The position numbers and the translations under genes were made by a program. Below the pieces are notes generated by a model. It was not told the origin of the DNA. It made no database searches and saw nothing but the letters and a program-made list of their open reading frames with translations. A stretch of DNA of 64,000 nt from Streptomyces capillispiralis (GTDB taxonomy: Bacteria; Actinomycetota; Actinomycetes; Streptomycetales; Streptomycetaceae). Below are positions 1 through 64,000 of the stretch, piece by piece; within the stretch, counting starts at the first letter, position 1; every line of letters starts with the position of its first letter. The stretch lies in assembly GCF_007829875.1 (NCBI RefSeq), contig NZ_VIWV01000001.1:7080001-7144000 (forward strand), given 5' to 3'.

Positions 1-339
1 GGCCAGTACGACGACCCGGAGGTGCGCACCGCCACCGAGGCGCTCATCGACCGGCTCGGTCTCGGCCTCGCCGGGCTGGTGAACATCCTCAACCCGGACC
101 GGATCATCCTCGGCGGCCTGCACCGCACCCTGCTGGAGGCCGACCCGGACCGGCTCCGCGCCGTCGTCGCCGACCGCAGCCTGTGGGGCCGCAGCGGCGG
201 CGTCCCGATCCTCGCCTGCACCCTCGACCACAACAGCCTGGTCGGCGCGGCGGAACTCGCCTGGCAGCCGGTGCTGGACGACCCCCTCGGGGCACTGGGC
301 CAGGAAGACACCCCGACCGACAGAAAGCCGACGTCATGA
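1..339 (+). CDS. ROK family protein, C-terminal part (cut by window edge)
   Basis: The reading frame is open at base 1, so only the last 112 residues are visible. The stretch NILNPDRIILGGL followed by a short helical tail is the usual C-terminal signature of ROK proteins (sugar kinases and the NagC/XylR-type repressors built on the same fold). The N-terminal ATP-binding or HTH part lies outside the window, so kinase and repressor cannot be told apart. Its TGA overlaps the ATG of the next gene (ATGA), so the two are probably co-transcribed and translationally coupled. Confidence 0.8.
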   Translation, partial: GQYDDPEVRTATEALIDRLGLGLAGLVNILNPDRIILGGLHRTLLEADPDRLRAVVADRSLWGRSGGVPILACTLDHNSLVGAAELAWQPVLDDPLGALGQEDTPTDRKPTS

Positions 340-1226
340 CCGACCAGCTCACCGTCAGCGTCCTGGGCACCGGCATCATGGGCGCCGCGATGGCCCGCAA
401 CCTCGTCCGCGCCGGCCACACCGTCCGTGCCTGGAACCGCACCCGCGCCAAGGCCGACCCGCTGGCCGCCGACGGCGCTCACGTCGCCGCGACCCCCGCC
501 GAGGCGGTGGAGTCCGCCGACGTGGTGCTGACCATGCTGTACGACGGCTCCGCCACCCTGGAGACGATGCGCCGGGCGGCGTCCGCCCTGCGCCCCGGCA
601 CCGTCTGGGCGCAGTCCACCACCGCGGGCATCGAGGGCGTCGCCGAACTGGCCGGCTTCGCCCGCGAACACGGCCTGCTCTTCTACGACGCCCCGGTGCT
701 GGGCACCCGGCGGCCCGCCGAGGCCGGACAGCTGACCGTGCTCGCCGCCGGACCCGCCGGGGGCCGGGACAGGGTGACCCCGGTGTTCGACGCCGTCGGT
801 GCCCGCACCGTGTGGACGGGGGAGGACGGCGCGACGGGCAGCGCGACCCGTCTGAAGCTGGTCGCCAACAGCTGGGTGCTCGCGGCCACCGCCGCCGCCG
901 GTGAGACCCTCGCCCTGGCCAAGGCCCTCGACGTCGCACCGGACGGCTTCTTCGACCTCATCGCCGGCGGCCCGCTCGACATGGGCTATCTGCGGGCCAA
1001 GGCCGGCCTGATCCTCGAGGACCGGCTGTCCCCGGCCCAGTTCGCCGTGGCCACCGCCGCCAAGGACGCCCGGCTGATCGTGGCGGCCGGCGAACGGCAC
1101 GGCGTCCGCCTGGACGTGGCCGCCGCGAGCGCCGGGCGGCTGGAGCGGGCCGTGGAGCTGGGCCACGGCGACGAGGACATGGCCGCCGCCTACTACGCCA
1201 GCTTCGACGACGGCCCCACCGCCTGA
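336..1226 (+). CDS. NAD(P)-dependent beta-hydroxyacid dehydrogenase (6PGDH/HIBADH family)
   Basis: A 296-residue cytosolic oxidoreductase. The N-terminus carries a Rossmann nucleotide-binding motif (GTGIMGAAMARNL, about residues 8-20), with an Arg-rich stretch after the second strand (WNRTRAK) that suggests NADP(H). The segment RLKLVANSWV around residue 175 matches the catalytic Lys-x-x-Asn region of 3-hydroxyisobutyrate dehydrogenase-type enzymes, and an all-helical C-terminal domain follows. Length is normal for the family. The ATG was chosen because it forms an ATGA overlap with the ROK gene; the open frame extends upstream but without family similarity. The substrate is unknown. Linkage to a ROK gene hints at sugar-acid or polyol metabolism, which is inference. 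Confidence 0.88.
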   Translation: MTDQLTVSVLGTGIMGAAMARNLVRAGHTVRAWNRTRAKADPLAADGAHVAATPAEAVESADVVLTMLYDGSATLETMRRAASALRPGTVWAQSTTAGIEGVAELAGFAREHGLLFYDAPVLGTRRPAEAGQLTVLAAGPAGGRDRVTPVFDAVGARTVWTGEDGATGSATRLKLVANSWVLAATAAAGETLALAKALDVAPDGFFDLIAGGPLDMGYLRAKAGLILEDRLSPAQFAVATAAKDARLIVAAGERHGVRLDVAAASAGRLERAVELGHGDEDMAAAYYASFDDGPTA

Positions 1227-1263
1227 CCGACAGAGCCGACCGCACCGCACCGAGGAGTCCGTT

Positions 1264-1686
1264 GTGTCCAAGCCCCCGCTGCCCCCCGAGGCCGACGCCC
1301 TGCTGCGCCGCCCCAACCCCTGTGTGATGGCGACGATCCGCTCCGACGGCGCGCCCGTCTCCACCCCCACCTGGTACCTGTGGGAGGACGGCCGCGCCCT
1401 GATCAACCTCGACGAGGGCCGGGTCCGGCTGAAGCACCTGCGCCGCGAACCCCGCATCACCCTCACCGTCCTGGCCGGCGACGACTGGTACACCCACGTC
1501 ACCCTGATCGGCCGTGTCGTCGAGCTGCGCGACGACGAGGGCCTGGCCGACATCGACCGCCTCTCCCGGCACTACACCGGCAAGCCCTACGCGGACCGGG
1601 AGCGCGCCCGGGTCAGCGCCTGGATCGAGGTCGAACGCTGGCACGGCTGGGGCGCGATGAGGGACAGCGACCAGGCGGCCACCTGA
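1264..1686 (+). CDS. PPOX-class, probably F420-dependent, flavin/deazaflavin oxidoreductase
   Basis: A 140-residue split-barrel protein. The features are the N-terminal PNPCVMATIRSDGAPVSTPTW strand pair, a central basic segment (GRVRLKHLRREPRITLTV) expected to grip the cofactor phosphate, and a C-terminal WIEVERWHGWG strand. These match the actinobacterial F420-binding PPOX subfamily of the pyridoxamine-phosphate-oxidase fold. The GTG start has a good GAGGAG ribosome site about 8 nt upstream. It lies 37 bp after the dehydrogenase on the same strand and may belong to the same operon. Substrate unknown. Confidence 0.85.
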   Translation: MSKPPLPPEADALLRRPNPCVMATIRSDGAPVSTPTWYLWEDGRALINLDEGRVRLKHLRREPRITLTVLAGDDWYTHVTLIGRVVELRDDEGLADIDRLSRHYTGKPYADRERARVSAWIEVERWHGWGAMRDSDQAAT

Positions 1687-1787
1687 CCGACGGTGCCCGG
1701 CCGGACGTCACGGCCGGTCCACGGCGGAGGGACCGGGACCACCGGTGAGGACGCGGCCCACCGTGCCGTGCACGGTGCGGGGCGTGT

Positions 1788-2372
1788 TCACCACTGGCGC
1801 CCCCGGGGCAGCCGGTCCCGCTCCGGCGCCGACAGGTGGAGCACCTGGAAGACCTCGCCGTCCGCCTCCGGCGCGTGGTGCCGCCGCAGCGAGAAGTGGA
1901 CCAGCTCCCAGCGGGCGGTGTCCATGGCCGCCGCCGCGAGGACCACCCCGTCCGTCCCGGCCAGCCGCCCGCACTCCCGGGCCGCCTCCTCGGCCACCTC
2001 ACCCACCGGCACCCCGTCCGGCACGGGACTCCGGTGCCGTACGGCGACGACGGCGGGGGCGTCCGCGGCCGGCCCCTCCTCGTAGGCGAGGCCGGTCCAC
2101 TGCCGTACCGGGGGCCGGCCGAAGTCGTCGGCGATGCCCTGGAAGCCGCCGCCCCAGAGGAAGGCGTTCATGCCCGCGACCGTGTTCCACAGGTAGAACG
2201 GCGCGTACTGGTTGACCGGCGAGCCGTGCACCCCGCGCTCGCGCACCAGATACGCCTTGACGCCGAGGCCCTGCCAGTCGTCGAGCAGACGTCCGCGACG
2301 GGCCACGCGGTCCCGGACGATCCCCATGTCGTAGTCGGCGGGCAGGGTGAGTTCGTACTGCAGGGCGTGCAA
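1788..2372 (-). CDS. DUF4865 family protein
   Basis: A 194-residue soluble protein that begins MHALQYELTLPADYDM and contains an aromatic-rich core (YAPFYLWNTVAGMNAFLWGGGF). I recognise this as the DUF4865 pattern; no enzymatic motif is evident. It starts 36 bp after the end of the TetR gene on the same strand, with GGGAGG upstream, so the two should share the promoter controlled by the operator at 2980-3001. The dimeric alpha/beta-barrel (antibiotic monooxygenase-like) fold is a possible home for such sequences, but that is a guess. Confidence 0.7.
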   Translation of the reverse strand: MHALQYELTLPADYDMGIVRDRVARRGRLLDDWQGLGVKAYLVRERGVHGSPVNQYAPFYLWNTVAGMNAFLWGGGFQGIADDFGRPPVRQWTGLAYEEGPAADAPAVVAVRHRSPVPDGVPVGEVAEEAARECGRLAGTDGVVLAAAAMDTARWELVHFSLRRHHAPEADGEVFQVLHLSAPERDRLPRGRQW

Positions 2373-2408
2373 CGAGGGCCTCCCGAGGGGTGGTTGAGGA
2401 GGGGCGGG

Positions 2409-2972
2409 CTAGCGGTCCCGCGGGGCGAGCAGGGCGAGCAGGCCGCGCACGCCCGCGTCGAAGGCGGCGGGGGAGCCGGAGGCGCGGGCCAGCACATAGC
2501 CGCCCTGGACGGTCGCGACGACGGCCGCCGCGATCTCCTCGCCGTTCACCGACGGAGCGAACTCGCCCCGCTCCTTGCCCTCTTCGACGATCCCGGCGAG
2601 CCGCGCGCGCAGCCAGCCCAGGGTCTCGTCCACCGGGGCGCGCAACGCGTCGTCGGCGACGACCTCCGGATCCATGGTGAGCCGCCCGACCGGACAGCCG
2701 CGCAGCACGTCGCGCTCGCGCAGGAGGTAGGCCTCGATGCGCTCGTACGGCGTACCCGGCCCGCCGAGCACTCCCTCGGCGGTGGTCCGCATCTCCTCGG
2801 CGGTGCGCCGGATCGCGGCCAGCGCGAGGTCCGGCTTCCCCTTGAAGTGGTGGTACATGCTGCCCTGGCCCGCGCCCGCCCGCTCCAGGACGGCCTTCGG
2901 GCTGGTGCCCACGTAGCCGCGCTCCCACAGCAGCTCGCGGGTGGACTCGATCAGACGCTCCGGGGTGCTCAT
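2409..2972 (-). CDS. TetR family transcriptional regulator
   Basis: A 187-residue one-component regulator. The N-terminal HTH (LLWERGYVGTSPKAVLERAG followed by GSMYHHFKGK, about residues 13-50) is classic TetR. The C-terminal ligand domain contains RGCPVGRLTMD, as in the subfamily that represses oxidoreductase or monooxygenase neighbours. The ATG was chosen because GGGGG lies just upstream and the HTH follows directly; the open frame runs further upstream without similarity. An imperfect 22-bp palindrome sits 7 bp before the start codon, so autorepression together with the downstream DUF4865 gene is likely. Confidence 0.9.
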   Translation of the reverse strand: MSTPERLIESTRELLWERGYVGTSPKAVLERAGAGQGSMYHHFKGKPDLALAAIRRTAEEMRTTAEGVLGGPGTPYERIEAYLLRERDVLRGCPVGRLTMDPEVVADDALRAPVDETLGWLRARLAGIVEEGKERGEFAPSVNGEEIAAAVVATVQGGYVLARASGSPAAFDAGVRGLLALLAPRDR

Positions 2973-2979
2973 CCCCCCA

Positions 2980-3001
2980 CTGTACATACCAGTAGGTACA
3001 G
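2980..3001. promoter_or_regulatory. Probable TetR operator (palindrome)
   Basis: CTGTACATAC-CA-GTAGGTACAG: two 10-bp arms with one mismatch and a 2-bp centre, directly upstream of the TetR start codon. The size, symmetry and position suit a TetR dimer site overlapping the promoter of the regulator and the DUF4865 gene. It also lies in the gap to the rightward SHOCT/ABC operon, about 170 bp from that start. Confidence 0.65.
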
Positions 3002-3173
3002 ACGTCGGGCCGAACCGTCGACGGCACGGGGAGCAGGCGCCCGCCGCCCGCGTACTCCCCGGGAGGTACGCGCACGGCCGCTGGCCGTACGACGACCCGG
3101 CCCCCCTCGCGGGACGACGCTCGAGGTGTCGCGCACGGAGCGACGAGACACCCCACCCGAGGAGTTGACGATC

Positions 3174-3455
3174 ATGCAGACACTGGCGCACTTCGGCGAC
3201 GGCGGGCCCGGCCCGTGGATCCTGTTCCTCCCCGTCCTCTGGGCCCTGCTCATCGGCGGCGGCATCGCGCTGCTGCGCCGCACGGTGTGGCGCGGACGCC
3301 ACGGACCCGGCCGGCCCACGGTGGAGCAGGACTCGCCCATCGCGGTGCTCGGCCACCGCTTCGCCTCCGGAGAGATCGACGAGGACGAGTACTGGCGCCG
3401 GCTGTCCGTCCTGGACGAGCAGTTCGGCCGCGACGGCAAGGGCGGTGCGGCATGA
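3174..3455 (+). CDS. Small membrane protein with SHOCT domain
   Basis: 93 residues: a short extracytoplasmic N-terminus, one transmembrane helix (about residues 15-33, WILFLPVLWALLIGGGIALL), a basic linker, and a C-terminal SHOCT motif (AVLGHRFASGEIDEDEYWRRL). SHOCT segments are oligomerisation or protein-contact motifs at protein ends. GGAG lies 9 nt before the ATG. The stop overlaps the start of the ABC ATPase gene (ATGA), making this the first gene of a three-gene export operon, perhaps an accessory subunit. Confidence 0.85.
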   Translation: MQTLAHFGDGGPGPWILFLPVLWALLIGGGIALLRRTVWRGRHGPGRPTVEQDSPIAVLGHRFASGEIDEDEYWRRLSVLDEQFGRDGKGGAA

Positions 3456-4207
3456 CCACCACGACCACCACCGGCACCCGGTCCGCCGCCCGGGTCGTCG
3501 ACGCCGTCAAGGTGTACGGCACCGGCGACACCGCCGTACGGGCCCTGGACGGAGTGTCCGTGTCCTTCCCGGCCGGCCGCTTCACCGCGATCATGGGGCC
3601 CTCGGGCTCCGGCAAGTCCACCCTGATGCACTGCGCCGCCGGACTGGACACCCTCACCTCCGGAGCCGCCTGGATCGGCGACACCGAACTGGGCGGCCTC
3701 GACGACCGCCGCCTCACCCTGCTGCGCCGCGACCGCGTGGGCTTCGTCTTCCAGGCGTTCAACCTGGTGCCCACGCTCACCGTCGCGGAGAACATCACCC
3801 TGCCGCTCGATCTCGCGGGCGGCGGGGGAGACCCCGAGTGGACCGACGCCCTGATCGACGTGGTGGGCCTGCGCGACCGGCTGCGGCACCGCCCCTCGGA
3901 ACTGTCCGGGGGTCAGCAGCAACGCGTCGCGGTGGCCCGGGCGTTCGCCGGCCGGCCCGACGTGGTCTTCGCCGACGAGCCGACCGGCAACCTCGACTCC
4001 CGCTCCGGCGAGGAGGTGCTCGGGCTGCTCGGCCGCACGGTACGGCAGACCGGCCGCACCGTCGTCATGGTCACCCACGACCCGGTCGCCGCCGCCCACG
4101 CCGACGAGGTGGTCTTCCTCGCCGACGGGCGCCTGGTCGACCGGATGGAAGCCCCGACCGCCGACGCGGTCCTGGACCGGATGAAAGCCTTCGAGGTGCC
4201 CTCATGA
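3452..4207 (+). CDS. ABC transporter ATP-binding protein (LolD/MacB type)
   Basis: A 251-residue ATPase with all hallmarks: Walker A GPSGSGKS, Q-loop FVFQAFNLVP, signature LSGGQQQRVAVARAF, Walker B VVFADEPTGNLDS and switch His in VMVTHDP. The TGNLDS after Walker B and the compact size place it in the LolD/MacB/FtsE branch, which powers FtsX-type mechanotransmission permeases rather than classical importers. It is joined by ATGA overlaps to both the SHOCT gene and the permease, so stoichiometric co-translation is expected. Confidence 0.95.
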   Translation: MTTTTTTGTRSAARVVDAVKVYGTGDTAVRALDGVSVSFPAGRFTAIMGPSGSGKSTLMHCAAGLDTLTSGAAWIGDTELGGLDDRRLTLLRRDRVGFVFQAFNLVPTLTVAENITLPLDLAGGGGDPEWTDALIDVVGLRDRLRHRPSELSGGQQQRVAVARAFAGRPDVVFADEPTGNLDSRSGEEVLGLLGRTVRQTGRTVVMVTHDPVAAAHADEVVFLADGRLVDRMEAPTADAVLDRMKAFEVPS

Positions 4208-6765
4208 ACACCTCCGTCCGCCTGAGCGCATCCTCCCTGCGCGCCCACAAGCGGCGCTTCGCCGGGACGTTCCTCGCCGTGTTCCTGGGCGTGGCCTTCC
4301 TGGCCGGAACCCTCGTCATGGGCGACACACTGCGCGCGAGCTTCGACTCCATGTTCGGCAACGCGGCCGCCGGCACCGACGCCGTCGTCCGCGCCGCCGA
4401 CGCCATCACCACCCCCGGCGAGAGCCAGGGGGTGCGCGAGCCGGTCACCGCGGACCTGACGCGTACCGTCGAGCGGGTCCCGGGCGTCGCCGCGGCCGCC
4501 CCCGACATCCGGGGCGCCGGACAGCTCGTCGGCGCGGACGGCGAACCGATCGGCGGCCAGGGACCGCCCACCGTCGCCGGCAACTGGATCACCGACCCCG
4601 AACTCAACCCGTACCGCCTCGCCGAGGGCCGCGCCCCGCGGAAGTCCGGGGAGGTCGTGGTGAACCGGGGCACGGCCGAGCGGGGCGGCCTGGACCTCGG
4701 CGACACGACCGTGCTGCGCACCCCCGACCCGGTCGAGGTGACCGTCGTCGGGCTCGCCACCTTCGGCGGTGAGGACGGCATGGCCCAGGTGACCTTCACC
4801 GGCATGACCCGGGCCGACGCCGAGAAGTACCTGACGGCCCGCCCCGGCCAGGCCGCGAGCATCCTGGTGCGCGCCGGACCCGGGGTGAGCCAGGAGGAGC
4901 TGGTCGACCGGCTGACCCCGGTGCTGCCCGACGGCGTCGAGGCCGTCACCGGCCAGGAGTCGGCCGAGGAGAACAACGAGATGATCTCCGGCCAGTTCCT
5001 CAGCGTCTTCACCCTGTTCCTGCTGGTGTTCTCCGGTGTCGCCCTGCTGGTGGCGACCTTCTCCATCCACAACACCTTCGCGATCGTCGTCGCGCAGCGC
5101 ACCCGTGAGAACGCCCTGCTGCGGGCGCTGGGCGCCTCGCGCCGCCAGGTCACCGCGGCCACGCTGGTGGAGGCGTGCGTGGTGGCCGTGACCGCGTCGG
5201 CGGCCGGACTGGCCGGCGGCATCGGCGTCGCGGCGGGGCTCCAGGCACTGTTCCCGGCGATCGGCTTCCCCTTCCCCGAGGGCGCCCTGGTGATCGGCCC
5301 GGTGTCGCTGCTGCTGCCGCTCGCGGTCGGCGTGGTGGTCTGCCTGGGCTCCGCCCTGCTGCCCGCCGTACGCGCCGGGCGCACCGCACCGCTGGCCGCG
5401 CTGCGCGAGACGGCCGTCGACACCTCCGGCGCCTCCCGCACCCGCGCGGTCGCCGGCACGGTTCTGGCGGCCCTGGCCGTCGCCGTCACGCTCACCGGCG
5501 TCCTGCTCACCCCGTCCGTCTGGCTGGCGGGCACCGGCGCCGTCCTGGCGCTGGTCTCCTTCGTGGTCCTCGGCCCCGTGGCCTCCTCCACCGCCGTGCG
5601 CGTCCTCGGCAGTCCGCTGGACCGGCTGCGTGGCGTCAGCGGCTCCCTCGCCCGGCGCAACGCGCTGCGCAGCCCGAAGCGCACGGCCGCCACCGCGAGC
5701 GCCCTGATGATCGGCGTGGCCGTGGTGTCCCTGTTCACGGTGTTCGGGGCGTCGCTGAAGGCGACCATGGACCAGACGGTCTCCCGGTCCTTCGCGGGCG
5801 ACGTCGCCGTCAGCGCGCCGTCGTTCGGGGCGGGCGGCAGCGGACTGAGCCCGCGGCTGGCCGGCGCCGTCGCGGAGCTGCCCGAGGTGGACACCGCCGT
5901 CGGGCTCGGCCGGGGCGTCGCCGAAGTCGACGGCGACGGAAGGGCGTTGACCGTCACCGATCCGGCCGCCCTGCAGCGCGTCTTCGACCTCGGCGAGGTC
6001 GACGGATCCCTGGGCGCGCTGGGCGCCGACGGCATCGCGGTCACCGGGCAGGAGGCCGGCCGGCTCGGCGTGCGCCCCGGCGACACGACCCGGCTCGCCT
6101 TCACCGACGGCGAGGAGAAGACGTTCACGGTCCGCGCCGTCTACGGGCGGTCCGAACTCGCCGGCGACTACGTCATCACCCGCGAGGCCTGGGCCCCGCA
6201 CCGCACCCGGGACGCCGACACCCTCGTCGCGGTCACCTTCGCGGACGGCGTGGACGGCGACGCGGGCAGGGCCGCCGTGCAGCGGGTCGCCGACGCCTAC
6301 GGAAACCCGGAGGTCCAGACCCGTGAGGAGTACGCGCGGTCCTCGGCGGGTGGCATCGACATGATGCTCACCCTGGTCTACGCGCTGCTCGCGCTGGCCG
6401 TGCTCATCGCGCTGCTCGGCATCGCCAACACCCTCACCCTGGCGATCCACGAACGCACCCGTGAACTCGGGCTGCTCAGGGCCGTCGGCCAGACCCGGTC
6501 CCAGCTGCGGGCCATGGTCCGCTGGGAGTCGGTGCTGGTCGCCGCGTTCGGCACCGCGGGCGGACTGGTCCTCGGCGCCTTCCTCGGCTGGGTCCTGGTG
6601 GAGGCCTCCGACGGCGCGAGCGACAGCGCCTTCGCCTTCGCGATGCCGTCGGCGCACCTCGCGGTGGTGGCACTGGTCGGCCTCGCGGCGGGCGCCCTCG
6701 CGGGCCTGCGGCCGGCCCGGCGCGCGGCCCGCCTGGACGTGCTGCGGGCCGTGGCCACGGAGTAG
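4204..6765 (+). CDS. FtsX-like/MacB-type ABC transporter permease
   Basis: An 853-residue membrane protein with two FtsX-like modules. The N-terminal helix (FAGTFLAVFLGVAFLAGTLVMG) is followed by a large extracytoplasmic MacB-like domain and three TM helices near residues 270-400 containing the typical ALLRALGASRRQ motif. A second half repeats this with a TM helix, a second external domain and three C-terminal TM helices containing GLLRAVGQTRSQ. The duplicated architecture is normal for actinobacterial export permeases linked to lipoprotein, lipid or peptide efflux. Cargo is unknown. The ATG overlaps the ATPase stop. Confidence 0.93.
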   Translation: MNTSVRLSASSLRAHKRRFAGTFLAVFLGVAFLAGTLVMGDTLRASFDSMFGNAAAGTDAVVRAADAITTPGESQGVREPVTADLTRTVERVPGVAAAAPDIRGAGQLVGADGEPIGGQGPPTVAGNWITDPELNPYRLAEGRAPRKSGEVVVNRGTAERGGLDLGDTTVLRTPDPVEVTVVGLATFGGEDGMAQVTFTGMTRADAEKYLTARPGQAASILVRAGPGVSQEELVDRLTPVLPDGVEAVTGQESAEENNEMISGQFLSVFTLFLLVFSGVALLVATFSIHNTFAIVVAQRTRENALLRALGASRRQVTAATLVEACVVAVTASAAGLAGGIGVAAGLQALFPAIGFPFPEGALVIGPVSLLLPLAVGVVVCLGSALLPAVRAGRTAPLAALRETAVDTSGASRTRAVAGTVLAALAVAVTLTGVLLTPSVWLAGTGAVLALVSFVVLGPVASSTAVRVLGSPLDRLRGVSGSLARRNALRSPKRTAATASALMIGVAVVSLFTVFGASLKATMDQTVSRSFAGDVAVSAPSFGAGGSGLSPRLAGAVAELPEVDTAVGLGRGVAEVDGDGRALTVTDPAALQRVFDLGEVDGSLGALGADGIAVTGQEAGRLGVRPGDTTRLAFTDGEEKTFTVRAVYGRSELAGDYVITREAWAPHRTRDADTLVAVTFADGVDGDAGRAAVQRVADAYGNPEVQTREEYARSSAGGIDMMLTLVYALLALAVLIALLGIANTLTLAIHERTRELGLLRAVGQTRSQLRAMVRWESVLVAAFGTAGGLVLGAFLGWVLVEASDGASDSAFAFAMPSAHLAVVALVGLAAGALAGLRPARRAARLDVLRAVATE

Positions 6766-6782
6766 TGGCGCCGCCCTCGCGC

Positions 6783-6814
6783 GCGGGCCCGACGGACACG
6801 TCCGGCGGGCCCGC
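6783..6814. terminator. Hairpin terminator candidate
   Basis: GCGGGCCC at 6783-6790 pairs with GGGCCCGC at 6807-6814, with inner pairing CGGA/TCCG. It lies just after the permease stop and before the convergent end of the anti-sigma-type gene. There is no T-tract, as is usual for high-GC actinobacterial terminators. Confidence 0.5.
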
Positions 6815-6937
6815 GGCGTGCTCCCCGGCCATCGCATGAGGGCTCGTCAGCACCCGTTGCAGCGGAAGCCGTTCCGCCGGACGCGAGGGAGCCGGAGGAG
6901 CGCGCCGGTGCCGGGAGAGCGGCGTGTCACCGCCCGG

Positions 6938-7483
6938 TCAGCCTGGGACGGCGGACCGGGCGGGAGCAGGTTCGGGCCGGTGGCCCTCGGTGGTGTGCTC
7001 GACGAGCGCGACCTCCGCGAACCGGCGGTCGGCGCGTTCGCCGGCCGTGAGCAGGGGGCGCCGGTCCCAGGACGCGGGGGCGGTCGCGGACGGGGTCGGC
7101 AGGGTGAACCACACGACCTTGCCGGACTCGCCGTCCGGCACCGCGCCCCAGCTCTCGCTCATCGCGGCCACCATCGCCAGCCCGCGCCCACAGGTGGCGA
7201 GCGGACCGGCGTCCGCGACGACCGGCAGTCGCGGGTCGTGGTCGCGCACCGAGACCTTGAGCCGGTCGAGCTGCAGTTCCATCTCGACGGTGCACGTCTT
7301 GTCGGGCCGGGCGTGCCGGTGGACGTTGGACAACAACTCCGTCACACCGAGCGAGGCCCGGTCTATCAGGGAATCCATGTGCCAGTAGCGCAACTGCGCA
7401 GATACGATTCTGCGGACCTGGCCGATCCGCGACGGCAGGGCTTGGAGCTCCACCGCGCAGTGCCTGCTTGGGTGACTGATCAC
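6938..7483 (-). CDS. ATP-binding protein of the anti-sigma factor/SpoIIAB-RsbW type
   Basis: About 181 residues with a single HATPase_c domain. The N-box LGVTELLSNVHRHA, a G1-like segment VSVRDHDPRLP and a G2 region GRGLAMVAAMSESWG are all present. Streptomyces genomes carry dozens of such single-domain Ser-protein-kinase/anti-sigma paralogues acting on SigB-like factors or anti-anti-sigma proteins. The GTG at 7483 was chosen for the GGGGAG site 9 nt upstream; the frame extends to 7654 without similarity. The C-terminal 45 residues are charged and disordered-looking. Partners are not in the window. Confidence 0.82.
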   Translation of the reverse strand: MISHPSRHCAVELQALPSRIGQVRRIVSAQLRYWHMDSLIDRASLGVTELLSNVHRHARPDKTCTVEMELQLDRLKVSVRDHDPRLPVVADAGPLATCGRGLAMVAAMSESWGAVPDGESGKVVWFTLPTPSATAPASWDRRPLLTAGERADRRFAEVALVEHTTEGHRPEPAPARSAVPG

Positions 7484-7666
7484 GGCTGCGACTCCCCGAC
7501 GTGAGGTCCGGAAGAACACGGAGTACGGATCCAGCAGGGCGCCTGCGTGACGCTGCCGCCTGCTGTCGTGGCCGGCGGGCTGGTTCGCAGCGTTATCGCC
7601 GGTAAACCCAGAGTGACGTGAGACCAGCGTGACCCAGGGGGTGAGGTGGCGCAACTCGCGGACATC

Positions 7667-7990
7667 TCAGGCGCCACGCCCCGACGCCCGGTGGACGGCT
7701 TCGATGAAACGGCGGGCCGCGGGCGGGCCCGGTTCGCCCGGGGCGGGGTCGTGGTCGCCGAGGGTGAGCAGGTACCGCTTGCCGTTGAGGTCCGCCAACG
7801 CCCGGTCCTCCGGAGCGAACCAGGGCCGGGACGCCCGCACCGCCTGCACCGGCGCGCTGTCGATCTCACTGCCGTAGCTGGTGAGCAACTCCAGTCGGCC
7901 CTCGCTGATCCGCACCTGCCCGGCCCGGGTGAGCGACCGCAGCCACTTGCCGATCCGCACGCCCGTGGCCTTGAACTCCGGCTCCGTCAT
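7667..7990 (-). CDS. Small hypothetical protein
   Basis: 107 residues, no TM segment, no motif I recognise. The middle (ISEGRLELLTSYGSEIDSAP, then WFAPEDRALADLNGKRYLLTLGDHD) looks like a strand-rich PH-like or split-barrel fragment. Codon use matches the neighbours. GGGCGGGT precedes the ATG. It is oriented with the anti-sigma-type gene about 180 bp downstream and could share a transcript with it. Confidence 0.6.
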   Translation of the reverse strand: MTEPEFKATGVRIGKWLRSLTRAGQVRISEGRLELLTSYGSEIDSAPVQAVRASRPWFAPEDRALADLNGKRYLLTLGDHDPAPGEPGPPAARRFIEAVHRASGRGA

Positions 7991-8324
7991 GCCACCCGCC
8001 CCCTTGTGCGCGTCGCTGTGCCGGACCGTGCTCCGCGGGCCGGCTCTGTCCAGATCCAGTGTGCCCCCGAACGGGAGCTTGCTCCCCGCCGGTGCAGTCT
8101 GCCCGCACCCGCCGCCGAGCACCAGTACGCGCACCTCCGTTCCCCGGGGCGCGAGGAGCACTCGCGCCAATGCGCCCCCGCGCCCCCGCGCCCCGGGTCC
8201 CCAGGGGTGCCTTTGGGGTGCTCAAAGAACTGTTTATGCAGGTGAGAGGTGGTGTGAAGGGTGTTTATGATCGGGGTGTCGGCCGCGCGAGACGCCGTCG
8301 GCGCTCAGTGTAAGGAGCCCCGCC

Positions 8325-9479
8325 GTGAGCACTCCCCGACAGACCCCGACCGGCGCCACCCTCGACGTCGACCACAGCGACCCCGCCTACCGGGACTGGC
8401 TGAAAGAGGCCGTGCGCCGGGTGCAGGCCGACGCCAACCGCTCGGCCGACACCCATCTGCTGCTCTTCCCGCTGCCCGAGCGGTGGGGCATCGACCTCTA
8501 CCTGAAGGACGAGTCGACCCACCCGACCGGCAGCCTCAAGCACCGGCTGGCCCGTTCACTGTTCCTGTACGGACTGTGCAATGGCTGGATCCGCCCCGGC
8601 CGCCCGGTGATCGAGGCGTCCAGCGGCTCCACGGCGGTCTCCGAGGCGTACTTCGCCAAGCTGATCGGCGTGCCCTTCATCGCGGTCATGCCACGCACGA
8701 CGAGCGCCGAGAAGTGCCGCCTGATCGAGTTCCACGGCGGTCGGTGCCACTTCGTGGACGACCCCCGGAAGATGTACGAGGAGTCCGCCCGCCTCGCGGT
8801 GGAGACCGGCGGCCACTACATGGACCAGTTCACCTACGCCGAACGGGCCACGGACTGGCGGGGCAACAACAACATCGCCGAATCGATCTTCCGTCAACTG
8901 CGGTCGGAGCGGTTCCCGGTGCCCGTGTGGATCGTCGCGACGGCCGGCACCGGCGGCACCTCGGCGACGCTGGCGCGCTACGTCCACTACATGCAGTACG
9001 ACACCCGCGTCTGTGTCGCCGACCCGGAGAACTCGTGCTTCTTCGAGGGCTGGACGACCGGGGACCCGGACGTCGCCTGCGACCGGGGGTCCCGTATCGA
9101 GGGCATCGGCCGGCCCCGTATGGAGCCCAGCTTCGTGCCCGGAGCGATCGACCGGATGATGAAGGTGCCCGACGCGGCCAGCGTCGCCGCGGTGCGGGCC
9201 CTGGAGCGGGTCATCGGCCGCAAGGCGGGCGGCTCCACCGGCACCGGGCTGTGGAGCGCCCTGAAGATCGTCGCCGAGATGGCCGCCGAGGGGCGGCGGG
9301 GCAGTGTGGTGACACTGCTGTGCGATCCGGGCGACCGGTACCTGGACAAGTACTACTCGGACGCCTGGCTGGCCGAGCAGGACCTGGACGTCGCGCCCTA
9401 CACGGCGGCGATCGAGTCCCTGCTGAACACCGGTGTCCGGCCCGGCCGGGAGCTACCCGGCGAGCCGGCGGTCCAGTGA
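8325..9479 (+). CDS. PLP-dependent cysteine synthase/cystathionine beta-synthase family protein
   Basis: 384 residues of the fold-type II PLP family. The Schiff-base lysine is K72 in [10 protein letters not shown]. The substrate loop SSGSTA follows around residue 98, and the glycine-rich phosphate loop TAGTGGTS around residue 210. It is longer than OASS proper (about 310 residues), with extra segments containing the NNNIAESIF and YSDAWL motifs, as in an actinobacterial subgroup often annotated cysteine synthase. The GTG start has AAGGAG 7 nt upstream. TGTTTATG occurs twice, 31 bp apart (8231-8238 and 8262-8269), in the leader. Confidence 0.85.
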
Positions 9480-9481
9480 GG

Positions 9482-9922
9482 TCACCGCGTCGCGGAACGC
9501 CCTCCCCGGCCCCGGCCGGGCGGCCCTGAGCGCGAGGCGGACGGGACCGTGCCGTCGGCCGCGCACGTCCACCGCGCCCGCGCGCCCGTCCCGGCCGGCG
9601 CGAGCCGCCACTCCTCGACGAGGGCGCGCGCGCCCGGCGCGTGAGTCACGTCGACGCGGTGGGCGCACACCTCGGGCGCCCTCGTCACCAGGATCGTCCC
9701 GCGGAACCGGGCGCCGCCCCGGAGGCGGATCCCCCGCCCCGCTCCGGCGTCGAGGGGACGGGCCGGCGTGACCGCCCGGAACCACTGCGTCCAGCCGGTC
9801 ACGTCCTCGTCCGGTGCCCGGAAGACCGGCTCCGGCGCGGCGGGGATCCCCCGGCCGAGGGCCGGACGCACGGGCGCGGTCCGGACGAACCCGTGCCCCA
9901 CGGGGCGCGGACGGTGCGCCAT
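9482..9922 (-). CDS. SRPBCC-like protein (polyketide cyclase/START fold)
   Basis: 146 residues, Arg/Pro-rich. The strand pattern (WTQWFRAVTPARPL, then GARFRGTILVTRAPEVCAHRVDVT and ALVEEWRLAPAGTGARARWT) matches small SRPBCC hydrophobic-ligand proteins. The ATG is preceded by AAGGGGG. It converges with the PLP enzyme, with only 2 bp between the stop codons and no room for a dedicated terminator. Ligand unknown. Confidence 0.6.
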   Translation of the reverse strand: MAHRPRPVGHGFVRTAPVRPALGRGIPAAPEPVFRAPDEDVTGWTQWFRAVTPARPLDAGAGRGIRLRGGARFRGTILVTRAPEVCAHRVDVTHAPGARALVEEWRLAPAGTGARARWTCAADGTVPSASRSGPPGRGRGGRSATR

Positions 9923-9990
9923 GGGCGTGTCCCCCTTGACGACGGACGCGTCGACGACGGAACCGGGCGGCCGCCCCGACGGGCGCGCCG

Positions 9991-10830
9991 TCAGATGTCG
10001 TCGTCCTCCGGGGAGTTGTCGGGCTCGCCCGCCACCACCAGCCGCCGCAGGTGCTCGGACACCTCCGCGCGGGCGGCCCCGGGCAGTCCGGAGTCCGTGA
10101 CGAGGGTGTCGACCTGCTCCAGGGAGGCGAACGAACTCAGGCCCACCGTGCCCCACTTGGTGTGGTCGGCCACCACGATCACCCGGCGGGCCGACTGCAC
10201 CAGCCGGCGGTTGGTCTCGGCCTCCGCGAGGTTCGGCGTCGACAGTCCCGCCTCCACCGATATGCCGTGCACCCCGAGGAACAGCAGGTCGAAGTGGAGC
10301 GCCGCGATCGCCTGGTCGGCCACTGGGCCCACCAGCGAGTCGGACGGTGTGCGCACCCCGCCCGTCAGCACGACCGTGGCCGCGCCCTGCCGGGAGCCCG
10401 AGGTGCGCTGCGCCGCGTGGAAGACGTCGGCGACGCGCACCGAGTTGGTGACCACCGTGAGGTCGGGGACGTCCAGCAGCTGGTGCGCCAGCGCGAACGT
10501 CGTCGTACCGCCCGAGAGGGCGATCGCCGCGCCCGGGGGGACCAGTTCGGCCGCCGCCCGCGCGATGTCCTCCTTGGCGCTGAGCTCCAGGCCCGACTTG
10601 GCCTCGAACCCCGGTTCGTGCGTGCTCGCCTCGACCACCGGGACCGCGCCGCCGTGCACCTTCTCCAGCACGCCCTGCCGGGCCAGCGCGTCGAGGTCGC
10701 GGCGGACCGTCATGTCCGACACGCCGAGCTTGCGGGTCAGCTCGTTGACCCGGACTCCGCCCCGGCGCCGGACCTCGTCGAGGATCAGGGTGCGCCGCTG
10801 CTCCGCGAGGAGGTTCTGATTCTCGCTCAC
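9991..10830 (-). CDS. DeoR/GlpR family transcriptional regulator
   Basis: 279 residues. The N-terminal DeoR HTH is clear (RRRGGVRVNELTRKLGVSDMTVRRDLDALARQG, residues 21-53). The C-terminal sugar-phosphate sensor has the family signatures ALSGGTTT, VVTNSVRV, VVLTGGVRTPSDSLVGP and VVADHTKWGTVG. GTG start with an AGGACCGGAG-type site upstream. The usual role is repression of a carbohydrate operon, relieved by a phosphorylated sugar; the flanking genes give no hint of a target. Confidence 0.93.
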   Translation of the reverse strand: MSENQNLLAEQRRTLILDEVRRRGGVRVNELTRKLGVSDMTVRRDLDALARQGVLEKVHGGAVPVVEASTHEPGFEAKSGLELSAKEDIARAAAELVPPGAAIALSGGTTTFALAHQLLDVPDLTVVTNSVRVADVFHAAQRTSGSRQGAATVVLTGGVRTPSDSLVGPVADQAIAALHFDLLFLGVHGISVEAGLSTPNLAEAETNRRLVQSARRVIVVADHTKWGTVGLSSFASLEQVDTLVTDSGLPGAARAEVSEHLRRLVVAGEPDNSPEDDDI

Positions 10831-11122
10831 GTACGCTCCGGTCCTTTCGCCACGCAACACCGTCCGACACGCCCCGCGCGCCCACGGTGACGAGCGGTTT
10901 CCCGCCGGGCACCGGTGCGCGGACGTCCCATCCTCGCATGCCGGGCCCCGGGCGGCGCCACCGGCGGCTCGTCGCGCACATGTCACTGGCCTGCCGTATG
11001 TTGCTTGCCTGTCACACGGATCGGGGAGATTACGTGACGACAGGTGCGGGCCGCTCGGCCACGGGAGATCCTGGGCCCGCACGGACGGAGCCGACGGGGC
11101 GTCACGGGGGAAGTGCGAATCA

Positions 11123-13456
11123 GTGGACAGCACGCAGCAGCACAGGCCGGCCGAGGGTTCGTCGCCCCGGCCCGCGGAGACCGGGACCGCCCTGGAACTC
11201 CTGGTCCACGGGGTGGGGGGCACCACTCCCGAGCAGATGCTCGGCGACCCGCGCACGGTCCGGATCACCGGTGACGACACCGCCGCCGTGTTCCGCCGCG
11301 CCGACGACGCCGACGCGGAGCGGCAGCCCGCCGGACGCCGCGAGGGACCCGTCCCCGAGGCCTACGTCTGGTGCAACCTCACCTCGGGGAACGGCACCCG
11401 CGCCCTGTGGCTGCTGCTCCTGCCGTTCATGGTCGTCAACCTCGCCCACTGGATGCGCCCCACCGCCCGGGGCCGCCGACGCACCGTCCGGCTGTACGGG
11501 CTGCTGGTGCGGCTCGCCGGGCTGAGCCTGACGGTGCTGCTCGTCGCGGCCGCCTGCGAGGTCGCCCTCGACCTGACCGCCTGGCAGTGCGCGGGCACCC
11601 ACGCGTGCGCCGAAGGGCACTCCTGGCTCGGATTCCTCTCGCCCGAGATCTCCGACGACGGCTGGTGGAGCCCGCCGGGCCGCAGGCTCGCCCTGGCCGC
11701 CGTCGTGCCCGTCGCCCTCACCGGCCTGCTCTGGCTGCTGTCACTGCGCACCTGGAGCGCGTACGAGTCCCAGCAGCCGATGACCCACGACGCCGAGCGC
11801 GAGGAGGAGACCGGCCGCACCGCGCTGGGCCGCCCCGGCTTCTGGTACGGCCGGCGCCTGGTCGCCCGGCTGCGCGCCGCCCACACCGCCGCCGGACTCC
11901 TCACCGTCGCGGCCGCCGTCGGCTCCGCCGCCGCCCGCCAGGACCGGCAGCCGGGCGGCCCGGCCGCCCTCGCCGTCCTCGGCGTGCTCCTGGAGGCGGC
12001 ACTGGCCGGCGGAGCGTGCGCCGTGGTGTGGGTGGTCTGCCGCCGGGGCCGCACCGAACGTCGGCTCGACGCCGAACTCGACCTGCGGCTGGTGCGGTAC
12101 CTGCCGCTGGCCGCCCTCGCCCTGCTGGCGCTCGCCCTGCTGTACGCCGGGTGGGAGCGCCCCGGATGGGAGTCGGCGGGCCGGCTGCCGGGCGACGCCG
12201 CCTTCGGCGCCCTCGCCCTCGTCCAGGGTCTGCTGGTGATCGTCCTCGCCGTGGTCGCCCACGCCCTGCACCGCACCGACCCCGACCGCCGTGCCGCGAT
12301 CCGCGGCCTGGCGGGACCCGCCGTCGCCATGCTCGCCTGCGCGCTGGGCGGCGTGATGTCCGGCGGTGTCTCCCAGCGCGTCGCCGACTGGCTGGACGGC
12401 ACCGGCGCCTCGATGCCCGGACCGCCGGTGCTGCTCACCTGGCAGGCGTCCGTGATACCGCCGCTGCTCGTCCTGCTGCTCGTCCTGTTCGGCTGGCTCG
12501 CCCGGCGCGCCTGGCGGATCGCGCGCGCCGAACACGCCGCCGTGGAGCGGGAGTACGCCGGCGAGACCGGCGACCCCGGCCGCACCCGGCGTATCGCCAC
12601 CGTGCGCGCCATGGCCGCGCTCACCGACCGCGGGCCGCGCATCCTCGCCGTCACCTCCGCCGCGACCCTGCTGCTGGGCGCCGGCGCGCTGGCCGGCGCC
12701 CTGGCCACCGACAAGACCCCCGGAGAGGCGGCCCGCGGGTCCTACGCCGTCGTCCACGGCGCGGCCGAGACCGCGCAGGCGCTGGGCTCCTGGCTGATCG
12801 GGCTCGGCTTCATCCTCCTGGTCGCCTGCGGCCGCCGCGCCTACAAGGACGCCTCCGCGCGGCGCACCATCGGCATCCTCTGGGACGTCGGCACCTTCTG
12901 GCCGCGCGCCGCGCACCCCTTCGCCCCGCCCTGCTACGCCGAGCGCGCGGTGCCCGACCTGACCTGGCGGATCGCCACCTGGACCCGGGCCACCGGCGGC
13001 CGGCTGGTCATCTCGGGCCACTCCCAGGGCAGCGTCCTGGCCGCGGCCACGGCCTGGCAGCTCCCGCCGTCCACCCGCCGCCGGGTCGCCCTGCTCACCT
13101 ACGGCTCCCCGCTGGAGCGCCTGTACGGCCGCTGGTTCCCGGCCCACTTCGGACCGGACGCGCTCGGCTCCCTGCACGAGGAGGTCGACTGCTGGCGCAA
13201 CCTCCACCGGCTCACCGACCCCATCGGCGGACCGATCCGGCTGCCCGGCGACCGCGGCCCCGACGTGGACCGTCCCCCGCTCCGGGACCCCCTCGCCTAC
13301 GGCCGTACCGAGACCCATCCGCTGCCCGCGCCGATCCTCGGCCACTCCGACTACCAGGCCGACCCGGCGTTCGCCGAGGAACGCCGTCGGCTGCTGGCCC
13401 GTCTGCGCCCGGACGTACCGGCACCGCGGCACACGGACGACCCGCCGGGAGCCTGA
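11123..13456 (+). CDS. Large polytopic membrane protein with alpha/beta-hydrolase-like motifs
   Basis: 777 residues. The N-terminus has LELLVHGVGGTTPEQML (about residues 25-41), which resembles the oxyanion-hole strand of lipase-like hydrolases. About ten hydrophobic segments follow between residues 95 and 580. The C-terminal cytosolic region contains LVISGHSQGSVLAAATAW (about residues 632-649), a GxSxG nucleophile-elbow motif with candidate Ser in HSQGS. The hydrolase core therefore appears split around a membrane domain. GTG start with GGGGGA 11 nt before. The substrate is unknown; a lipid is a reasonable guess only. Confidence 0.75.
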   Translation: MDSTQQHRPAEGSSPRPAETGTALELLVHGVGGTTPEQMLGDPRTVRITGDDTAAVFRRADDADAERQPAGRREGPVPEAYVWCNLTSGNGTRALWLLLLPFMVVNLAHWMRPTARGRRRTVRLYGLLVRLAGLSLTVLLVAAACEVALDLTAWQCAGTHACAEGHSWLGFLSPEISDDGWWSPPGRRLALAAVVPVALTGLLWLLSLRTWSAYESQQPMTHDAEREEETGRTALGRPGFWYGRRLVARLRAAHTAAGLLTVAAAVGSAAARQDRQPGGPAALAVLGVLLEAALAGGACAVVWVVCRRGRTERRLDAELDLRLVRYLPLAALALLALALLYAGWERPGWESAGRLPGDAAFGALALVQGLLVIVLAVVAHALHRTDPDRRAAIRGLAGPAVAMLACALGGVMSGGVSQRVADWLDGTGASMPGPPVLLTWQASVIPPLLVLLLVLFGWLARRAWRIARAEHAAVEREYAGETGDPGRTRRIATVRAMAALTDRGPRILAVTSAATLLLGAGALAGALATDKTPGEAARGSYAVVHGAAETAQALGSWLIGLGFILLVACGRRAYKDASARRTIGILWDVGTFWPRAAHPFAPPCYAERAVPDLTWRIATWTRATGGRLVISGHSQGSVLAAATAWQLPPSTRRRVALLTYGSPLERLYGRWFPAHFGPDALGSLHEEVDCWRNLHRLTDPIGGPIRLPGDRGPDVDRPPLRDPLAYGRTETHPLPAPILGHSDYQADPAFAEERRRLLARLRPDVPAPRHTDDPPGA

Positions 13457-13464
13457 ACCAGGGG

Positions 13465-13488
13465 GCCCGGGCCGCGACCGGCCCGGGC
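13465..13488. terminator. Bidirectional hairpin terminator
   Basis: GCCCGGGCC and GGCCCGGGC form perfect 9-bp arms around a 6-nt loop, between the convergent ends of the membrane protein (13456) and the beta-helix/AAA+ gene (13494). Confidence 0.65.
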
Positions 13489-13493
13489 AGTAG

Positions 13494-15956
13494 TCACCGG
13501 GGCAGCGCGGGCAGGTCCTCGGGGTACAGCAGGGTCAGGTCGTCGGTGGTCGGTTCGTCGAGCTGGGCGACACGGCTCGCGTGCCGCTCGACCATGGCCT
13601 CGAAGGTCTGCCGCGCGGTGCGCCCGTTGCCGAACGCGGGCCCCTTGGGCAGGTCGGTGAAGTACGTCAGCAGGGCCTCACCGGCGCCCGGCGCCAGCTG
13701 GTACTCGTGCTCCTCGGCCTGCTGCCGCACGATCCGCAGCAGCTCCTCCGGGCCGTAGTCGCCGAAGGTGATGGTCCGTGAGAAGCGGGACGCCACACCC
13801 GGGTTGACCGACAGGAACCGCTCCATCTCGGCCGTGTACCCGGCCACGATCACCACCACCGCGTCCCGCTGGTCCTCCATCAGCTTCACCAGGGTGTCGA
13901 TGGCCTCCTTGCCGAAGTCACGCCCGGCGTCCTCAGGGGAGAGCGCGTACGCCTCGTCGATGAACAGCACACCGCCGCGCGCCTTCTCGAACGCCTCCTG
14001 GGTGCGGATCGCCGTGGAGCCGATGTGCTCGCCGACCAGGTCCACGCGGGACACCTCGACCAGATGCCCCTGCTCCAGCACCCCCAGCGAGGCGAGGATC
14101 TCGCCGTACAGGCGGGCGACGGTGGTCTTGCCGGTGCCGGGGGAGCCCGTGAACACCAGATGGCGCTTGACCGACGCCGCCTTCAGCCCCGCCCGCTGCC
14201 GGCGCCGTCCCACCTCGATCATGTCGGTGAGGGCGCGGACCTCGCGCTTCACGCTCTCCAGGCCCACCAGCGCGTCGAGTTCACCGAGCACGGCCTTCGA
14301 CGTCCGGGGCTCCCGCTCCGGTGCGGCCGGTTCGGTGGCGGGGGCGGCGGCCGGGGCGGGCGGTACCTGCTCGGTGCGCTGCCCGGGAACGGTGCCCAGC
14401 AGGCCCGTGGAGTGCCCCGTCGGCTGCGCGGCCGGCTCCGGTGCCGCGGGCGGCCGGAGACCGCCGCTCTCGTCGCTCGTGCAGTCCTCGACGACCGGGC
14501 CGCCCGAACCGGACGCCGCGTCGGCGCCGCCCTCGGCGAACTCGTAACCCCCGCGCGCGCACCGCTCCGTGCGGCACTTCCGCAGCGTCGTACGGCTGCC
14601 GTCGATCACGTGGAAGCCGTAGCCGCCGCTGCCCGTGACCCGGCAGTTCTCGAAGGTGCCGCGGCCACCCGCCGAGACGTAGACACCGGCCTCGGCGGGC
14701 GAGTCGACCGTGCAGCGCTCGACGGTCGGGTCGGCGCCCTTGGTGACGATCACGCCCGTCTGTATGCCGTCCAGGGTGCAGTTGCTGAGGGTGCCGCCGC
14801 TGCCGTGGTCCCGGAACCAGGCGCCCGTCGCCGCCTCCCGGATGCGGCAGTCGTCGAGCTGGGCGGTGGCGCCGTCGCTCACCGACACGGCCGTGTTGCG
14901 CACCTGCGACAGATCGCTGTCCACGACGTCGGCCCGTGAGCCGCGGTCGAGGACGAACAGGGCGTCCGGCACGTCGTGCACCCGGCAGGAGTCCAGGACT
15001 GCGGTGGCGCCGTCGCTCACCCACACCGCCGGGTAGTCGCCGGTGCTGTCGAAGATCTCGCACTGGTTGGCGTCCACGCGCGTGCCCGGGTCCCACACCG
15101 ACAGACCGTTGCGGCCGAACGTCCGCACCGTGGTGCGGGTCAGCGTCAGGACCGAACGGGACCGCAGGTCGACCGCGTTCTCCGGGATGTCGTGGATCCG
15201 GCAGTCGGCGAGGGTCAGCACCGCGTCCGTGTCGAGCGTGACCCCGTCCCCGGTGGTGCGGTGCACATCGCAGTCGGTGAGGTGGGCGGTGGCGCGGCCG
15301 GTCACCTGGACACCGCTGCCCCGCACCTCGTAGATCTCGCAGCCCACCGCTTCCAGCGCCGAGTTCTCCCCGGTCGCGGTCAGCCCCGAGCCCGAGGCGT
15401 GGTGCACCCGGCAGCGCTCCAGGCGGGGGTGGGCGCCCCCGCGCACCGCGATGCCGGCCTGGCCCGCGGCGACCACCTCGCACTCCTCGAACACCCCGCC
15501 CCCGCCGTCCAGTACGGCGATGCCGACGCCCGCCGGGTTGTCGACCGTGCAACGGCGCACCGTGGGCCGGGAACTGCCGCGCACCTCGATGCCGGCCGCG
15601 GACCGGGTGACCACCCGGACGTCGCGCAGCTCCGGGGTGCCCTCCTCGACCAGCACGGCCGGGGCGGTGGTGTCCTGGCCCTCGACGTGCAGGTCCTGCA
15701 CCACCGCCGAGGCGCGCACGGTCAGCGGGACGCCGTCCAGGGGCGCGATGCGCACCGAGCCCGGTGCGCCCTCGGGCCCGCGCAGCGTCACCGCCCGCTG
15801 GACGACGAGGTTCTCCCGGTAGGTGCCGGGAGCGACGGTGAGGACGTCCCCTTCGGCCGCGGCCTCCAGGGCGGCGGCGAGCGATGTGTACTCACCCGTG
15901 CGGCGCCGCCACCTCGATGTGCCGGTGTGCGTCACCTGGACCGTGCCCTGTCCCAT
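13494..15956 (-). CDS. Right-handed beta-helix protein fused to CbbX/EccA-type AAA+ ATPase
   Basis: 820 residues in two parts. Residues about 20-500 are a parallel beta-helix, with many 20-25-residue rungs carrying CRIHD-, CTVDN- and CEIYE-type turns. After a Pro/Ala-rich linker (about 510-560) comes an AAA+ domain of the CbbX/SpoVK/EccA type: Walker A GSPGTGKT, Walker [13 protein letters not shown], sensor-1 [10 protein letters not shown] and Arg-finger region [10 protein letters not shown]. Known relatives remodel protein assemblies; the beta-helix probably binds the client. The ATG at 15956 begins directly before the helix; an upstream in-frame ATG exists at 16034. Confidence 0.88.
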
Positions 15957-16079
15957 GGCGTAGCTGTGCCCCCACCTCGTCGTACTGTGGCTCTTCCGTG
16001 CGCGTGGCGCCGCCGATCGGTTCGGCCGGACCACCGTAGCGTGCGCGCGGGCACCCGGTTGACCAGAGCCGGAACCGGG

Positions 16080-16685
16080 TCAGCTGCCGGCGCCGGTCCT
16101 GCCCCAGTCCGGGCCCGCCTTGTCCCACGCCTGGTCCCAACGGGCGTACCGGCGGCGGAGCATGTGCCGGACGATCAGCCGTCTGCCGCCCTCGACCAGG
16201 CACGCGGTCACCAGGGCGGCGCCGACACCGGCGAGCACGGCGTGCGTGGTGGCCGTGGCGCCGTCCAGGGGGCGGGCGACCAGCCGGCCCTGCCGGTCGG
16301 TCCACGTCCGGAAACGGTCTCCCGGCTGCGGGTCGTTGAGCCGCGTGGGCACCGGTCCGCGGCGCTCGGTGCCGTCCGGCGCGGTCCAGCGGGCGAGGAC
16401 GCGGTTGCGCGCCTCCGTGCCGGAGGAGATCTCCGGGTCGGAGTCCAGCGGGGACGGCTCGAGCCCGCGCACCACCGTGGCCGCCACCTGGTGGCGTGCC
16501 TGGTGCTGGGCGCGGACGGACCGCTGCAGGGCGTCCTGGGCGGCGCCCCCGACGAGACGGCCGATCACCGGGGCGGCGACGAGGACGAGCAGCAGCGCGG
16601 CGAGCGCCACCCAGGCCTCGGCCAGGTCGGTCCTGCGGCACAACGGGTTGTGCCGCCAGCGCCAGAGTCCGCCGATCGCTCGCAC
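16080..16685 (-). CDS. Rv1733c-like membrane protein
   Basis: 201 residues with two TM helices, about residues 26-44 (AWVALAALLLVLVAAPVIG) and 145-165 (HAVLAGVGAALVTACLVEGG). They flank an extracytoplasmic region containing ARWTAPDGTERRGPVPT and the PGDRFRTWTDRQGRLV motif typical of the actinobacterial Rv1733c family. The GTG at 16685 is preceded by GGAGGGG at good spacing. The start motif RWRHNPLCRRTDLAE is also characteristic of the family. Function unknown. Confidence 0.8.
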   Translation of the reverse strand: MRAIGGLWRWRHNPLCRRTDLAEAWVALAALLLVLVAAPVIGRLVGGAAQDALQRSVRAQHQARHQVAATVVRGLEPSPLDSDPEISSGTEARNRVLARWTAPDGTERRGPVPTRLNDPQPGDRFRTWTDRQGRLVARPLDGATATTHAVLAGVGAALVTACLVEGGRRLIVRHMLRRRYARWDQAWDKAGPDWGRTGAGS

Positions 16686-16781
16686 CGTCGGAACCCCTCC
16701 CCTCAAGGGCTCTCACGCACCTCTCATGAAGGGCCAACGCGCGGAGCCGGGACCCGGTTCCCGCGTCCGCTGTGGCCTGAG

Positions 16782-17624
16782 CTACACGGCCTCGACGGGA
16801 TCGCCCACCCGGATCGTGCCGGAGGAGAGGGGCACCAGGTTCTGCCCGAACAGGAGCCGTCCGCCGGTCCGCCGGTGGGCGGCCAGCGTGCGCAGGGGCT
16901 CTCGGCCGCGCCGGGCGGTGTCCTGGTCGGTGGTGGTCACCACGCACCGGCCGCTCGGCTTGGCGACGCGGAAGGAGACCTCGCCGACGCGGACGCGCGT
17001 CCAGCCGTCCTCCGCCCACGCCTCGGTGCCCCGCACGACCACGTTGGGCCGGAAACGGCTCATCGGCAGCGGGCCCTCGTCGGCGTGATCCCCCTGCGCG
17101 ATCAGGGAGTTGAGGTGGTCCAGGGAGGCGGTCGTGGTCAGCAGCAGCGGATAGCCGTCGGCGAAGGAGACCGTCTCGCCCGGCAGGGCGTGGGCGGGGT
17201 CGACCGGACGACGGGTGGCGGGGTCGTCCAGGTGCACGAGGCGCACCCCGATGCCGAGGTGTGCGCCGCACCAGGCGTGCACGGCGTCGTCCTCGGCCGG
17301 GACCACCTCCACCTTGGTGCCGAAGAGGTCCGCGGGGATCGTCCCGCCGGACGCGGACGCGGACGCGGACGCGGGCACGGGCACCGACACCGGCCGTGCC
17401 CCGGGCGCGGACAGCCGGACGCCGCCGCCGGGCAGCAGCTCGGCGGCGGCCAGTGCCAGCCGCGGGTGTTGGCGCTGTGTGACGACCTTTCCCCCGTCGT
17501 CGATCAGCATCCAGCGCCGGTCCCCGGCCGGACCCCAGGGCTCCACGACGACCTCCCGGAGCGGCAGGCTCCGGAACGCCTTGACCGGATGAATGTGGAT
17601 CGAGTGCAGACGAGCGTTCCCCAT
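16782..17624 (-). CDS. MOSC domain-containing protein
   Basis: 280 residues: an N-terminal MOSC beta-barrel domain (LHSIHIHPVKAFRSLPL) and a C-terminal MOSC domain (MSRFRPNVVVRG, then KPSGRCVVTTTDQDTARRGREPLRTLA). The cysteine in GRC corresponds to the sulfur-carrying residue of mARC/YcbX-type molybdenum-cofactor enzymes. A low-complexity SASASASGG insertion around residue 90 comes from GACGCG hexamer repeats near 17350-17373. Probably reduces N-hydroxylated compounds using Moco, by family analogy. Confidence 0.88.
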   Translation of the reverse strand: MGNARLHSIHIHPVKAFRSLPLREVVVEPWGPAGDRRWMLIDDGGKVVTQRQHPRLALAAAELLPGGGVRLSAPGARPVSVPVPASASASASGGTIPADLFGTKVEVVPAEDDAVHAWCGAHLGIGVRLVHLDDPATRRPVDPAHALPGETVSFADGYPLLLTTTASLDHLNSLIAQGDHADEGPLPMSRFRPNVVVRGTEAWAEDGWTRVRVGEVSFRVAKPSGRCVVTTTDQDTARRGREPLRTLAAHRRTGGRLLFGQNLVPLSSGTIRVGDPVEAV

Positions 17625-17665
17625 GGGGCCATCGTGCCATCCGGCACCGACGGCCCCGGGTCGGC

Positions 17666-18103
17666 TCAGTATCCGCGGTACTGCTGGTGGTTGTACGGAT
17701 CCTGGTACGGAGCCGGAGCCGGAGCCGGACGGGGCGCCGCGGGGCGCATGGCCTCGTAGCCGGCGGGCGGCGCCGGACGCGGCGGCTGCGGCTGGGGGCC
17801 GGGGTAGCCGCGCGGCGCGGTGGCCTGCTGCGGGATGTAGGCCGCGGGCGCCTGCTGGAGCGGAGCGGGCTGCGGCGCCTGCGGATAACCGTAGGCGGGC
17901 TGGGACGGGGCCGCCGGGAGGGCGGGCAAGGCCGAGGGAAGCGCGGGCAGATGGTGACTGGCCGGCGCGTCGTACGCGGCGGGGACCCGGATCGGGGCGA
18001 TCTGCGGGGTACCCCGCTCGGCCACGAGCGAGTCGTAGATCGGGGTGTCCGGGAAGGAGGCGGAGTAGTAGCCGCCGCCATAGCTGGAGCGGGGGGAGGT
18101 CAT
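17666..18103 (-). CDS. DUF6643 family protein, Pro/Gln/Tyr-rich
   Basis: 145 residues. The conserved N-terminus (MTSPRSSYGGGYYSASFPDT, then IYDSLVAERGTPQIAPIRVP) is the recognisable DUF6643 part. The remainder is a disordered Pro/Ala/Gln/Tyr-rich tail ending PYNHQQYRGY. No catalytic motif. GGGGGGAGG stands just before the ATG on the coding strand side. It is divergent from the TerD gene across a 293-bp gap that is less GC-rich (18104-18396) and should hold both promoters. Confidence 0.75.
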   Translation of the reverse strand: MTSPRSSYGGGYYSASFPDTPIYDSLVAERGTPQIAPIRVPAAYDAPASHHLPALPSALPALPAAPSQPAYGYPQAPQPAPLQQAPAAYIPQQATAPRGYPGPQPQPPRPAPPAGYEAMRPAAPRPAPAPAPYQDPYNHQQYRGY

Positions 18104-18396
18104 GGCACATAAGTTAAGCCCACGATGTGTTGGTTGGGGAGACCGATAAGAGGGTTGTTTTCCGTGCCCGCCGTGACCGGGGATCCCCAATATGAGCGAA
18201 CTTGGCAAAAACGGGGCACTCCGGCGGGCGTATTTCGTGTAAAGGCCGAGTTCCGGGCCGGTTACCGGGGGTTGGCCACCGTTCCCCCGCACCGGCGGTG
18301 GGCCCGGCCCGCCCGGGAGAATAGGTTGTGCGGACCACGAACACCGACGGATGCCGGGACCCCGGCCCGGCGCGACGACCCGTGATGGGGGCGGAC

Positions 18397-19695
18397 ATGT
18401 CAATGCCGAAGGGATCGAACACACCGGTGCCGGCCACGGCACTGCGGGTGGAGGTGGGCCGGCGCTCCGGCCCCGGCGTGCCCGACGCGGACGCCTCGGC
18501 GCTGCTGCTGACCGGCGGCAGGGTCCGCTCCGACGACGACTTCGTCTTCTACAACCAGCCCGCCCACGCCTCCGGAGCCGTCCGCCACGAGGGCAAACGG
18601 GACGCCGGAGGCAGGGTCACCGACACCCTCCTCGTCGACCTCACGCGCGTGGAGCCCGGCATCGAGACAGTGATCGTCGCGGCCTCCTGCGACGGCGGCA
18701 CGTTCGGACAGATCCCGGACCTGTGCGTCGAGGTCAAGGACGCCGGCAGCGGCACCGTCGCGGCCCGGTTCGACAGCACCGGCGCCACCAGCGAGACGGC
18801 GTTCGTGCTCGGCGAGTTCTACCGCCGCCAGGGCGCCTGGAAGTTCCGTGCCGTCGGCCAGGGCTACAGCAGCGGCCTCGAGGGCCTCGCCACCGACTAC
18901 GGCATCACCGTGGACGAACCGCAGCACGCCGCCCCCGCGGCCCCGCCCGCACCCGCCCCCGCGGCCCCGCCCGTCGCGCCCCCGGTCACGGCACCCCCGC
19001 CCCCGGCGGCCCCGCCGGCCGCCCCGCCCCCGCCGTCCGCACCCCCCGCCCCGGTCCGGCTGACGAAGGTCACGCTCACCAAGGCGGCCCCCAGCGTCTC
19101 GCTGACCAAGCAGGGCGGCACCTCGGGCGCCCTGCACGTGAACCTCAACTGGCAGGTGCGCAAGCAGTTCTCGGGCTGGGCCGGAAAGCTGGGCCGGCCG
19201 GTCGCCATGCACTCCGACCTCGACCTGGACCTGTGCGCCCTGTACGAACTCACCGATGGCAGGAAGGGTGTCGTCCAGGCCCTCGGCAACGCCTTCGGCG
19301 CACTGCACCAGCCCCCGTTCATCCACCTGGACGGCGACGACCGCACCGGCGCGACGGCGGCCGGCGAGAACCTCACCGTCAACCTCGACCACAAGGAGCA
19401 CCTCCGGCGCATCCTCGTCTTCGTCACCATCTACGAGGGCGCCCGTTCCTTCGCCGACCTGCACGCCACCGTCACCCTCCAGCCGCAGTTCGGCGCGCCG
19501 GTCGACTTCTCGCTCGACGAGTGCACCGTCCCCTCCACGGTGTGCGCGCTCGCCCTGATCACCAACACCGGCGGCGGTGAACTCGTCGTCCAGCGCGAGG
19601 CCCGCTACCTGGTCCCCGAGCGGGGAGTGAGCCCGCAGCGCACCGTCGACTACGCCTACGGCTGGGGCATGAACTGGACCCCCGGCCGCAAGTGA
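18397..19695 (+). CDS. TerD family protein with two TerD-like domains
   Basis: 432 residues. The N-terminal TerD domain (about 10-175) contains [10 protein letters not shown], the VIVAASCDG strand and [19 protein letters not shown], the normal calcium-binding TerD core. A Pro/Ala linker of about 55 residues joins it to a C-terminal TerD-like domain with [12 protein letters not shown] and HLDGDDRTG. The two acidic clusters suit Ca2+ binding. TerD proteins act with Ter-system partners in stress and tellurite phenotypes and in Streptomyces development. ATG at 18397 chosen for the GGGGGCG site; another in-frame ATG lies 12 bp upstream. Confidence 0.9.
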
Positions 19696-19701
19696 GGGCG
19701 C

Positions 19702-20877
19702 TCAGCCCTCGTCCGGCACGGCGTCCGGGCGCGCGTAGGTGCGGCCCTTCCAGGCCGCACCGCGCCCCCGGAGGTGCCGCACCGCCGAGTCCACCGTCAT
19801 CAGGAGATACAGGAACGCCGTGAACGGCAGCAGGGGAGCGAGCCACGGCGGCAGCCGGTAGTAGCGCAGCATCGGGACGTACGTGCCTGTCATCACCAGC
19901 CACGCCGTCGCACCGAGGACCGCCGGCGCCGCGCTTCCGGTCGCCGCGCCCGCGACCGCCGCGACGGGCGGCACCAGGTACACCAGCGCCAGCCCGGCGA
20001 CCGTACCGGCGAGCAGCAGCGGGCTGTGCCGCAGCTGCGCGTACGCGCTGCGCGACACCATGCGCCACAGATCGCGCAGCCGCGGATACGGACGCACGCT
20101 GTCCACCCCGTCCGCCAGACCCAGCCACACGCGACCGCCGCCGCGTTTGACGGAGCGGGCGAGGGCCACGTCGTCGATGACGGCGTGCCGGATGGCATCC
20201 GGGATCCGCGCCCGCTCGGCGGTCTCGGCGCGCAGCAGCACACAGCCGCCTGCCGCCGCGGCCGTCCGGCTCCCCGGCCTGCCGATCCGGCGGAACGGGT
20301 ACAGCTGCGCGAAGAAGTAGACGAAGGCCGGCACCACCAGCTTCTCCCAAGAGCTCTCCACCCGCAGCCGGGCCATCTGCGACACGACGTCGAAGTCCCC
20401 GCCCCGGGCCGCCGCCACCAGCCGGCGCAGACTGTCCGGGGCGTGCGCGATGTCGGCGTCCGTCAGCAGCAGGTACTCGGGGTCACGCGCCCGCGCCAGC
20501 CCGATGCCGTGCCGCACCGCCCACAGCTTGCCCGTCCAGCCGGCGGGCGGTTCGCCCGGGGAGTCCACGGTGAGCGGCAGCCCGCCGTGCCGCCGCGCGA
20601 GCTCACGGGCGAGCTGACCCGTGCCGTCCGTACTGCCGTCGTCGACCAGGAAGACCTCCGCCCGGCCCGGATAGTCCTGGGCGAGCACCGACGGCAGGCT
20701 CGACGGCAGCACGGCCGCCTCGTCGCGCGCGGGCACGACGACACCGACCGACGGCCACGCCCGCGGCTCCCGCGACGGCGGCAGCCGCACGTCCGTACGC
20801 CAGAACCAGCCCTGGCACAGCAGCAGCCACGCCCAGGCGGCGAGTGATCCGGCGGCACTCCACATGACGGCGCTCAC
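19702..20877 (-). CDS. Family 2 glycosyltransferase, HpnB-like
   Basis: About 391 residues. An N-terminal TM helix (VMWSAAGSLAAWAWLLLC) precedes a GT2 catalytic domain with VGVVVPARDEAAVLPSSLPS, the VDDGSTDGT nucleotide-sugar motif and LLTDADIAH (DxD-like). Two to three C-terminal TM helices follow (LAGTVAGLALVYLVPP and others). The organisation resembles the hopene-associated HpnB group, although no hopanoid genes are in this window. GTG at 20877 is used; an ATG four codons later is an alternative. The gene converges on TerD with a 6-bp gap. Confidence 0.85.
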   Translation of the reverse strand: MSAVMWSAAGSLAAWAWLLLCQGWFWRTDVRLPPSREPRAWPSVGVVVPARDEAAVLPSSLPSVLAQDYPGRAEVFLVDDGSTDGTGQLARELARRHGGLPLTVDSPGEPPAGWTGKLWAVRHGIGLARARDPEYLLLTDADIAHAPDSLRRLVAAARGGDFDVVSQMARLRVESSWEKLVVPAFVYFFAQLYPFRRIGRPGSRTAAAAGGCVLLRAETAERARIPDAIRHAVIDDVALARSVKRGGGRVWLGLADGVDSVRPYPRLRDLWRMVSRSAYAQLRHSPLLLAGTVAGLALVYLVPPVAAVAGAATGSAAPAVLGATAWLVMTGTYVPMLRYYRLPPWLAPLLPFTAFLYLLMTVDSAVRHLRGRGAAWKGRTYARPDAVPDEG

Positions 20878-20923
20878 GTGCCGCAGTCTGCCCCACGCGA
20901 CCGGCCCGGAGCGGCTCATCGTC

Positions 20924-20929
20924 TATCGT
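20924..20929 (+). promoter_or_regulatory. -10 box (TATCGT) for a leaderless transcript
   Basis: TATCGT ends exactly 6 nt before the GTG of the racemase gene, and no ribosome-binding site is present. This is the spacing expected when transcription starts at the start codon. No convincing -35 box is visible. Confidence 0.5.
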
Positions 20930-20935
20930 GGCCGG

Positions 20936-21730
20936 GTGAAGATCGCGCTCATGGACTCCGGAATCGGACTGCTGGCGGCCACCGCCGCGGTACGGCGTCT
21001 CCGCCCCGACGCCGATCTCGTCCTCTCCCTCGACCCCGACGGCATGCCCTGGGGACCCAGGACCCCGGAGGACCTCACCGAGCGCGCCCTGGCCGTCGCC
21101 GAGGCGGCGGCCGCACACCGGCCCGACGCCCTGATCGTCGGCTGCAACACCGCCACGGTGCACGCCCTCACCGCCCTGCGGGCCCGCCTGGAACCAGGGC
21201 TGCCGGTCATCGGCACCGTCCCCGCGATCAAACCGGCCGCGGCCGGCGGCGGCCCGCTGGCGATCTGGGCCACCCCCGCCACCACCGGCAGCCCCTACCA
21301 GCGGAACCTGATCGAGGAGTTCGCCGGCGGCGTCACCGTGACCGAGGTGCCGTGCTGGGGCCTCGCCGAGGCGGTCGAGCGGGCCGACGAGACGGCGATC
21401 GACGCCGCGGTCGCCGCGGCCGCCGAACTCACCCCGGACGACGTGACGACCGTCGTCCTGGGCTGCACCCATTACGAACTGGTCGCCGAGCGAATCCGCG
21501 CCGCCGTGCAACGCCCCGGCGAACCGCCGCTCGCCCTGCACGGCTCCGCCGGCGCGGTGGCCGCCCAGGCCCTGCGCCGCCTCGGCGAACGGCCCGCCCC
21601 CGGGGCGCCGGCGAGCGGCACCCTGACGGTGCTGCTGAGCGGAAGGGAGGGCCCGCTCCCGGTGCCCGCCCTCACCTACGCCGAGGGCCGGCTGCTCCAG
21701 AAGGCCGCTCCCGCCCGGACGGCGCAGTAA
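20936..21730 (+). CDS. Aspartate/glutamate racemase family protein
   Basis: 264 residues with the glutamate-racemase arrangement: N-terminal DSGIG (D7, S8), first catalytic Cys C70 in VGCNTATVHA, and second Cys C177 in LGCTHYEL. Both bases of the two-base cofactor-independent mechanism are present. It is divergent enough from housekeeping MurI (no upstream RNase PH or phosphoesterase context) that it may be a secondary racemase. GTG start without a Shine-Dalgarno, behind a -10-like box 6 nt away. Divergent from the glycosyltransferase. Confidence 0.85.
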   Translation: MKIALMDSGIGLLAATAAVRRLRPDADLVLSLDPDGMPWGPRTPEDLTERALAVAEAAAAHRPDALIVGCNTATVHALTALRARLEPGLPVIGTVPAIKPAAAGGGPLAIWATPATTGSPYQRNLIEEFAGGVTVTEVPCWGLAEAVERADETAIDAAVAAAAELTPDDVTTVVLGCTHYELVAERIRAAVQRPGEPPLALHGSAGAVAAQALRRLGERPAPGAPASGTLTVLLSGREGPLPVPALTYAEGRLLQKAAPARTAQ

Positions 21731-21767
21731 CGCCACGCTCCGCGGTACCCGCCGGGCCGAACCTGAG

Positions 21768-21773
21768 TAACCT
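21768..21773 (+). promoter_or_regulatory. -10 box (TAACCT), probable leaderless start
   Basis: TAACCT lies 7 nt before the ATG at 21781 and no ribosome site intervenes. A separate promoter for the small membrane gene, independent of the racemase, is likely. Confidence 0.4.
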
Positions 21774-21780
21774 CGACCGT

Positions 21781-22326
21781 ATGAGGGACCACCGCCCCGG
21801 CGAGCATGCCCCATACCCCGAGATCTGGACCGGCCGCGCGACCAACCGCTTCCAGTGGCTGCTGGCGCTCATCGGTGCGGCCTGCATGGCGCTCGGCATC
21901 GCGCTGGCCGTGGACTCCGCGTGGACGACCGGCGTCGCGCCGCTGGTGATGGCCGTCGTCGGATGCATCGCCGCCGGACTGCTGGTCCTGTTCGGCACCC
22001 TCGCCTTCGTCCACGTCGCGCTGCGGGTCGACGAGGACCACCTGGAGGTGCGCTGCGGGCACATCGGGGTGCCGCGCCGCCGCATCCCGCTGTCGCACGT
22101 CGTCGGCGCCGACTTCGCCCCGCACGTCACACCGCGTCACTGGGGCGGCTGGGGGTACCGCTGGCGGCCCGAGAAGGGCACGGCGGTCGTCGTGCGCCGG
22201 GGCGAGGGCGTCGTCCTGCGCCTGTGGGACGGCCACACCTTCACGGTCACCGTGGACGACGCGGAAGCGGCGGTGAGGGTCATCCGCGAACGCCTGAGCC
22301 CCCGCAGGCCGGGCGCGCACCACTGA
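21781..22326 (+). CDS. Membrane protein with PH-like C-terminal domain
   Basis: 181 residues. Two TM helices (about 30-47, LLALIGAACMALGIALAV; 55-80, VAPLVMAVVGCIAAGLLVLFG) are followed by a cytosolic strand-rich domain: VALRVDEDHLEVRCGHIGVPRRRIPL and WRPEKGTAVVVRRGEGVVLRLWDG. This fits a bacterial PH-like fold. Common in Streptomyces, function unknown. Start set by the first ATG after the -10-like box. Confidence 0.75.
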   Translation: MRDHRPGEHAPYPEIWTGRATNRFQWLLALIGAACMALGIALAVDSAWTTGVAPLVMAVVGCIAAGLLVLFGTLAFVHVALRVDEDHLEVRCGHIGVPRRRIPLSHVVGADFAPHVTPRHWGGWGYRWRPEKGTAVVVRRGEGVVLRLWDGHTFTVTVDDAEAAVRVIRERLSPRRPGAHH

Positions 22327-22381
22327 CCCGCGCGGGATCCGCGCGGGCTGGCCCCTTCCCGGGCGCGGCTCCGCGCACGAG

Positions 22382-22625
22382 CCGGTGTCCGCGCGGGTGG
22401 GCGTGTGCCGGGCCGGTCTCCGCGCGGTGTGCGTGTGCCGGGCCGGTGTCCGCGCGGGTGGGCGTGTGCCGAGCCGGTCACCGCGTGGCGTGCGTGTGCC
22501 GGTGTCCGTGTACGAGACCCGTCATGGTGTGGGCCGGTCTCCGCGCGGTGTGCGTGCGTCGGTGTCTCCGTGCGTGCCCGTCATGGTGTGGGCCGGTCCC
22601 CGCGCGGACGTGCGGCGACCGCGCG
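22382..22625. repeat. Degenerate GC-rich tandem repeat, unit about 25-34 bp
   Basis: About eight imperfect copies of a unit like GCGCGGGTGGGCGTGTGCCG, each joined by GGCCGGT and tending to start TCCGCGCGG. Two copies also share CCCGTCATGGTGTGGGCCGG. The array fills the space between the PH-like gene and the oppositely oriented O-antigen-ligase-like gene, and the last 15 codons of that gene run into it. No protein of its own is credible here. Confidence 0.75.
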
Positions 22626-23645
22626 GTGTGCGGTGTCGTCCGTGAAGGGGCGCGACGTGGCCAGTCCCGCCAGCAGTCCGCCGCCCGCGGAGACCGCCGT
22701 GAAGCTCAGAGCGTTGCCCACCGCGGCGAGGGCGGCGAGGACCGTCAGCGCCGCGCCCGCGGTGAGCACCACCGGCGTGGAGCGGGGGCTGCGCCACAGG
22801 GCGTACAACAGCCAGCCGAAGACCAGGGCCAGCAGCGCCGGCCCGGCGACGCCCTGCTCGGCCGCCAGCTGCAGCGGCGCGGAGTGGGGCTTGCCGTCGG
22901 ACAGCGGGGACTGGCCGGACGTCGCGCTCAGCTCGCCGAAACGGCCCGGGCCCACGCCCAGACCCGCGTGGTCCCGGGCCATGCCCAGCGCGTCCCGCCA
23001 CAGCCCCACCCGGTGCGGGGTGAGCCGGCCCTCCAACGACGCGGCGAGCCCCTCCGGCACGGCGTTCCCGGCCACCGCCCAGGTCAGTCCCGTCACACCG
23101 GCGGCGGCCACGGCCAGCGCGCCGACGGCGGGACCGCGGTGCCGTATCCGGCCCACGGCCAGGGACCACAGCAGGACCGCCGCGCCGGCGACGCAGCCCG
23201 TCAGCGAGCCCAGCACCGCCGCGGTGACGGCCACCCCCGCGGCCAGCAGACGCAGTGCCCACCGCACCGCCGGGGCGGAGGCCGCCCAGGCCGCACAGCA
23301 GGCGGCGCCGGCCGACAGGGTCAGCACGGCGGCCGTCGCACCGGCGTGCCCCAGCGGAGGGGTGATCTGCGGACCTGGTGCCAGATGCGGGACCGTCACC
23401 GTCAGACCGACGCCGGCCAGGGCACCCGCGCAGGGCGCGGCCACCGGCAGCAGCGCCCCGCCGATCCGGCCCGCCGCGTAACCCGCGGCCACGGCCAGGA
23501 CCGCCAGCAGCATGCCCTCGGGCCGGCCGCCCCCGGCCGCCGCCGTGATCAGCGGCCAGACCGCACAGGCCCCCAGCACCACGACCCCCGCCGTGTCCGG
23601 CCCTGTCCGTCTCTCGCCGTCCGCGTCCGGACCGGCGGACGTCAT
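22581..23645 (-). CDS. O-antigen ligase-like (Wzy/WaaL) polytopic membrane protein
   Basis: 354 residues with about ten hydrophobic helices. The loop GLWRDALGMARDHAGLGVGPGRFGEL, with downstream SAPLQLAAEQG, is the recognisable Wzy_C/O-antigen ligase signature. The expected function is lipid-linked glycan polymerisation or transfer at the outer membrane face. The ATG at 23645 follows GACGGGG. The C-terminus (AARPRGDRPTP) is encoded by the tandem repeat at 22382-22625, so the true ancestral stop may have been displaced. Confidence 0.75.
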   Translation of the reverse strand: MTSAGPDADGERRTGPDTAGVVVLGACAVWPLITAAAGGGRPEGMLLAVLAVAAGYAAGRIGGALLPVAAPCAGALAGVGLTVTVPHLAPGPQITPPLGHAGATAAVLTLSAGAACCAAWAASAPAVRWALRLLAAGVAVTAAVLGSLTGCVAGAAVLLWSLAVGRIRHRGPAVGALAVAAAGVTGLTWAVAGNAVPEGLAASLEGRLTPHRVGLWRDALGMARDHAGLGVGPGRFGELSATSGQSPLSDGKPHSAPLQLAAEQGVAGPALLALVFGWLLYALWRSPRSTPVVLTAGAALTVLAALAAVGNALSFTAVSAGGGLLAGLATSRPFTDDTAHRAVAARPRGDRPTP

Positions 23646-23896
23646 CCCCGTCGAACCCACCCCGCCCCCCGCACCGCGTCGCCCCCGGTCTGTGACGGGC
23701 CCCGTCCGCCGACGCCGCGAGGGCCGCACGACCGGGGCACCGGCACACCGTAACGGCTGGTGGCCCCTTTGGGGACGGGTGCCGACATGTCGCGCGGAAA
23801 CGATGCGGCACCTACCGCCTCCCGACGGGCCGCACGGTGCGTGCGGTCTCGTCCACCCCGCCCCCACCGTGCTGTCGGCGGCCAGGTCAGCCGCCG

Positions 23897-23902
23897 TAGA
23901 CT
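23897..23902 (+). promoter_or_regulatory. -10 box (TAGACT) for leaderless lnt
   Basis: TAGACT is 6 nt before the GTG at 23909, with no ribosome-binding site between them. Confidence 0.5.
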
Positions 23903-23908
23903 CCCGGA

Positions 23909-25519
23909 GTGACCGTCACCGCAACCTCCGTCGGCGAGTCGGACCCGATGCCGCCGCAGACCGCGCCCCCGGCGCGGGGCCGCCGGCTCGTGCGCCTCCT
24001 CCCGGCCGCCGCAGCCGCGCTCTCGGGCCTGCTCCTCTACGTCAGCTTCCCGCCGCGCACCCTGTGGTGGCTGGCCCTGCCCGCCTTCGCCGTCTTCGGC
24101 TGGGTGCTGCGCGGCCGGAACTGGAAGGCGGCCCTCGGTCTCGGCTACCTCTTCGGTCTCGGGTTCCTGCTGCCCCTGCTGGTGTGGACCGGCGTGGAGG
24201 TCGGCCCGGGTCCGTGGATCGCGCTGGTGGTGATCGAGGCGGTCTTCGTCGCGCTGGTCGGCGCCGGTGTCGCCGCGGTGTCCAAGCTGCCCGGATGGCC
24301 GGTGTGGGCGGCGGCGCTGTGGATCGCCGGTGAGGCGGCCCGCGCGCGGGTGCCGTTCAGCGGCTTCCCCTGGGGCAAGATCGCCTTCGGTCAGGCGGAC
24401 GGTGTCTTCCTGCCGCTCGCCGCTCTCGGCGGCACCCCGGTGCTCGGCTTCGCCGTCGTGCTGTGCGGCTTCGGTCTCCTGGAGACCGCGCGGCTCGCCC
24501 TGGAGGCCCGCCGTACCGGGACCGTGCGGCGGGCCGCGGCGGCCGTCGGCGTGCTGAGCGTCGCCGTTCCGCTCGTGGCGGCCCTCGCGGCCCGGACCCT
24601 GGTCGACGACAGAGCCGAGACAGGCGCCGTGACCGTCGCGGTCATCCAGGGGAACGTGCCGCGCCTGGGCCTCGACTTCAACGCGCAGCGGCGCGCCGTC
24701 CTCGACCACCACGCGCGCGAGACGCGGCGCCTGGCCGCCGAGGTCGCGGCCGGCCGGGCGGAGCGGCCGGACATCGTGCTGTGGCCGGAGAACTCCTCCG
24801 ACATCGACCCCTTCACCAACGACGACGCCCGCGACGTCATCGACGAGGCGGCCAAGGCCATCGGCGCGCCCGTCTCGGTCGGCGGCGTGGTCGCCAGGGA
24901 CGGCAAGCTGCTCAACGAGCAGATCCTCTGGGACCCGGTGAAGGGCCCCGTCGACACCTACGACAAGCGGCAGATCCAGCCGTTCGGCGAGTACCTGCCG
25001 CTGCGCTCGCTCGTGGGGGCGATCAACGCCGACTGGACGTCCATGGTCCGCCAGGACTTCAGCCGGGGCGGCGAGCCCGGCGTGTTCCGCATGGGCGGTA
25101 CCGGGGTGGGCCTGGTCACCTGCTACGAGGCCGCCTTCGACTGGGCGGTGCGCGACACCGTCACCGCGGGCGCCCAGCTGATCTCGGTGCCCAGCAACAA
25201 CGCCACCTTCGGCCGCAGCGAGATGACCTACCAGCAGCTCGCCATGTCGCGGGTGCGCGCCGTGGAGCACAGCCGCGCCGTCACCGTCCCGGTGACCAGC
25301 GGCGTCAGCGCGATCATCATGCCCGACGGGCGGATCACGCAGCGGACCGGCATGTTCGTCGCCGACTCGCTGGTCCAGGAGGTCCCGCTGCGCTCCTCGC
25401 AGACCCCCGCCACCCGTCTCGGCGTCCTCCCGGAGATCGCCCTGGTGCTCGTCGCCGTGGGCGGCCTGGGCTGGGCCGTCGGCAGCGGGGTGCGCGGGCG
25501 GCGCACCGGTGACGTGTAG
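23909..25519 (+). CDS. lnt: Apolipoprotein N-acyltransferase
   Basis: 536 residues. About seven N-terminal TM helices (residues 30-230) lead into a nitrilase-fold domain outside the membrane, then one final TM helix (VLPEIALVLVAVGGLGWAVG). The nitrilase catalytic triad is intact: Glu in LWPENSSD (about 294), Lys in YDKRQIQPFGEYLP (about 353) and Cys in VTCYEAAF (about 405). The reaction is transfer of an acyl chain from phospholipid to the N-terminal Cys of lipoproteins. Actinobacterial Lnt is often next to a polyprenol-phosphate mannose synthase; none is adjacent here. Start chosen by the leaderless -10 arrangement. Confidence 0.93.
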   Translation: MTVTATSVGESDPMPPQTAPPARGRRLVRLLPAAAAALSGLLLYVSFPPRTLWWLALPAFAVFGWVLRGRNWKAALGLGYLFGLGFLLPLLVWTGVEVGPGPWIALVVIEAVFVALVGAGVAAVSKLPGWPVWAAALWIAGEAARARVPFSGFPWGKIAFGQADGVFLPLAALGGTPVLGFAVVLCGFGLLETARLALEARRTGTVRRAAAAVGVLSVAVPLVAALAARTLVDDRAETGAVTVAVIQGNVPRLGLDFNAQRRAVLDHHARETRRLAAEVAAGRAERPDIVLWPENSSDIDPFTNDDARDVIDEAAKAIGAPVSVGGVVARDGKLLNEQILWDPVKGPVDTYDKRQIQPFGEYLPLRSLVGAINADWTSMVRQDFSRGGEPGVFRMGGTGVGLVTCYEAAFDWAVRDTVTAGAQLISVPSNNATFGRSEMTYQQLAMSRVRAVEHSRAVTVPVTSGVSAIIMPDGRITQRTGMFVADSLVQEVPLRSSQTPATRLGVLPEIALVLVAVGGLGWAVGSGVRGRRTGDV

Positions 25520-25563
25520 GCGTACGCCCTGGAAAGTGCGGGCCGGGCTCCCGGCGTGCCGGT

Positions 25564-25569
25564 TAAGGT
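25564..25569 (+). promoter_or_regulatory. -10 box (TAAGGT), probable leaderless start
   Basis: TAAGGT lies 6 nt before the ATG at 25576. The GGT could in part mimic a ribosome site, but the spacing fits the leaderless pattern seen at neighbouring genes. Confidence 0.45.
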
Positions 25570-25575
25570 CGGGAC

Positions 25576-26055
25576 ATGGCTACTCCCGACTTCATCCGCA
25601 CCCTGCGCGCCTCCGCCGGTCATCAGCTGCTGTGGCTCCCCGGGGTCACCGCGCTCGTCTTCGACGACGAGGGGCGGGTGCTCCTGCACCGCCGCTCGGA
25701 CACCCGCAAGTGGTCGGTCATCGGCGGCATCCCCGACCCGGGGGAGCAGCCGGCGGCCTGCGCCGTGCGGGAGGTCGAGGAGGAGACCGCGGTGCGCTGT
25801 GTCGTCGAGCGGGTCGTACTGGTGCAGGCCCTGGACCCGGTGACGTACGCCAACGGCGACATGTGCCAGTACATGGACATCACCTTCCGCTGCCGTGCCG
25901 TCGGGGGTGAGGCACGGGTCAACGACGACGAGTCGCTGGAGGTCGGCTGGTTCGACGTGGACGCGCTGCCGGAGCTGAACGAGTTCGCGCAGCTGCGGAT
26001 CAAGCAGGCCGTGTCGGACGCACCCACATGGTTCGACCCCACTGGAAGCAGCTGA
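25576..26055 (+). CDS. NUDIX hydrolase
   Basis: 159 residues with a complete Nudix box: [22 protein letters not shown], including the metal-binding REVEEE glutamates. The preceding [17 protein letters not shown] is typical of nucleoside-diphosphate-derivative pyrophosphatases. The C-terminal WFDPTG is often seen in the actinobacterial group. Substrate not predictable. Soluble. Confidence 0.9.
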
Positions 26056-26097
26056 ACTGTAGGGCTCGACCACATGGGGCGACCCATGGGTGCTGCC

Positions 26098-26103
26098 TAG
26101 GGT
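26098..26103 (+). promoter_or_regulatory. -10 box (TAGGGT), probable leaderless start
   Basis: TAGGGT lies 7 nt before the ATG at 26111, with no ribosome-binding site. Confidence 0.45.
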
Positions 26104-26110
26104 CGGACCC

Positions 26111-26911
26111 ATGACCGCGCCCCGTGCCCTTCCCACCCCCCACGCCTCCTCGCTCGACCTCGGCGGCCGCACCGCCCTCGTCACCGGTGCCGCCGGCGGC
26201 ATCGGCCGCGCCTGCGCGCTGCGGCTCGCGGCCGCCGGGGCCAAGGTGAGAGCCGTCGACCGGGACGCGACCGGACTGGAGGCGCTCGCCGGAGCGGCCC
26301 GGGGCCTCACGGGGACCGTCGAGCCGCACCTCCTCGACCTCACCGACCTTGACGCCGCGGAACTCGCCGCCGCCGGCACCGACGTGCTGGTCAACAACGC
26401 CGGACTCCAACTGGTCCGCCCCATCGAGGAGTTCCCGCCCGAGGTCTTCCACACGGTGCTCACCGTGATGCTGGAGGCCCCGTTCCGGCTCATCCGGGGC
26501 GCCCTGCCCCACATGTACGGCCAGGGGTGGGGCCGCATCGTCAATGTCTCCTCGGTCCACGGTCTGCGCGCCTCGGCCTACAAGTCCGCCTATGTGGCCG
26601 CCAAACACGGCCTGGAGGGACTGTCCAAGACCGCCGCCCTCGAAGGCGCGCCCCACGGTGTCACCTCCAACTGTGTGAACCCCGGCTATGTGCGCACCCC
26701 ACTGGTCGAGAAGCAGATCGCCGACCAGGCCCGCGCGCACGCCCTCCCCGAGGACCGCGTCCTGTCCGAGGTGCTCCTGAAGGACAGCGCCGTCAAGCGG
26801 CTCATCGAACCGGAGGAGGTCGCCGAGGCGGTGGCCTACCTGTGCGGCCCGGGGGCCTCCTTCGTCACCGGCACCTCGCTGGTCATGGACGGCGGCTGGA
26901 CCGCGCACTGA
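26111..26911 (+). CDS. 3-hydroxybutyrate dehydrogenase-like short-chain dehydrogenase
   Basis: 266 residues, classical SDR. Features are TGAAGGIG (NAD site, residues about 23-30), NNAG (about 96-99), the catalytic Ser in NVSSVHGL and the YVAAKHG Tyr-x3-Lys. The segment NPGYVRTPLVEKQIADQA after the active site is highly typical of D-3-hydroxybutyrate dehydrogenases (acetoacetate/3-hydroxybutyrate interconversion, NAD). The first 15 residues are an unstructured extension. Start set by the leaderless -10 arrangement. Confidence 0.85.
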   Translation: MTAPRALPTPHASSLDLGGRTALVTGAAGGIGRACALRLAAAGAKVRAVDRDATGLEALAGAARGLTGTVEPHLLDLTDLDAAELAAAGTDVLVNNAGLQLVRPIEEFPPEVFHTVLTVMLEAPFRLIRGALPHMYGQGWGRIVNVSSVHGLRASAYKSAYVAAKHGLEGLSKTAALEGAPHGVTSNCVNPGYVRTPLVEKQIADQARAHALPEDRVLSEVLLKDSAVKRLIEPEEVAEAVAYLCGPGASFVTGTSLVMDGGWTAH

Positions 26912-26991
26912 GGCATCGGCCGTCAGCGGCCGGACGTCGGCCGCGGAGTTCTCCACAGGCCTGACGGGACGGCCGCGGGATGAGGAATCCT

Positions 26992-28986
26992 GTGAGCATG
27001 TCCCGCGATCACGTGCAGTCCGCCGAGCGAACCGGCCCCGCCGCCGCAGCGCCGGGCCGGGCCCACCCAGGCACCCGCCCGGGCTCCGGCAGCGCCGAGG
27101 CGCCGTTCCTCGAGCTGCTGGCCCGCGGCGCGTCCGCCGAGGCCTACGAACGGCCGGTGCTCCTCGCCCGCGCCGAAGGACTGCCCACCGAGCACATCGC
27201 CGAGCTGGAGCGGGCAAAGCTGCTCGCCCTGCGCGTCCGCTCGGAGCTGGAGGGGCGCCGCCGCCGCGAGGCGGAACTGTCCGCGCTCTTCGAGACCGCC
27301 CACGACCTCGCCGGACTGCGCGACCTGGACGCCGTGCTCCGGGCCATCGTGCAGCGCGCCCGCTCGCTCCTCGGCACCGACGTCGCCTACCTCAGCCTGA
27401 ACGACCCGGCCAGGGGCGACACGTACATGAGGGTCACCGAGGGCTCGGTCGCCGCCCGCTTCCAGCAGCTGCGCCTCGGCATGGGCGAAGGGCTCGGCGG
27501 CCTGGTCGCCCAGACCGCCCGCCCCTACGTCACCGAGGACTACTTCCGCGACGACCGGTTCCGGCACACCCACTCCATCGACACCGGTGTGCGCGACGAA
27601 GGGCTCGTCGCCATCCTCGGGGTGCCCCTGATGCTCGGGCACCACGTCATCGGCGTCCTGTTCGCCGCGGACCGGCGGGCCCGGGTCTTCGAGCGGGAGC
27701 AGATCGCCCTGCTCGGTTCCTTCGCGGCCCTCGCCGCGGCCGCCCTCGACACCGCCAACCTGCTCGCCGAGACCCGCTCCGCCCTCGCCGGCCTCGAGCG
27801 CGCCAACGAGATCATCCGGGACCGCAGCGCGGTCATCGAACGCGCCTCGGACGTCCACGACCGCCTCGCCGAGCTGGTCCTGCGCGGCGGCGGGGTGCAC
27901 GACGTGGCCGCCGCCGTCTCCCAGGTCCTGGACGGCACCGTCGAGTTCACCGAGGCCACCGCGGCCCCCGCCCCGGCCCTGCAGTCCTCGCGGGCGGAGG
28001 GCCACGCGGTACGGCACCGGGACGACTGGATCGCCGCCGTGACCGCCGGCGACGAACTGCTCGGCGCGCTCGTCCTGCGCGGCCACCCCGGACTCGACCC
28101 CGTCGACCAGCGCACACTGGAGCGCGCGGCCATGGTCACCTCGCTGCTGCTGCTCGCCCGCCGCTCCGCCGCCGAGGCCGAACAGCGGGTCCGCGGCGAG
28201 CTGCTCGACGACCTGCTCGACGCCCGCGACCGGGACCCGCGCCTGCTGCGCGAGCGCGCCGCCCGGCTGCACGCCGACCTCGACGCCACCCACGTCGTGC
28301 TCGCCGCCCGCCTGGAGGGCGGCACCGCCGACGCCGACCAGGAGGCCGACGCCCGCAGACGGCTGTGGGCGGCGGCCTCGCACCTGGCGGCCACCCGTCA
28401 GGGCCTGGCCGCCGCACGCGACGGCGGCACGGTCCTGCTGCTGCCCCTGACCACCGGGGACACCGCCACCGACCTGGCCCGCCGCACCGCCCGCCACCTG
28501 GGAACGGCCGTCCACGAACCGGTCACCGTCGGCGCGTCGGCCCCCGTCGAACACCTCACCGCCGGCCCCGACACCGTGGCGTCCGCCTATGCGGAGGCCC
28601 GGCGCTGCCTCGACGCGCTGCGGCTGCTCGGCCGCTCCGGTGACGGCTCCGCGGCGGAGGACTTCGGCTTCCTGGGGCTGCTGCTGGCCGGCGAGCGGGA
28701 CATCGCGGGCTTCGTGGACCGCACCATCGGCCAGGTCGTGGCGTACGACGCGCGACGCGGCACCGAGCTGGTGCGCACCCTCGACGCCTACTTCGCCTGC
28801 GGCATGAGCCCCGCCCGCACCAAGGACGACCTGCACGTCCATGTCAACACGGTCGCCCAGCGGCTGGACCGCGTCGGCCGTCTCCTCGGCGACGACTGGC
28901 AGAGCCCGGCCCGGGCCCTGGAGATCCAGCTCGCCCTGCGCCTGCACCGGTTGTCGGCGGGCGCCCGGCCACCCGCACAGCCCTGA
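26992..28986 (+). CDS. GAF-domain regulator with PucR-type C-terminal HTH
   Basis: About 664 residues. Order: disordered N-terminus; a helical segment (residues about 40-95, with ELERAKLLALRVRSELEGRRRREAE as likely coiled coil); a GAF domain (about 100-260, with VAILGVPLMLGHHVIGVLFAADRR); a second sensory or linker region; then the PucR C-terminal HTH (LVRTLDAYFACG then TKDDLHVHVNTVAQRLDRV). GTG at 26992 has GAGGA 6 nt upstream; an ATG two codons later is an alternative. Predicted ligand-responsive transcription factor, perhaps controlling the neighbouring SDR or MFS gene, by context only. Confidence 0.85.
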   Translation: MSMSRDHVQSAERTGPAAAAPGRAHPGTRPGSGSAEAPFLELLARGASAEAYERPVLLARAEGLPTEHIAELERAKLLALRVRSELEGRRRREAELSALFETAHDLAGLRDLDAVLRAIVQRARSLLGTDVAYLSLNDPARGDTYMRVTEGSVAARFQQLRLGMGEGLGGLVAQTARPYVTEDYFRDDRFRHTHSIDTGVRDEGLVAILGVPLMLGHHVIGVLFAADRRARVFEREQIALLGSFAALAAAALDTANLLAETRSALAGLERANEIIRDRSAVIERASDVHDRLAELVLRGGGVHDVAAAVSQVLDGTVEFTEATAAPAPALQSSRAEGHAVRHRDDWIAAVTAGDELLGALVLRGHPGLDPVDQRTLERAAMVTSLLLLARRSAAEAEQRVRGELLDDLLDARDRDPRLLRERAARLHADLDATHVVLAARLEGGTADADQEADARRRLWAAASHLAATRQGLAAARDGGTVLLLPLTTGDTATDLARRTARHLGTAVHEPVTVGASAPVEHLTAGPDTVASAYAEARRCLDALRLLGRSGDGSAAEDFGFLGLLLAGERDIAGFVDRTIGQVVAYDARRGTELVRTLDAYFACGMSPARTKDDLHVHVNTVAQRLDRVGRLLGDDWQSPARALEIQLALRLHRLSAGARPPAQP

Positions 28987-29013
28987 CCCCCGTCCGCGCG
29001 GGGCGGACGGGGG
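28987..29013. terminator. Bidirectional terminator hairpin
   Basis: CCCCCGTCCGC and GCGGACGGGGG form perfect 11-bp arms around a 5-nt loop, directly after the stop of the GAF/PucR gene and before the convergent MFS gene end. Confidence 0.7.
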
Positions 29014-29029
29014 CCGGGGCCGTGCCGGG

Positions 29030-30415
29030 TCAGACCGTCCGCGCGTCCTGAGCGGCCGGAGCCTTCTCCGGCCCGCCCGTGTCACCCGACGGGGCCACCT
29101 CCGCCAGATCGCGGTGGCGGGTCTCCTTGGCCGCCGCCACGGCGACGACCGTCAGCAGGCTCGCCGCGATGACGTACAGCGCGATCGGCGTCGAACTGCC
29201 GTAGTCCGAGAGCAGCGCGGTGGCGATCAGCGGCGCCGGGGCGCCTGCCGCGACGGAGGCGAACTGGGCACCGATCGAGGCGCCGGAGTAGCGCATCCGG
29301 GTCGCGAACATCTCGGAGAAGAACGCGGCCTGCGGCGCGTACATCGCCCCGTGCAGCACCAGGCCCACGGTCACCGCGAGGAGCAGGCTGCCGAAGCCGC
29401 CGGTGTCGATGAGCGCGAAGAACGGGAACATCCACAGTCCCACACCCGCCGCGCCGATCAGGTACACCGGGCGCCGGCCCCACCGGTCGGACAGCGCACC
29501 CCAGGCCGGGATGGTGGCGAAGTGGATCGCCGAGGCGACGAGCACCGCGTTGAGCGCGGTCTGCTTCGACACTCCGGCCGAGGTCGTGGCGTACACGAGG
29601 ATGAACGCGGTGATCACGTAGTAGCTGATGTTCTCCGCCATCCGCGCCCCCATCGCCACCAGCACGTCACGCCAGTGGTGCCGCAGGACGGCGACGACCG
29701 GCATCCGCTCGGCGCCGGCGTCCGCCGTGCGGGCCTCGGCCTGTTGCAGCGCCTGCTTGAACACGGGCGATTCGTCGACCGACAGACGGATCCACAGCCC
29801 GACGATCACCAGCACACCGGAGAGCAGGAACGGGATCCGCCAGCCCCAGGACCCGAACGCCGAATCCGACAGCAGGGCGGTCAGCAGCGACAGCACACCG
29901 GTCGCCAGCAACTGCCCCGCCGGTGCGCCGGTCTGCGGCCACGAGGCCCAGAACCCGCGCCGCCGCGCGTCCCCGTGCTCGGACACCAGCAGCACGGCAC
30001 CACCCCACTCGCCGCCCAGCGCGAAGCCCTGCACCAGCCGCAGCACGGTGAGCAGCACGGGCGCGAGGCTGCCGATGGTGGCGTGCGTCGGCAGCAGCCC
30101 GATCGCGAACGTGGCCCCGCCCATCATCAGCAGACTCAGCACCAGCAGCTTCTTGCGGCCGAGCCGGTCCCCGTAGTGCCCGAAGACCAGCGCGCCCAGC
30201 GGCCGCGCGGCGAACCCGACGGCGTACGTGAGGAACGACAGCAGGGTGCCGACGAGGGGGTCGGACTCCGGGAAGAACAGTTCGTTGAAGACGAGCGCGG
30301 CGGCGGAGCCGTAGAGGAAGAAGTCGTACCACTCGATGGTGGTGCCGATGAGGGACGCGGCGACGATCCGCTTGAGGCTGTTCGGGGCGGGTGGAGCGGC
30401 TGCGGGCGACGACAT
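29030..30415 (-). CDS. MFS transporter, metabolite:H+ symporter (MHS) subfamily
   Basis: 461 residues, 12 predicted TM helices. N-terminal SLIGTTIEWYDFFLYGSAAA is the diagnostic MHS motif. The cytoplasmic loop FGHYGDRLGRKKLL after TM2 is the MFS signature, and a related loop SDRWGRRPVYLIG occurs in the second half. The family imports organic acids, betaines or shikimate-type compounds with protons. ATG at 30415 has AGGAAG at good spacing. The C-terminal tail is hydrophilic. This is the last clearly chromosomal housekeeping-type gene before the island. Confidence 0.92.
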   Translation of the reverse strand: MSSPAAAPPAPNSLKRIVAASLIGTTIEWYDFFLYGSAAALVFNELFFPESDPLVGTLLSFLTYAVGFAARPLGALVFGHYGDRLGRKKLLVLSLLMMGGATFAIGLLPTHATIGSLAPVLLTVLRLVQGFALGGEWGGAVLLVSEHGDARRRGFWASWPQTGAPAGQLLATGVLSLLTALLSDSAFGSWGWRIPFLLSGVLVIVGLWIRLSVDESPVFKQALQQAEARTADAGAERMPVVAVLRHHWRDVLVAMGARMAENISYYVITAFILVYATTSAGVSKQTALNAVLVASAIHFATIPAWGALSDRWGRRPVYLIGAAGVGLWMFPFFALIDTGGFGSLLLAVTVGLVLHGAMYAPQAAFFSEMFATRMRYSGASIGAQFASVAAGAPAPLIATALLSDYGSSTPIALYVIAASLLTVVAVAAAKETRHRDLAEVAPSGDTGGPEKAPAAQDARTV

Positions 30416-31606
30416 CGGCACCACTTCCTGGGGTGTGACGGGGACGTTTGCGTGTCGCCACACCGTAGGAATCCGCAGGTCAGGCGCACATGTGGCGGGG
30501 CAACATAGTTCGAGGGTCGGCTATGCGTGAGGCCACCATGCCAGCTTGTGGAAAGGCGTCTCAGAGGAACGGCGATGGTCGAAACGAGTGCTGTCCGGGA
30601 CGCGTGGTTCAGGGTGATTGACGGTGTGGTGCTGACTACGCTCGGTTGAACTCGCGCATCTGGGATTGATCGACTCGCAGTCGTTGCGTGGCAGGTGACC
30701 GGACTGAGAGACCGAGTCCGGCCTTGCCGCTCAGTCGCCGTCGGCACGGACAAGGCGCTGCGTCTGGGCGCGGTGCGGGTTGGTCCCGGGAGGTTCTTGG
30801 TCTGCTGGTGGTACACGGCTCAGATGCAGTTTGACCAGCGAAAACAGCCTCGATCGCCACAAGCTACGGAGGGCTGGTCCGGGTATGGCCCGGATCTTGG
30901 TTCGAAGGTTCGTGGTGATGAGCGCTGCTCGCATGTTGCGCTTGTACGACGATGACGGCCTCGGCATTGCTTCGAGAGGCGACGACGGGCCGCAGAAGAC
31001 TGTCCTGACCGGGCTGCACCAAGGCTGGATCCGGCGCTGGCGGAGGCCAGCGGCGGTTTCTTCGGCCCGGCCCTACAACCGTGGCGCTGTCCTCGCAGGA
31101 CCGCGACGACACCGCGTTGAGAATTCGTCCCGTGGGGGCTCGGTTGGCCGAGGCGTCGCGGCGGCGGGTTGATCAGTGCCTACCAGTGCCTCCCGACCCT
31201 GTGACGCCCCCGGGTCATGGTCGCAGAACCACGGCTTGAAGGGGCGGCGCCGGCGCACTATGGCTGTGAGTGCGCTTCCGCTGCTTTTCGCCATTCGTCG
31301 GCAGAGCTCCGCTTGGCGTGACCGGGGCTGTTTCCGCAGGTGAGAGACGGACAGTCACGCGCTGCGTGAGGGCTGGCGGAAAGGGCCATGGTGAACCGCT
31401 TGGGAGCTGAGAAGGGCATTCGCCCAGCTGAGCTGCCTCAGGCTCGGCCCCGTGAATTGGCCTGACGGTGTGGGCCCTCCTGGCCTGATGGCGACTCGAC
31501 CGGGGCGTAGCGCCGTGATGACCCATCAGCTGCTGTCAGTGCCCACTGCTACATCCTTTTGTTGGGATGAGCCGCGCTCCGCGGCCCACCGACGGGAGAG
31601 GGAAAC
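30416..31606. other. 1.2-kb stretch without a convincing gene
   Basis: The first 100 bases should hold the MFS promoter. Beyond that, only short frames with poor codon bias appear on either strand, none with a ribosome site or a recognisable domain. Base composition looks more mixed than to the left. Short hairpins occur (CGCTGGC/GCCAGCG at 31035-31052). I read it as decayed DNA at the boundary between chromosome and island; no tRNA or obvious attachment repeat was found. Confidence 0.5.
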
Positions 31607-31813
31607 ATGTCGAAGGTGCCGGTCCACCGGGTACGCGGTCACATCCGTCGCAATCCGAAGCCCAGGAGCGCCAAGCGCATGAGCGGTTGGATGATTGCCG
31701 GCTTACTGGCCGGCGTGTGGCTGTGGGGGCAGGTGTTCGGGTTCAGTGAGTCCACCGCCACGACACCGCCGACGGATCCGAAGCCGGCGGCCAGCGCGAC
31801 GGCCGACCGCTGA
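31607..31813 (+). CDS. Small single-pass membrane protein
   Basis: 68 residues: a strongly basic N-terminus (HRVRGHIRRNPKPRSAKR), one TM helix (about 25-45, MSGWMIAGLLAGVWLWGQVFGF) and a short Thr/Pro/Ser-rich tail, predicted outside by the positive-inside rule. GGGAGAGG lies a few bases before the ATG. Its TGA overlaps the ATG of the first Mrr-type gene by one base, so it looks like a coupled first cistron of a three-gene unit. No family recognised. Confidence 0.7.
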   Translation: MSKVPVHRVRGHIRRNPKPRSAKRMSGWMIAGLLAGVWLWGQVFGFSESTATTPPTDPKPAASATADR

Positions 31814-32487
31814 TGGGACGGATACGTCTGCGGCGCCCTCGCGGTGCCGCGGAACTGGTCGCAGCGGCTGTAGTCGCCCTGGCTGTGCTCGTCCTGGTGG
31901 CGCGGACGGCGGCCATCGCGGTCGGCACACTGAAGGCGGCCTGGCCTGCCCTGCTGGCTTTCGCTCTGCTCACGGGAGCCGTCGCGGCGTGGCGGATCAG
32001 GCAGGCGGCCACGATGCGGCGTCGGGAGAAGGAGCGGCTGGCCACTCTGCGGATCATGCTCGCGGAGTTCGACACCATGGACGACCGTCGCTTCGAGTAC
32101 GCCCTGCGGGATCTGCTGGTCCGCGACGGCTGGCCGGCCCGCAGAGTGGGTGGCGGCGGCGACCAGGCCGCCGACGTCATCGGTGACCATCCGCAGCGCG
32201 GCCGGATCGTGGTGCAGGCCAAGCACACCCGCGTCGGCGGGAAGGTGGGCTCAGCTGTGATGTACGCGGTGAAGGGGACGGCCGGGCCGGTCCACAAAGC
32301 CGATCACGCTGTCGTCGTCACCAACGGAGCCTTCACACGCGATGCCATGGCGTGGGGCGACCGGCACGGCGTCCACTGGATCGACCGGGAAAAGCTACGG
32401 CGCTGGGCCGAGGACGGTGCCGCTCTGCACGAGCTCCTCGGATGGTCCGCGCGCTCCCGCCCGAGCCGATTCAGGCGTGTGGCATGA
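31813..32487 (+). CDS. Membrane-anchored Mrr-type restriction endonuclease, copy 1
   Basis: 224 residues. Two TM helices (about 14-34, VAAAVVALAVLVLVARTAAIA; 42-60, ALLAFALLTGAVAAWRI) precede a cytosolic Mrr_cat-like domain (about 90-205). The domain begins FEYALRDLLVRDGW and carries active-site residues D121 (ADVIGDH) and Q135-A-K137 (IVVQAKHT), the D...QxK arrangement of Mrr enzymes. The C-terminal strand HWIDREKLRRWAEDG is also typical. Mrr enzymes cut modified or foreign DNA; membrane anchoring could place cleavage at the entry site (inference). Start fixed by the ATGA overlap. Confidence 0.82.
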   Translation: MGRIRLRRPRGAAELVAAAVVALAVLVLVARTAAIAVGTLKAAWPALLAFALLTGAVAAWRIRQAATMRRREKERLATLRIMLAEFDTMDDRRFEYALRDLLVRDGWPARRVGGGGDQAADVIGDHPQRGRIVVQAKHTRVGGKVGSAVMYAVKGTAGPVHKADHAVVVTNGAFTRDAMAWGDRHGVHWIDREKLRRWAEDGAALHELLGWSARSRPSRFRRVA

Positions 32488-32527
32488 CTGGCACAGATCG
32501 TGATCGCTGCCCAAGACGTCTGGAGGT

Positions 32528-33244
32528 GTGGTGTTCGACGAGGACGGGTCGCTCGACCCGCTGCTGAAGTTCCTGCTGTATGCGGTCATCGTGCTGGCCG
32601 TCGGAAAGATGCTCTGGGAGTGGCTCACCGAGGACGTCGGCCAGTGGATCACCGTAGATCTGTGGGGGCTGATAGCCGATCACCCGTGGTGGACCGGGCT
32701 CTTCGTGGTCGGCGGAGTGTCCATGCTGCTCCTGCTCGGCAGAATCCTGTCGTTCCTGTTCGGCGCCAACACCTACGCCAACGCGGACGAAACGTTCGCC
32801 GCTCCCTCTGGCGATGCGATCGAAGCGGACGCGCTGACCTTCAAGATGAAGCAGCTTTCGTCGATGAGCGCGACGGGTTTCGGGCAGGCGTGCACTGATC
32901 TCCTGGCCCGTGACGGATTCCGGCGTCCGAAGCGGGTCGGGGGCGCCGGTGACCTCGGCGTGGACATCACTGCTCGCGATGACCAAGACCGCCTCCTGAT
33001 CGTGCAGTGCAAGCAGTATCAGAGCCCAGTCGGGTCAGGCCACGTGCAGAAGTTCAACGGGACAGCCCGCCCGCACCACGGAGCCGACCTCCCGATCATG
33101 ATCGCGCTCAACGGCTTCACGCAGCCGGCGATCGACTTCGCCCAGCATCACCAGCTCATCCTCATGAGCCGCCCGGAATTGAAACGATGGGCCCACGGCG
33201 AGCACCTCTACGACGTCCTCGGCATCCCAAGCACGACACACTGA
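32528..33244 (+). CDS. Membrane-anchored Mrr-type restriction endonuclease, copy 2
   Basis: 238 residues with the same plan as the preceding gene. Two TM helices (about 14-32, FLLYAVIVLAVGKMLWEWL; 54-80, WWTGLFVVGGVSMLLLLGRILSFLFG) and a linker lead to an Mrr_cat domain with FGQACTDLLARDGF, D146 in GDLGVDITA and Q160-C-K162 in LIVQCKQY, followed by AHGEHLYDVLG. The alignment with copy 1 is visible throughout (LLxRDG, VGGxGD, VQxK, RWAxxxxLxxxLG). GGAGG precedes; GTG at 32528 or the next GTG codon could be the start. 40 bp separate it from copy 1, so the same operon. Confidence 0.85.
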   Translation: MVFDEDGSLDPLLKFLLYAVIVLAVGKMLWEWLTEDVGQWITVDLWGLIADHPWWTGLFVVGGVSMLLLLGRILSFLFGANTYANADETFAAPSGDAIEADALTFKMKQLSSMSATGFGQACTDLLARDGFRRPKRVGGAGDLGVDITARDDQDRLLIVQCKQYQSPVGSGHVQKFNGTARPHHGADLPIMIALNGFTQPAIDFAQHHQLILMSRPELKRWAHGEHLYDVLGIPSTTH

Positions 33245-33629
33245 TGCCAGCGCACACGGAGCTGAGTCCGTCCCGGGAGATCCCGCCTAGTGGCCGGTGG
33301 TCCCGTTTCGGGCTCAGTCCGGTGCGGCGCGTTGTCATGGAGGTCGGCCCGGCCCCTCCCGGCGAAGAGCTCCCCACCGCGAGGCGGCCTTGGGTCGAGA
33401 GATCGTGAGGCGACACACCCACACCTGTGATGACGCCGCGGTCTCCGGCATGCCGGTCCTCCCCAATGGGCTCTCTACCCCAGCCGCTCACCTTCTGAAG
33501 CGCGCTTCCTGACGATCCGTGACCTTGCTGCTCGGCGGGTAGGTACTGAGGCTGCCCCGCAAGGCCGCAGTAGCGGACTCACTGCCTCCGAGGCAGCCGT
33601 CCGGGCTGACCATCAGCATGAGGAACCGA
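33245..33629. other. Gap between convergent genes, nothing recognised
   Basis: 385 bp between the ends of the Mrr operon and the helicase gene. No frame on either strand has both plausible codon use and a ribosome site. It probably holds the two terminators, but no strong hairpin stood out by eye. Confidence 0.4.
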
Positions 33630-36600
33630 TCAGGTAGAGCGCGGCAGGCGGAAGGTGAGCCGGTCGCGGCAGAGGGTGACCTCTATGTCGATTCCGCTGT
33701 CAAGGACGGTGAGCACGTCGATGTGAGCGTCGGCGGGTACCCGCGCCAGGTCCCTGGTTCCGTCGGAGACGGTCAGTGGATCGGGCGTGTCCGTGGCGTC
33801 ATTTCGAATCCGCACCGCTAGAGGTGCCTCGGGAGCAGCGGCGAAAGGAATTACCTGCAAAGAGCAACGCTCGGTGTCCAACAAGTCGTTGATCAGGCTT
33901 CGCTTACGGAATCGGGTGTACTCGAGGAGTTCACCGGTCTCATAGGCGTTGGCGTTGAAGTCGCTCTTCCACCGGTTGATATGGAGATCGGTTAGCCACT
34001 GGCGAAGGTCTTCGGGGCGAATGTGTTGGGTCTTGGCCGAACGGCCAATGCTGTGGGCCAGTCGGCGAGACGTGATACCGGCGTTCAGGAGATTGAGGGC
34101 GTGGGGGGTGTCCACTCCGTGGCGCAGGTGCCATCCGGCCGTGGACGGGAGCCGGAATGTGGCATGAGCGTTTTCAAGGCGGGCGTTGACAAGGTTGATC
34201 AGTGCGCCGAGGGTCCAGGACAGGTAGTGCTCGAAGGTGCTGCTGATATTGCTGACGGTCTGTTCCAGGGCCCACTCGGGCGGAAGCGATGGCAGCCAGT
34301 CGGTGGAGAGGTCGGGGATGGAGCGGCCGCCGATCCACGCCGCCACCGCTGCCGCGATGTCGACAGTGATCTTGTTGCTCCTCCCCCTCGGCTTTTCGGT
34401 GAAGGTCCAGGCATCCTTGGCCTCGGGGAGACTGAGCAGAAGGCTGTAGACGTTGTGCTGATCAAAGAAGTCCAGGGCTTGTTGAAGCGGCCACTCGGAG
34501 GCCAGAGCATCGGCGAGGGCCTCTCCCCAGAAGCCGGGAGGAACCGGTGTGGGAGCTGCCGGATCCCGCAGAAGGAGTACGGTCAGGACTTCTGCAACGG
34601 CGTCCAGGGTGCGGGCGGACCTGATACTGGTCCCAGGGGTGGTCCAACGGCGGCGTGCACCTTCATCGGTAGCTGCGTATTCATCAGCGACCTTGACCGC
34701 GAGACGCATCCAGCGCTGGGCGAGCTCGTCCGGCAATTGGCGCATGGCCAGAAGTCGTTGGACAGCGGCGAGGGGCGGCTGCTCGGTGAGCGTGGGGATG
34801 CGTGAGAGCGCGTCGAGCGTGAACCAGACGTATGAGGCGAAGTCCGCCGCCTGGCTGGCCGCGAGACGTAGGACAGCGTTGGCGCTCTGGGCGATGAGCT
34901 CCTCCGCCTCGGCGAGGGAAGCCAGAGCGTCTTCGGATCCGAGCGCGGAAAGTACGTGAAGCCGGTCGGCTCCAGGCTGAAGCAGGCTATAGTCCGCCGT
35001 ACGCGGATTGCTGTGACGGGTGAGTAGGATCCAGCCTTCACTTTCGCGGCCGGCGCGGCCAGCTCGCCCGACGGCGTTAAGGAGTTGGGCAGGTGGCATC
35101 TGAGGTCGTCCCGACCAGCGGTGGGGTCTGCCGTCGTCGACGTCGCTGTGGATGACAACAGAGCGCACGGGCAGATTGACGCCGTCGGTGAGGGTGCTGG
35201 TGCAGCAGATCACGTTCAGTTTGTCGTCACGAAGCGCATCTTCGACGGCGCGCAAGACTTCGGCCGGGAGCCTGGCGTGATGGTAGGCGACGCCGTGGCG
35301 CGCACAATCAATCAGGGGGTGCTCGGCTCCCAGGGTATCGGCGAGGAATTCGGCCAGTTGTGCGGCGGGAGCGTGTTCGGGCAGAAACTCAGCGACGGCG
35401 CGGGCCATCGTCTTGGCCGAGTTCCGTGAGTCGCAGACCACCAGGACGCTGCCAGCTCGTGCCAGGTGGGCGGCTCCGAAGGCGAACAAGGTGCGGTTAG
35501 GAACAGATGCGGGTGCTTTGGCACTGGTGTCGCCGGGCGTCTTTTCCAGGTAGATGCGTGTGCCCAGAGGCTCTTCCGGCCGGGTGGTCATCGAGTACGT
35601 CTGGCCGGTCGTGGTGGGACGGACACTGATTCGTAGGCCCATCGGCACTCGGAGCTCAGTGGTTCGCGTGCGGTTCGGGTGCGGCGGAAGTGTCCTGCGC
35701 ACCTGCTGGTCGCGAAAGAGTTCAGGGGTAAGCAGTCCGTGTAGGCGTCGCGGTCCGCGCCATGCGTCGGTGAACACCACTTTCTCTGGGGGCTGTTCAT
35801 CATCGAGCCAGGCCGCGAGTTCACCGTGGTTTCCGACGGCCGCGGACAGCAACACCAGGCGTGGCGGGCGGGGATGCGCCTGACAGAAGGCGAGGAGCCC
35901 TTCGAGGAGGAATCCACGTTCTCCTTGCTGAATGTGATGAGCCTCGTCGATCACGATCAGTCCAACACCGTCCAATGCGGCATGGGCATCTTGGCGCAAG
36001 GCGTGCATCAGTCGCTCAGGAGTGGAGATCTCCACGTCGCTATCGGCGCTGGTGAGGGGGGCTCCGGAGGCCGGAAAGTCCGGCTGGTCCGCAGCGAGAG
36101 TCCGGCCCAGGACGCGCAGGCGCGAGCGTAGTGCCTGACGCATCTCACGGCCCAGACTTCGCAACGGTGAGACGTACAGCACGCGTTCCGCGTGGTCGGC
36201 GAGGTGGGCGCAAATGATGAGCTGCGCCATCAGGGTCTTGCCGGCGCTGGTGGGCACACTGATCAGCAGGCGGCGGGTGTTCTCATCCAGCGGGTTGGCC
36301 TTCTTGAGCAGGGAACGTTGCGGCGGCCACAGCGTCATCACCGGTGGATCCGACAGAGCGAAGGTCCGCGCGAGGGCTGGCGGAGATCCGTCGGGCAATA
36401 GCCCCTGCAGGCTGTCGGCGGCCAGATCTCCCAAGAACTCCAGCAGGTGTGCTGCCACCCAGCGTGCCGAGCGGTCGGCCATGCCCGCTTCCCCGGTGAC
36501 GACGTCGCGCAGCCGGGTCCGAGCCTGCTCCAATGCCGGCGCGTCGGCCCGGGTGAGATATCGCGTCAGGTACGCACAGGCGTCGACGACCGCTTCGGCG

Positions 36601-37250
36601 GGTCCATAGACGGTGCCGTGCAAGTTGGGAGCGTCGGCGAGCTGGGCGAGATCTCTGAACTGAGAACGCCAGCGGCGCAGCAGTTGGGCGAGACGGCGAC
36701 GCTGCATCCCCAGGAACGCCACTGCGGCTTCGACGGCGAGTGTGTCGAGGTGGCTCGACAGGGCCGCCTCAGTGATCAGAAGGGAGTCTGTCTGGTCGAT
36801 CTGGCGGAAGACCGCGGTGGCGTTGGGGTCCTGCTCGCAACGCCGGTAGCCGATCTGTGCGCCGAAGGCCATGGCCAGGCGCCGGGCTCGGATCACTTCC
36901 GGGGGCTGCGCGGATGATGGACGTTCTGCTTCCGCGTCGACAGAGAATTCGGCGGCGCGGATCTGGTGCCGGGGATCGCCCAGAGCCAGCTCGAGGATGT
37001 GGGCGCTGACGGCAAACGCGTGTCTACGCCGTACCGGGTCATACAGCTCAGTGCCCTCTGCCGCGGCGGCCACCCCGTGCAGGTACCAGGCGGTGCCGAG
37101 AAGCTGATCCGGCACCTCCGAATCGGCACGGATCGCTGCGACTTCGATGTCGGCGATCAGAGCGGCGAGTTGTTCGGGGGAGGGCAGGATGCCGGTCTCA
37201 TGGACACCCAGTGCTTGAGCCAGGATCTGTGGATCTACAGTGCGCTCCAC
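33630..37250 (-). CDS. SF2 DEAD/DEAH-box helicase, HamB-like (Hachiman-type candidate)
   Basis: 1,206 residues. A helical N-terminal region (1-300) leads to the RecA-like domains: Walker A SVPTSAGKT (about 332-340), motif Ia YVSPLRSL, motif II IDEAHH (DEAH, about 430), motif III LLSAAVG, motif V TSTLTDGVNLP and motif VI NAVGRAGRAGR (about 725-735). The C-terminal 450 residues are mostly helical. The PTSAGKT and GRAGRAGR forms are those of Ski2/Brr2-like helicases, the class used by HamB. GTG with AGGAG 6 nt upstream; the start overlaps the upstream nuclease-like gene by 16 bp, arguing for a two-protein system. Confidence 0.75.
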   Translation of the reverse strand: MERTVDPQILAQALGVHETGILPSPEQLAALIADIEVAAIRADSEVPDQLLGTAWYLHGVAAAAEGTELYDPVRRRHAFAVSAHILELALGDPRHQIRAAEFSVDAEAERPSSAQPPEVIRARRLAMAFGAQIGYRRCEQDPNATAVFRQIDQTDSLLITEAALSSHLDTLAVEAAVAFLGMQRRRLAQLLRRWRSQFRDLAQLADAPNLHGTVYGPAEAVVDACAYLTRYLTRADAPALEQARTRLRDVVTGEAGMADRSARWVAAHLLEFLGDLAADSLQGLLPDGSPPALARTFALSDPPVMTLWPPQRSLLKKANPLDENTRRLLISVPTSAGKTLMAQLIICAHLADHAERVLYVSPLRSLGREMRQALRSRLRVLGRTLAADQPDFPASGAPLTSADSDVEISTPERLMHALRQDAHAALDGVGLIVIDEAHHIQQGERGFLLEGLLAFCQAHPRPPRLVLLSAAVGNHGELAAWLDDEQPPEKVVFTDAWRGPRRLHGLLTPELFRDQQVRRTLPPHPNRTRTTELRVPMGLRISVRPTTTGQTYSMTTRPEEPLGTRIYLEKTPGDTSAKAPASVPNRTLFAFGAAHLARAGSVLVVCDSRNSAKTMARAVAEFLPEHAPAAQLAEFLADTLGAEHPLIDCARHGVAYHHARLPAEVLRAVEDALRDDKLNVICCTSTLTDGVNLPVRSVVIHSDVDDGRPHRWSGRPQMPPAQLLNAVGRAGRAGRESEGWILLTRHSNPRTADYSLLQPGADRLHVLSALGSEDALASLAEAEELIAQSANAVLRLAASQAADFASYVWFTLDALSRIPTLTEQPPLAAVQRLLAMRQLPDELAQRWMRLAVKVADEYAATDEGARRRWTTPGTSIRSARTLDAVAEVLTVLLLRDPAAPTPVPPGFWGEALADALASEWPLQQALDFFDQHNVYSLLLSLPEAKDAWTFTEKPRGRSNKITVDIAAAVAAWIGGRSIPDLSTDWLPSLPPEWALEQTVSNISSTFEHYLSWTLGALINLVNARLENAHATFRLPSTAGWHLRHGVDTPHALNLLNAGITSRRLAHSIGRSAKTQHIRPEDLRQWLTDLHINRWKSDFNANAYETGELLEYTRFRKRSLINDLLDTERCSLQVIPFAAAPEAPLAVRIRNDATDTPDPLTVSDGTRDLARVPADAHIDVLTVLDSGIDIEVTLCRDRLTFRLPRST

Positions 37251-38155
37251 ACCAGCTCCTGTACGTGCTCGGCGAATTCCGCGAAGTTGTCGATGGCGAT
37301 GACGAGCCCTTCCAGCGCACCGGGATGTGTCAGGTGCGGGATGTGAGTGTGCGAGGTGGTGAACGCCTCGGTGGGTGCTGCAGAGGTGTTGGTGGCCACG
37401 CTGACTCCTGCGCCGCTACTGGGGTGGCCGTCGATCCACATCTCGACCATCTGACTGACGAACGCACCGAGATCACCCGCGAACTCGCGGTCTGCCCAGG
37501 CCGTCTGGGACAGCACGTACGCGGCGCCATTCTCGCTGAGCTGCTGCCAGGCGCCGGTCACGGTGGCCGTGATCGAGTCGTCCTTGCCGGTGTACTTCTT
37601 CATTTCCCAGAGCCGGAATACCAGTTCCGGTCCCGAGCCGCTTCGGGTACGCCGGATGATCAGCCCGTCGCCGCCGCCGTCGTTGACGTTCACTTTCGGC
37701 TCAGCCAAGTACTCAGTGGTTCGACCCGGCAGGTCAGGCGTCTCGAGAGCAAGTAGGTACCACAGCCACTCACCGACATGGCCGGGGACGCCGTGGTGCG
37801 GCTTTGCGTTTGGCTTCGTCTGAGGCTTGAAGACGGGACTGGCGAACTCCTTGATCAAGCGCTGCTGGCGCGGGTCGAGTGCTGCTTCACCAAGCGCCAC
37901 TGCTCGCCAGAGAGCGAAGACATGCGGCAACTTGCGGCAGCGCTGTCGCATCACCGCCTCGGCGACGATCCAGGCGATCGCTGCGCGCTCTTCTGGGACG
38001 AGTCCGGCCAGCGAGGCGAACTCCCAAGGGCACGGCTGCTGCACACCATGGCGCTGTCGCTTCGTGAACGCGGTGATCCGATTGCCGTGCCGTGCGGCGA
38101 GCTTCTGACCTATAGAAGGGGGGACGCGGCCACCATTGCCACCTGCAGTCGCCAT
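37235..38155 (-). CDS. Predicted PD-(D/E)XK nuclease partner of the helicase, HamA/DUF1837-like
   Basis: 306 residues. The N-terminus is basic. Residues about 120-210 carry a nuclease-like core: GEWLWYLLALE, EYLAEPKVNVNDGGGDGLII and FRLWEMKKYTGKDDSITA. Here a glycine/Asp-rich strand is followed by E184-M-K186 and a Tyr, the spacing seen in HamA (DUF1837) proteins. The C-terminal part is helical. The order (nuclease gene first, helicase second, short overlap) is that of Hachiman and AbpAB operons. I did not verify similarity with a profile; a different nuclease-helicase defence pair is possible. Confidence 0.6.
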   Translation of the reverse strand: MATAGGNGGRVPPSIGQKLAARHGNRITAFTKRQRHGVQQPCPWEFASLAGLVPEERAAIAWIVAEAVMRQRCRKLPHVFALWRAVALGEAALDPRQQRLIKEFASPVFKPQTKPNAKPHHGVPGHVGEWLWYLLALETPDLPGRTTEYLAEPKVNVNDGGGDGLIIRRTRSGSGPELVFRLWEMKKYTGKDDSITATVTGAWQQLSENGAAYVLSQTAWADREFAGDLGAFVSQMVEMWIDGHPSSGAGVSVATNTSAAPTEAFTTSHTHIPHLTHPGALEGLVIAIDNFAEFAEHVQELVWSAL

Positions 38156-38349
38156 GAAGGTCGCGTGTCTCCCACCCGCGGCTGACTAGACGTTGGGCCT
38201 TAGGGAGCAAGCCGCTCAGCAGCCCTGGGCGCGTCCGAGGGTAGCTGACGGCTACATGCCCTGGCGCGCTGTCCGCCGTGAGTACGAGGTCGTGGTGCAA
38301 GGCGCCTGAGGTCTGCCAGTCGCAAGCTCCCCAGGGCCGGGACGGCGAG

Positions 38350-38635
38350 GGAATGGGCTACCTCTCCGTCGAGCACCGCGACGACCCGGCGGACGGCTGT
38401 CCGGTCGCTGCGCTCGCCACCGACATCGCGCGCGAGGTCGGTGGCGCGAGGCCCGTCGCGTCTACGTCGACGGGGTGGCCGACTTCGCCGAATTCCTAGC
38501 TAGAGACGACCAGGACGGCATCGTCCGCCTCTGCACCCTGTTCGGTGCGCTGGTCCTATCCCGGGCCCTCAAAGCTCCCCGCGCTCCGGGGAGATCTTCG
38601 CCGCCGCGCACGCAGCCTTGACTGAAGCAGTCTGA
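38350..38635 (+). pseudogene. Relic of a TetR family regulator (C-terminal part only)
   Basis: Three frames together spell a TetR ligand-domain tail: DGCPVAALATDIAREVGGARP, then YVDGVADFAEFLARDDQDG and LCTLFGALVLSRALKAP, then SGEIFAAAHAALTEAV and a stop at 38635. Two frameshifts (near 38450 and 38585) and the absence of any HTH upstream make it non-functional. The GCPVAALA motif is diagnostic for a common actinobacterial TetR subgroup. It marks older chromosomal sequence into which defence genes were inserted. Confidence 0.7.
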
Positions 38636-38743
38636 TCAAGGGTCCGATGCCGGTGCACATCGACCGCGCTCGAAGGCTCCTTCCCGCTCAGTAGGATCAC
38701 CGGCAGAGCGGGGCGGGAGGCGCACGGGGTGGGGAGCAGCGGT

Positions 38744-41700
38744 ATGGCAGCGGGGGGTCGGCGAGTGTCGGCGGAGCGGGTGCGGGAGCGCCGTAGGGCC
38801 GCGGTGCGCAAGCGCGTTCACGACAAGGCACTGGTCGAGGTGCGGGGCTGTCTGCGGGACTGGGACGACGGCCGGGACGCGGCACGCGAGGCCAAGGCGG
38901 TGGCCGAGACGATCATCGCGCCCGAGTACGAGGGTCGGGTGCTCATCGAGTTGTTGCAGAACGCGCACGACGCGCACCTGGCCGGCGCCGCCGACGGACG
39001 TATCGAGATCCGGCTGGACGAGGACGAGGGTGAGCACGGCACCCTCTATGTGGCCAATGGCGGCAAGCCGTTCGGCGGCAAGAACTTCAAGGACCTGTGC
39101 AGCATCGCCCTGTCCAGCAAGCGTGCCGACGCCGGGATCGGCCACAAGGGCGTGGGCTTCAAGAGCGTGCTGCACCTGTGCGACGCGCCCGAGATCTACA
39201 GCGTGGCCAGGGAGGGATCCCGGGTCCCCGACGGGTTCACGTTCCGGTTCGCCCGGCTCGATGACTACGACGCGCTCGCCCGGGAGGTGGCACCCGAACG
39301 CGTCGGTTTCGCCGACTACTTGAAGGAGAACCTGCTCACGCTGAAGGTGCCGGTCTTCCTGGAGGAGGCACCGAAGAGTGTCCACAACTTCGTGCGCCGC
39401 GGCTTCGTCACCGTCGTCCGTCTGCCGCTGAAGTCGGCCGACGCACGCTCGGCCGCCGGGGCGCAGGTGCGGGAACTCATGGACGACAGCGCCCCGTTCG
39501 AGCTGTTTCTTGACCGTCTGGAACGTGTCCGGCTGGAGCGGCGGGTCGCAGGGAAAACTCGGGGCAAGACGTATGACCGCCAGGTGGAGGTGCTGCACCA
39601 GGCCCGCGGCCTGAAGGTGCAGCAGGTCACCTTGCGCCGGCGGATGCGACTGATCGTCGTCTGCGGGAAGGCCAACCCGGACCGCGCCCGGGAGGCACTC
39701 ACCGCGTCGATCGAGAAGAGCGGGATGCGACGCGACTGGATGGCCTGGGAGAAGAAGGCCGAGGTACGCGTCGCCGTACCGGTCACCGATCCCCTGCGGG
39801 AGGGGCGGCTCTACGCCTTCCTGCCGATGGGCGAGCAGATTCCGGCGCCCGTGCGCGGCTTCGTCCACGCCCCGTTCTTCGCCGAGATGAACCGGCGCTC
39901 GTTCAACGAGGCGGTGCCGTGGAACGGCCTGCTCCTCGACACCGTGGCCGAGACGTGTGCCCGCGCGGTGCTCGCCACGGCCGAGGGACGGGCCCCCGTT
40001 CCCGCCGGAGCGCTGGTCGACCTGATGTGCTGGCGGTCGCCCACAGCACTGACCCGGCTCGCCTCCTCCTTCCAGCGGCTCGGTCACGGGATCGCCGAGG
40101 TGCCGCTCATCCCTGTGATCGCCACGGCGTCCGGCACGCGCACCTCCCTGCACCGGGCAGTGCTGTGGGAACGCAAAGAACACGCCACGGCTTTCACCCC
40201 GCACGCGGTCGCCGCCAGTGGGGTCACCGAACTCCTCGACCCGCAGCTGCATTCCGTACGGCTGCGGCGGCTGGTGTCTCTCGCGAGAAGTGTGGGCACG
40301 CGCCTCGAACCGCCGCCGGAGCGCCTCGCCTCCTGGGCGGAGCGGCTCGCTGAGGCCGCCGCCCGCGCCCCCTTCGACCCTGGATGGTGGGCGGACTTCT
40401 ACTACGACCTCTCGCAGGAGTTCCCCGACGGCTCGGACCTGACCGGCAAGCGGATCATCCTCACATCCGAGTCGGCGTTGCCGGCACCGGCTGGCAGGGA
40501 AGGCGTCTTCTTCGACCGCGAGTCCCCGCGGGGCGGCCCCCTTCCGGCCCTGCCCGACGGGCTGTCCGGCCGTCTGCACTTCGTGCACGAGGGCATCGCC
40601 TGGACCGGCAAGGGCCGCAAGCGCAGAGCGCAGGGCCGCACCTGGCTCAGGACCGCCAGCCTCGTCCACGAGTACGGAGCCGACCGGGTGCTCGAGGTCG
40701 TGGCCGCGGCACTGAGGGCGGACGGAGAGGGCGGAGTCGAGGACGGCGTGCGCCTGGCCTGCCTTCGCTACGCCTGCGCGGTATCCCACGCGCTGGAGAC
40801 CGAGGGGCGCAGGGCTCCGCAGCTGAAGGATCTCCGCGTACCGACCCGCGGCGGCTGGCAGGAGGCGAGCCGCGCCATGTTCGGGCCGGGATGGCCCGGT
40901 GAGCACTCTTCCATCGATGACACTCTGACCCGGTTCCTGGAGCGCGCCCGGGGACTGTCGTCCGTACTCACCCAGACGGAGCAGCGGCTCCTCCCGCGCC
41001 CCGAGGAGCTGTGCGGGGACACGCTCCCCGTCGAAGCCATGCGGCGCTTCCTCGAACGGCACGACGTCGCTCACGGCCTGCGTCCCCGGCACGAGGTCTT
41101 TCGCACCGAAGTGCGAGGCCAGGACCTCAACTGGCCCGCCCGGTTCTGGGTTCCGAACCGGCGGGATCTGCTGCCGCAGTGGCGGACGACCGCCGAGCGC
41201 TGGCCGAACCGGCGGCGGGTCGGTTACCTCAAGGTGGCCTACCACTCACGCGCCCATTCCGCGGACGTGCTGCCCGGACAGGACGACTACGCCGCCTTCG
41301 GCGAGGAGGACCGCAGGCTCTACGCGGAACTCATCGTGCACGGCCTCGCCTTCTCCTGGCTCGACTCCGCGCTGGAGATGCATTTCGTACGCCACACCGA
41401 CTCCGCGGGCACCCCCTGGCCCACTCCGCTGGCCGCCTTCCTCGCCCAAGCGCCGTGGATCCCGCAGACCACCGTCCCAGGCGCTCCCGCTGAGGGGATC
41501 GTGTTCGCCACGGCGGGCCGGGCCTGGTGGTGGCAGGGCACACAGTCCCCGCCCCCTTTCCTCAGCGTGGTGCCCGCGACCTTGCGCAGCAGGCGGTCCG
41601 CCAAGCTCGTGGCACGCCTCGGCCTGCTCGGCATCCGCTCCTGGGACGACCCCGGCACCGCGCTCGACCGGCTCAGCCATCTGCCCAACCTGGTGCAGGC

Positions 41701-44092
41701 CGGCCCGCACCTGCGCGAAGGCAGGCACGCGCACGAGATCGGGCAGGAGTACGAGAAGGCGTGGGCCCAGCTGCTGCCCGCGAACGGCGGCACACGCACC
41801 ACCGACGGCGGGCCTGCCACGCCACCGCACCGGCTGCTGGTCCACCGGGCCGGTGCACTCGAACCCCTGGACGCGGCGGAGACGGACGAGCCGGTCTTCG
41901 TCCCGGACCCGGACGGCGCCCAGAACCGGGCCCTCCTGGACCGCGTCCCGGTACCTGTGATCCCGATCAGGGACAGGGCGCTGGGCGCCCGGGTCCACGC
42001 CTTCCTCGACCAGGGGACGACGTTCGACGTCCAACGGTGCGGCGACGCCACACACGACATCCAGGCCGACGGGCTGCCCGTCCGTGAGGCGATGCGCCTG
42101 CCGCTGACCCAGTACGCGGGCCCCTGGCTGCTCACCCTGGTCGCGGCCCTGGTGGAGTTCGACGAGGAGCGCGCGTCCCGGACGGAGCCCGTGACCGTGG
42201 CCGAGGCGACCACCCTGCTGCGCCGCTGCGAGGTGACCGTGGCCGACGAGGCCGTCGTCTGGATCGCCGGACACCGTCTCACCGAGAACGGCACGGACCG
42301 CGCCCTGCTCCACCCACACCCCGACCGGCCCTGTGTCGTCGTCATGCACAACGGGGCGCGCACCGGCTGGCGGGTGCTCCGTACCGCCGCACCCGCCCTG
42401 GCCGCTCTCATCCGCGCGCCCTACCTCGCGGACATCCTGTGGAAGGCACTGACCCGGCTGGAGGAGCGGGACCTGAAGACGGACGACGTTTCCGAGGAGG
42501 ATCTCGCGGACGTCCTGGAGCTACGGCAGCACCAGCTGCGCGTAATCCTCGCCGAGCGCGCCTCGCAGCGCTCCGGCAGCGCGCGGCTCGTGCCGCTCCT
42601 CGCCTGCCTCTACCTCGACCTCGCGGAGGAGCTCCAACAGCGCGTCGAGGAATTCCCCGACCGTGCAGCCCTCCTGGCCTGGCTCACCGCCCGCACCGGC
42701 GCACCCGACGCGGAACGCCTCATGCGGCTCCTCGACGACGACGATCCGGAACGGCAGCTGAGGGCCCTGTCCGTAACCCTGGCCGAAGCCAACCGCGCCT
42801 GGCGCGCACTGAGTCTGCCGCAGATCGACAACACCGACCGGCACGAACGGCAGTTCGCGACCTGGCTCCAGCGAAACCGTCCCGCACTCGCCGAGCGAAT
42901 CAGGGACGCCCACGCCGACGTCCACCGCTCCGGCCGGTCCCTGGCCGCCTACGTGCGCCTGCGGGGCCTGCCCACACTCGCGCCGGACCCGACCTGGCAC
43001 ACGACACTCTGGGACCTCACCGACCAGCTCCTCCAAGCTCACGCGGACGCCTGGCTGACCCGATCGCTCCCCGCACAACCGCCGACGTCCCGCGCGCTGC
43101 CGCCGCTCACCGAGGTCCGCGAAGCATCCACCACCGCTGTCCACCAGCACCTGCCGCGTCTACGGCAGCTGATCCAGGAATGGCAGCGTCTGCACCCGAC
43201 GAGCCACACCGTGGTGCCGCCGCCCCCGCAAGAGGTGCTACGAGCGCTGGACGACGAAGGGCTGCTGGACTTCGAGGTCCTATCCACGAAGGCGTTGATC
43301 ACCTGGCTCAGCCACCACGGCCACTGGCCGACGGACATGCCCCTGTCGGACCGGCGCGCCCAACTCGGGCTGTCCCCGACGAGCTCGTCGGCGCCTGCCG
43401 GGAACAGCGGCACGGCCGCGGGCACAGGCCAGTCCGGAGCACCCGTGCCCGGCCCCCAAGTGGCTCTGAACGGCAGGCTCGTCCCGGCGGGCCCCGACGA
43501 CCTGGCCGCACTGGCCCGTGAGGTGGCCGCGGACCTGACACCGGAACAACGCGCCACTTCGGCCACGGCCGTGACCACGCTCGCGCCCCGCATTCCCCGG
43601 CCGCGCACCCCGTCACAGCCCGGAACGGGATCGCAGGGCGGTTCCTACCAGGCCGCGGGCAACGACCAAGACCGCACCGTGCCGGTGGGCGTAGCGGGAG
43701 AGGCGGCGGTGGCCGCCTGGCTGCACAAGCAGTTCGGCGTCGAACCACAGGACTCATGGAAGTCCAGCCTGCGCGTGCACGGACTCGCCGGAGCACAGCC
43801 GGGGGACGACCGGCTCGGCTACGACTTCCTCATCCACGACGGCGACGCGACCTACCTCTACGAGGTCAAGGCGTCCACGGGCGACAGCGGAGAGATCATC
43901 CTGGGCGAGTCGGAGGTACGACGCGCTTCCCGGCTGGCCCCGGGCGAGACGTACTTCATCGTGTACGTCTCCCATGTCTTCGACCGCGACCGCCGCGCCA
44001 TCACCGTCCTGCCCAACCCATTCGGCGCCCCGGACCTCGCAGGCTACGAACTGGTTAGCACCCAGCTGAGGCTCCGCTTCAACATTGGCTGA
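38744..44092 (+). CDS. Giant GHKL (sacsin-like) ATPase with C-terminal DUF3883 nuclease-like domain
   Basis: 1,782 residues. The N-terminus is a sacsin/Hsp90-type GHKL ATPase: N-box ELLQNAHDAH (N73, D76), G1-like LYVANGGKPFGGKNF and G2 GIGHKGVGFKSVLHL (about 130-145). A long mixed region without recognised domains follows (about 300-1630). The end (about 1645-1782) is DUF3883-like: GVAGEAAVAAWLHKQFG, D1694 in LGYDFLI, E1707-V-K1709 in YLYEVKAS, then a receptive strand TYFIVYVSH. The D...ExK set suggests a PD-(D/E)XK nuclease. ATG at 38744 has GGGGAG 7 nt upstream; a GTG 15 bp earlier is weaker. Such ATP-gated effector-like proteins are frequent in defence islands; function here is inferred. 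Confidence 0.8.
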   Translation: MAAGGRRVSAERVRERRRAAVRKRVHDKALVEVRGCLRDWDDGRDAAREAKAVAETIIAPEYEGRVLIELLQNAHDAHLAGAADGRIEIRLDEDEGEHGTLYVANGGKPFGGKNFKDLCSIALSSKRADAGIGHKGVGFKSVLHLCDAPEIYSVAREGSRVPDGFTFRFARLDDYDALAREVAPERVGFADYLKENLLTLKVPVFLEEAPKSVHNFVRRGFVTVVRLPLKSADARSAAGAQVRELMDDSAPFELFLDRLERVRLERRVAGKTRGKTYDRQVEVLHQARGLKVQQVTLRRRMRLIVVCGKANPDRAREALTASIEKSGMRRDWMAWEKKAEVRVAVPVTDPLREGRLYAFLPMGEQIPAPVRGFVHAPFFAEMNRRSFNEAVPWNGLLLDTVAETCARAVLATAEGRAPVPAGALVDLMCWRSPTALTRLASSFQRLGHGIAEVPLIPVIATASGTRTSLHRAVLWERKEHATAFTPHAVAASGVTELLDPQLHSVRLRRLVSLARSVGTRLEPPPERLASWAERLAEAAARAPFDPGWWADFYYDLSQEFPDGSDLTGKRIILTSESALPAPAGREGVFFDRESPRGGPLPALPDGLSGRLHFVHEGIAWTGKGRKRRAQGRTWLRTASLVHEYGADRVLEVVAAALRADGEGGVEDGVRLACLRYACAVSHALETEGRRAPQLKDLRVPTRGGWQEASRAMFGPGWPGEHSSIDDTLTRFLERARGLSSVLTQTEQRLLPRPEELCGDTLPVEAMRRFLERHDVAHGLRPRHEVFRTEVRGQDLNWPARFWVPNRRDLLPQWRTTAERWPNRRRVGYLKVAYHSRAHSADVLPGQDDYAAFGEEDRRLYAELIVHGLAFSWLDSALEMHFVRHTDSAGTPWPTPLAAFLAQAPWIPQTTVPGAPAEGIVFATAGRAWWWQGTQSPPPFLSVVPATLRSRRSAKLVARLGLLGIRSWDDPGTALDRLSHLPNLVQAGPHLREGRHAHEIGQEYEKAWAQLLPANGGTRTTDGGPATPPHRLLVHRAGALEPLDAAETDEPVFVPDPDGAQNRALLDRVPVPVIPIRDRALGARVHAFLDQGTTFDVQRCGDATHDIQADGLPVREAMRLPLTQYAGPWLLTLVAALVEFDEERASRTEPVTVAEATTLLRRCEVTVADEAVVWIAGHRLTENGTDRALLHPHPDRPCVVVMHNGARTGWRVLRTAAPALAALIRAPYLADILWKALTRLEERDLKTDDVSEEDLADVLELRQHQLRVILAERASQRSGSARLVPLLACLYLDLAEELQQRVEEFPDRAALLAWLTARTGAPDAERLMRLLDDDDPERQLRALSVTLAEANRAWRALSLPQIDNTDRHERQFATWLQRNRPALAERIRDAHADVHRSGRSLAAYVRLRGLPTLAPDPTWHTTLWDLTDQLLQAHADAWLTRSLPAQPPTSRALPPLTEVREASTTAVHQHLPRLRQLIQEWQRLHPTSHTVVPPPPQEVLRALDDEGLLDFEVLSTKALITWLSHHGHWPTDMPLSDRRAQLGLSPTSSSAPAGNSGTAAGTGQSGAPVPGPQVALNGRLVPAGPDDLAALAREVAADLTPEQRATSATAVTTLAPRIPRPRTPSQPGTGSQGGSYQAAGNDQDRTVPVGVAGEAAVAAWLHKQFGVEPQDSWKSSLRVHGLAGAQPGDDRLGYDFLIHDGDATYLYEVKASTGDSGEIILGESEVRRASRLAPGETYFIVYVSHVFDRDRRAITVLPNPFGAPDLAGYELVSTQLRLRFNIG

Positions 44093-44153
44093 ACCAATAA
44101 GTTCGGGCCCGGCTGGCTGTGAGACGTCGGCCTTGTTGACGAGCTTGGCAAGC

Positions 44154-44345
44154 ATGGGTTGGACACTGAGTGGGCACGGCCGAGCCGAGCCGGTGGCTCC
44201 GCACGGTCACGCGGCGCTGCGCGTGGAGGCGGAAGCGGAGCCCGTGCAGGGGGCCAACCGCCTGGCGGTCGTAAAGCCGCCGAAGGTGGAGTATGTGCAG
44301 AGCTGGACGCCGGTGATGACGAGCAAGCTGGAGGGGCCAAAGTGA
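44154..44345 (+). CDS. Possible small protein, unrecognised
   Basis: 63 residues starting MGWTLSGHGRAEP and ending VQSWTPVMTSKLEGPK. No domain recognised and no strong ribosome site. Kept because its TGA overlaps the GTG of the next gene in the same GTGA manner as the following pair, which is how coupled genes are arranged elsewhere in this island. Confidence 0.35.
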   Translation: MGWTLSGHGRAEPVAPHGHAALRVEAEAEPVQGANRLAVVKPPKVEYVQSWTPVMTSKLEGPK

Positions 44346-44683
44346 GCGAGATCAGGCGCGACGAGTGGGTTGGGATGACCAAGTCCGCCAGGAGGTACGA
44401 GCCGTTTTGGGAGAGCGTCCGGGTGGCGGAGGCGCAGGGTCGTCCGGTGATGCACGTCGTTAAGGTTGGCAAGTTCATCATGCAGGCGTCCACGGACATC
44501 GAGCTCGCCAAGCTGTTCGCGGAGCACCAGATCTTCGACCAGGACGAGGTCGGCGAGTTCGACTGGGTGCCGGACGAGTTCGAGGTGCTGCATCTTCGGT
44601 TCAAGAACACGCGGACTGGGGAGTGGGAGTCCACCATCCAGTCCATCTCGACGGTGCCGGCGCTGCCGGAGGTGCCGAAGTGA
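44342..44683 (+). CDS. Hypothetical protein, 113 residues
   Basis: Starts VSEIRRDEWVGMTKSARRYE from GTG, with GGAGGGG about 6 nt upstream. Charged, soluble, with a mixed alpha/beta pattern (HVVKVGKFIMQASTDIELAKLF, then EFEVLHLRFKNTRTGEWE). No family recognised. It begins by GTGA overlap with the upstream small frame. It lies about 250 bp behind the giant GHKL gene on the same strand and could be transcribed with it. Confidence 0.6.
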   Translation: MSEIRRDEWVGMTKSARRYEPFWESVRVAEAQGRPVMHVVKVGKFIMQASTDIELAKLFAEHQIFDQDEVGEFDWVPDEFEVLHLRFKNTRTGEWESTIQSISTVPALPEVPK

Positions 44684-44973
44684 GTGAGCCGCAGGGTCCC
44701 GGCCCTTCGTGGTCTGCTTGCTGGCCATCAGGCGACTCTCTCATCGAAGGAAAGCCCGCCGTCGATGACGCCGAGGATGCCGTCATAGGTATCCAAACCC
44801 GGCTGCTCGCACTGCACTTGGTCGGCAAGGGCCAGCCGCATGCGAGCCTATTCGCGGCTGGCTATCGCGGCCGCCGCGTGGGTGGGATCGGTGCAAGAAG
44901 CCATCCCACACCTCAAAACGGTGTAGCGCAGGCACGCGCGTCGGGGGCGCATTCCGCCCGAGCCACCGTCTGA
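44680..44973 (+). CDS. Possible small protein, unrecognised
   Basis: 97 residues from a GTG that overlaps the stop of the 113-residue gene (GTGA). Contains IEGKPAVDDAEDAVIGIQTRLLALHLV; the rest is low-information. No ribosome site beyond the coupling. On the opposite strand the same DNA encodes a short family-like segment (MRLALADQVQCEQPGLDTYD, then GILGVIDGGLSFDERVA), so the real gene or relic could be on the minus strand. Confidence 0.3.
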   Translation: MSEPQGPGPSWSACWPSGDSLIEGKPAVDDAEDAVIGIQTRLLALHLVGKGQPHASLFAAGYRGRRVGGIGARSHPTPQNGVAQARASGAHSARATV

Positions 44974-45032
44974 TCTCACTGCTGTACAGTCCGCCGACGT
45001 GTCACTGTGCGCGAGGGAGTTGGGGGCCTCTA

Positions 45033-45716
45033 GTGATCGGATTGCAGATCCCGGAGATCTACTGGGACGACGAGAATGCTGTGAGTCTGCTGGTCGAGTA
45101 CTTCACCCGACGACGGTCAAGCGGTGACCTGTTCTATTCCGGCGCGCACTTCGAGCGCCTGGGCGGGGGCGGCGACGCCGAGCATGTCGCAGACCGCTTC
45201 GACAGCAACGACCTGTTAGCCATCACCATGCTCAACGTCTCCCTGGAGCCGCATGGGGCGATCAACTTGCTGACCGACCCCGACGGGCACTGGGCGCGCC
45301 TGCTGTCGCTAATCCCTCGTGACGCGCGCCTGGAGAATCCTGGAAGCGATGCGCTCATGGAGGAGGGTGGACCTGCGTGGGAGTTGTGGGAACGCCTAGC
45401 TGGCACCAAGCACTACCCAGGGAAACCCGACGGCAGCGGCCCGGTTGTGGCAGGTAAATTGCTGGCCCGCAAGCGGCCGCACCTCATCCCCATCTACGAC
45501 ATCCGCATCAAGCAGCTATTCGAGCGACCGAAGGTGGACCACTCCTTCTGGGCCGCGCTGTCTGCGGCCCTGCGGGTGGACAACGGTGCCTTCCATGATC
45601 AGTTGATCCATCTCCGCGGCAAGGCGGGTATCGGTGAGGACATCGGCGTCCTGCGTGTGTTCGACGTCATCGCCTGGATGCTCCAAGGTCGGCAGGCCCA
45701 GGTCGCGACGAACTGA
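45033..45716 (+). CDS. DUF6308-like protein
   Basis: 227 residues, soluble. Begins MIGLQIPEIYWDDENAVSLLVEYF from GTG. The segments FDSNDLLAITMLNVSLEPHGAI, HYPGKPDGSGPVVAGKLLARKRPHLIPIYD and FWAALSAALRVDNG match my recollection of the DUF6308 pattern, often found in actinobacterial accessory regions. No catalytic motif is evident. The upstream 60 bp include GAGGGAG about 15 nt before the start. Stands alone, with long gaps on both sides. Confidence 0.6.
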   Translation: MIGLQIPEIYWDDENAVSLLVEYFTRRRSSGDLFYSGAHFERLGGGGDAEHVADRFDSNDLLAITMLNVSLEPHGAINLLTDPDGHWARLLSLIPRDARLENPGSDALMEEGGPAWELWERLAGTKHYPGKPDGSGPVVAGKLLARKRPHLIPIYDIRIKQLFERPKVDHSFWAALSAALRVDNGAFHDQLIHLRGKAGIGEDIGVLRVFDVIAWMLQGRQAQVATN

Positions 45717-46454
45717 GCCCTGAGGTGGAGTGGTGGGAAGGCACATGCGGAGGCCGATGGGGCACCGAGGGCGGGCGAGGCTAAGCGCAGACACATTGAG
45801 CCCTACCGGGCAGATGTCCCGGAAGAGACCAGGCAGCCCAGTGAGCTGCTCTGATGGGTGGTTACGCGCTCCTGACCTGGTGAATGAACTTTCGGCTGTT
45901 TCACGCTCATACCCGTTGATGCAGCCGGAAGTCCCAGAAAAGTCCCTGAGCACTCCCGCTGCCCGGAGCCACTCTTTCGGTTCTATGCAGAGTGTGGGGA
46001 CGCAGTGCCGCCAGTGCCACGTCAGTGGTAGTTGTTTCTGACCGTGCTGATTCTCGGCGTGATCATGGTGCGGGTGTTGGTCCGCGCGCCAGCCGCCTGG
46101 CTGAACTCCTGCCAGGTGCGCGGTTCGGTGGTCACGGGCTGGCCTTCTCCGAGGATCCCCTGAACGAGGCCCGTTCCGAGAGCGGAGAGGCGTTCGAAGA
46201 GCCAATCCTCAGCCACGAGCAGGTTACTGACCTTGCCGGTGGGCCGGCTGTGGGTCCGGTGCTGGACCTGATGGGTGCCGTTGGTGTCGTACCAGAACGG
46301 TCTGCTCGGATGCTGGCGCAGGCTGGCGCCGTCCATGAGCCAGTAGCTCAACAGGGCGACGTGACCGGTGCATCGATGGAGCAGTCGTAGCCGGAATGGG
46401 ACCAGCTGTAGTCCTGGGTCGCCGGCCAGGCGCTTACGGGCTTTCCTCCCGGGC
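45717..46454. other. Gap with an unrecognised minus-strand frame tail
   Basis: No intact gene. On the minus strand 46022-46440 a frame continuing from the IS481 relic reads like real coding sequence (LLSYWLMDGASLRQHPSRPF, then LVAEDWLFERLSALGTGLVQGILG) and ends at 46022. It has no start of its own and may be the 3' end of a gene cut by the transposon. I could not identify it. Confidence 0.3.
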
Positions 46455-47402
46455 CTAGTTGTATTGCCCTGTGAGGTTGGGGACGCGGCTAGCGGGTGGT
46501 TGGCCCTTGAGCGCGGTGTGTCCGCGGTGGTGATTGTAGGTGTGCAGCCAGTCGGGGAAGGCGTCGCGTCGTTCCTGTTCGGAGCGGTAGGGGCGGGCGT
46601 AGGCCCACTCGTCGAGCAGGGTGCGGTTGAAGCGTTCGACCTTGCCGTTGGTCTGGGCCGGTAGGGCCGGGCTCGCTTGTGGCTGATCCCGGCCGCCGTC
46701 AATAGGTCTCGCCAGTCGCGGGAGCGGTAGCAGGCGCCGTTGTCGGTCAGGACCCGTCCAACGGTGATCCCGCGGGTGAAGAACGCCTGGGCTCGGGTCC
46801 AGAAGCCGGTGGCGGTCTCCTTCTTCTCGTCCGAGTGGATCTCGCTAGGCCAGGCGCGGGTGGTCGTCGACGGCGGTGTGCAGGTAGCTGTAGCCGGCGT
46901 TGGCGCGGGTCTTGCGGCTTGCTTGTCGGCCGAGGACCTTGTGGCCGCCGCCGTCGGGGATGTTGCCGAGCTTCTTGATGTCGACGTGGACCAGTTCACC
47001 GGGGCGGTCGCGCTCGTAACGGCGTATGACATGGCTGGTTGTCCGGTCCAGGTGGGTGAGGCGGGCCAGGCGGTATCGGGTCAGCACATGGTGCACCGTC
47101 GAGGGAACGGGTCGCAGCAGGTAGATGCGGGCCGGTCCTCAGCGGCGAAGGACGGGGACCTTTATGGTCCGGCGCTCGGTGCGGGTCGGGGTACGTCGTG
47201 GGGTCGTGTGTGGCCGGGAGGACCGGTCGGTCATGCCTGCCTCGCCGAGCCGGCGGTAGCGGTCAGCCCACCGCTTGGCCGTGCTCACGGAAACCTGGAA
47301 GCGTTCCGCGGCCCGCCGCTGGCGCCGCGCCTCGCGCAATGCCCTCGGCCGTATGAGCACGCGAAGGCAAGTCGGCGGGGCGAACTGCGGCCACTCGATC
47401 AA
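46455..47402 (-). pseudogene. Degenerate IS481-family transposase
   Basis: The frames together give a nearly full-length IS481 transposase. N-terminal HTH RRAAERFQVSVSTAKRWADRYRRLGEAGMTD; then HVLTRYRLARLTHLDR and GELVHVDIKKLGNIPDGGGH (first catalytic Asp); then ETATGFWTRAQAFF and VLTDNGACYRSRDW (second Asp); then GKVERFNRTLLDEWAYARPY (catalytic Glu), ending NLTGQYN at 46455. Lesions: a tryptophan codon turned to TGA at 47139-47141, a frameshift near 46850 and a compensating one near 46660. All three catalytic residues survive but no full product can be made. Terminal inverted repeats were not located. Confidence 0.85.
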
Positions 47403-47586
47403 TCGGAGGAGCAGATCGACATGAGCCAGCAGATGCGGTCAGGTAGACCGTGTATGACAGCGACGCAGGAGGCGAGGCTGTGCGCTGGCAAGGGAAGGCT
47501 CCCACCTTCTGCACGCAGCCGAAGCCCCCCGTGGAAACAAATCTGCACCTGCTCGACGTTGTCGATCCCTAGCCGAGGAGGGGAAG

Positions 47587-48477
47587 GTGGCGAGCCTGAA
47601 GCTGTTCCATACGACGGAATGCGGCGTGGCCGAGGTCATGCCGCGTCTTGCTGGGGTTGAGGCGGACGTGCAGAGCCTCGTCGAGGCGCACATGGAGACG
47701 ATGCTGGGCGTCACGTTCCTCGCGAGCGAGTACGTCATCGATTGCGTCGACGGTGGACGGATCGACTCGCTGGGGATGGACGAGAACGGGGCACCGGTGA
47801 TCGTCGAGTACAAGCGCGGCACGGACGCCGGCGTGATCAATCAGGGCCTGTACTACATGGCCTGGCTCACTGCGCACAGAGGCGCCTTCGCCAGCCTGGT
47901 CCGCGACCGGCTTGGGGTACCAGCCGCGGCCCAGGTCCTGTGGAGCGCGCCTAGGCTGATCTGCATCGCCGGGGACTTCACCCGCTACGACGCCCACGCC
48001 GTACGTGAGCACCGGCGCAGCATCGACCTGGTCCGCTACCGGTACTTCGGCAACGACCTCATTGGGCTTGAGACCGTGGCTTCGGTCACTGGGCAGCCAG
48101 GTGCGAGCCGACGGGCTCGTCGGCGCACGGGCGTGCTCCCGGCAACCCCGAAGAGTACAGGTGCCATGACGGAGCTGGCCGAGGCTGTCGACGAGGTTCT
48201 CCTCGGCCTTGGGGAGGACGTCACCCGTGTCCAGCGCAAGCAGTATGTGGCCTATCAGCGGCTGCGGAACTACGCCTGCGTCATACCGCCCCAGCAGACC
48301 AAGGTGCTGGTCTACCTGAAGGCGGACCCCCAGGGGGTGGACCTCGTGCCCGGGTTCACGCGGGACGTGAAGGGGCTCGGCCACCACGGCACGGGCGACC
48401 TGGAAGTGCAGCTGCGCACCGAGCGTGACCTGGAGCGCGCCCTCGAACTGTTCCGGCTCAGCTACGCCGCGGCGTAA
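47587..48477 (+). CDS. DUF5655-type protein with N-terminal PD-(D/E)XK nuclease-like domain
   Basis: 296 residues. The N-terminal half has a RecB/NucS-like core, with D60 in GGRIDSLGMDENG and E74-Y-K76 in VIVEYKRG, followed by the helix INQGLYYMAWL with its conserved Gln (motif ExK-x(n)-Q). The C-terminal half (about 185-296) is the DUF5655 domain, with RKQYVAYQRLRNYACVIPP and GTGDLEVQLRTERDLERALELFRLSY. GTG start behind GGAGGGG. Widespread in actinobacteria and often called a transport protein, but the nuclease-like core argues for DNA handling. Directly downstream of the IS481 relic. Confidence 0.78.
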   Translation: MASLKLFHTTECGVAEVMPRLAGVEADVQSLVEAHMETMLGVTFLASEYVIDCVDGGRIDSLGMDENGAPVIVEYKRGTDAGVINQGLYYMAWLTAHRGAFASLVRDRLGVPAAAQVLWSAPRLICIAGDFTRYDAHAVREHRRSIDLVRYRYFGNDLIGLETVASVTGQPGASRRARRRTGVLPATPKSTGAMTELAEAVDEVLLGLGEDVTRVQRKQYVAYQRLRNYACVIPPQQTKVLVYLKADPQGVDLVPGFTRDVKGLGHHGTGDLEVQLRTERDLERALELFRLSYAAA

Positions 48478-48589
48478 CGGCTTCATGGCCGGTAAGACGG
48501 CAACGCCAGCTATTCGGTTGTGAATGGACGTTGTCTACTGGCCTTTCACAGTGGCGGTTATGGACGTGGCGGTGGACTACTAATGGTAC

Positions 48590-48624
48590 GGCGGAGTCCC
48601 GGTTTCGGTAACCGGGACTCCGCC
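48590..48624. terminator. Perfect 15-bp stem-loop terminator
   Basis: GGCGGAGTCCCGGTT and AACCGGGACTCCGCC are perfect 15-bp arms around a 5-nt loop. It sits immediately downstream of the NUDIX stop on the minus strand and 110 bp after the DUF5655 gene, so it can end both transcripts. Confidence 0.8.
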
Positions 48625-48625
48625 G

Positions 48626-49111
48626 CTATATTGCTCGCCCGCCTGGTAGTCCGGTGCGATGGGGGCGGACTCTGGGCTCCAATGAGGCTGGCCAGGATGA
48701 GTCGGATCTACGTGCGATGCGCCAGACCAGATTCAGTTCGCAGGGGGCGTCGCGGGTGAACGGGACTCGGACGACCTCGTAGTCGCCTCGTTCCGGTTTA
48801 GTGAATTCCGCGCCGGTCTGCGTGGTCAGGTCCATAGCTACCAGGCGGGCGGCCAGGATGTGCTGGATGCCGATGCCGCCGTTGAGGTTGTCGGTGATCA
48901 GGTAGGCGAGTACAGCGAGGTCCACTGTGCCGCCGAGTTCTTCGAACACCTCGCGGTGGAGGGCCGCTTCGATGGTCTGGTCGTCGGCTTCTACGCCGCC
49001 GCCGACCGTCACCCAGTAGGGATCCCGGCCCGGCTTGATGCGCTTGATCAGGACAAGTTCTTCGTCGTCGCGGAGGATGTTGCGCACGCTGCGCCTCACG
49101 ACGTCGGCCAT
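48626..49111 (-). CDS. NUDIX hydrolase
   Basis: 161 residues. Starts MADVVRRSVRNILRDDEELVLIKRI behind GAAGGA. The Nudix box is present as GGGVEADDQTIEAALHREVFEELGG, with the REVFEE metal ligands. The first part resembles ADP-ribose or nucleotide-sugar pyrophosphatases of accessory regions. The last 30 residues are basic and variable. The frame extends upstream to 49438 without similarity, so the ATG at 49111 is preferred. Confidence 0.85.
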   Translation of the reverse strand: MADVVRRSVRNILRDDEELVLIKRIKPGRDPYWVTVGGGVEADDQTIEAALHREVFEELGGTVDLAVLAYLITDNLNGGIGIQHILAARLVAMDLTTQTGAEFTKPERGDYEVVRVPFTRDAPCELNLVWRIARRSDSSWPASLEPRVRPHRTGLPGGRAI

Positions 49112-49503
49112 GGCGTGAGTTCCTTCTGGCCGCGGTGTGGCATGCACCGGGTCGGAGGGCGGCCTAGCGGCGACCGGATCTCCAGCCCGGCGGACCCAGC
49201 ATGAATTAGGCCGTGGCCAGGGTGAGGTGTAGGCGTGCCTGACCAGTGTCCCAACGTCTGAGGTCTCCCAAGTGCTGAAGCCGCCAGGCCAGTTCGTTGA
49301 GAGGCTCGACCACAGGGCGAGGGCTGGTCGTGTCGCGCGGCCAGCGGGATTCGTGCCGCGAAAAGACGAGGCGGACCGCCTGGCTTCTGCGGCAGACTGG
49401 CCCGCCCCGCGCTGGGTGCGTCGCTCCCATGCCATCAAGATCGTTTGGAGGAAGGCGATTGACTGAGTCCGATCAGCCGGCGGCCCGGTGGAAGAGCGAA
49501 CCG
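49112..49503. other. Gap between divergent NUDIX genes
   Basis: Should contain both promoters. A minus-strand frame ending at 49206 has a plausible short coding tail (ELAWRLQHLGDLRRWDTGQA) without a start or partner, perhaps another gene relic. Nothing else identified. Confidence 0.35.
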
Positions 49504-49959
49504 ATGACGACGCGGCTCATCGCCGCCGTACTCGTCACGAATCCCGACAACGGCAGACTCCTCATCTTGCGCCGGAGCAGTCACCTGGATTTCGCACCCG
49601 GCGAGTGGGATGTCCCAAGCGGCAAGGGCGAGCCCCGGGAACCGATCACTGCGACTGGGGTACGAGAACTGAAGGAGGAGACGGGCGTCGTGGTCGCCGA
49701 GGCGGACCTGCGCCTCGTCCACGTGGTCCATGGCTGCTGGGGAGTGGAGGTCCCGGGGATGTTCATGGCCCTGATCTTCCATACTGACCGGTGGAGCGGA
49801 ACTCCCCACAATGCGGAACCGCACAAGCACGACACCATCGCCTGGGTGCCTCCGAACGACCTTCCGCAGCCCTTCACGCACACCACCCGGGTTGCCGTGC
49901 AGCGATACCTGGACGGGGGCCCGATCCTTTCGTTCGACGGTTGGGCAGAGGCCGGATGA
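49504..49959 (+). CDS. NUDIX hydrolase
   Basis: 151 residues. TTRLIAAVLVTNPDNGRLLILRR leads into a Nudix box, GKGEPREPITATGVRELKEETG, with intact RELKEE. Then HGCWGVEVPGMFMALIFHTDRWSG and the C-terminal FDGWAEAG. Sequence differs clearly from the minus-strand NUDIX gene next to it, so the two are not a recent duplication. The ATG at 49504 was chosen; a TTG at 49459, in frame and 6 nt behind GGAGGA, is a serious alternative that would add 15 residues. Confidence 0.85.
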   Translation: MTTRLIAAVLVTNPDNGRLLILRRSSHLDFAPGEWDVPSGKGEPREPITATGVRELKEETGVVVAEADLRLVHVVHGCWGVEVPGMFMALIFHTDRWSGTPHNAEPHKHDTIAWVPPNDLPQPFTHTTRVAVQRYLDGGPILSFDGWAEAG

Positions 49960-50189
49960 CGGTCAGTTCGGGCGGCTGCCGCGGGGGCGTTGCGCGGCGT
50001 CGTGAAGCTCAACAATGAGTCGCGCAGCTTCCTTCCTGGCTGGCTCCAGCCGGGGAACCTCGTGGTGCGTGTGCGGCCCTGCGACCTCCGCACAGTAGAA
50101 CAGCGCCATCAGCAGGCCGGCCTGCTCTCCAGGTCGGGCCGCCGCGCGCTCCGCACGCGCTCCGCCTAGGCCGGGACGGCGAGGGAATG

Positions 50190-50388
50190 GCCCCAAACGG
50201 GCCGTGCTGGCCTCCGAGAAGACGGGCTCCAGCACGATGTCCTTGCGCGGGCCGCCGCGGTGGCGCGTACGCGGCCGGGCACCCTTCGCCTTCACCAGTA
50301 CTCGGCGGCCGGCCAGCTCCAGCTCCTCGATGTTGATGCCGAGGATCTCCTCCCCCGACGCGTACGGGTGACGCCCTCCACAATTGCC
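50190..50388 (-). pseudogene. Fragment of a phage-type site-specific recombinase (tyrosine integrase)
   Basis: One frame reads NCGGRHPYASGEEILGINIE, ELELAGRRVLVKAKGARPRT, then RHRGGPRKDIVLEPVFSEAS and TARLGPF, which I recognise as the middle of a Streptomyces integrase family (upstream core: ASGEEILGIN, VKAKGAR). It has no start, lacks the following THRRPGP region and the catalytic C-terminus, and the frame dissolves after about 50190. The rest of 49960-50707 holds no intact gene; a short minus-strand tail ends at 49963. Confidence 0.55.
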
Positions 50389-50707
50389 CTGTGGGCTTCT
50401 GACCAGTCGTGATGGCCTACGGGCGGTCCTGATCTTGATCAGACGTCCTCATGTCATGTTCGCTCGAAGGGGATGTGCCCGGTGGGCTGCTCGATGCGGT
50501 GGATCTCCGCGCGGCTTGCATGCGGCCCTGGGCGCCAAGGGGCGGTGGGTCGACATGGGCCGGGATTGTCAGTGGTGAGTCGTAGCCTCTTGGGAGCGAT
50601 GTGGTGCGTGTTCGGCACGGAGCCGAGCTGGGGCGCAGCGGGCGTGTGTGGCTTCGCGGCTGAGCCCTCCTCCGGAAGTGGCGCACCACTGGGAGAGAGG
50701 ACCAGGG

Positions 50708-51724
50708 ATGGCCGCGCTTCCCACCCAATTCGGAGAGGCCCTGAGCGCTGTCGAGCCAGATGAGGACGCTGCTCACGCGCAAGTCGCACACGCGCAGGTA
50801 TCGAAAGTGCTGGAGGGTGACGAACGCCTTCGTGGGCTTGGTGTCGATCCGTTGCTCATCGGGTCGTACAAGCGGCACGTTTCTATCAAGCGGGTGAAGG
50901 ATGTCGATGTCTTCGCACGGCTGACCAAAGCCGACGGGTCTCTCAGGCCAGGGGCAATTCTTGATCACGTTGCCGATATTCTTGGCGTGGCGTTCCCGGG
51001 AGACGTGGAGCGTCAGCATCGCTCGGTCAAGGTCGACTTCCCCGACTACGACCTGTCGGTAGACGTGGTGATCGCACGACCGTGTGGAGATCACTGGGAA
51101 ATTCCTCAGCGGATCGAGGAAGACGGCCGGGCGCGGTGGGTGGAGACCAACCCGACCAAAATGACGGAGCTGACAACTGCGGCGAACAAGTCATTCCTCC
51201 TGTATGACGACGACGATGACAGCGGCGTCTATGTCCGTATCGTCAAACTCGTTCGACAGGTGCGCCGTACGTGGGTCAATGACCAACCGGGTGGCTACTA
51301 CTTCGAGGTCCTGACCTACCACGCCTTTCAGGAGTTGCAGCCGGACGAGAAGACGGTCGCCGCATACCTCACTCGCATCCTGCGACGGATCGCCGAGATG
51401 CTGCCGGATCACGTGGATGAAGGACCGGTCGATCCCACATTGCCCGATAAGACGATCAAGACGAAGGCCACGGCAGAGCAGATTCAGGCAGCGGCAGACC
51501 AGATGACGAAGGCCGCAGATCTCGCCGAGGCGGCACTTGGCGAAGAAGATCGGTGTGTGGCAGCTGTGAAGTGGCGTCAGCTGCTGGGTAGGACTCAGAA
51601 CACTGAGGTACCGGAGGATGTCTTTCCCCTGCCCGACTATTGCAACGCGGACGGAACGACCAAGAACAGGAGTGTCATCAAGGGTGCGCTGGCAGTCCCG
51701 GCGGGGCAGGACCGCTACGCGTGA
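50708..51724 (+). CDS. CD-NTase, cyclic oligonucleotide synthase of type II CBASS
   Basis: 338 residues. Nucleotidyltransferase signature: IGSYKRHVSIKRVKDVDVFA gives GS(x)n with metal ligands D65 and D67, and the third Asp is D119 in YDLSVDVVIA. The C-terminal helical OAS-like domain follows (HAFQELQPDEKTVAAYLTRIL and later). On phage infection such enzymes make a cyclic di- or trinucleotide second messenger; the base identity cannot be predicted here. The C-terminus (GALAVPAGQDRYA) is short and exposed, as needed for Cap2-mediated conjugation. ATG at 50708 follows GAGAGAGGA. The stop overlaps the cap2 start (GTGA). Confidence 0.92.
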   Translation: MAALPTQFGEALSAVEPDEDAAHAQVAHAQVSKVLEGDERLRGLGVDPLLIGSYKRHVSIKRVKDVDVFARLTKADGSLRPGAILDHVADILGVAFPGDVERQHRSVKVDFPDYDLSVDVVIARPCGDHWEIPQRIEEDGRARWVETNPTKMTELTTAANKSFLLYDDDDDSGVYVRIVKLVRQVRRTWVNDQPGGYYFEVLTYHAFQELQPDEKTVAAYLTRILRRIAEMLPDHVDEGPVDPTLPDKTIKTKATAEQIQAAADQMTKAADLAEAALGEEDRCVAAVKWRQLLGRTQNTEVPEDVFPLPDYCNADGTTKNRSVIKGALAVPAGQDRYA

Positions 51725-53286
51725 GCGGGGCCGATGGTTGGGACGCTGACCTGCTCCGCGAGGGCTTGGTAGCACGTGACTTCACCGACGACGGTGTACG
51801 CCTGCGAGGACCTGTTCCCTGGCGCGGTGCTGGTGGCGCCGAAGCCCGAGCGCGCGTGGAGATCGAAGTGGACGAACGCTTCCCCTTTTATCCACCGCAG
51901 GTCCGACTTCTTGACCCGGGAGCACAGCTGGAGGTCACCTTTCACGTCGACCGTGCAGCTCGTCCTGGAGTCTCCGGCAACTTGTGCTTGTGGGACGACG
52001 CATGGCCGGCCGACATAGCACCGTGGACTGATCCCGACGAGTTGCTGTCCCGAATCGCTGGCTGGCTCGAGCAGACAGCGGCTGGATGGCCGGGAGACAA
52101 CGTTTGTGATCTTGAGCGGTACCTCGAAGCAGACCCGACGATGTTCGTGCTCTACGACGCCGAGAACCTGGCTCGCCTCAAGGGCCACGCTGTGCGCACC
52201 CGCCGCGGCTCCACGAGCGGCACTGTGGAGGTCTGGAATACCCCGCACCGTTTGAAGAAACGGGCAGGGCGCCCTGGATTCAGCCGGGCCGACAGGCAGC
52301 TCGCGTGGGTGGAGGATCTGGGACAGCTCCACAGACCTGTCCGGTCCTGGGCCGATATTCACGACGTACTCGGGGAGCAGGCGGCTTCGGCAGAGCAACT
52401 CATTGCAGCTGGCGTGGTGAACCTGGTGCTGCTCCGCTACCAACGCGGTGACCAGCAGTCGGTCTTGGCCCTGACGGTGAAGTACGCGGCCGATGAGATC
52501 AAGGTGCGAGCCTGCGAGAGCGCGGACACCAGCAGTTCCACACGCCAGATGCGGGCCGGCACGATGGCGCCACAGCTCGCAGACGTACCCATCGCCATCG
52601 TCGGATGCGGCGCCATCGGATCGTTCACGGCCGCTCTGCTCTTCCGCGCGGGGGCCCGGCGTCTCACCCTTATTGATCACGAACGACTACGCCCCGGAAA
52701 CGTCGTACGACACCTCGCCGGCCTCGAACAGGTCGGCGCCTGGAAAACAGACGCGGTCCGGAACTGCCTCACGGCCATCGACCCGGCGATCGACGCAGTG
52801 CGGGCCCTGACAACGGCAATGACCTCGGCCGATTACGCCAAACTGCTGGTCCAGCACCACCGAATCGTTGTGGACGCGACAGGAAGTGCACGCGCCACGA
52901 GCATGCTCGCCTTCGCTGCGAATACCACCAACGCCGAAGCGGACAAGGCGGTTGTGACAGTCTGTGCGCAACGCGACGGAGATGTCGTACGCGTCGACCG
53001 ACTTCCAGCCCGGGGTGTAGAGATCTTTCTCCCCCCGTTGCCTGCTCTCGATGATCAAAACGAACTGCGAGAGAACGGCTGCGGGAGCCCTATTTCGCGT
53101 ACCCCACCAACAGCGGTCGTCGCCGCTGCCGAACTGGCTTGCTGCGTGGTGCTCGACGAGTTGGCAGGACACCGCAAGCTCCCAACGTCCGTCGCGTTTG
53201 TGAGCCGTCCTCAACCAGAGCAGCAGTACACACACATCGGGCTGGTGCTCCCGGGGTCCATGCCGCAAGATCAGGTGGTGAAGTGA
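51721..53286 (+). CDS. cap2: Cap2, E2-E1 fusion protein of type II CBASS
   Basis: 521 residues. N-terminal E2-like domain (1-150) with RFPFYPPQVRLLDPG and C89 in SGNLCLWDD as the likely E2 cysteine. C-terminal E1/ThiF domain (about 285-521) with the ATP site IAIVGCGAIGSFTAALL, LIDHERLRPGNVVRHLAG, and C454 in ENGCGSPI as the likely E1 cysteine. Cap2 attaches the CD-NTase C-terminus to target molecules and primes its activity (known for the family). The GTG start overlaps the CD-NTase stop and the stop overlaps the cap3 start, so all three are translationally coupled. Confidence 0.92.
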   Translation: MSGADGWDADLLREGLVARDFTDDGVRLRGPVPWRGAGGAEARARVEIEVDERFPFYPPQVRLLDPGAQLEVTFHVDRAARPGVSGNLCLWDDAWPADIAPWTDPDELLSRIAGWLEQTAAGWPGDNVCDLERYLEADPTMFVLYDAENLARLKGHAVRTRRGSTSGTVEVWNTPHRLKKRAGRPGFSRADRQLAWVEDLGQLHRPVRSWADIHDVLGEQAASAEQLIAAGVVNLVLLRYQRGDQQSVLALTVKYAADEIKVRACESADTSSSTRQMRAGTMAPQLADVPIAIVGCGAIGSFTAALLFRAGARRLTLIDHERLRPGNVVRHLAGLEQVGAWKTDAVRNCLTAIDPAIDAVRALTTAMTSADYAKLLVQHHRIVVDATGSARATSMLAFAANTTNAEADKAVVTVCAQRDGDVVRVDRLPARGVEIFLPPLPALDDQNELRENGCGSPISRTPPTAVVAAAELACCVVLDELAGHRKLPTSVAFVSRPQPEQQYTHIGLVLPGSMPQDQVVK

Positions 53287-53738
53287 AACAGCGGCACCTG
53301 GAAGCCATCCTCTTTGCCAGCGCTCTGGACGTCATTCGAGCAGCCGCCTCTGCCGCTGGACACACCGAGACGGGAGGTCTATTGCTCGGCTGGTGGGAGG
53401 ACGACGCCATCGTGGCCCGCTACGCCATCGAGGTGCCAGACCCGGATGCGACGACGTCGTCCTGGACGCGAGCGGATCACCGAGCGCAGGACGCGCTCGA
53501 CCGGGCGCTCGCGGACTTGGACCACCCCTGGCTCGGCTACGTCGGAGACTGGCACACCCACCCCGCACGCTGCGGCCCAAGCAGCCAGGACGAGCAATCC
53601 ATCTGCAACGCCTCCCGCGGATACAGCCAGCCGCTGCTTTTGCTGGTCCGCTGCAATGACGACACGTTCGAAGCACGCTCTGCTGACCAGGGGCACCTCC
53701 ACCCACTTACAATCCACCACCAGTCTGACGGCAGGTGA
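53283..53738 (+). CDS. cap3: Cap3, JAB/JAMM isopeptidase of type II CBASS
   Basis: 151 residues. The JAMM zinc site is complete: E29 in HTETGGLLLG, H91 and H93 in DWHTHP, and S100-x-x-D103 in PSSQDEQ. Cap3 reverses Cap2-dependent conjugation of the CD-NTase, by family knowledge. GTG start in a GTGA overlap with cap2. A 131-bp gap follows before the effector gene. Confidence 0.92.
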   Translation: MKQRHLEAILFASALDVIRAAASAAGHTETGGLLLGWWEDDAIVARYAIEVPDPDATTSSWTRADHRAQDALDRALADLDHPWLGYVGDWHTHPARCGPSSQDEQSICNASRGYSQPLLLLVRCNDDTFEARSADQGHLHPLTIHHQSDGR

Positions 53739-53869
53739 CACGGCGTCAGCGTGCGTGGATGCGACTGTCAAGAACGCGGCAGCGCGGACGTGTCACCGAG
53801 CTTTCCGGCCGGGCGAAAGGGGTGCACGGGCCCTCGTTCGTCTAACGCATACAGGGAATTGGGGAACGT

Positions 53870-54955
53870 GTGGCGTCGCAGAGAGTGACTTGGTTGCTGC
53901 GGTTCCTGACATCCGCACAGGGGCTGTTGACCATCACCGCATCCGCAGCGGCCGGCCTCGCCGTGGGACTGCTGCCCAACCTTGCGCAAGCAGTGCCAGA
54001 GGTGGGAGGACACCTGTGGTGGCTCGCGGTCGTCGCCGTTGCCGCCGTACTGGTTTTCGCCGTGTCCGCCACACTGCTTCACGGCAAAGAAGGCGTCGGC
54101 ATCGTCGTCATCGTGAGCGAACGAGGGTGGGATGTCACACGGCTGCGCGCACTGCGCGCCGACGCCCTGCAGCGGCACCCCAGCTGCTTTACCGTCAACG
54201 TCTCCGAACTGCTCGGAAGCCAAGAACAGGATCCCGGCGACGCACACGACCGTGTTCGCTTTGCACACCGCGTCCTCCAGGCCCGGATCCTCGAGGCGGA
54301 GCAGCCCTACGAGAACGTCTCCCTCTATGTCACCGCGCGCCATCACGATGCGTACCGACTGGGCGAGCTCCTCCGGGACCAGCGCCACACCTCGCTCCGG
54401 CTGATGAGGCAGTCCCACGAGGACGGCGTCGGCATCTTCGAGGCTCTCCGCCTACACAGCGATCTGACCCGTCAGCCCGATACCAAAGACTTGCAGACAC
54501 TGCGCGACGTGCTGGCACGAGACCCAGAGACCGACGGCCCAGAGTGGCTGTCCTTCGACCGCCCCGACGGAGACGCAGCGCGACGGATTGCGCTCATCCT
54601 GCCGATGGCCGGACACCTCGCCGGCACCCGGGAGAAGGCACTTGCTGCCGCACGCGCGGGCCAGCATGACGAATACCTTCTCACCGGATCCCCGGCAGAC
54701 CGAGAACACTGCGTCGGCGCTCTGATCTTCGCCACCCGGTCGGGCAACGTCCCCGATCGACGGGACGTCTACGAGGCACTGGTTCGATATGTCCACCACC
54801 ATTGGAATCTCAAGGTGACGGAGATGCTCGCGACACAGGGCACGGCGCTGCGAGGTTGGATCTTCACTGACGGCCCGACCGAGATCGCCCTCACCCTGGG
54901 ATACCTACTGGGACGACAGTCTGACCTTGTCCCCTGGCGGAGAGAAAGCAGCTGA
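53870..54955 (+). CDS. CBASS effector: two-TM protein with SAVED domain (Cap14-like)
   Basis: 361 residues. Two TM helices (about 17-37, LLTITASAAAGLAVGLLPNLA; 48-70, LWWLAVVAVAAVLVFAVSATLL) sit before a cytosolic domain. That domain begins GVGIVVIVSERGWDVTRLRAL and ends GWIFTDGPTEIALTLGYLLGR, with the middle RIALILPMAGHLAGTREKALAAA. This double CARF-like arrangement is the SAVED ligand sensor. By analogy with Cap14, ligand binding would assemble or open the membrane part and depolarise or permeabilise the inner membrane. GTG start behind a GGGGAA-type site. Placed last in the operon, as effectors often are. Confidence 0.8.
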   Translation: MASQRVTWLLRFLTSAQGLLTITASAAAGLAVGLLPNLAQAVPEVGGHLWWLAVVAVAAVLVFAVSATLLHGKEGVGIVVIVSERGWDVTRLRALRADALQRHPSCFTVNVSELLGSQEQDPGDAHDRVRFAHRVLQARILEAEQPYENVSLYVTARHHDAYRLGELLRDQRHTSLRLMRQSHEDGVGIFEALRLHSDLTRQPDTKDLQTLRDVLARDPETDGPEWLSFDRPDGDAARRIALILPMAGHLAGTREKALAAARAGQHDEYLLTGSPADREHCVGALIFATRSGNVPDRRDVYEALVRYVHHHWNLKVTEMLATQGTALRGWIFTDGPTEIALTLGYLLGRQSDLVPWRRESS

Positions 54956-55346
54956 TGGGCACGTAAGGCTGAGTCGGTGCCTGGTGAAGGTTCGTGATGA
55001 GGATTCGGAAGGTCGCAGGCAGAGAAAACGCCAGGGCGCAGTAACTCCTCGTGCCAGGGGCCTTCTGCGTCAGCGGCCCGCAAGTTCTCCCTTAGCACGG
55101 CGGCCCGCTCGGTGATCTGCGAATTAGCCATTCTCGTGCTGACGTCGATGCTGCTTCGGCGGCGGCCTGGTCGAGACGCTCGGCGTCGTGAGTTCGATCC
55201 TTGACGAATCTGAGGTGGGCTGTCGGCGGCGGCTGAACTCTGGGCGTAGGCGGATCTCTTTGATCACCGCGCGTCGTGTCCGCGTGTGGGTGACAATCAC
55301 TCCTCCGGGCGTGGTGCCCGGCAGGCACGATGCACGGGGCGGGTCG
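54956..55346. other. Gap; short minus-strand frame of unknown status
   Basis: 391 bp between the CBASS effector and the kinase gene. On the minus strand a frame from 55131 begins MANSQITERAAVLRENLRAA, then DAEGPWHEELLRPGVFSACD. It looks protein-like for about 55 residues but then runs antisense into the effector gene; it may be a truncated helical gene. No clear promoter or terminator seen. Confidence 0.3.
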
Positions 55347-58124
55347 ATGGACGACGTACGGGAGCTGCTGGCCGAGTACGGTCAGTGTCACAGTGACGAG
55401 GTGTCGGAGCCGGACAGGCACCGGCTCCTTGTCAACGTGGTGGCGGCCCTGATCCGGCGAACCGACGCCGAGGCGACGGTGGACTACCACTCGCCTGATG
55501 ATCCGGCCGTGTTCTTCGAACTCGCCGGACGCGACTACCTGATCACCGTGACGGCTGCGTCAGGCACCGATGTGGCCGAGTCGGCCAGGGCCGCGGTGCG
55601 GGCCCTTGACCAGCGGGACCTGCCTCCTGGTGTGCGATGGGTCCTAGTGTGTGCGAGGACTCCGGCCGGTGCGGTGGACGATGGCCTGCGCGCAGTCCTG
55701 GGAAAGCGGGGTGTGCTATTCGACCGGAACCATCTGGAGGCCGCCGTGTGCGCCCTCGTCCCGCTCGCAACGCTAATCCGGTCGGCGTTCCGCACGCCGC
55801 GACCGCCATACACCCCGCTGCACGAACTCCTGCTGCAGGAGCCGGAGGAGCCAGCCCCCGCCCTGTCCCTGCCGACGCGGCCATCCGGACCGGTCACCGT
55901 GCCGGCCCGGACGGAGCCGGGCATCGTGGCCTCCGTACTCCTGGCCGGAGAGGACTGGCCGCTGCCACCGAGCGGGCTTGCCTGGGAGTCGGCCGAGCGG
56001 GCGCTGATCACCACCGAGGCCGGGCTGGCCGAGGTCGATCTGCAGCGTGGCGGGGTGCGGTGGCGGCTGCCACTGCCTGGCGTGTATGGCGCCGCTGTCG
56101 TGCTGCCGGACGGAGCCGTGTGCGTCCCGTGCGGGCATGCGGTAGTGATGTGGCGCGACGGCGAACTGCGGCCGGTGGGCGGGGGGTTCGAGCAGCATGC
56201 GAGCCTGCTTCTCGGCCCTGACGCGAGCGTGTGGGTTCTGTCCGGATCTGGGGCGACCTTCGGCGCCGGCACCGGCTCGACCCTTGCACTCACGCGTCTG
56301 AGCGATGAGGTCGGCGAACAGCAGCGGTTCTCCATCGCCTTCGACGCGGCCGTGCGGTCGGCCTACTGGCTTGACGAGCGGCGCTTCTTCCTCGCCGCCA
56401 GCGGGCACAGCGCCGTCGTCGACCTCGCCGTCGGCACGAGCGTCGGCGGGCGGGAAGACTGGACGCCGACGCCGGTGTCCTACCCGGGCCACATGGCCGG
56501 CACGGGGAGTGACACGGTCCTGGTGGCCGGGCGGGCCGGATCCGGCATCGGCGTGGAACTGCACACCGTCGACGCGGCGGCCCACAAGAGCGACCCGGTG
56601 GCCACGGTGCAGCTCGGCGAAGTCCTCGGACTCGCCCAGGCACCGGAGGGCGGACCGGCCTACCTGCTGGGTTCGTTGCCGACGAACGATGTTGGCGTCG
56701 TCCACCCCGTGCTGGTGAAGATCACCGGCCACGCCCCTGCCGTCTCCCAAGCGGTCGAGGAGGAACCGGCGCCAGCTCCCGCCGCTGATCCATATGCCGC
56801 GGTGCGCCAGCAGGCTCGCGGCAATCGCGACGACTACGCCCTGGAGAAGTTCCCGATGCCGGGCGGCGAGGGCGGTATGGGGATCGTCCACGAGGCCGTG
56901 CACAAGCCGACGGGCACCGTCGTCGCGTTCAAGAAGCCGAGGTCGCTGCGCGAGCAGCTGACCGCACGGATGCTGCGCGAAATCGAGGTCGCCCAGGTTC
57001 TCGGCGGCAACCGCCACGTCATGCCGGTCCTCGATTCGAGCCCGCGGGCAGAGTGGTTCGTCATGCCGCTGGCCCAGGACACCGCCGAACACCTCCAGCC
57101 CCAGCTGCAGCACGACAGCCAGGAACTGCGGGCCCTGGTGGACGCGGTCGCGGCCGCCCTGGCCGATGCCCACCGCCTGGGCTACCTGCACCGGGACATC
57201 AAGCCCGCCAACATCCTGCGCCTCGACGACCGTTGGGTACTCGGTGACTGGGGCATCGTGCGCCGCCCCCGCGGCCAGACGACCAACCCCAAGCGCACCG
57301 GAACCAAGATCGGCACCGCTGAGTTCGGGGCCCCCGAACTGTCCGTCGCCCCCCACAACGCGACACCCTCCAGCGACATCTTCAGCCTGGCAAAGGTCAT
57401 CGGCTGGCTGCTGACGGGCATCGAGCCCGAGGCGAACGTGCCCCTTCTGCCGGCACCGGGCCCCTGGCGCAGCGTCGTGAGGCAGTGCACGTACCGGGAC
57501 CCGCTCCAGCGTCCGCAGACCATCGCCGAGTTCCTCGACCTCGTCGGGCGGGAGACCTCGCCTCACATCGACTTGCCGATCGCACGTGCCCAGCAACTCA
57601 TGACGGCCGCCCAAGAGGGGGACACCAATGCCGCCGGCCGGCTGCTCGCACTGGCCGCCGACCACAGCGACGACTACGAGCTCTACCTGGACGTCCTGCC
57701 GAACCTGGAGATGAAGGCCGCCGCTCCGCTCCTCCTCGCCAACCCCGAGCAGGCCCTCACACTCGTGCACGCGATGACCGGGCACGTCCAGGGCGACGGC
57801 AACGGCCAGCCTCACTGGAACGAGTCCAAGAGGGCCATCGCGTGGCTTCGCGGCGTCGCCGTCCGCGCCGCCCGGGAAAAGCAGTGGGAACTGCTGGAGG
57901 AAGCGGCCCGCGGTATGTGCACCTGGGACGCGGCGTCCAACGAGTGGGACCAGCACGACGCCATCCGGGACTGGCTGCGCCAACTGCGCGGGCAGGCCGC
58001 TCAGATCCTCGCCGCCGTCCTGCGTGAGTACCCAGACAGCGCGGGGCACTTCGCCGATCTGACGCGAGAGCGCACAGTGGACATGGCCATCCGCGGCGCC
58101 ATCAACTCCGCAACAAGTGGCTGA
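55347..58124 (+). CDS. Ser/Thr protein kinase fused to N-terminal unknown and propeller-like sensor regions
   Basis: 925 residues. Residues 1-150 (MDDVRELLAEYGQCHSDEVS onward, with YLITVTAASGTDVAESARAA) form an alpha/beta domain I do not recognise. Residues about 185-490 are a strand-rich repeat region with propeller-like blades (LITTEAGLAEVDLQRGGVRW, GAAVVLPDGAVCVPCG). The kinase spans about 500-760: glycine loop GGEGGMGIVH, K529 in VVAFKKPRS, D617 in LHRDIKPANIL, and D634 in GDWGIV (DWG in place of DFG). The helical tail (770-925) is TPR-like. No TM helix, so cytosolic. ATG at 55347 starts the first structured domain. Sits right behind CBASS; a kinase-type phage sensor is an inference. Confidence 0.8.
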   Translation: MDDVRELLAEYGQCHSDEVSEPDRHRLLVNVVAALIRRTDAEATVDYHSPDDPAVFFELAGRDYLITVTAASGTDVAESARAAVRALDQRDLPPGVRWVLVCARTPAGAVDDGLRAVLGKRGVLFDRNHLEAAVCALVPLATLIRSAFRTPRPPYTPLHELLLQEPEEPAPALSLPTRPSGPVTVPARTEPGIVASVLLAGEDWPLPPSGLAWESAERALITTEAGLAEVDLQRGGVRWRLPLPGVYGAAVVLPDGAVCVPCGHAVVMWRDGELRPVGGGFEQHASLLLGPDASVWVLSGSGATFGAGTGSTLALTRLSDEVGEQQRFSIAFDAAVRSAYWLDERRFFLAASGHSAVVDLAVGTSVGGREDWTPTPVSYPGHMAGTGSDTVLVAGRAGSGIGVELHTVDAAAHKSDPVATVQLGEVLGLAQAPEGGPAYLLGSLPTNDVGVVHPVLVKITGHAPAVSQAVEEEPAPAPAADPYAAVRQQARGNRDDYALEKFPMPGGEGGMGIVHEAVHKPTGTVVAFKKPRSLREQLTARMLREIEVAQVLGGNRHVMPVLDSSPRAEWFVMPLAQDTAEHLQPQLQHDSQELRALVDAVAAALADAHRLGYLHRDIKPANILRLDDRWVLGDWGIVRRPRGQTTNPKRTGTKIGTAEFGAPELSVAPHNATPSSDIFSLAKVIGWLLTGIEPEANVPLLPAPGPWRSVVRQCTYRDPLQRPQTIAEFLDLVGRETSPHIDLPIARAQQLMTAAQEGDTNAAGRLLALAADHSDDYELYLDVLPNLEMKAAAPLLLANPEQALTLVHAMTGHVQGDGNGQPHWNESKRAIAWLRGVAVRAAREKQWELLEEAARGMCTWDAASNEWDQHDAIRDWLRQLRGQAAQILAAVLREYPDSAGHFADLTRERTVDMAIRGAINSATSG

Positions 58125-58547
58125 CCCCACCCCGCCCGGCGAGCAGTTCCGCGTCTGTTCATCACCTCGGCCGACCGCACGCCCCGTAACGGTTGGACAG
58201 GTGTGGACTGTGCGCATCACCAGCAGAGCCTGCACAGCAAGGAGTTCACGAGCAACGCCGGGCAGTACGAGCACAGCCATACCCATGCAGCAAGGAACAG
58301 CGGTGATCGGCTACTCGCAGCCCCGTCCTGGCGTAGGAAGCCACCAGCTACGGACAGCCAGCCCCGCCGACCGTGTCGTCGACCCCAAACGTCTGAAAAG
58401 TGTGTTCATGATCCGCCGGGCCCCGCGTAGCCGATTGAGGGCCGAGCGGTGAGCTCTTATTGGTGACTGTTCGGCTACTCATCAGCTGATCTCAGGCGGG
58501 CTGCCTGGTGAGTCGACCGTACGCCGACGGGGTGTTAACAGGGGTGC
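58125..58547. other. Gap, no gene recognised
   Basis: About 420 bp between the kinase and the coiled-coil gene. Small frames exist on the plus strand (for example from 58203) without ribosome sites or family features. The right end carries the -10-like box of the next gene. Confidence 0.4.
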
Positions 58548-58553
58548 TAGCCT
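58548..58553 (+). promoter_or_regulatory. -10 box (TAGCCT), probable leaderless start
   Basis: TAGCCT lies 6 nt before the ATG at 58560, and no ribosome site is present. A separate transcript from the kinase gene is implied. Confidence 0.45.
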
Positions 58554-58559
58554 GCGGCG

Positions 58560-60014
58560 ATGAGCAGCTCAACCACCGGCCTGGTGCCGGTGCACATTGG
58601 CCAGCCTGAGCCCGGCTCCGAAGAAGAGCAGGGGCTGCTGTTCCGCAGGGAGCGAGCTCTGAACCGGATGGGCCCGCCAGAGCCGCTGCGTGTCCCCGGC
58701 GACGTGCCCTGGGAGCGGCACGGCCTCGTGCCGCGATGGTGGGGCATGGAGAGCAGCGACTGTCCGGCGGCCGTGGAGCCGGGCTTCTTCTCCGGGCAGG
58801 GCCATGAGGAGTTCCAGCGCTTCCTCGGCGGTGCACGGCAGCGCGGCGAGGTCGCTCTGGTCTTCGCCGTCGTCGGCCACGCGGACGGCGACCGCCCGCG
58901 TAACCCGCTGTCGTCAGTGGACGCCTCCGTACGCCTCGGTGACCAGTCCACCAGCGCCGGTGGTCGGCGACTGCCTAAGGGGATGCGGCCCGAGATCGCG
59001 CCGGGCCTGGAGGGTGCTGACCGTGATCTGGCGATCCGGCTGCTGACCCGCCCCGAAGGCGCGCCGTGGTGGAGCCTGAAGTTGTATGGCTCTCAGTCGT
59101 ACAACGGCGACGGTTCCGGCAGGGTGGACCACCCCGCTGCGGGCGAGCTGCATCCCATCCTCGTCGACTCGCTCGGGGAGCCGGTGGTCGCGGCCTGGAC
59201 GTCGCCGGAGGGAGACCAGCGGTGGTATCTCATCCCCGATGCCACCCGCTGGGAGAGCGTCCTGGGCTGGCTGGTGCACCGGGCGCTGCCGGAGTACGTG
59301 CCCGCAGCACTGCGCCGGGCTCGGTCGCCGTTCTTCATCGACCCCGATCTGCAGACCGTCGGTGAGCAGAGCGCTCGCGACGCGCTGGAGGACCTGGAGG
59401 CGCGGTACGCGGCCGAGAAGCAGCGTTTGGAGGATGAACTACGACGGGCCAAGGAGACGGCGGAGCCGGTGCGGTATGGGCTGCTGTACGGCAGCGGCAC
59501 CGAGCTGGTCCATGCGGTCGCGCGGGTGCTGACCGTGGCGGGAATGCACACCGTGGACCTGGACGAGGAACTCGGCGGGACGAAGTCAGCCGACCTGCTC
59601 GTTGGCGCAGACGGTATGGCATCGCGCCTGGTCGAGGTCAAGGGCGCCTCCGGTCCCGCACAGGAGCATCTAGTTGGGCATCTCCAGCGGCATCTGGAGA
59701 CCTGGCCGCAGCTGCGGCCCGACGAAACGGTCTCCGACGGCGTACTGATCGTCAACCACCAGCACAAGCTGCATCCGTCGGAGCGGACGGCGGCGGTGTA
59801 CGCGCGGCCCGAGTTCGTCGCCTCGCTCGACTCACTACCGGTGACGGTCATCAGCACAGTGGAGCTGTTCAACTGGTGGCGGGCCGCAGACTGGACGGCG
59901 ATCCGCACCGCAGTGCTGGGCGACGCGGCCGCACAGTCGGCGACGCCAGTGAACCCGCCGCAACCGCCATCCGCTCAGCGGCGCCGGTGGTGGAGCGGCG
60001 GACGGCACCAGTAG
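58560..60014 (+). CDS. Unknown protein with coiled coil and C-terminal PD-(D/E)XK-like domain
   Basis: 484 residues. The first 260 residues form a mixed domain I do not recognise (for example RHGLVPRWWGMESSD, YLIPDATRWESVLGWLVHRA). A coiled coil follows (about 278-305, ALEDLEARYAAEKQRLEDEL). The last 180 residues resemble restriction-type nucleases: VLTVAGMHTVDLDEELGG, D345 in KSADLLVG, E359-V-K361 in RLVEVKGAS, a helix HLVGHLQRHLETWP, then the strand DGVLIVNHQH. Soluble. Preceded by a leaderless-type promoter box. With the neighbouring kinase it may form a sensor-effector pair, unproven. Confidence 0.7.
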   Translation: MSSSTTGLVPVHIGQPEPGSEEEQGLLFRRERALNRMGPPEPLRVPGDVPWERHGLVPRWWGMESSDCPAAVEPGFFSGQGHEEFQRFLGGARQRGEVALVFAVVGHADGDRPRNPLSSVDASVRLGDQSTSAGGRRLPKGMRPEIAPGLEGADRDLAIRLLTRPEGAPWWSLKLYGSQSYNGDGSGRVDHPAAGELHPILVDSLGEPVVAAWTSPEGDQRWYLIPDATRWESVLGWLVHRALPEYVPAALRRARSPFFIDPDLQTVGEQSARDALEDLEARYAAEKQRLEDELRRAKETAEPVRYGLLYGSGTELVHAVARVLTVAGMHTVDLDEELGGTKSADLLVGADGMASRLVEVKGASGPAQEHLVGHLQRHLETWPQLRPDETVSDGVLIVNHQHKLHPSERTAAVYARPEFVASLDSLPVTVISTVELFNWWRAADWTAIRTAVLGDAAAQSATPVNPPQPPSAQRRRWWSGGRHQ

Positions 60015-60045
60015 GGGCACGTGGGGGCCACTGGCTTAACCTGGT

Positions 60046-60190
60046 TCAGGCTCCCCATTTTACCCGTACGGGTTCACGGGTCACAGCGAGGGCGCTGTCG
60101 AAGTCGGCGAGGCGTTCGGTGAGGGTGGTGGTGGCGATGCGGATGGGGAGTGCCGCCGAGAATTTCAGGCCGCGGACGGCTCGTGGGGCG
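60046..60190 (-). pseudogene. Relic of an SF2 helicase C-terminus
   Basis: The minus-strand frame reads APRAVRGLKFSAALPIRIAT, then TTLTERLADFDSALAVTREP and VRVKWGA, stop. The GLKFSAALP...LATxTLxxRLAD pattern is what I recall from the end of actinobacterial Lhr/YprA-like DEAD-box helicases. Nothing upstream continues it (the IS5 relic begins there), so it is a cut-off tail. Confidence 0.4.
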
Positions 60191-60209
60191 ACGGTGGCAG
60201 GGTGAGGCA

Positions 60210-60591
60210 GTCGGGGAGTTCGACGCGGGCGGTCTTCCAGTCGGTGGGGGCGAGGTCCTGGCGGACCGGGAGTGGGTCGGGCCCGCAGTGGAGATCCACG
60301 CCGATGCCGGCTACCAGGGCCTGGGGGCGGCGGGCGCGTGGTGACACCACCGCACCGCAAGTTCAAGAGGAACGCCCCTGACTGGTACGAAGAGATGCGC
60401 GACCAACAGCGCAAAAAGCGCACTCCTCGCGACGCACCCGGGTCGAGCACGGCATCGCCCATCCCAAGAACTGGCGGGCTCTGGCCCGCCATCTCGGCCG
60501 CGGCGAGCGCATGAGCGACATCGTCCAAGCCGTCGTCGGCCTGCTCTCCCATCAGCGGACCGCAGACCTGATCCCGACACGGCAGACGTGA
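60210..60591 (+). pseudogene. Degenerate IS5-family transposase, C-terminal part
   Basis: Three frames joined give a recognisable transposase end: VEIHADAGYQGLGAAG (catalytic region) in frame one; then VVTPPHRKFKRNAPDWYEEM and RDQQRKKR in frame two; then HSSRRTRVEHGIAHPKNWRA, LARHLGRGERMSDIVQAVVG and LLSHQRTADLIPTRQT with a stop at 60591 in frame three. The RVEHGIAHxKNWRALARHL block with its catalytic Glu is diagnostic. Two frameshifts and a missing N-terminus mean it is inactive. Confidence 0.75.
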
Positions 60592-60601
60592 ACAACGAGC
60601 C

Positions 60602-60620
60602 ACGTCGAGGTCCTCGACGT
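60602..60620. repeat. Near-palindrome, 9-bp arms with 1-nt centre
   Basis: ACGTCGAGG-T-CCTCGACGT, located 10 bp after the IS5 relic stop and before the convergent restriction-modification gene end. Could be part of a transposon end or a protein-binding site; too tight a loop for a normal terminator unless the central pairs open. Confidence 0.4.
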
Positions 60621-60735
60621 CTCACTGCCTACGTGCACGAGCTCGTTAGTTGGCAGCGCATCGAGCCGCGCAGAGCCTTCATAGATCACAACCTGCAGAT
60701 GATGTCCGGGCGCGGCCGCACCTTCGTCGCCAAGA

Positions 60736-63700
60736 TCACGAGCCTGCCGCCGCTTTGTAGTTTTCGTCGAGCTGCGGACCGAGGAGAACCAGTTCGGTGA
60801 GCCGGAGGCAGATGCTGGTGAACTGCCGCACCTCGGCTATGGTCAAGTCGCGGCCGAGGATGTTCTTGTCTCGATAGGAAAGCCACTTGCGTAGTACCTG
60901 AAAACCGCCGATCTTAAAGTCCCAAACCGCCTCCGGAACACCGCGCCAGTACACTTTGTCGTTCAGATAGACGTCGACAACTTCGGCACCCAAGAGCTCC
61001 AGCTCTTCGTTGGTGAATGCGTGCCGCTCGTTGTCGGTCCTTTCGCGCTGCGTAATACGACCGCGTCCAGGCATGACAATACGGGAGGTAGCTCCGCTCT
61101 TCTGCTTTCGTCTCTGCTCTATTGCCCAGCCAACGGAGATGGCAAGGTCACCGGCTTCGGGTGACAGGCGCTCGCCGTCATCACGTGTCACTTGGGCGAT
61201 CGTCCGCCAGGCACGTGTCGTCAACGTGTTGGTGGCGTCGATGTCCAGTAGGTCAGCGATCTGTTGCCCAAGCTGAGCCGAGGTTGCCAGCTGTTCGTAT
61301 GTGGACGGTAGCGGCACGCGGGGCCAGTCGTTGCGGATCGCATCACCGTTTTCTTCGAGGTACAGCGGCGAATATCCAACAGCAAGGACGTGCTGCCAGA
61401 GGAGCTGGGCGCTCAGTTGTGAGGTCTGGGCGTCGGTGATACCAAGGCCGGATAGGTAGTCCAATGCAAGCGGGGACAGGTTCGGCCGCCAGCCCGACGC
61501 GCTGGGCGACTCCTCGTGGAGGTCGAACAGCGAGAGGTTGTCGCTGGACTCTGTTTCGTCGGTCGCGAGATAGAAGGGCACCACATAGGCGTCCTTGTGC
61601 ATCACGTGCTGATCGATGAGGCAGCGCGAGAGTAGGAATGCCGCCCCATCGAGTGCGCGTGGAGCCCGGCGTCGCAACAGCAGGAAGTCGCTGCCGATGG
61701 TGGCGGCCTTGACCAACTCATCACGGGATTCATTCCATAGTTTTCCCGTGGTGTCGACATATGCCCAACGCACGTCAAAGGGCTTAACGCAGAAGCGGAC
61801 TGCTTTGGATTGATCATAAGGGGACTCAGCCAGCAACTTCGCCCTAACCCTCTGCGGGTCGTAGCGAGCCCAGGTCTGGGTAAGCCCCGCGACCCGATCA
61901 TCGAGATCTGTGAACCCTGTATCTGAGTCAAGAAAATGACACACGCGGTCCAGCAACTGCTCCCGGTCCGTGGAGATCAGCGCATCTCCTCGATTCTCAT
62001 TGAGACCGAGGAGCGGATCAGCCAGAGCAAGATCAGGGATAGCAGGCCACTGTTCATAACCCTGCCGCGGTGACCACCGGCGGAGGCGGTACCAGTTCTC
62101 CTTGGTCGGCAGCAATGGAGCGTAGTGGGGAGCATTAGTTGACTCACTCAGCGACTCCAGGAGTTCCCTTCGCTTGTCCGCCCCCCAGAAGTCGCGATAG
62201 CTACCCTCGAAGGCGCTAGCATCATGTGCATCCTGGCGCACCAAGAGGGTGACTGCTGTCCCAACTTGGATGCCAGCGGGATTCAGCTTGGTAGAGAAGA
62301 TACTCGGGTCCTTTTGCCCATCGGGCGTCTTCTTCCCGGTTTCCCTGCTGTCTCCGTTGAGGTTGTCCACGTAGAGACGGTCGAACTTGGAGACGAGTTC
62401 CTGCCGCATGACGACCGCTGAAGGATCGCCGAGCCACGAGAAGTTAGAGATGAAGCATACGATGCCCTTTCCGGTCTGCTCCGCGATACGCCGTTCGGCA
62501 ACACGAAAGAAGCGAATGTAGAGATCGTCGAGCTTGTTCTTAGTGATGTCCCACTTTTCGGATAGGCCCTGCTTGTATGGCTCGACCAGACCACCCTCCT
62601 CTCGTCCGCTGACGCCTGCAAAACCGTTGTAGGGCGGATTTCCGAGGACGACGAGAACGGGTTGGGAACGCTTCACATCTATTGCCGCGTCCCGCTCCTC
62701 CTCGAACTCCGGGAAGGGAAGCCTGGGATGCTCGTCAGTCTCCACCCATCCCGTTAGAGCGTTGGTCAGATAGATCTTCGCCCGCTCGTCGGAAGACAGC
62801 GGTGCACCGAGCCGATCGAGGGTCAGAGCAACATTGAGGTGGGCGATGACAAACGGCGCTGGCAGCAGCTCGAACCCGTACACCCGACTCAGAGCGGCTG
62901 CTTTGGCGTCCTGAGCTACCAGGGCATCGCCATGCCGATCTTCCAGTACCCGGGCGATGGTCTCGATGGTCTCGACGAGGAATGACCCCGTACCCGTACA
63001 GGGGTCGAGCACGTGAACGTTCTCATCGGCCAAGCCGAGTTCGAGGCCGAGGTCCTGCTGGAGGGATTGGTGGACGCGCATGACCATGTACCGCACAACT
63101 TCGGGCGGGGTGTACCAGACACCGAGCTGACGGCGCAGGTCCGGGTCATAGGCTTCAAGGAAGGGCTCGTAGAAGTACTGAACGGCGTTGCCCGACTCGA
63201 AGCTGTTGAAGAAAAGTGTGCGGTCGACGCGAGCGAGGGTGTCCTCAGTCCAGTCGAGCACCTCGTCAAGGCCCACCGGCAAGGTCGCCGGCGTCGCCAA
63301 CTGCTGAAAGAGCACACGGACCATTGGCACCTTGAGGGTCCACTGCGCAGACTTCCAGCTGAACCGCTGCTGACTGCCAGGCAGCTGCGACTCGCTCCAC
63401 ACAACCCATGCAGCGAAAACCCCATAGAAGAGCGTCTGGACAAGCGCAGAACGAAAGAACCTCTCGCCCTCTTCGCCCTCGAAACGCAGGCCGAGGCCAT
63501 CTTCCATTGCCTCGCGTAGCGTAGCCAAGGCATTCATATGCCTGGCGTCAGCCGAGTCCAGCCGCTTTCGCCCCTCGCGTGCGTAGGCTGCCAGAAACCA
63601 GGCCAAGTCGGCTGGTTGCGACAGGGGTGCATCGCCCAGGAGCGCCCGCCTCAGGTAGTCTTCAAGATCGGTTTCTAGTTCCGGAGCCACCTGCCTGGCT

Positions 63701-64000
63701 GCGTGAACCAGTGCCCAGAAGCCCTCCTCGTCGTGCGCGAGGGAGAACGCCTCGCCCACGACAGGCTGGCCATCCTCGCCAAGCCCCACCACCAAGAACT
63801 CACGGTAGGTCGTGACCAGGACCTTCCCATACCGCGTGAGGTACCTGCGCACCTGCTGGCTACGTGCGATTCGACGTACATCCTTGCCGGGCCCCTTGAC
63901 CTCCATCACGCCCCGCTCGGGAACCCGTGCGACCATGACTTCGCGTCCAGCCTGCTCGACAGCACGACTGCCGATGAACAGGCCGCCATCCGGGACCCCT
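60736..64000 (-). CDS. Single-chain restriction-modification enzyme (type IIG/ISP-like N6-adenine methyltransferase), N-terminus outside window
   Basis: About 1,087 residues visible; the frame is still open at base 64000. The first visible segment GVPDGGLFIGSRAVEQAG and the strand GVMEVKGPGKDV suggest a PD-(D/E)XK nuclease core (PD...ExK). A helical region follows, then the methyltransferase: SAM site HVLDPCTGTGSFLVETIE (plus-strand 62980-63020) and catalytic NPPYNGF (near 62625-62645), the latter diagnostic for N6-adenine methylation. The C-terminal 350 residues resemble the type ISP target-recognition region (KIGGFQVLRKWLSYR near the end). No helicase motifs are visible. GC content looks lower than in the left half. 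Confidence 0.85.
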   Translation of the reverse strand, partial: GVPDGGLFIGSRAVEQAGREVMVARVPERGVMEVKGPGKDVRRIARSQQVRRYLTRYGKVLVTTYREFLVVGLGEDGQPVVGEAFSLAHDEEGFWALVHAARQVAPELETDLEDYLRRALLGDAPLSQPADLAWFLAAYAREGRKRLDSADARHMNALATLREAMEDGLGLRFEGEEGERFFRSALVQTLFYGVFAAWVVWSESQLPGSQQRFSWKSAQWTLKVPMVRVLFQQLATPATLPVGLDEVLDWTEDTLARVDRTLFFNSFESGNAVQYFYEPFLEAYDPDLRRQLGVWYTPPEVVRYMVMRVHQSLQQDLGLELGLADENVHVLDPCTGTGSFLVETIETIARVLEDRHGDALVAQDAKAAALSRVYGFELLPAPFVIAHLNVALTLDRLGAPLSSDERAKIYLTNALTGWVETDEHPRLPFPEFEEERDAAIDVKRSQPVLVVLGNPPYNGFAGVSGREEGGLVEPYKQGLSEKWDITKNKLDDLYIRFFRVAERRIAEQTGKGIVCFISNFSWLGDPSAVVMRQELVSKFDRLYVDNLNGDSRETGKKTPDGQKDPSIFSTKLNPAGIQVGTAVTLLVRQDAHDASAFEGSYRDFWGADKRRELLESLSESTNAPHYAPLLPTKENWYRLRRWSPRQGYEQWPAIPDLALADPLLGLNENRGDALISTDREQLLDRVCHFLDSDTGFTDLDDRVAGLTQTWARYDPQRVRAKLLAESPYDQSKAVRFCVKPFDVRWAYVDTTGKLWNESRDELVKAATIGSDFLLLRRRAPRALDGAAFLLSRCLIDQHVMHKDAYVVPFYLATDETESSDNLSLFDLHEESPSASGWRPNLSPLALDYLSGLGITDAQTSQLSAQLLWQHVLAVGYSPLYLEENGDAIRNDWPRVPLPSTYEQLATSAQLGQQIADLLDIDATNTLTTRAWRTIAQVTRDDGERLSPEAGDLAISVGWAIEQRRKQKSGATSRIVMPGRGRITQRERTDNERHAFTNEELELLGAEVVDVYLNDKVYWRGVPEAVWDFKIGGFQVLRKWLSYRDKNILGRDLTIAEVRQFTSICLRLTELVLLGPQLDENYKAAAGS

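Follow-up and report, generated by a model that had tools for sequence, protein, structure and literature searches.

A conserved gene pair encoding a small membrane protein and a predicted membrane-anchored Mrr nuclease, with an optional third gene and an upstream RecA-NDp-like element, in Streptomyces

Three adjacent genes, here called g1, g2 and g3, contain a real and conserved two-gene core (g1–g2) followed by an optional third gene, and the unit is unnamed in the libraries and literature that we searched. A conserved RecA-NDp-like element upstream of g1, which goes beyond the first-pass annotation of this DNA and is new here, adds what from its sequence looks like a regulatory layer. The genes lie in a window (the whole stretch of DNA analysed, 64,000 nucleotides, G000:C1:7080001-7144000) of an 8.43 Mb genome, with the following features.

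31194..33298, + strand: duplicated block of 2.1 kb, 96.1% identical by blastn to G000:C1:7281544-7283657 of the same genome
31533..31555, + strand: RecA-NDp/PafBC-like element, CTGTCAGTG-N8-TACATC, with 55 nt from its TA to g1
31607-31813, + strand: g1, 68 aa, a single predicted transmembrane (TM) segment and a basic N-terminal motif, VRxHxRRNP
31813-32487, + strand: g2, a predicted 2-TM hairpin followed by an Mrr_cat nuclease domain; E95, D121, Q135-A-K137
32528-33244, + strand: g3, a second predicted 2-TM Mrr_cat protein; D146, Q160-C-K162; Gly119 in place of a conserved Glu

The first-pass annotation had described these reading frames as a small membrane protein and two tandem membrane-anchored Mrr nucleases, and we recovered all three where it had placed them, with a 1-base overlap between g1 and g2 and a 40-base gap between g2 and g3. 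In Pfam, Mrr_cat (PF04471) matched g2 (E = 5.8e-20, 72 bits) and g3 (E = 1.3e-23, 83.7 bits) above the curated cut-off of 21 bits and did not match g1; the PD-QxK residues are conserved, and the catalytic positions assigned earlier (D121 and Q135-A-K137 in g2, D146 and Q160-C-K162 in g3) were verified. Other Pfam matches of g2 and g3 at E 0.01 were Mrr_cat_2, NA-iREase1, RRG7 and a sub-cutoff DUF3742. The two proteins can be aligned across the catalytic domain at ~33% identity, as had been noted. Hydropathy gave one, two and two segments for g1, g2 and g3, respectively, in agreement with the earlier TM counts and with membrane anchoring of both nucleases as a prediction; the g1 peak is modest (1.46) and passed only the looser cut-off. 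Basic residues flanking the ends of the g2 TM segments suggest that its Mrr domain is cytoplasmic.

The proposal that the unit had escaped cataloguing held as well, as no PADLOC, Pfam or NCBIfam model was found that covers the whole of it. g1 had no match to a known family in Pfam at 0.01, NCBIfam or PADLOC; an Imm17 match at the loose Pfam cut-off (E = 0.041, in 1 of 18 rows) was treated as noise. The PADLOC model PDC-S02 (334 positions) matched the nuclease part alone, with best stretches of 188-302 for g2 and 169-300 for g3; as neither protein matched the whole profile, membership was rejected. The literature searched, including an exact-phrase search and with subscription journals mostly outside it, contained no published description of the unit.

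The AlphaFold2 model of g2 (pLDDT 85.2) has two long N-terminal helices (residues 12-42 and 44-77) followed by a restriction-endonuclease core. AF1548 is the closest match to this predicted core (Z 15.5, rmsd 2.1, 111 residues aligned). Among restriction enzymes, MspJI (4f0p; Z 11.3, rmsd 2.9 over 120 aligned residues) and AspBHI (Z 11.2) come nearest, and EndoMS and Hjc are also near. The g3 model is poorer (pLDDT 70.4) and gave no Foldseek match at E 0.001 or better, and a search with sequence profiles gave no solved structure at E 0.01. In an alignment of 99 g2 rows, from which seven broken or odd rows had been excluded, Glu95 is present in 99/99 and Asp121, Gln135 and Lys137 each in 98/99. 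The named loci and the genomes from which such rows were drawn are partly redundant, with 88 of 99 rows distinct for g2, 25 of 29 for g3 and 74 of 90 for g1.

A scan of 84,980 species genomes yielded 102 relatives, of which the best 80 were examined as named loci. In 66 of these 80, g1 precedes g2, and at 59 of those 66 loci, which include Microbispora and Nonomuraea, the two genes share 1 or 4 bases. Actinomadura and Planomonospora also have g1, and there the called ends of g1 and g2 do not overlap. The named relatives are mainly from Streptomyces, with further g1-bearing loci in Streptacidiphilus, Kitasatospora, Actinomadura, Microbispora, Nonomuraea and Planomonospora. On a g2 tree of 82 rows, which includes 67 of the 80 named loci, the presence of g1 requires 4 changes versus a mean of 21.1 when shuffled, and is thus clustered. 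Ratios of dN/dS across the computed pairs were 0.07-0.49 for g1, 0.18-0.47 for g2 and 0.14-0.34 for g3. Because g1 stands before g2 in 66 of 80 loci and these ratios span 0.07-0.49, we conclude that the unit is more than a chance arrangement. At one locus (L120) the g1 motif, as RYYRRGHWV, is joined in frame to g2, a natural fusion that hints at, and does not prove, an association of the two proteins; the start of another g2 relative (L032) resembles this fusion, and its catalytic residues are lost.

The three-gene unit described in the first-pass annotation did not survive as such: the g1–g2 part of the order stands, and an obligatory three-gene unit was rejected, since no g3 was found at 60 of the 80 named loci and since g3 occurs without g2 in 3 of the 14 genomes, among 295 of the genus, that carry it. 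One of these three (G025) has a possible 29-residue g2 remnant, and the g3 protein of another (G113, the third being G019) is divergent. In the 20 named loci where g3 does follow g2, it is full length in 17, fragmentary in L104 and L121, and frameshifted in L058. At L060, in S. griseoincarnatus, each of the three genes is full length. Ten g3-bearing rows form one side of a branch with support 97 in the 82-row tree. The conserved unit is the g1–g2 pair, and g3 is an optional add-on. A heterodimer of g2 and g3, of the kind proposed earlier, is therefore not obligatory, as g2 mostly occurs without g3 in these loci.

Within the genus, 226 of 295 genomes have some g2 match at E 1e-10, so TM-Mrr-like proteins are common, and at least 25 of the 295, this genome included, match g2 at 55% identity or more over 200 residues; among the matches listed, that in G009 is a 73-residue fragment. 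Of the 26 contexts in the close group, 24 have g1. A g3 with 48% identity or more is present in 12, and two of these g3 genes are frameshifted. In a phylum sample of 396 genomes, 12 (again counting this one) match at 1e-15, all but one from the same genus. A search for g1 in 150 genomes gave matches in 18. It was not found there with other effectors: two strong matches that lack a full g2 (L190 and L191) are followed by a g2 remnant or by the end of a contig, and a further two, which are weak, are doubtful. In Streptomyces sp. NBC_01456, a plasmid carries g1 at a place where no gene is listed (L174, 7070-7279); the gene table of that plasmid is incomplete, and g1 may be annotated in the original record.

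The window copy of the unit departs from its relatives in two genes. Its g3 has Gly119 in the first catalytic helix, at the position of g2 Glu95, where 28 of 29 aligned g3 rows (25 distinct, with 3 further rows excluded) have Glu. We infer a catalytic role for this conserved Glu; COG4741, another PD-(D/E)XK family, has a motif written E-(V/I)D-E(V/I)K (PMC1189080). The window g3 is probably impaired or weakened, so the functional unit in the window is at most g1–g2. The window g1 has also lost two residues of [DEN]G[FY], the motif before VRxHxRRNP. At the second copy of the block, g1 is complete with its motif and g3 is frameshifted. Thus, neither copy is a clean three-gene unit; the first-pass annotation had noted neither the changes in the window g1 and g3 nor the second copy. 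Among close relatives, broken genes include g2 in L115 and L123 and g3 in L058. These lesions would suit a decaying relic with little or no function in this genome, a reading that we consider somewhat unlikely, in that g2 is full length in both copies and the g1 motif is intact in the second. The window g2 and its counterpart at the second copy (L006) differ by 4 synonymous and 6 non-synonymous changes, too few to judge.

The first 210 bases of g3 are identical in both copies (L006 9889-10098 and window 32528-32737), and the remainder differs at many places, which looks like recombination between the copies. An open reading frame adjoining the second copy is integrase-like by eye and has no Pfam match at 0.001.

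Alignment of the regions before g1 revealed a single conserved element. The pattern YTGTCRGTG-N7..9-TA occurs within 250 nt before g1 in 42 of 66 g1 loci, its TA ending 50-79 nt from the g1 start; a search of all 80 loci (1,876,628 bases, both strands counted) gave 45 matches, only 3 of which are elsewhere. Where g1 is missing, the element was found in 0 of 14 loci within 450 nt upstream of g2. With the spacing fixed at N8 (first base Y), the match is exact in 41/66 g1 loci and holds with at most one mismatch in 51/66, as compared to 1 exact match and 4 with at most one mismatch in 590 random 250-nt control windows; allowing one mismatch, the other 15 g1 loci still lack the element. Damage promoters have the published consensus tTGTCRgtg-8 nt-TannnT (PMC5656591). 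At g1 loci the upstream half (TTGTCRGTG) and its 8-nt spacing to TA agree with RecA-NDp promoters, and the −10 half, TACACC or similar, departs from TAnnnT, with the final T present at 2 of 51 g1 sites versus 29 of 30 ordinary sites of this genome. In mycobacteria, such promoters are reported to be driven by PafBC (PMC8223512), which is activated by single-stranded DNA (PMC11804915), and RecA-NDp promoters have been reported for S. coelicolor recA and SCO6735 (PMC5087735). PafBC control of the unit is uncertain because its −10 half differs from that of ordinary sites; the element is RecA-NDp-like, and such control is plausible.

A search of 101 genomes for an extended form of the element (with CTGCTACACC, ending in TACACC) gave 4 hits, each of them at a g1 locus; the second copy is one of these, and the window copy, which ends in TACATC, is not. 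That this form was found only at this unit, together with the atypical −10 half, would fit a constitutive guard at the site of DNA entry. Such a guard would owe its specificity to position alone, and the element would be a promoter or operator peculiar to this unit, with no link to damage; SNIPE, reported to cut phage DNA at injection from the membrane (PMC13190303), offers a precedent. We regard this account as unlikely, given that the element follows the RecA-NDp consensus (PMC5656591) in its upstream half and in its N8-TA spacing.

A damage-type element upstream of a small first gene that overlaps the nuclease gene could also mark a self-directed system. In such a system, damage or infection would lead g2 to cut the chromosome of its own host (abortive or compartment death), and g1 would be a membrane inhibitor that restrains g2. 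Mrr-dependent SOS phenotypes and nucleoid condensation, with regulation by oligomeric state, are described for E. coli (PMC12707154). A self-directed system strikes us as distinctly unlikely; two loci, L065 and L079, have a full-length g2 and no convincing upstream g1, which is incompatible with an obligatory inhibitor.

In this genome the element pattern occurs 41 times, versus once for the reversed control. Of these sites, 30 were inspected; 5 of the 30 have no called downstream gene, and several downstream genes are not repair-like. Ten downstream genes, hand-picked as recognisable so that their proportions are not a rate, include nine repair or replication genes by Pfam: RecA, two UvrD-type helicases, exonuclease VII (xseA), RecQ, a RadA-like ATPase (named from sequence), DnaB, UvrB and UvrA. 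The tenth is a macrodomain protein by eye, with no Pfam match. Two adjacent WYL genes ~2 kb after the Pup ligase gene (PafA) are candidates for PafB and PafC, a placement that mirrors that of pafB/pafC in mycobacteria. The 41 RecA-NDp-type sites contrast with a LexA study in which an initial search suggested a lack of conservation of the PafBC motif in S. venezuelae (PMC9380542).

The sharing of a promoter-type element with recA, uvrA, uvrB, recQ and xseA, and a predicted fold that is near EndoMS and Hjc too, raise the prospect of a membrane-located repair or recombination nuclease that serves the damage response and not defence. Repair genes are usually core. The unit, by contrast, is patchy, as the at least 25 close g2 matches in 295 congeneric genomes indicate, and it is duplicated, plasmid-borne and at times decayed, so we judge a repair role very unlikely.

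Downstream of the unit, the window contains the following genes and one further motif.

33630-38155: a HamB/PDC-M23B-like helicase and a 306-aa partner, following the unit
38729-44092: sacsin-domain protein, 1787 aa; weak NOV_C match at its C-terminus, slightly below cut-off
50566-50588: complete RecA-NDp motif, TTGTCAGTG-N8-TAGCCT, ~120 nt before the CBASS cyclase ATG
50708-51721: CBASS cyclase (SMODS), ATG at 50708
51640-53286: E1-E2 open reading frame, after the CBASS cyclase
53870-54955: putative membrane effector, no family found
55188-58124: Ser/Thr kinase-domain protein
60736-63936: type ISP restriction-modification protein

No family in Pfam, NCBIfam or PADLOC was found for the 306-aa partner at the cut-offs applied. 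The helicase and its partner are absent at the second copy, between the unit and a 71-bp remnant from the start of the sacsin gene, which that copy keeps. Elsewhere, relatives of the unit stand near defence systems (Ssp at L055, pPIWI-RE at L057), and L042 has an SbcCD-like/helicase cluster with homologues in L050 and L053. PADLOC (1e-20) was run on 101 neighbour proteins from 20 g2 loci and, as a control, on 134 proteins encoded in 20 stretches of the same contigs, with edge-crossing genes excluded and the window itself outside the test set. Among the matches listed, the g2 neighbours gave SspD, PprPIWI, a type IIG-like helicase (2), LmuB (2), PbeA (2) and kinase models, and the control stretches gave JetA, LmuA, mad3 (2) and kinase models. 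There was no clear excess over matched controls among these matches, and we make no claim of defence-island enrichment.

In 72,556 plasmid records, g2 matched in 31 at 1e-20 and g3 in 158 at 1e-5. Most of these matches are partial, as those covering 80% of the query number 0 for g2 and 5 for g3. g2 was unmatched in 50,697 phage records, viral contigs gave 2 distant matches, and no tRNA was found as an integration site.

The best reading of these observations, in our view, is a nuclease aimed at incoming or damaged DNA. Its fuller form, which we put forward tentatively and with less than even confidence, is that the unit may be a mobile accessory operon, with g1–g2 as its core, for a damage-inducible, membrane-tethered nuclease directed against entering DNA. 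Single-stranded or damaged DNA would activate PafBC, which would turn on the RecA-NDp-like promoter, as the element suggests. g1 and g2 would then be translated together, coupling being suggested by their observed overlap, and g1 would sit beside g2 in the membrane, as the predicted TM segments, the overlap and the one natural fusion hint. The Mrr domain, placed in the cytoplasm by the charge of the TM flanks, would cut DNA near the membrane, most likely incoming phage or conjugative DNA. The tether would limit damage to the chromosome, the basic cytoplasmic motif of g1 may position or restrain the nuclease, and g3, as an accessory nuclease, would widen or double the cut.

A broader proposal, which we think possible while leaning against it, is that streptomycetes wire a membrane-bound restriction device to the RecA-independent (PafBC, single-stranded-DNA-sensing) damage response, so that foreign or damaged DNA that produces single strands induces a nuclease at the site of entry. 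If so, the damage response would double as an inducible programme against mobile elements. A complete RecA-NDp motif (50566-50588) also stands upstream of the CBASS operon of this island, which suggests that CBASS is under the damage response. Mrr would become a second nuclease class, besides GIY-YIG, that distinguishes foreign DNA from self by place rather than by sequence or modification, and its tiny partner, g1, is easily missed. The unit would also bear on a RecA/LexA-independent response in Streptomyces, which according to the LexA study remains to be demonstrated (PMC9380542). That response is directly testable in this genome because of its 41 element sites, including those upstream of recA, uvrA and uvrB.

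Among known systems, the element itself resembles RecA-NDp/PafBC promoters in its TTGTCRGTG-N8-TA and differs in its −10 half, which is TACACC in place of TAnnnT (PMC5656591, PMC5087735). For the proteins, COG4741 is similar by description, with an N-terminal membrane helix and a PD-(D/E)XK nuclease predicted to be cytosolic, and has been predicted to be a 'membrane-associated guardian against foreign DNA'; as described, it is a YraN-type nuclease with an ExK motif, unlike the unit (PMC1189080). The MspJI family (4f0p) is, with AspBHI, the nearest restriction enzyme by catalytic-domain fold, whereas no SRA domain was found in the unit by Pfam and a predicted TM anchor stands instead. EcoKMrr and the type IV Mrr enzymes share the Mrr_cat domain with PD-QxK; the account of EcoKMrr consulted describes an N-terminal winged helix and leaves a membrane anchor unmentioned, whereas g2 and g3 have predicted TM helices there (PMC12707154). 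No winged-helix family was found in g2 or g3 at E 0.01 (Pfam), their N-termini being hydrophobic helices, and assignment of the unit to EcoKMrr-type enzymes was rejected on that ground. SNIPE, a membrane nuclease, is reported to cut phage DNA as it is injected and to select DNA by place (PMC13190303). It is anchored in the inner membrane and its catalytic domain lies on the cytoplasmic side, an arrangement that for g1–g2 is predicted only (PMC13190303). SNIPE combines DUF4041 with GIY-YIG, in contrast to the actinobacterial g1–g2 unit with its Mrr/PD-QxK domain and separate small TM partner, and the words 'Mrr' and 'Streptomyces' do not appear in the main text describing it (PMC13190303). By Pfam, no GIY-YIG domain was found in g2 or g3 (E 0.01) and DUF4041 had no match in g1, g2 or g3. 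To judge by domain content, SNIPE is a mechanistic precedent for the g1–g2 unit and no relative of it. By analogy, the unit perhaps acts like SNIPE, with the catalytic domain of EcoKMrr.
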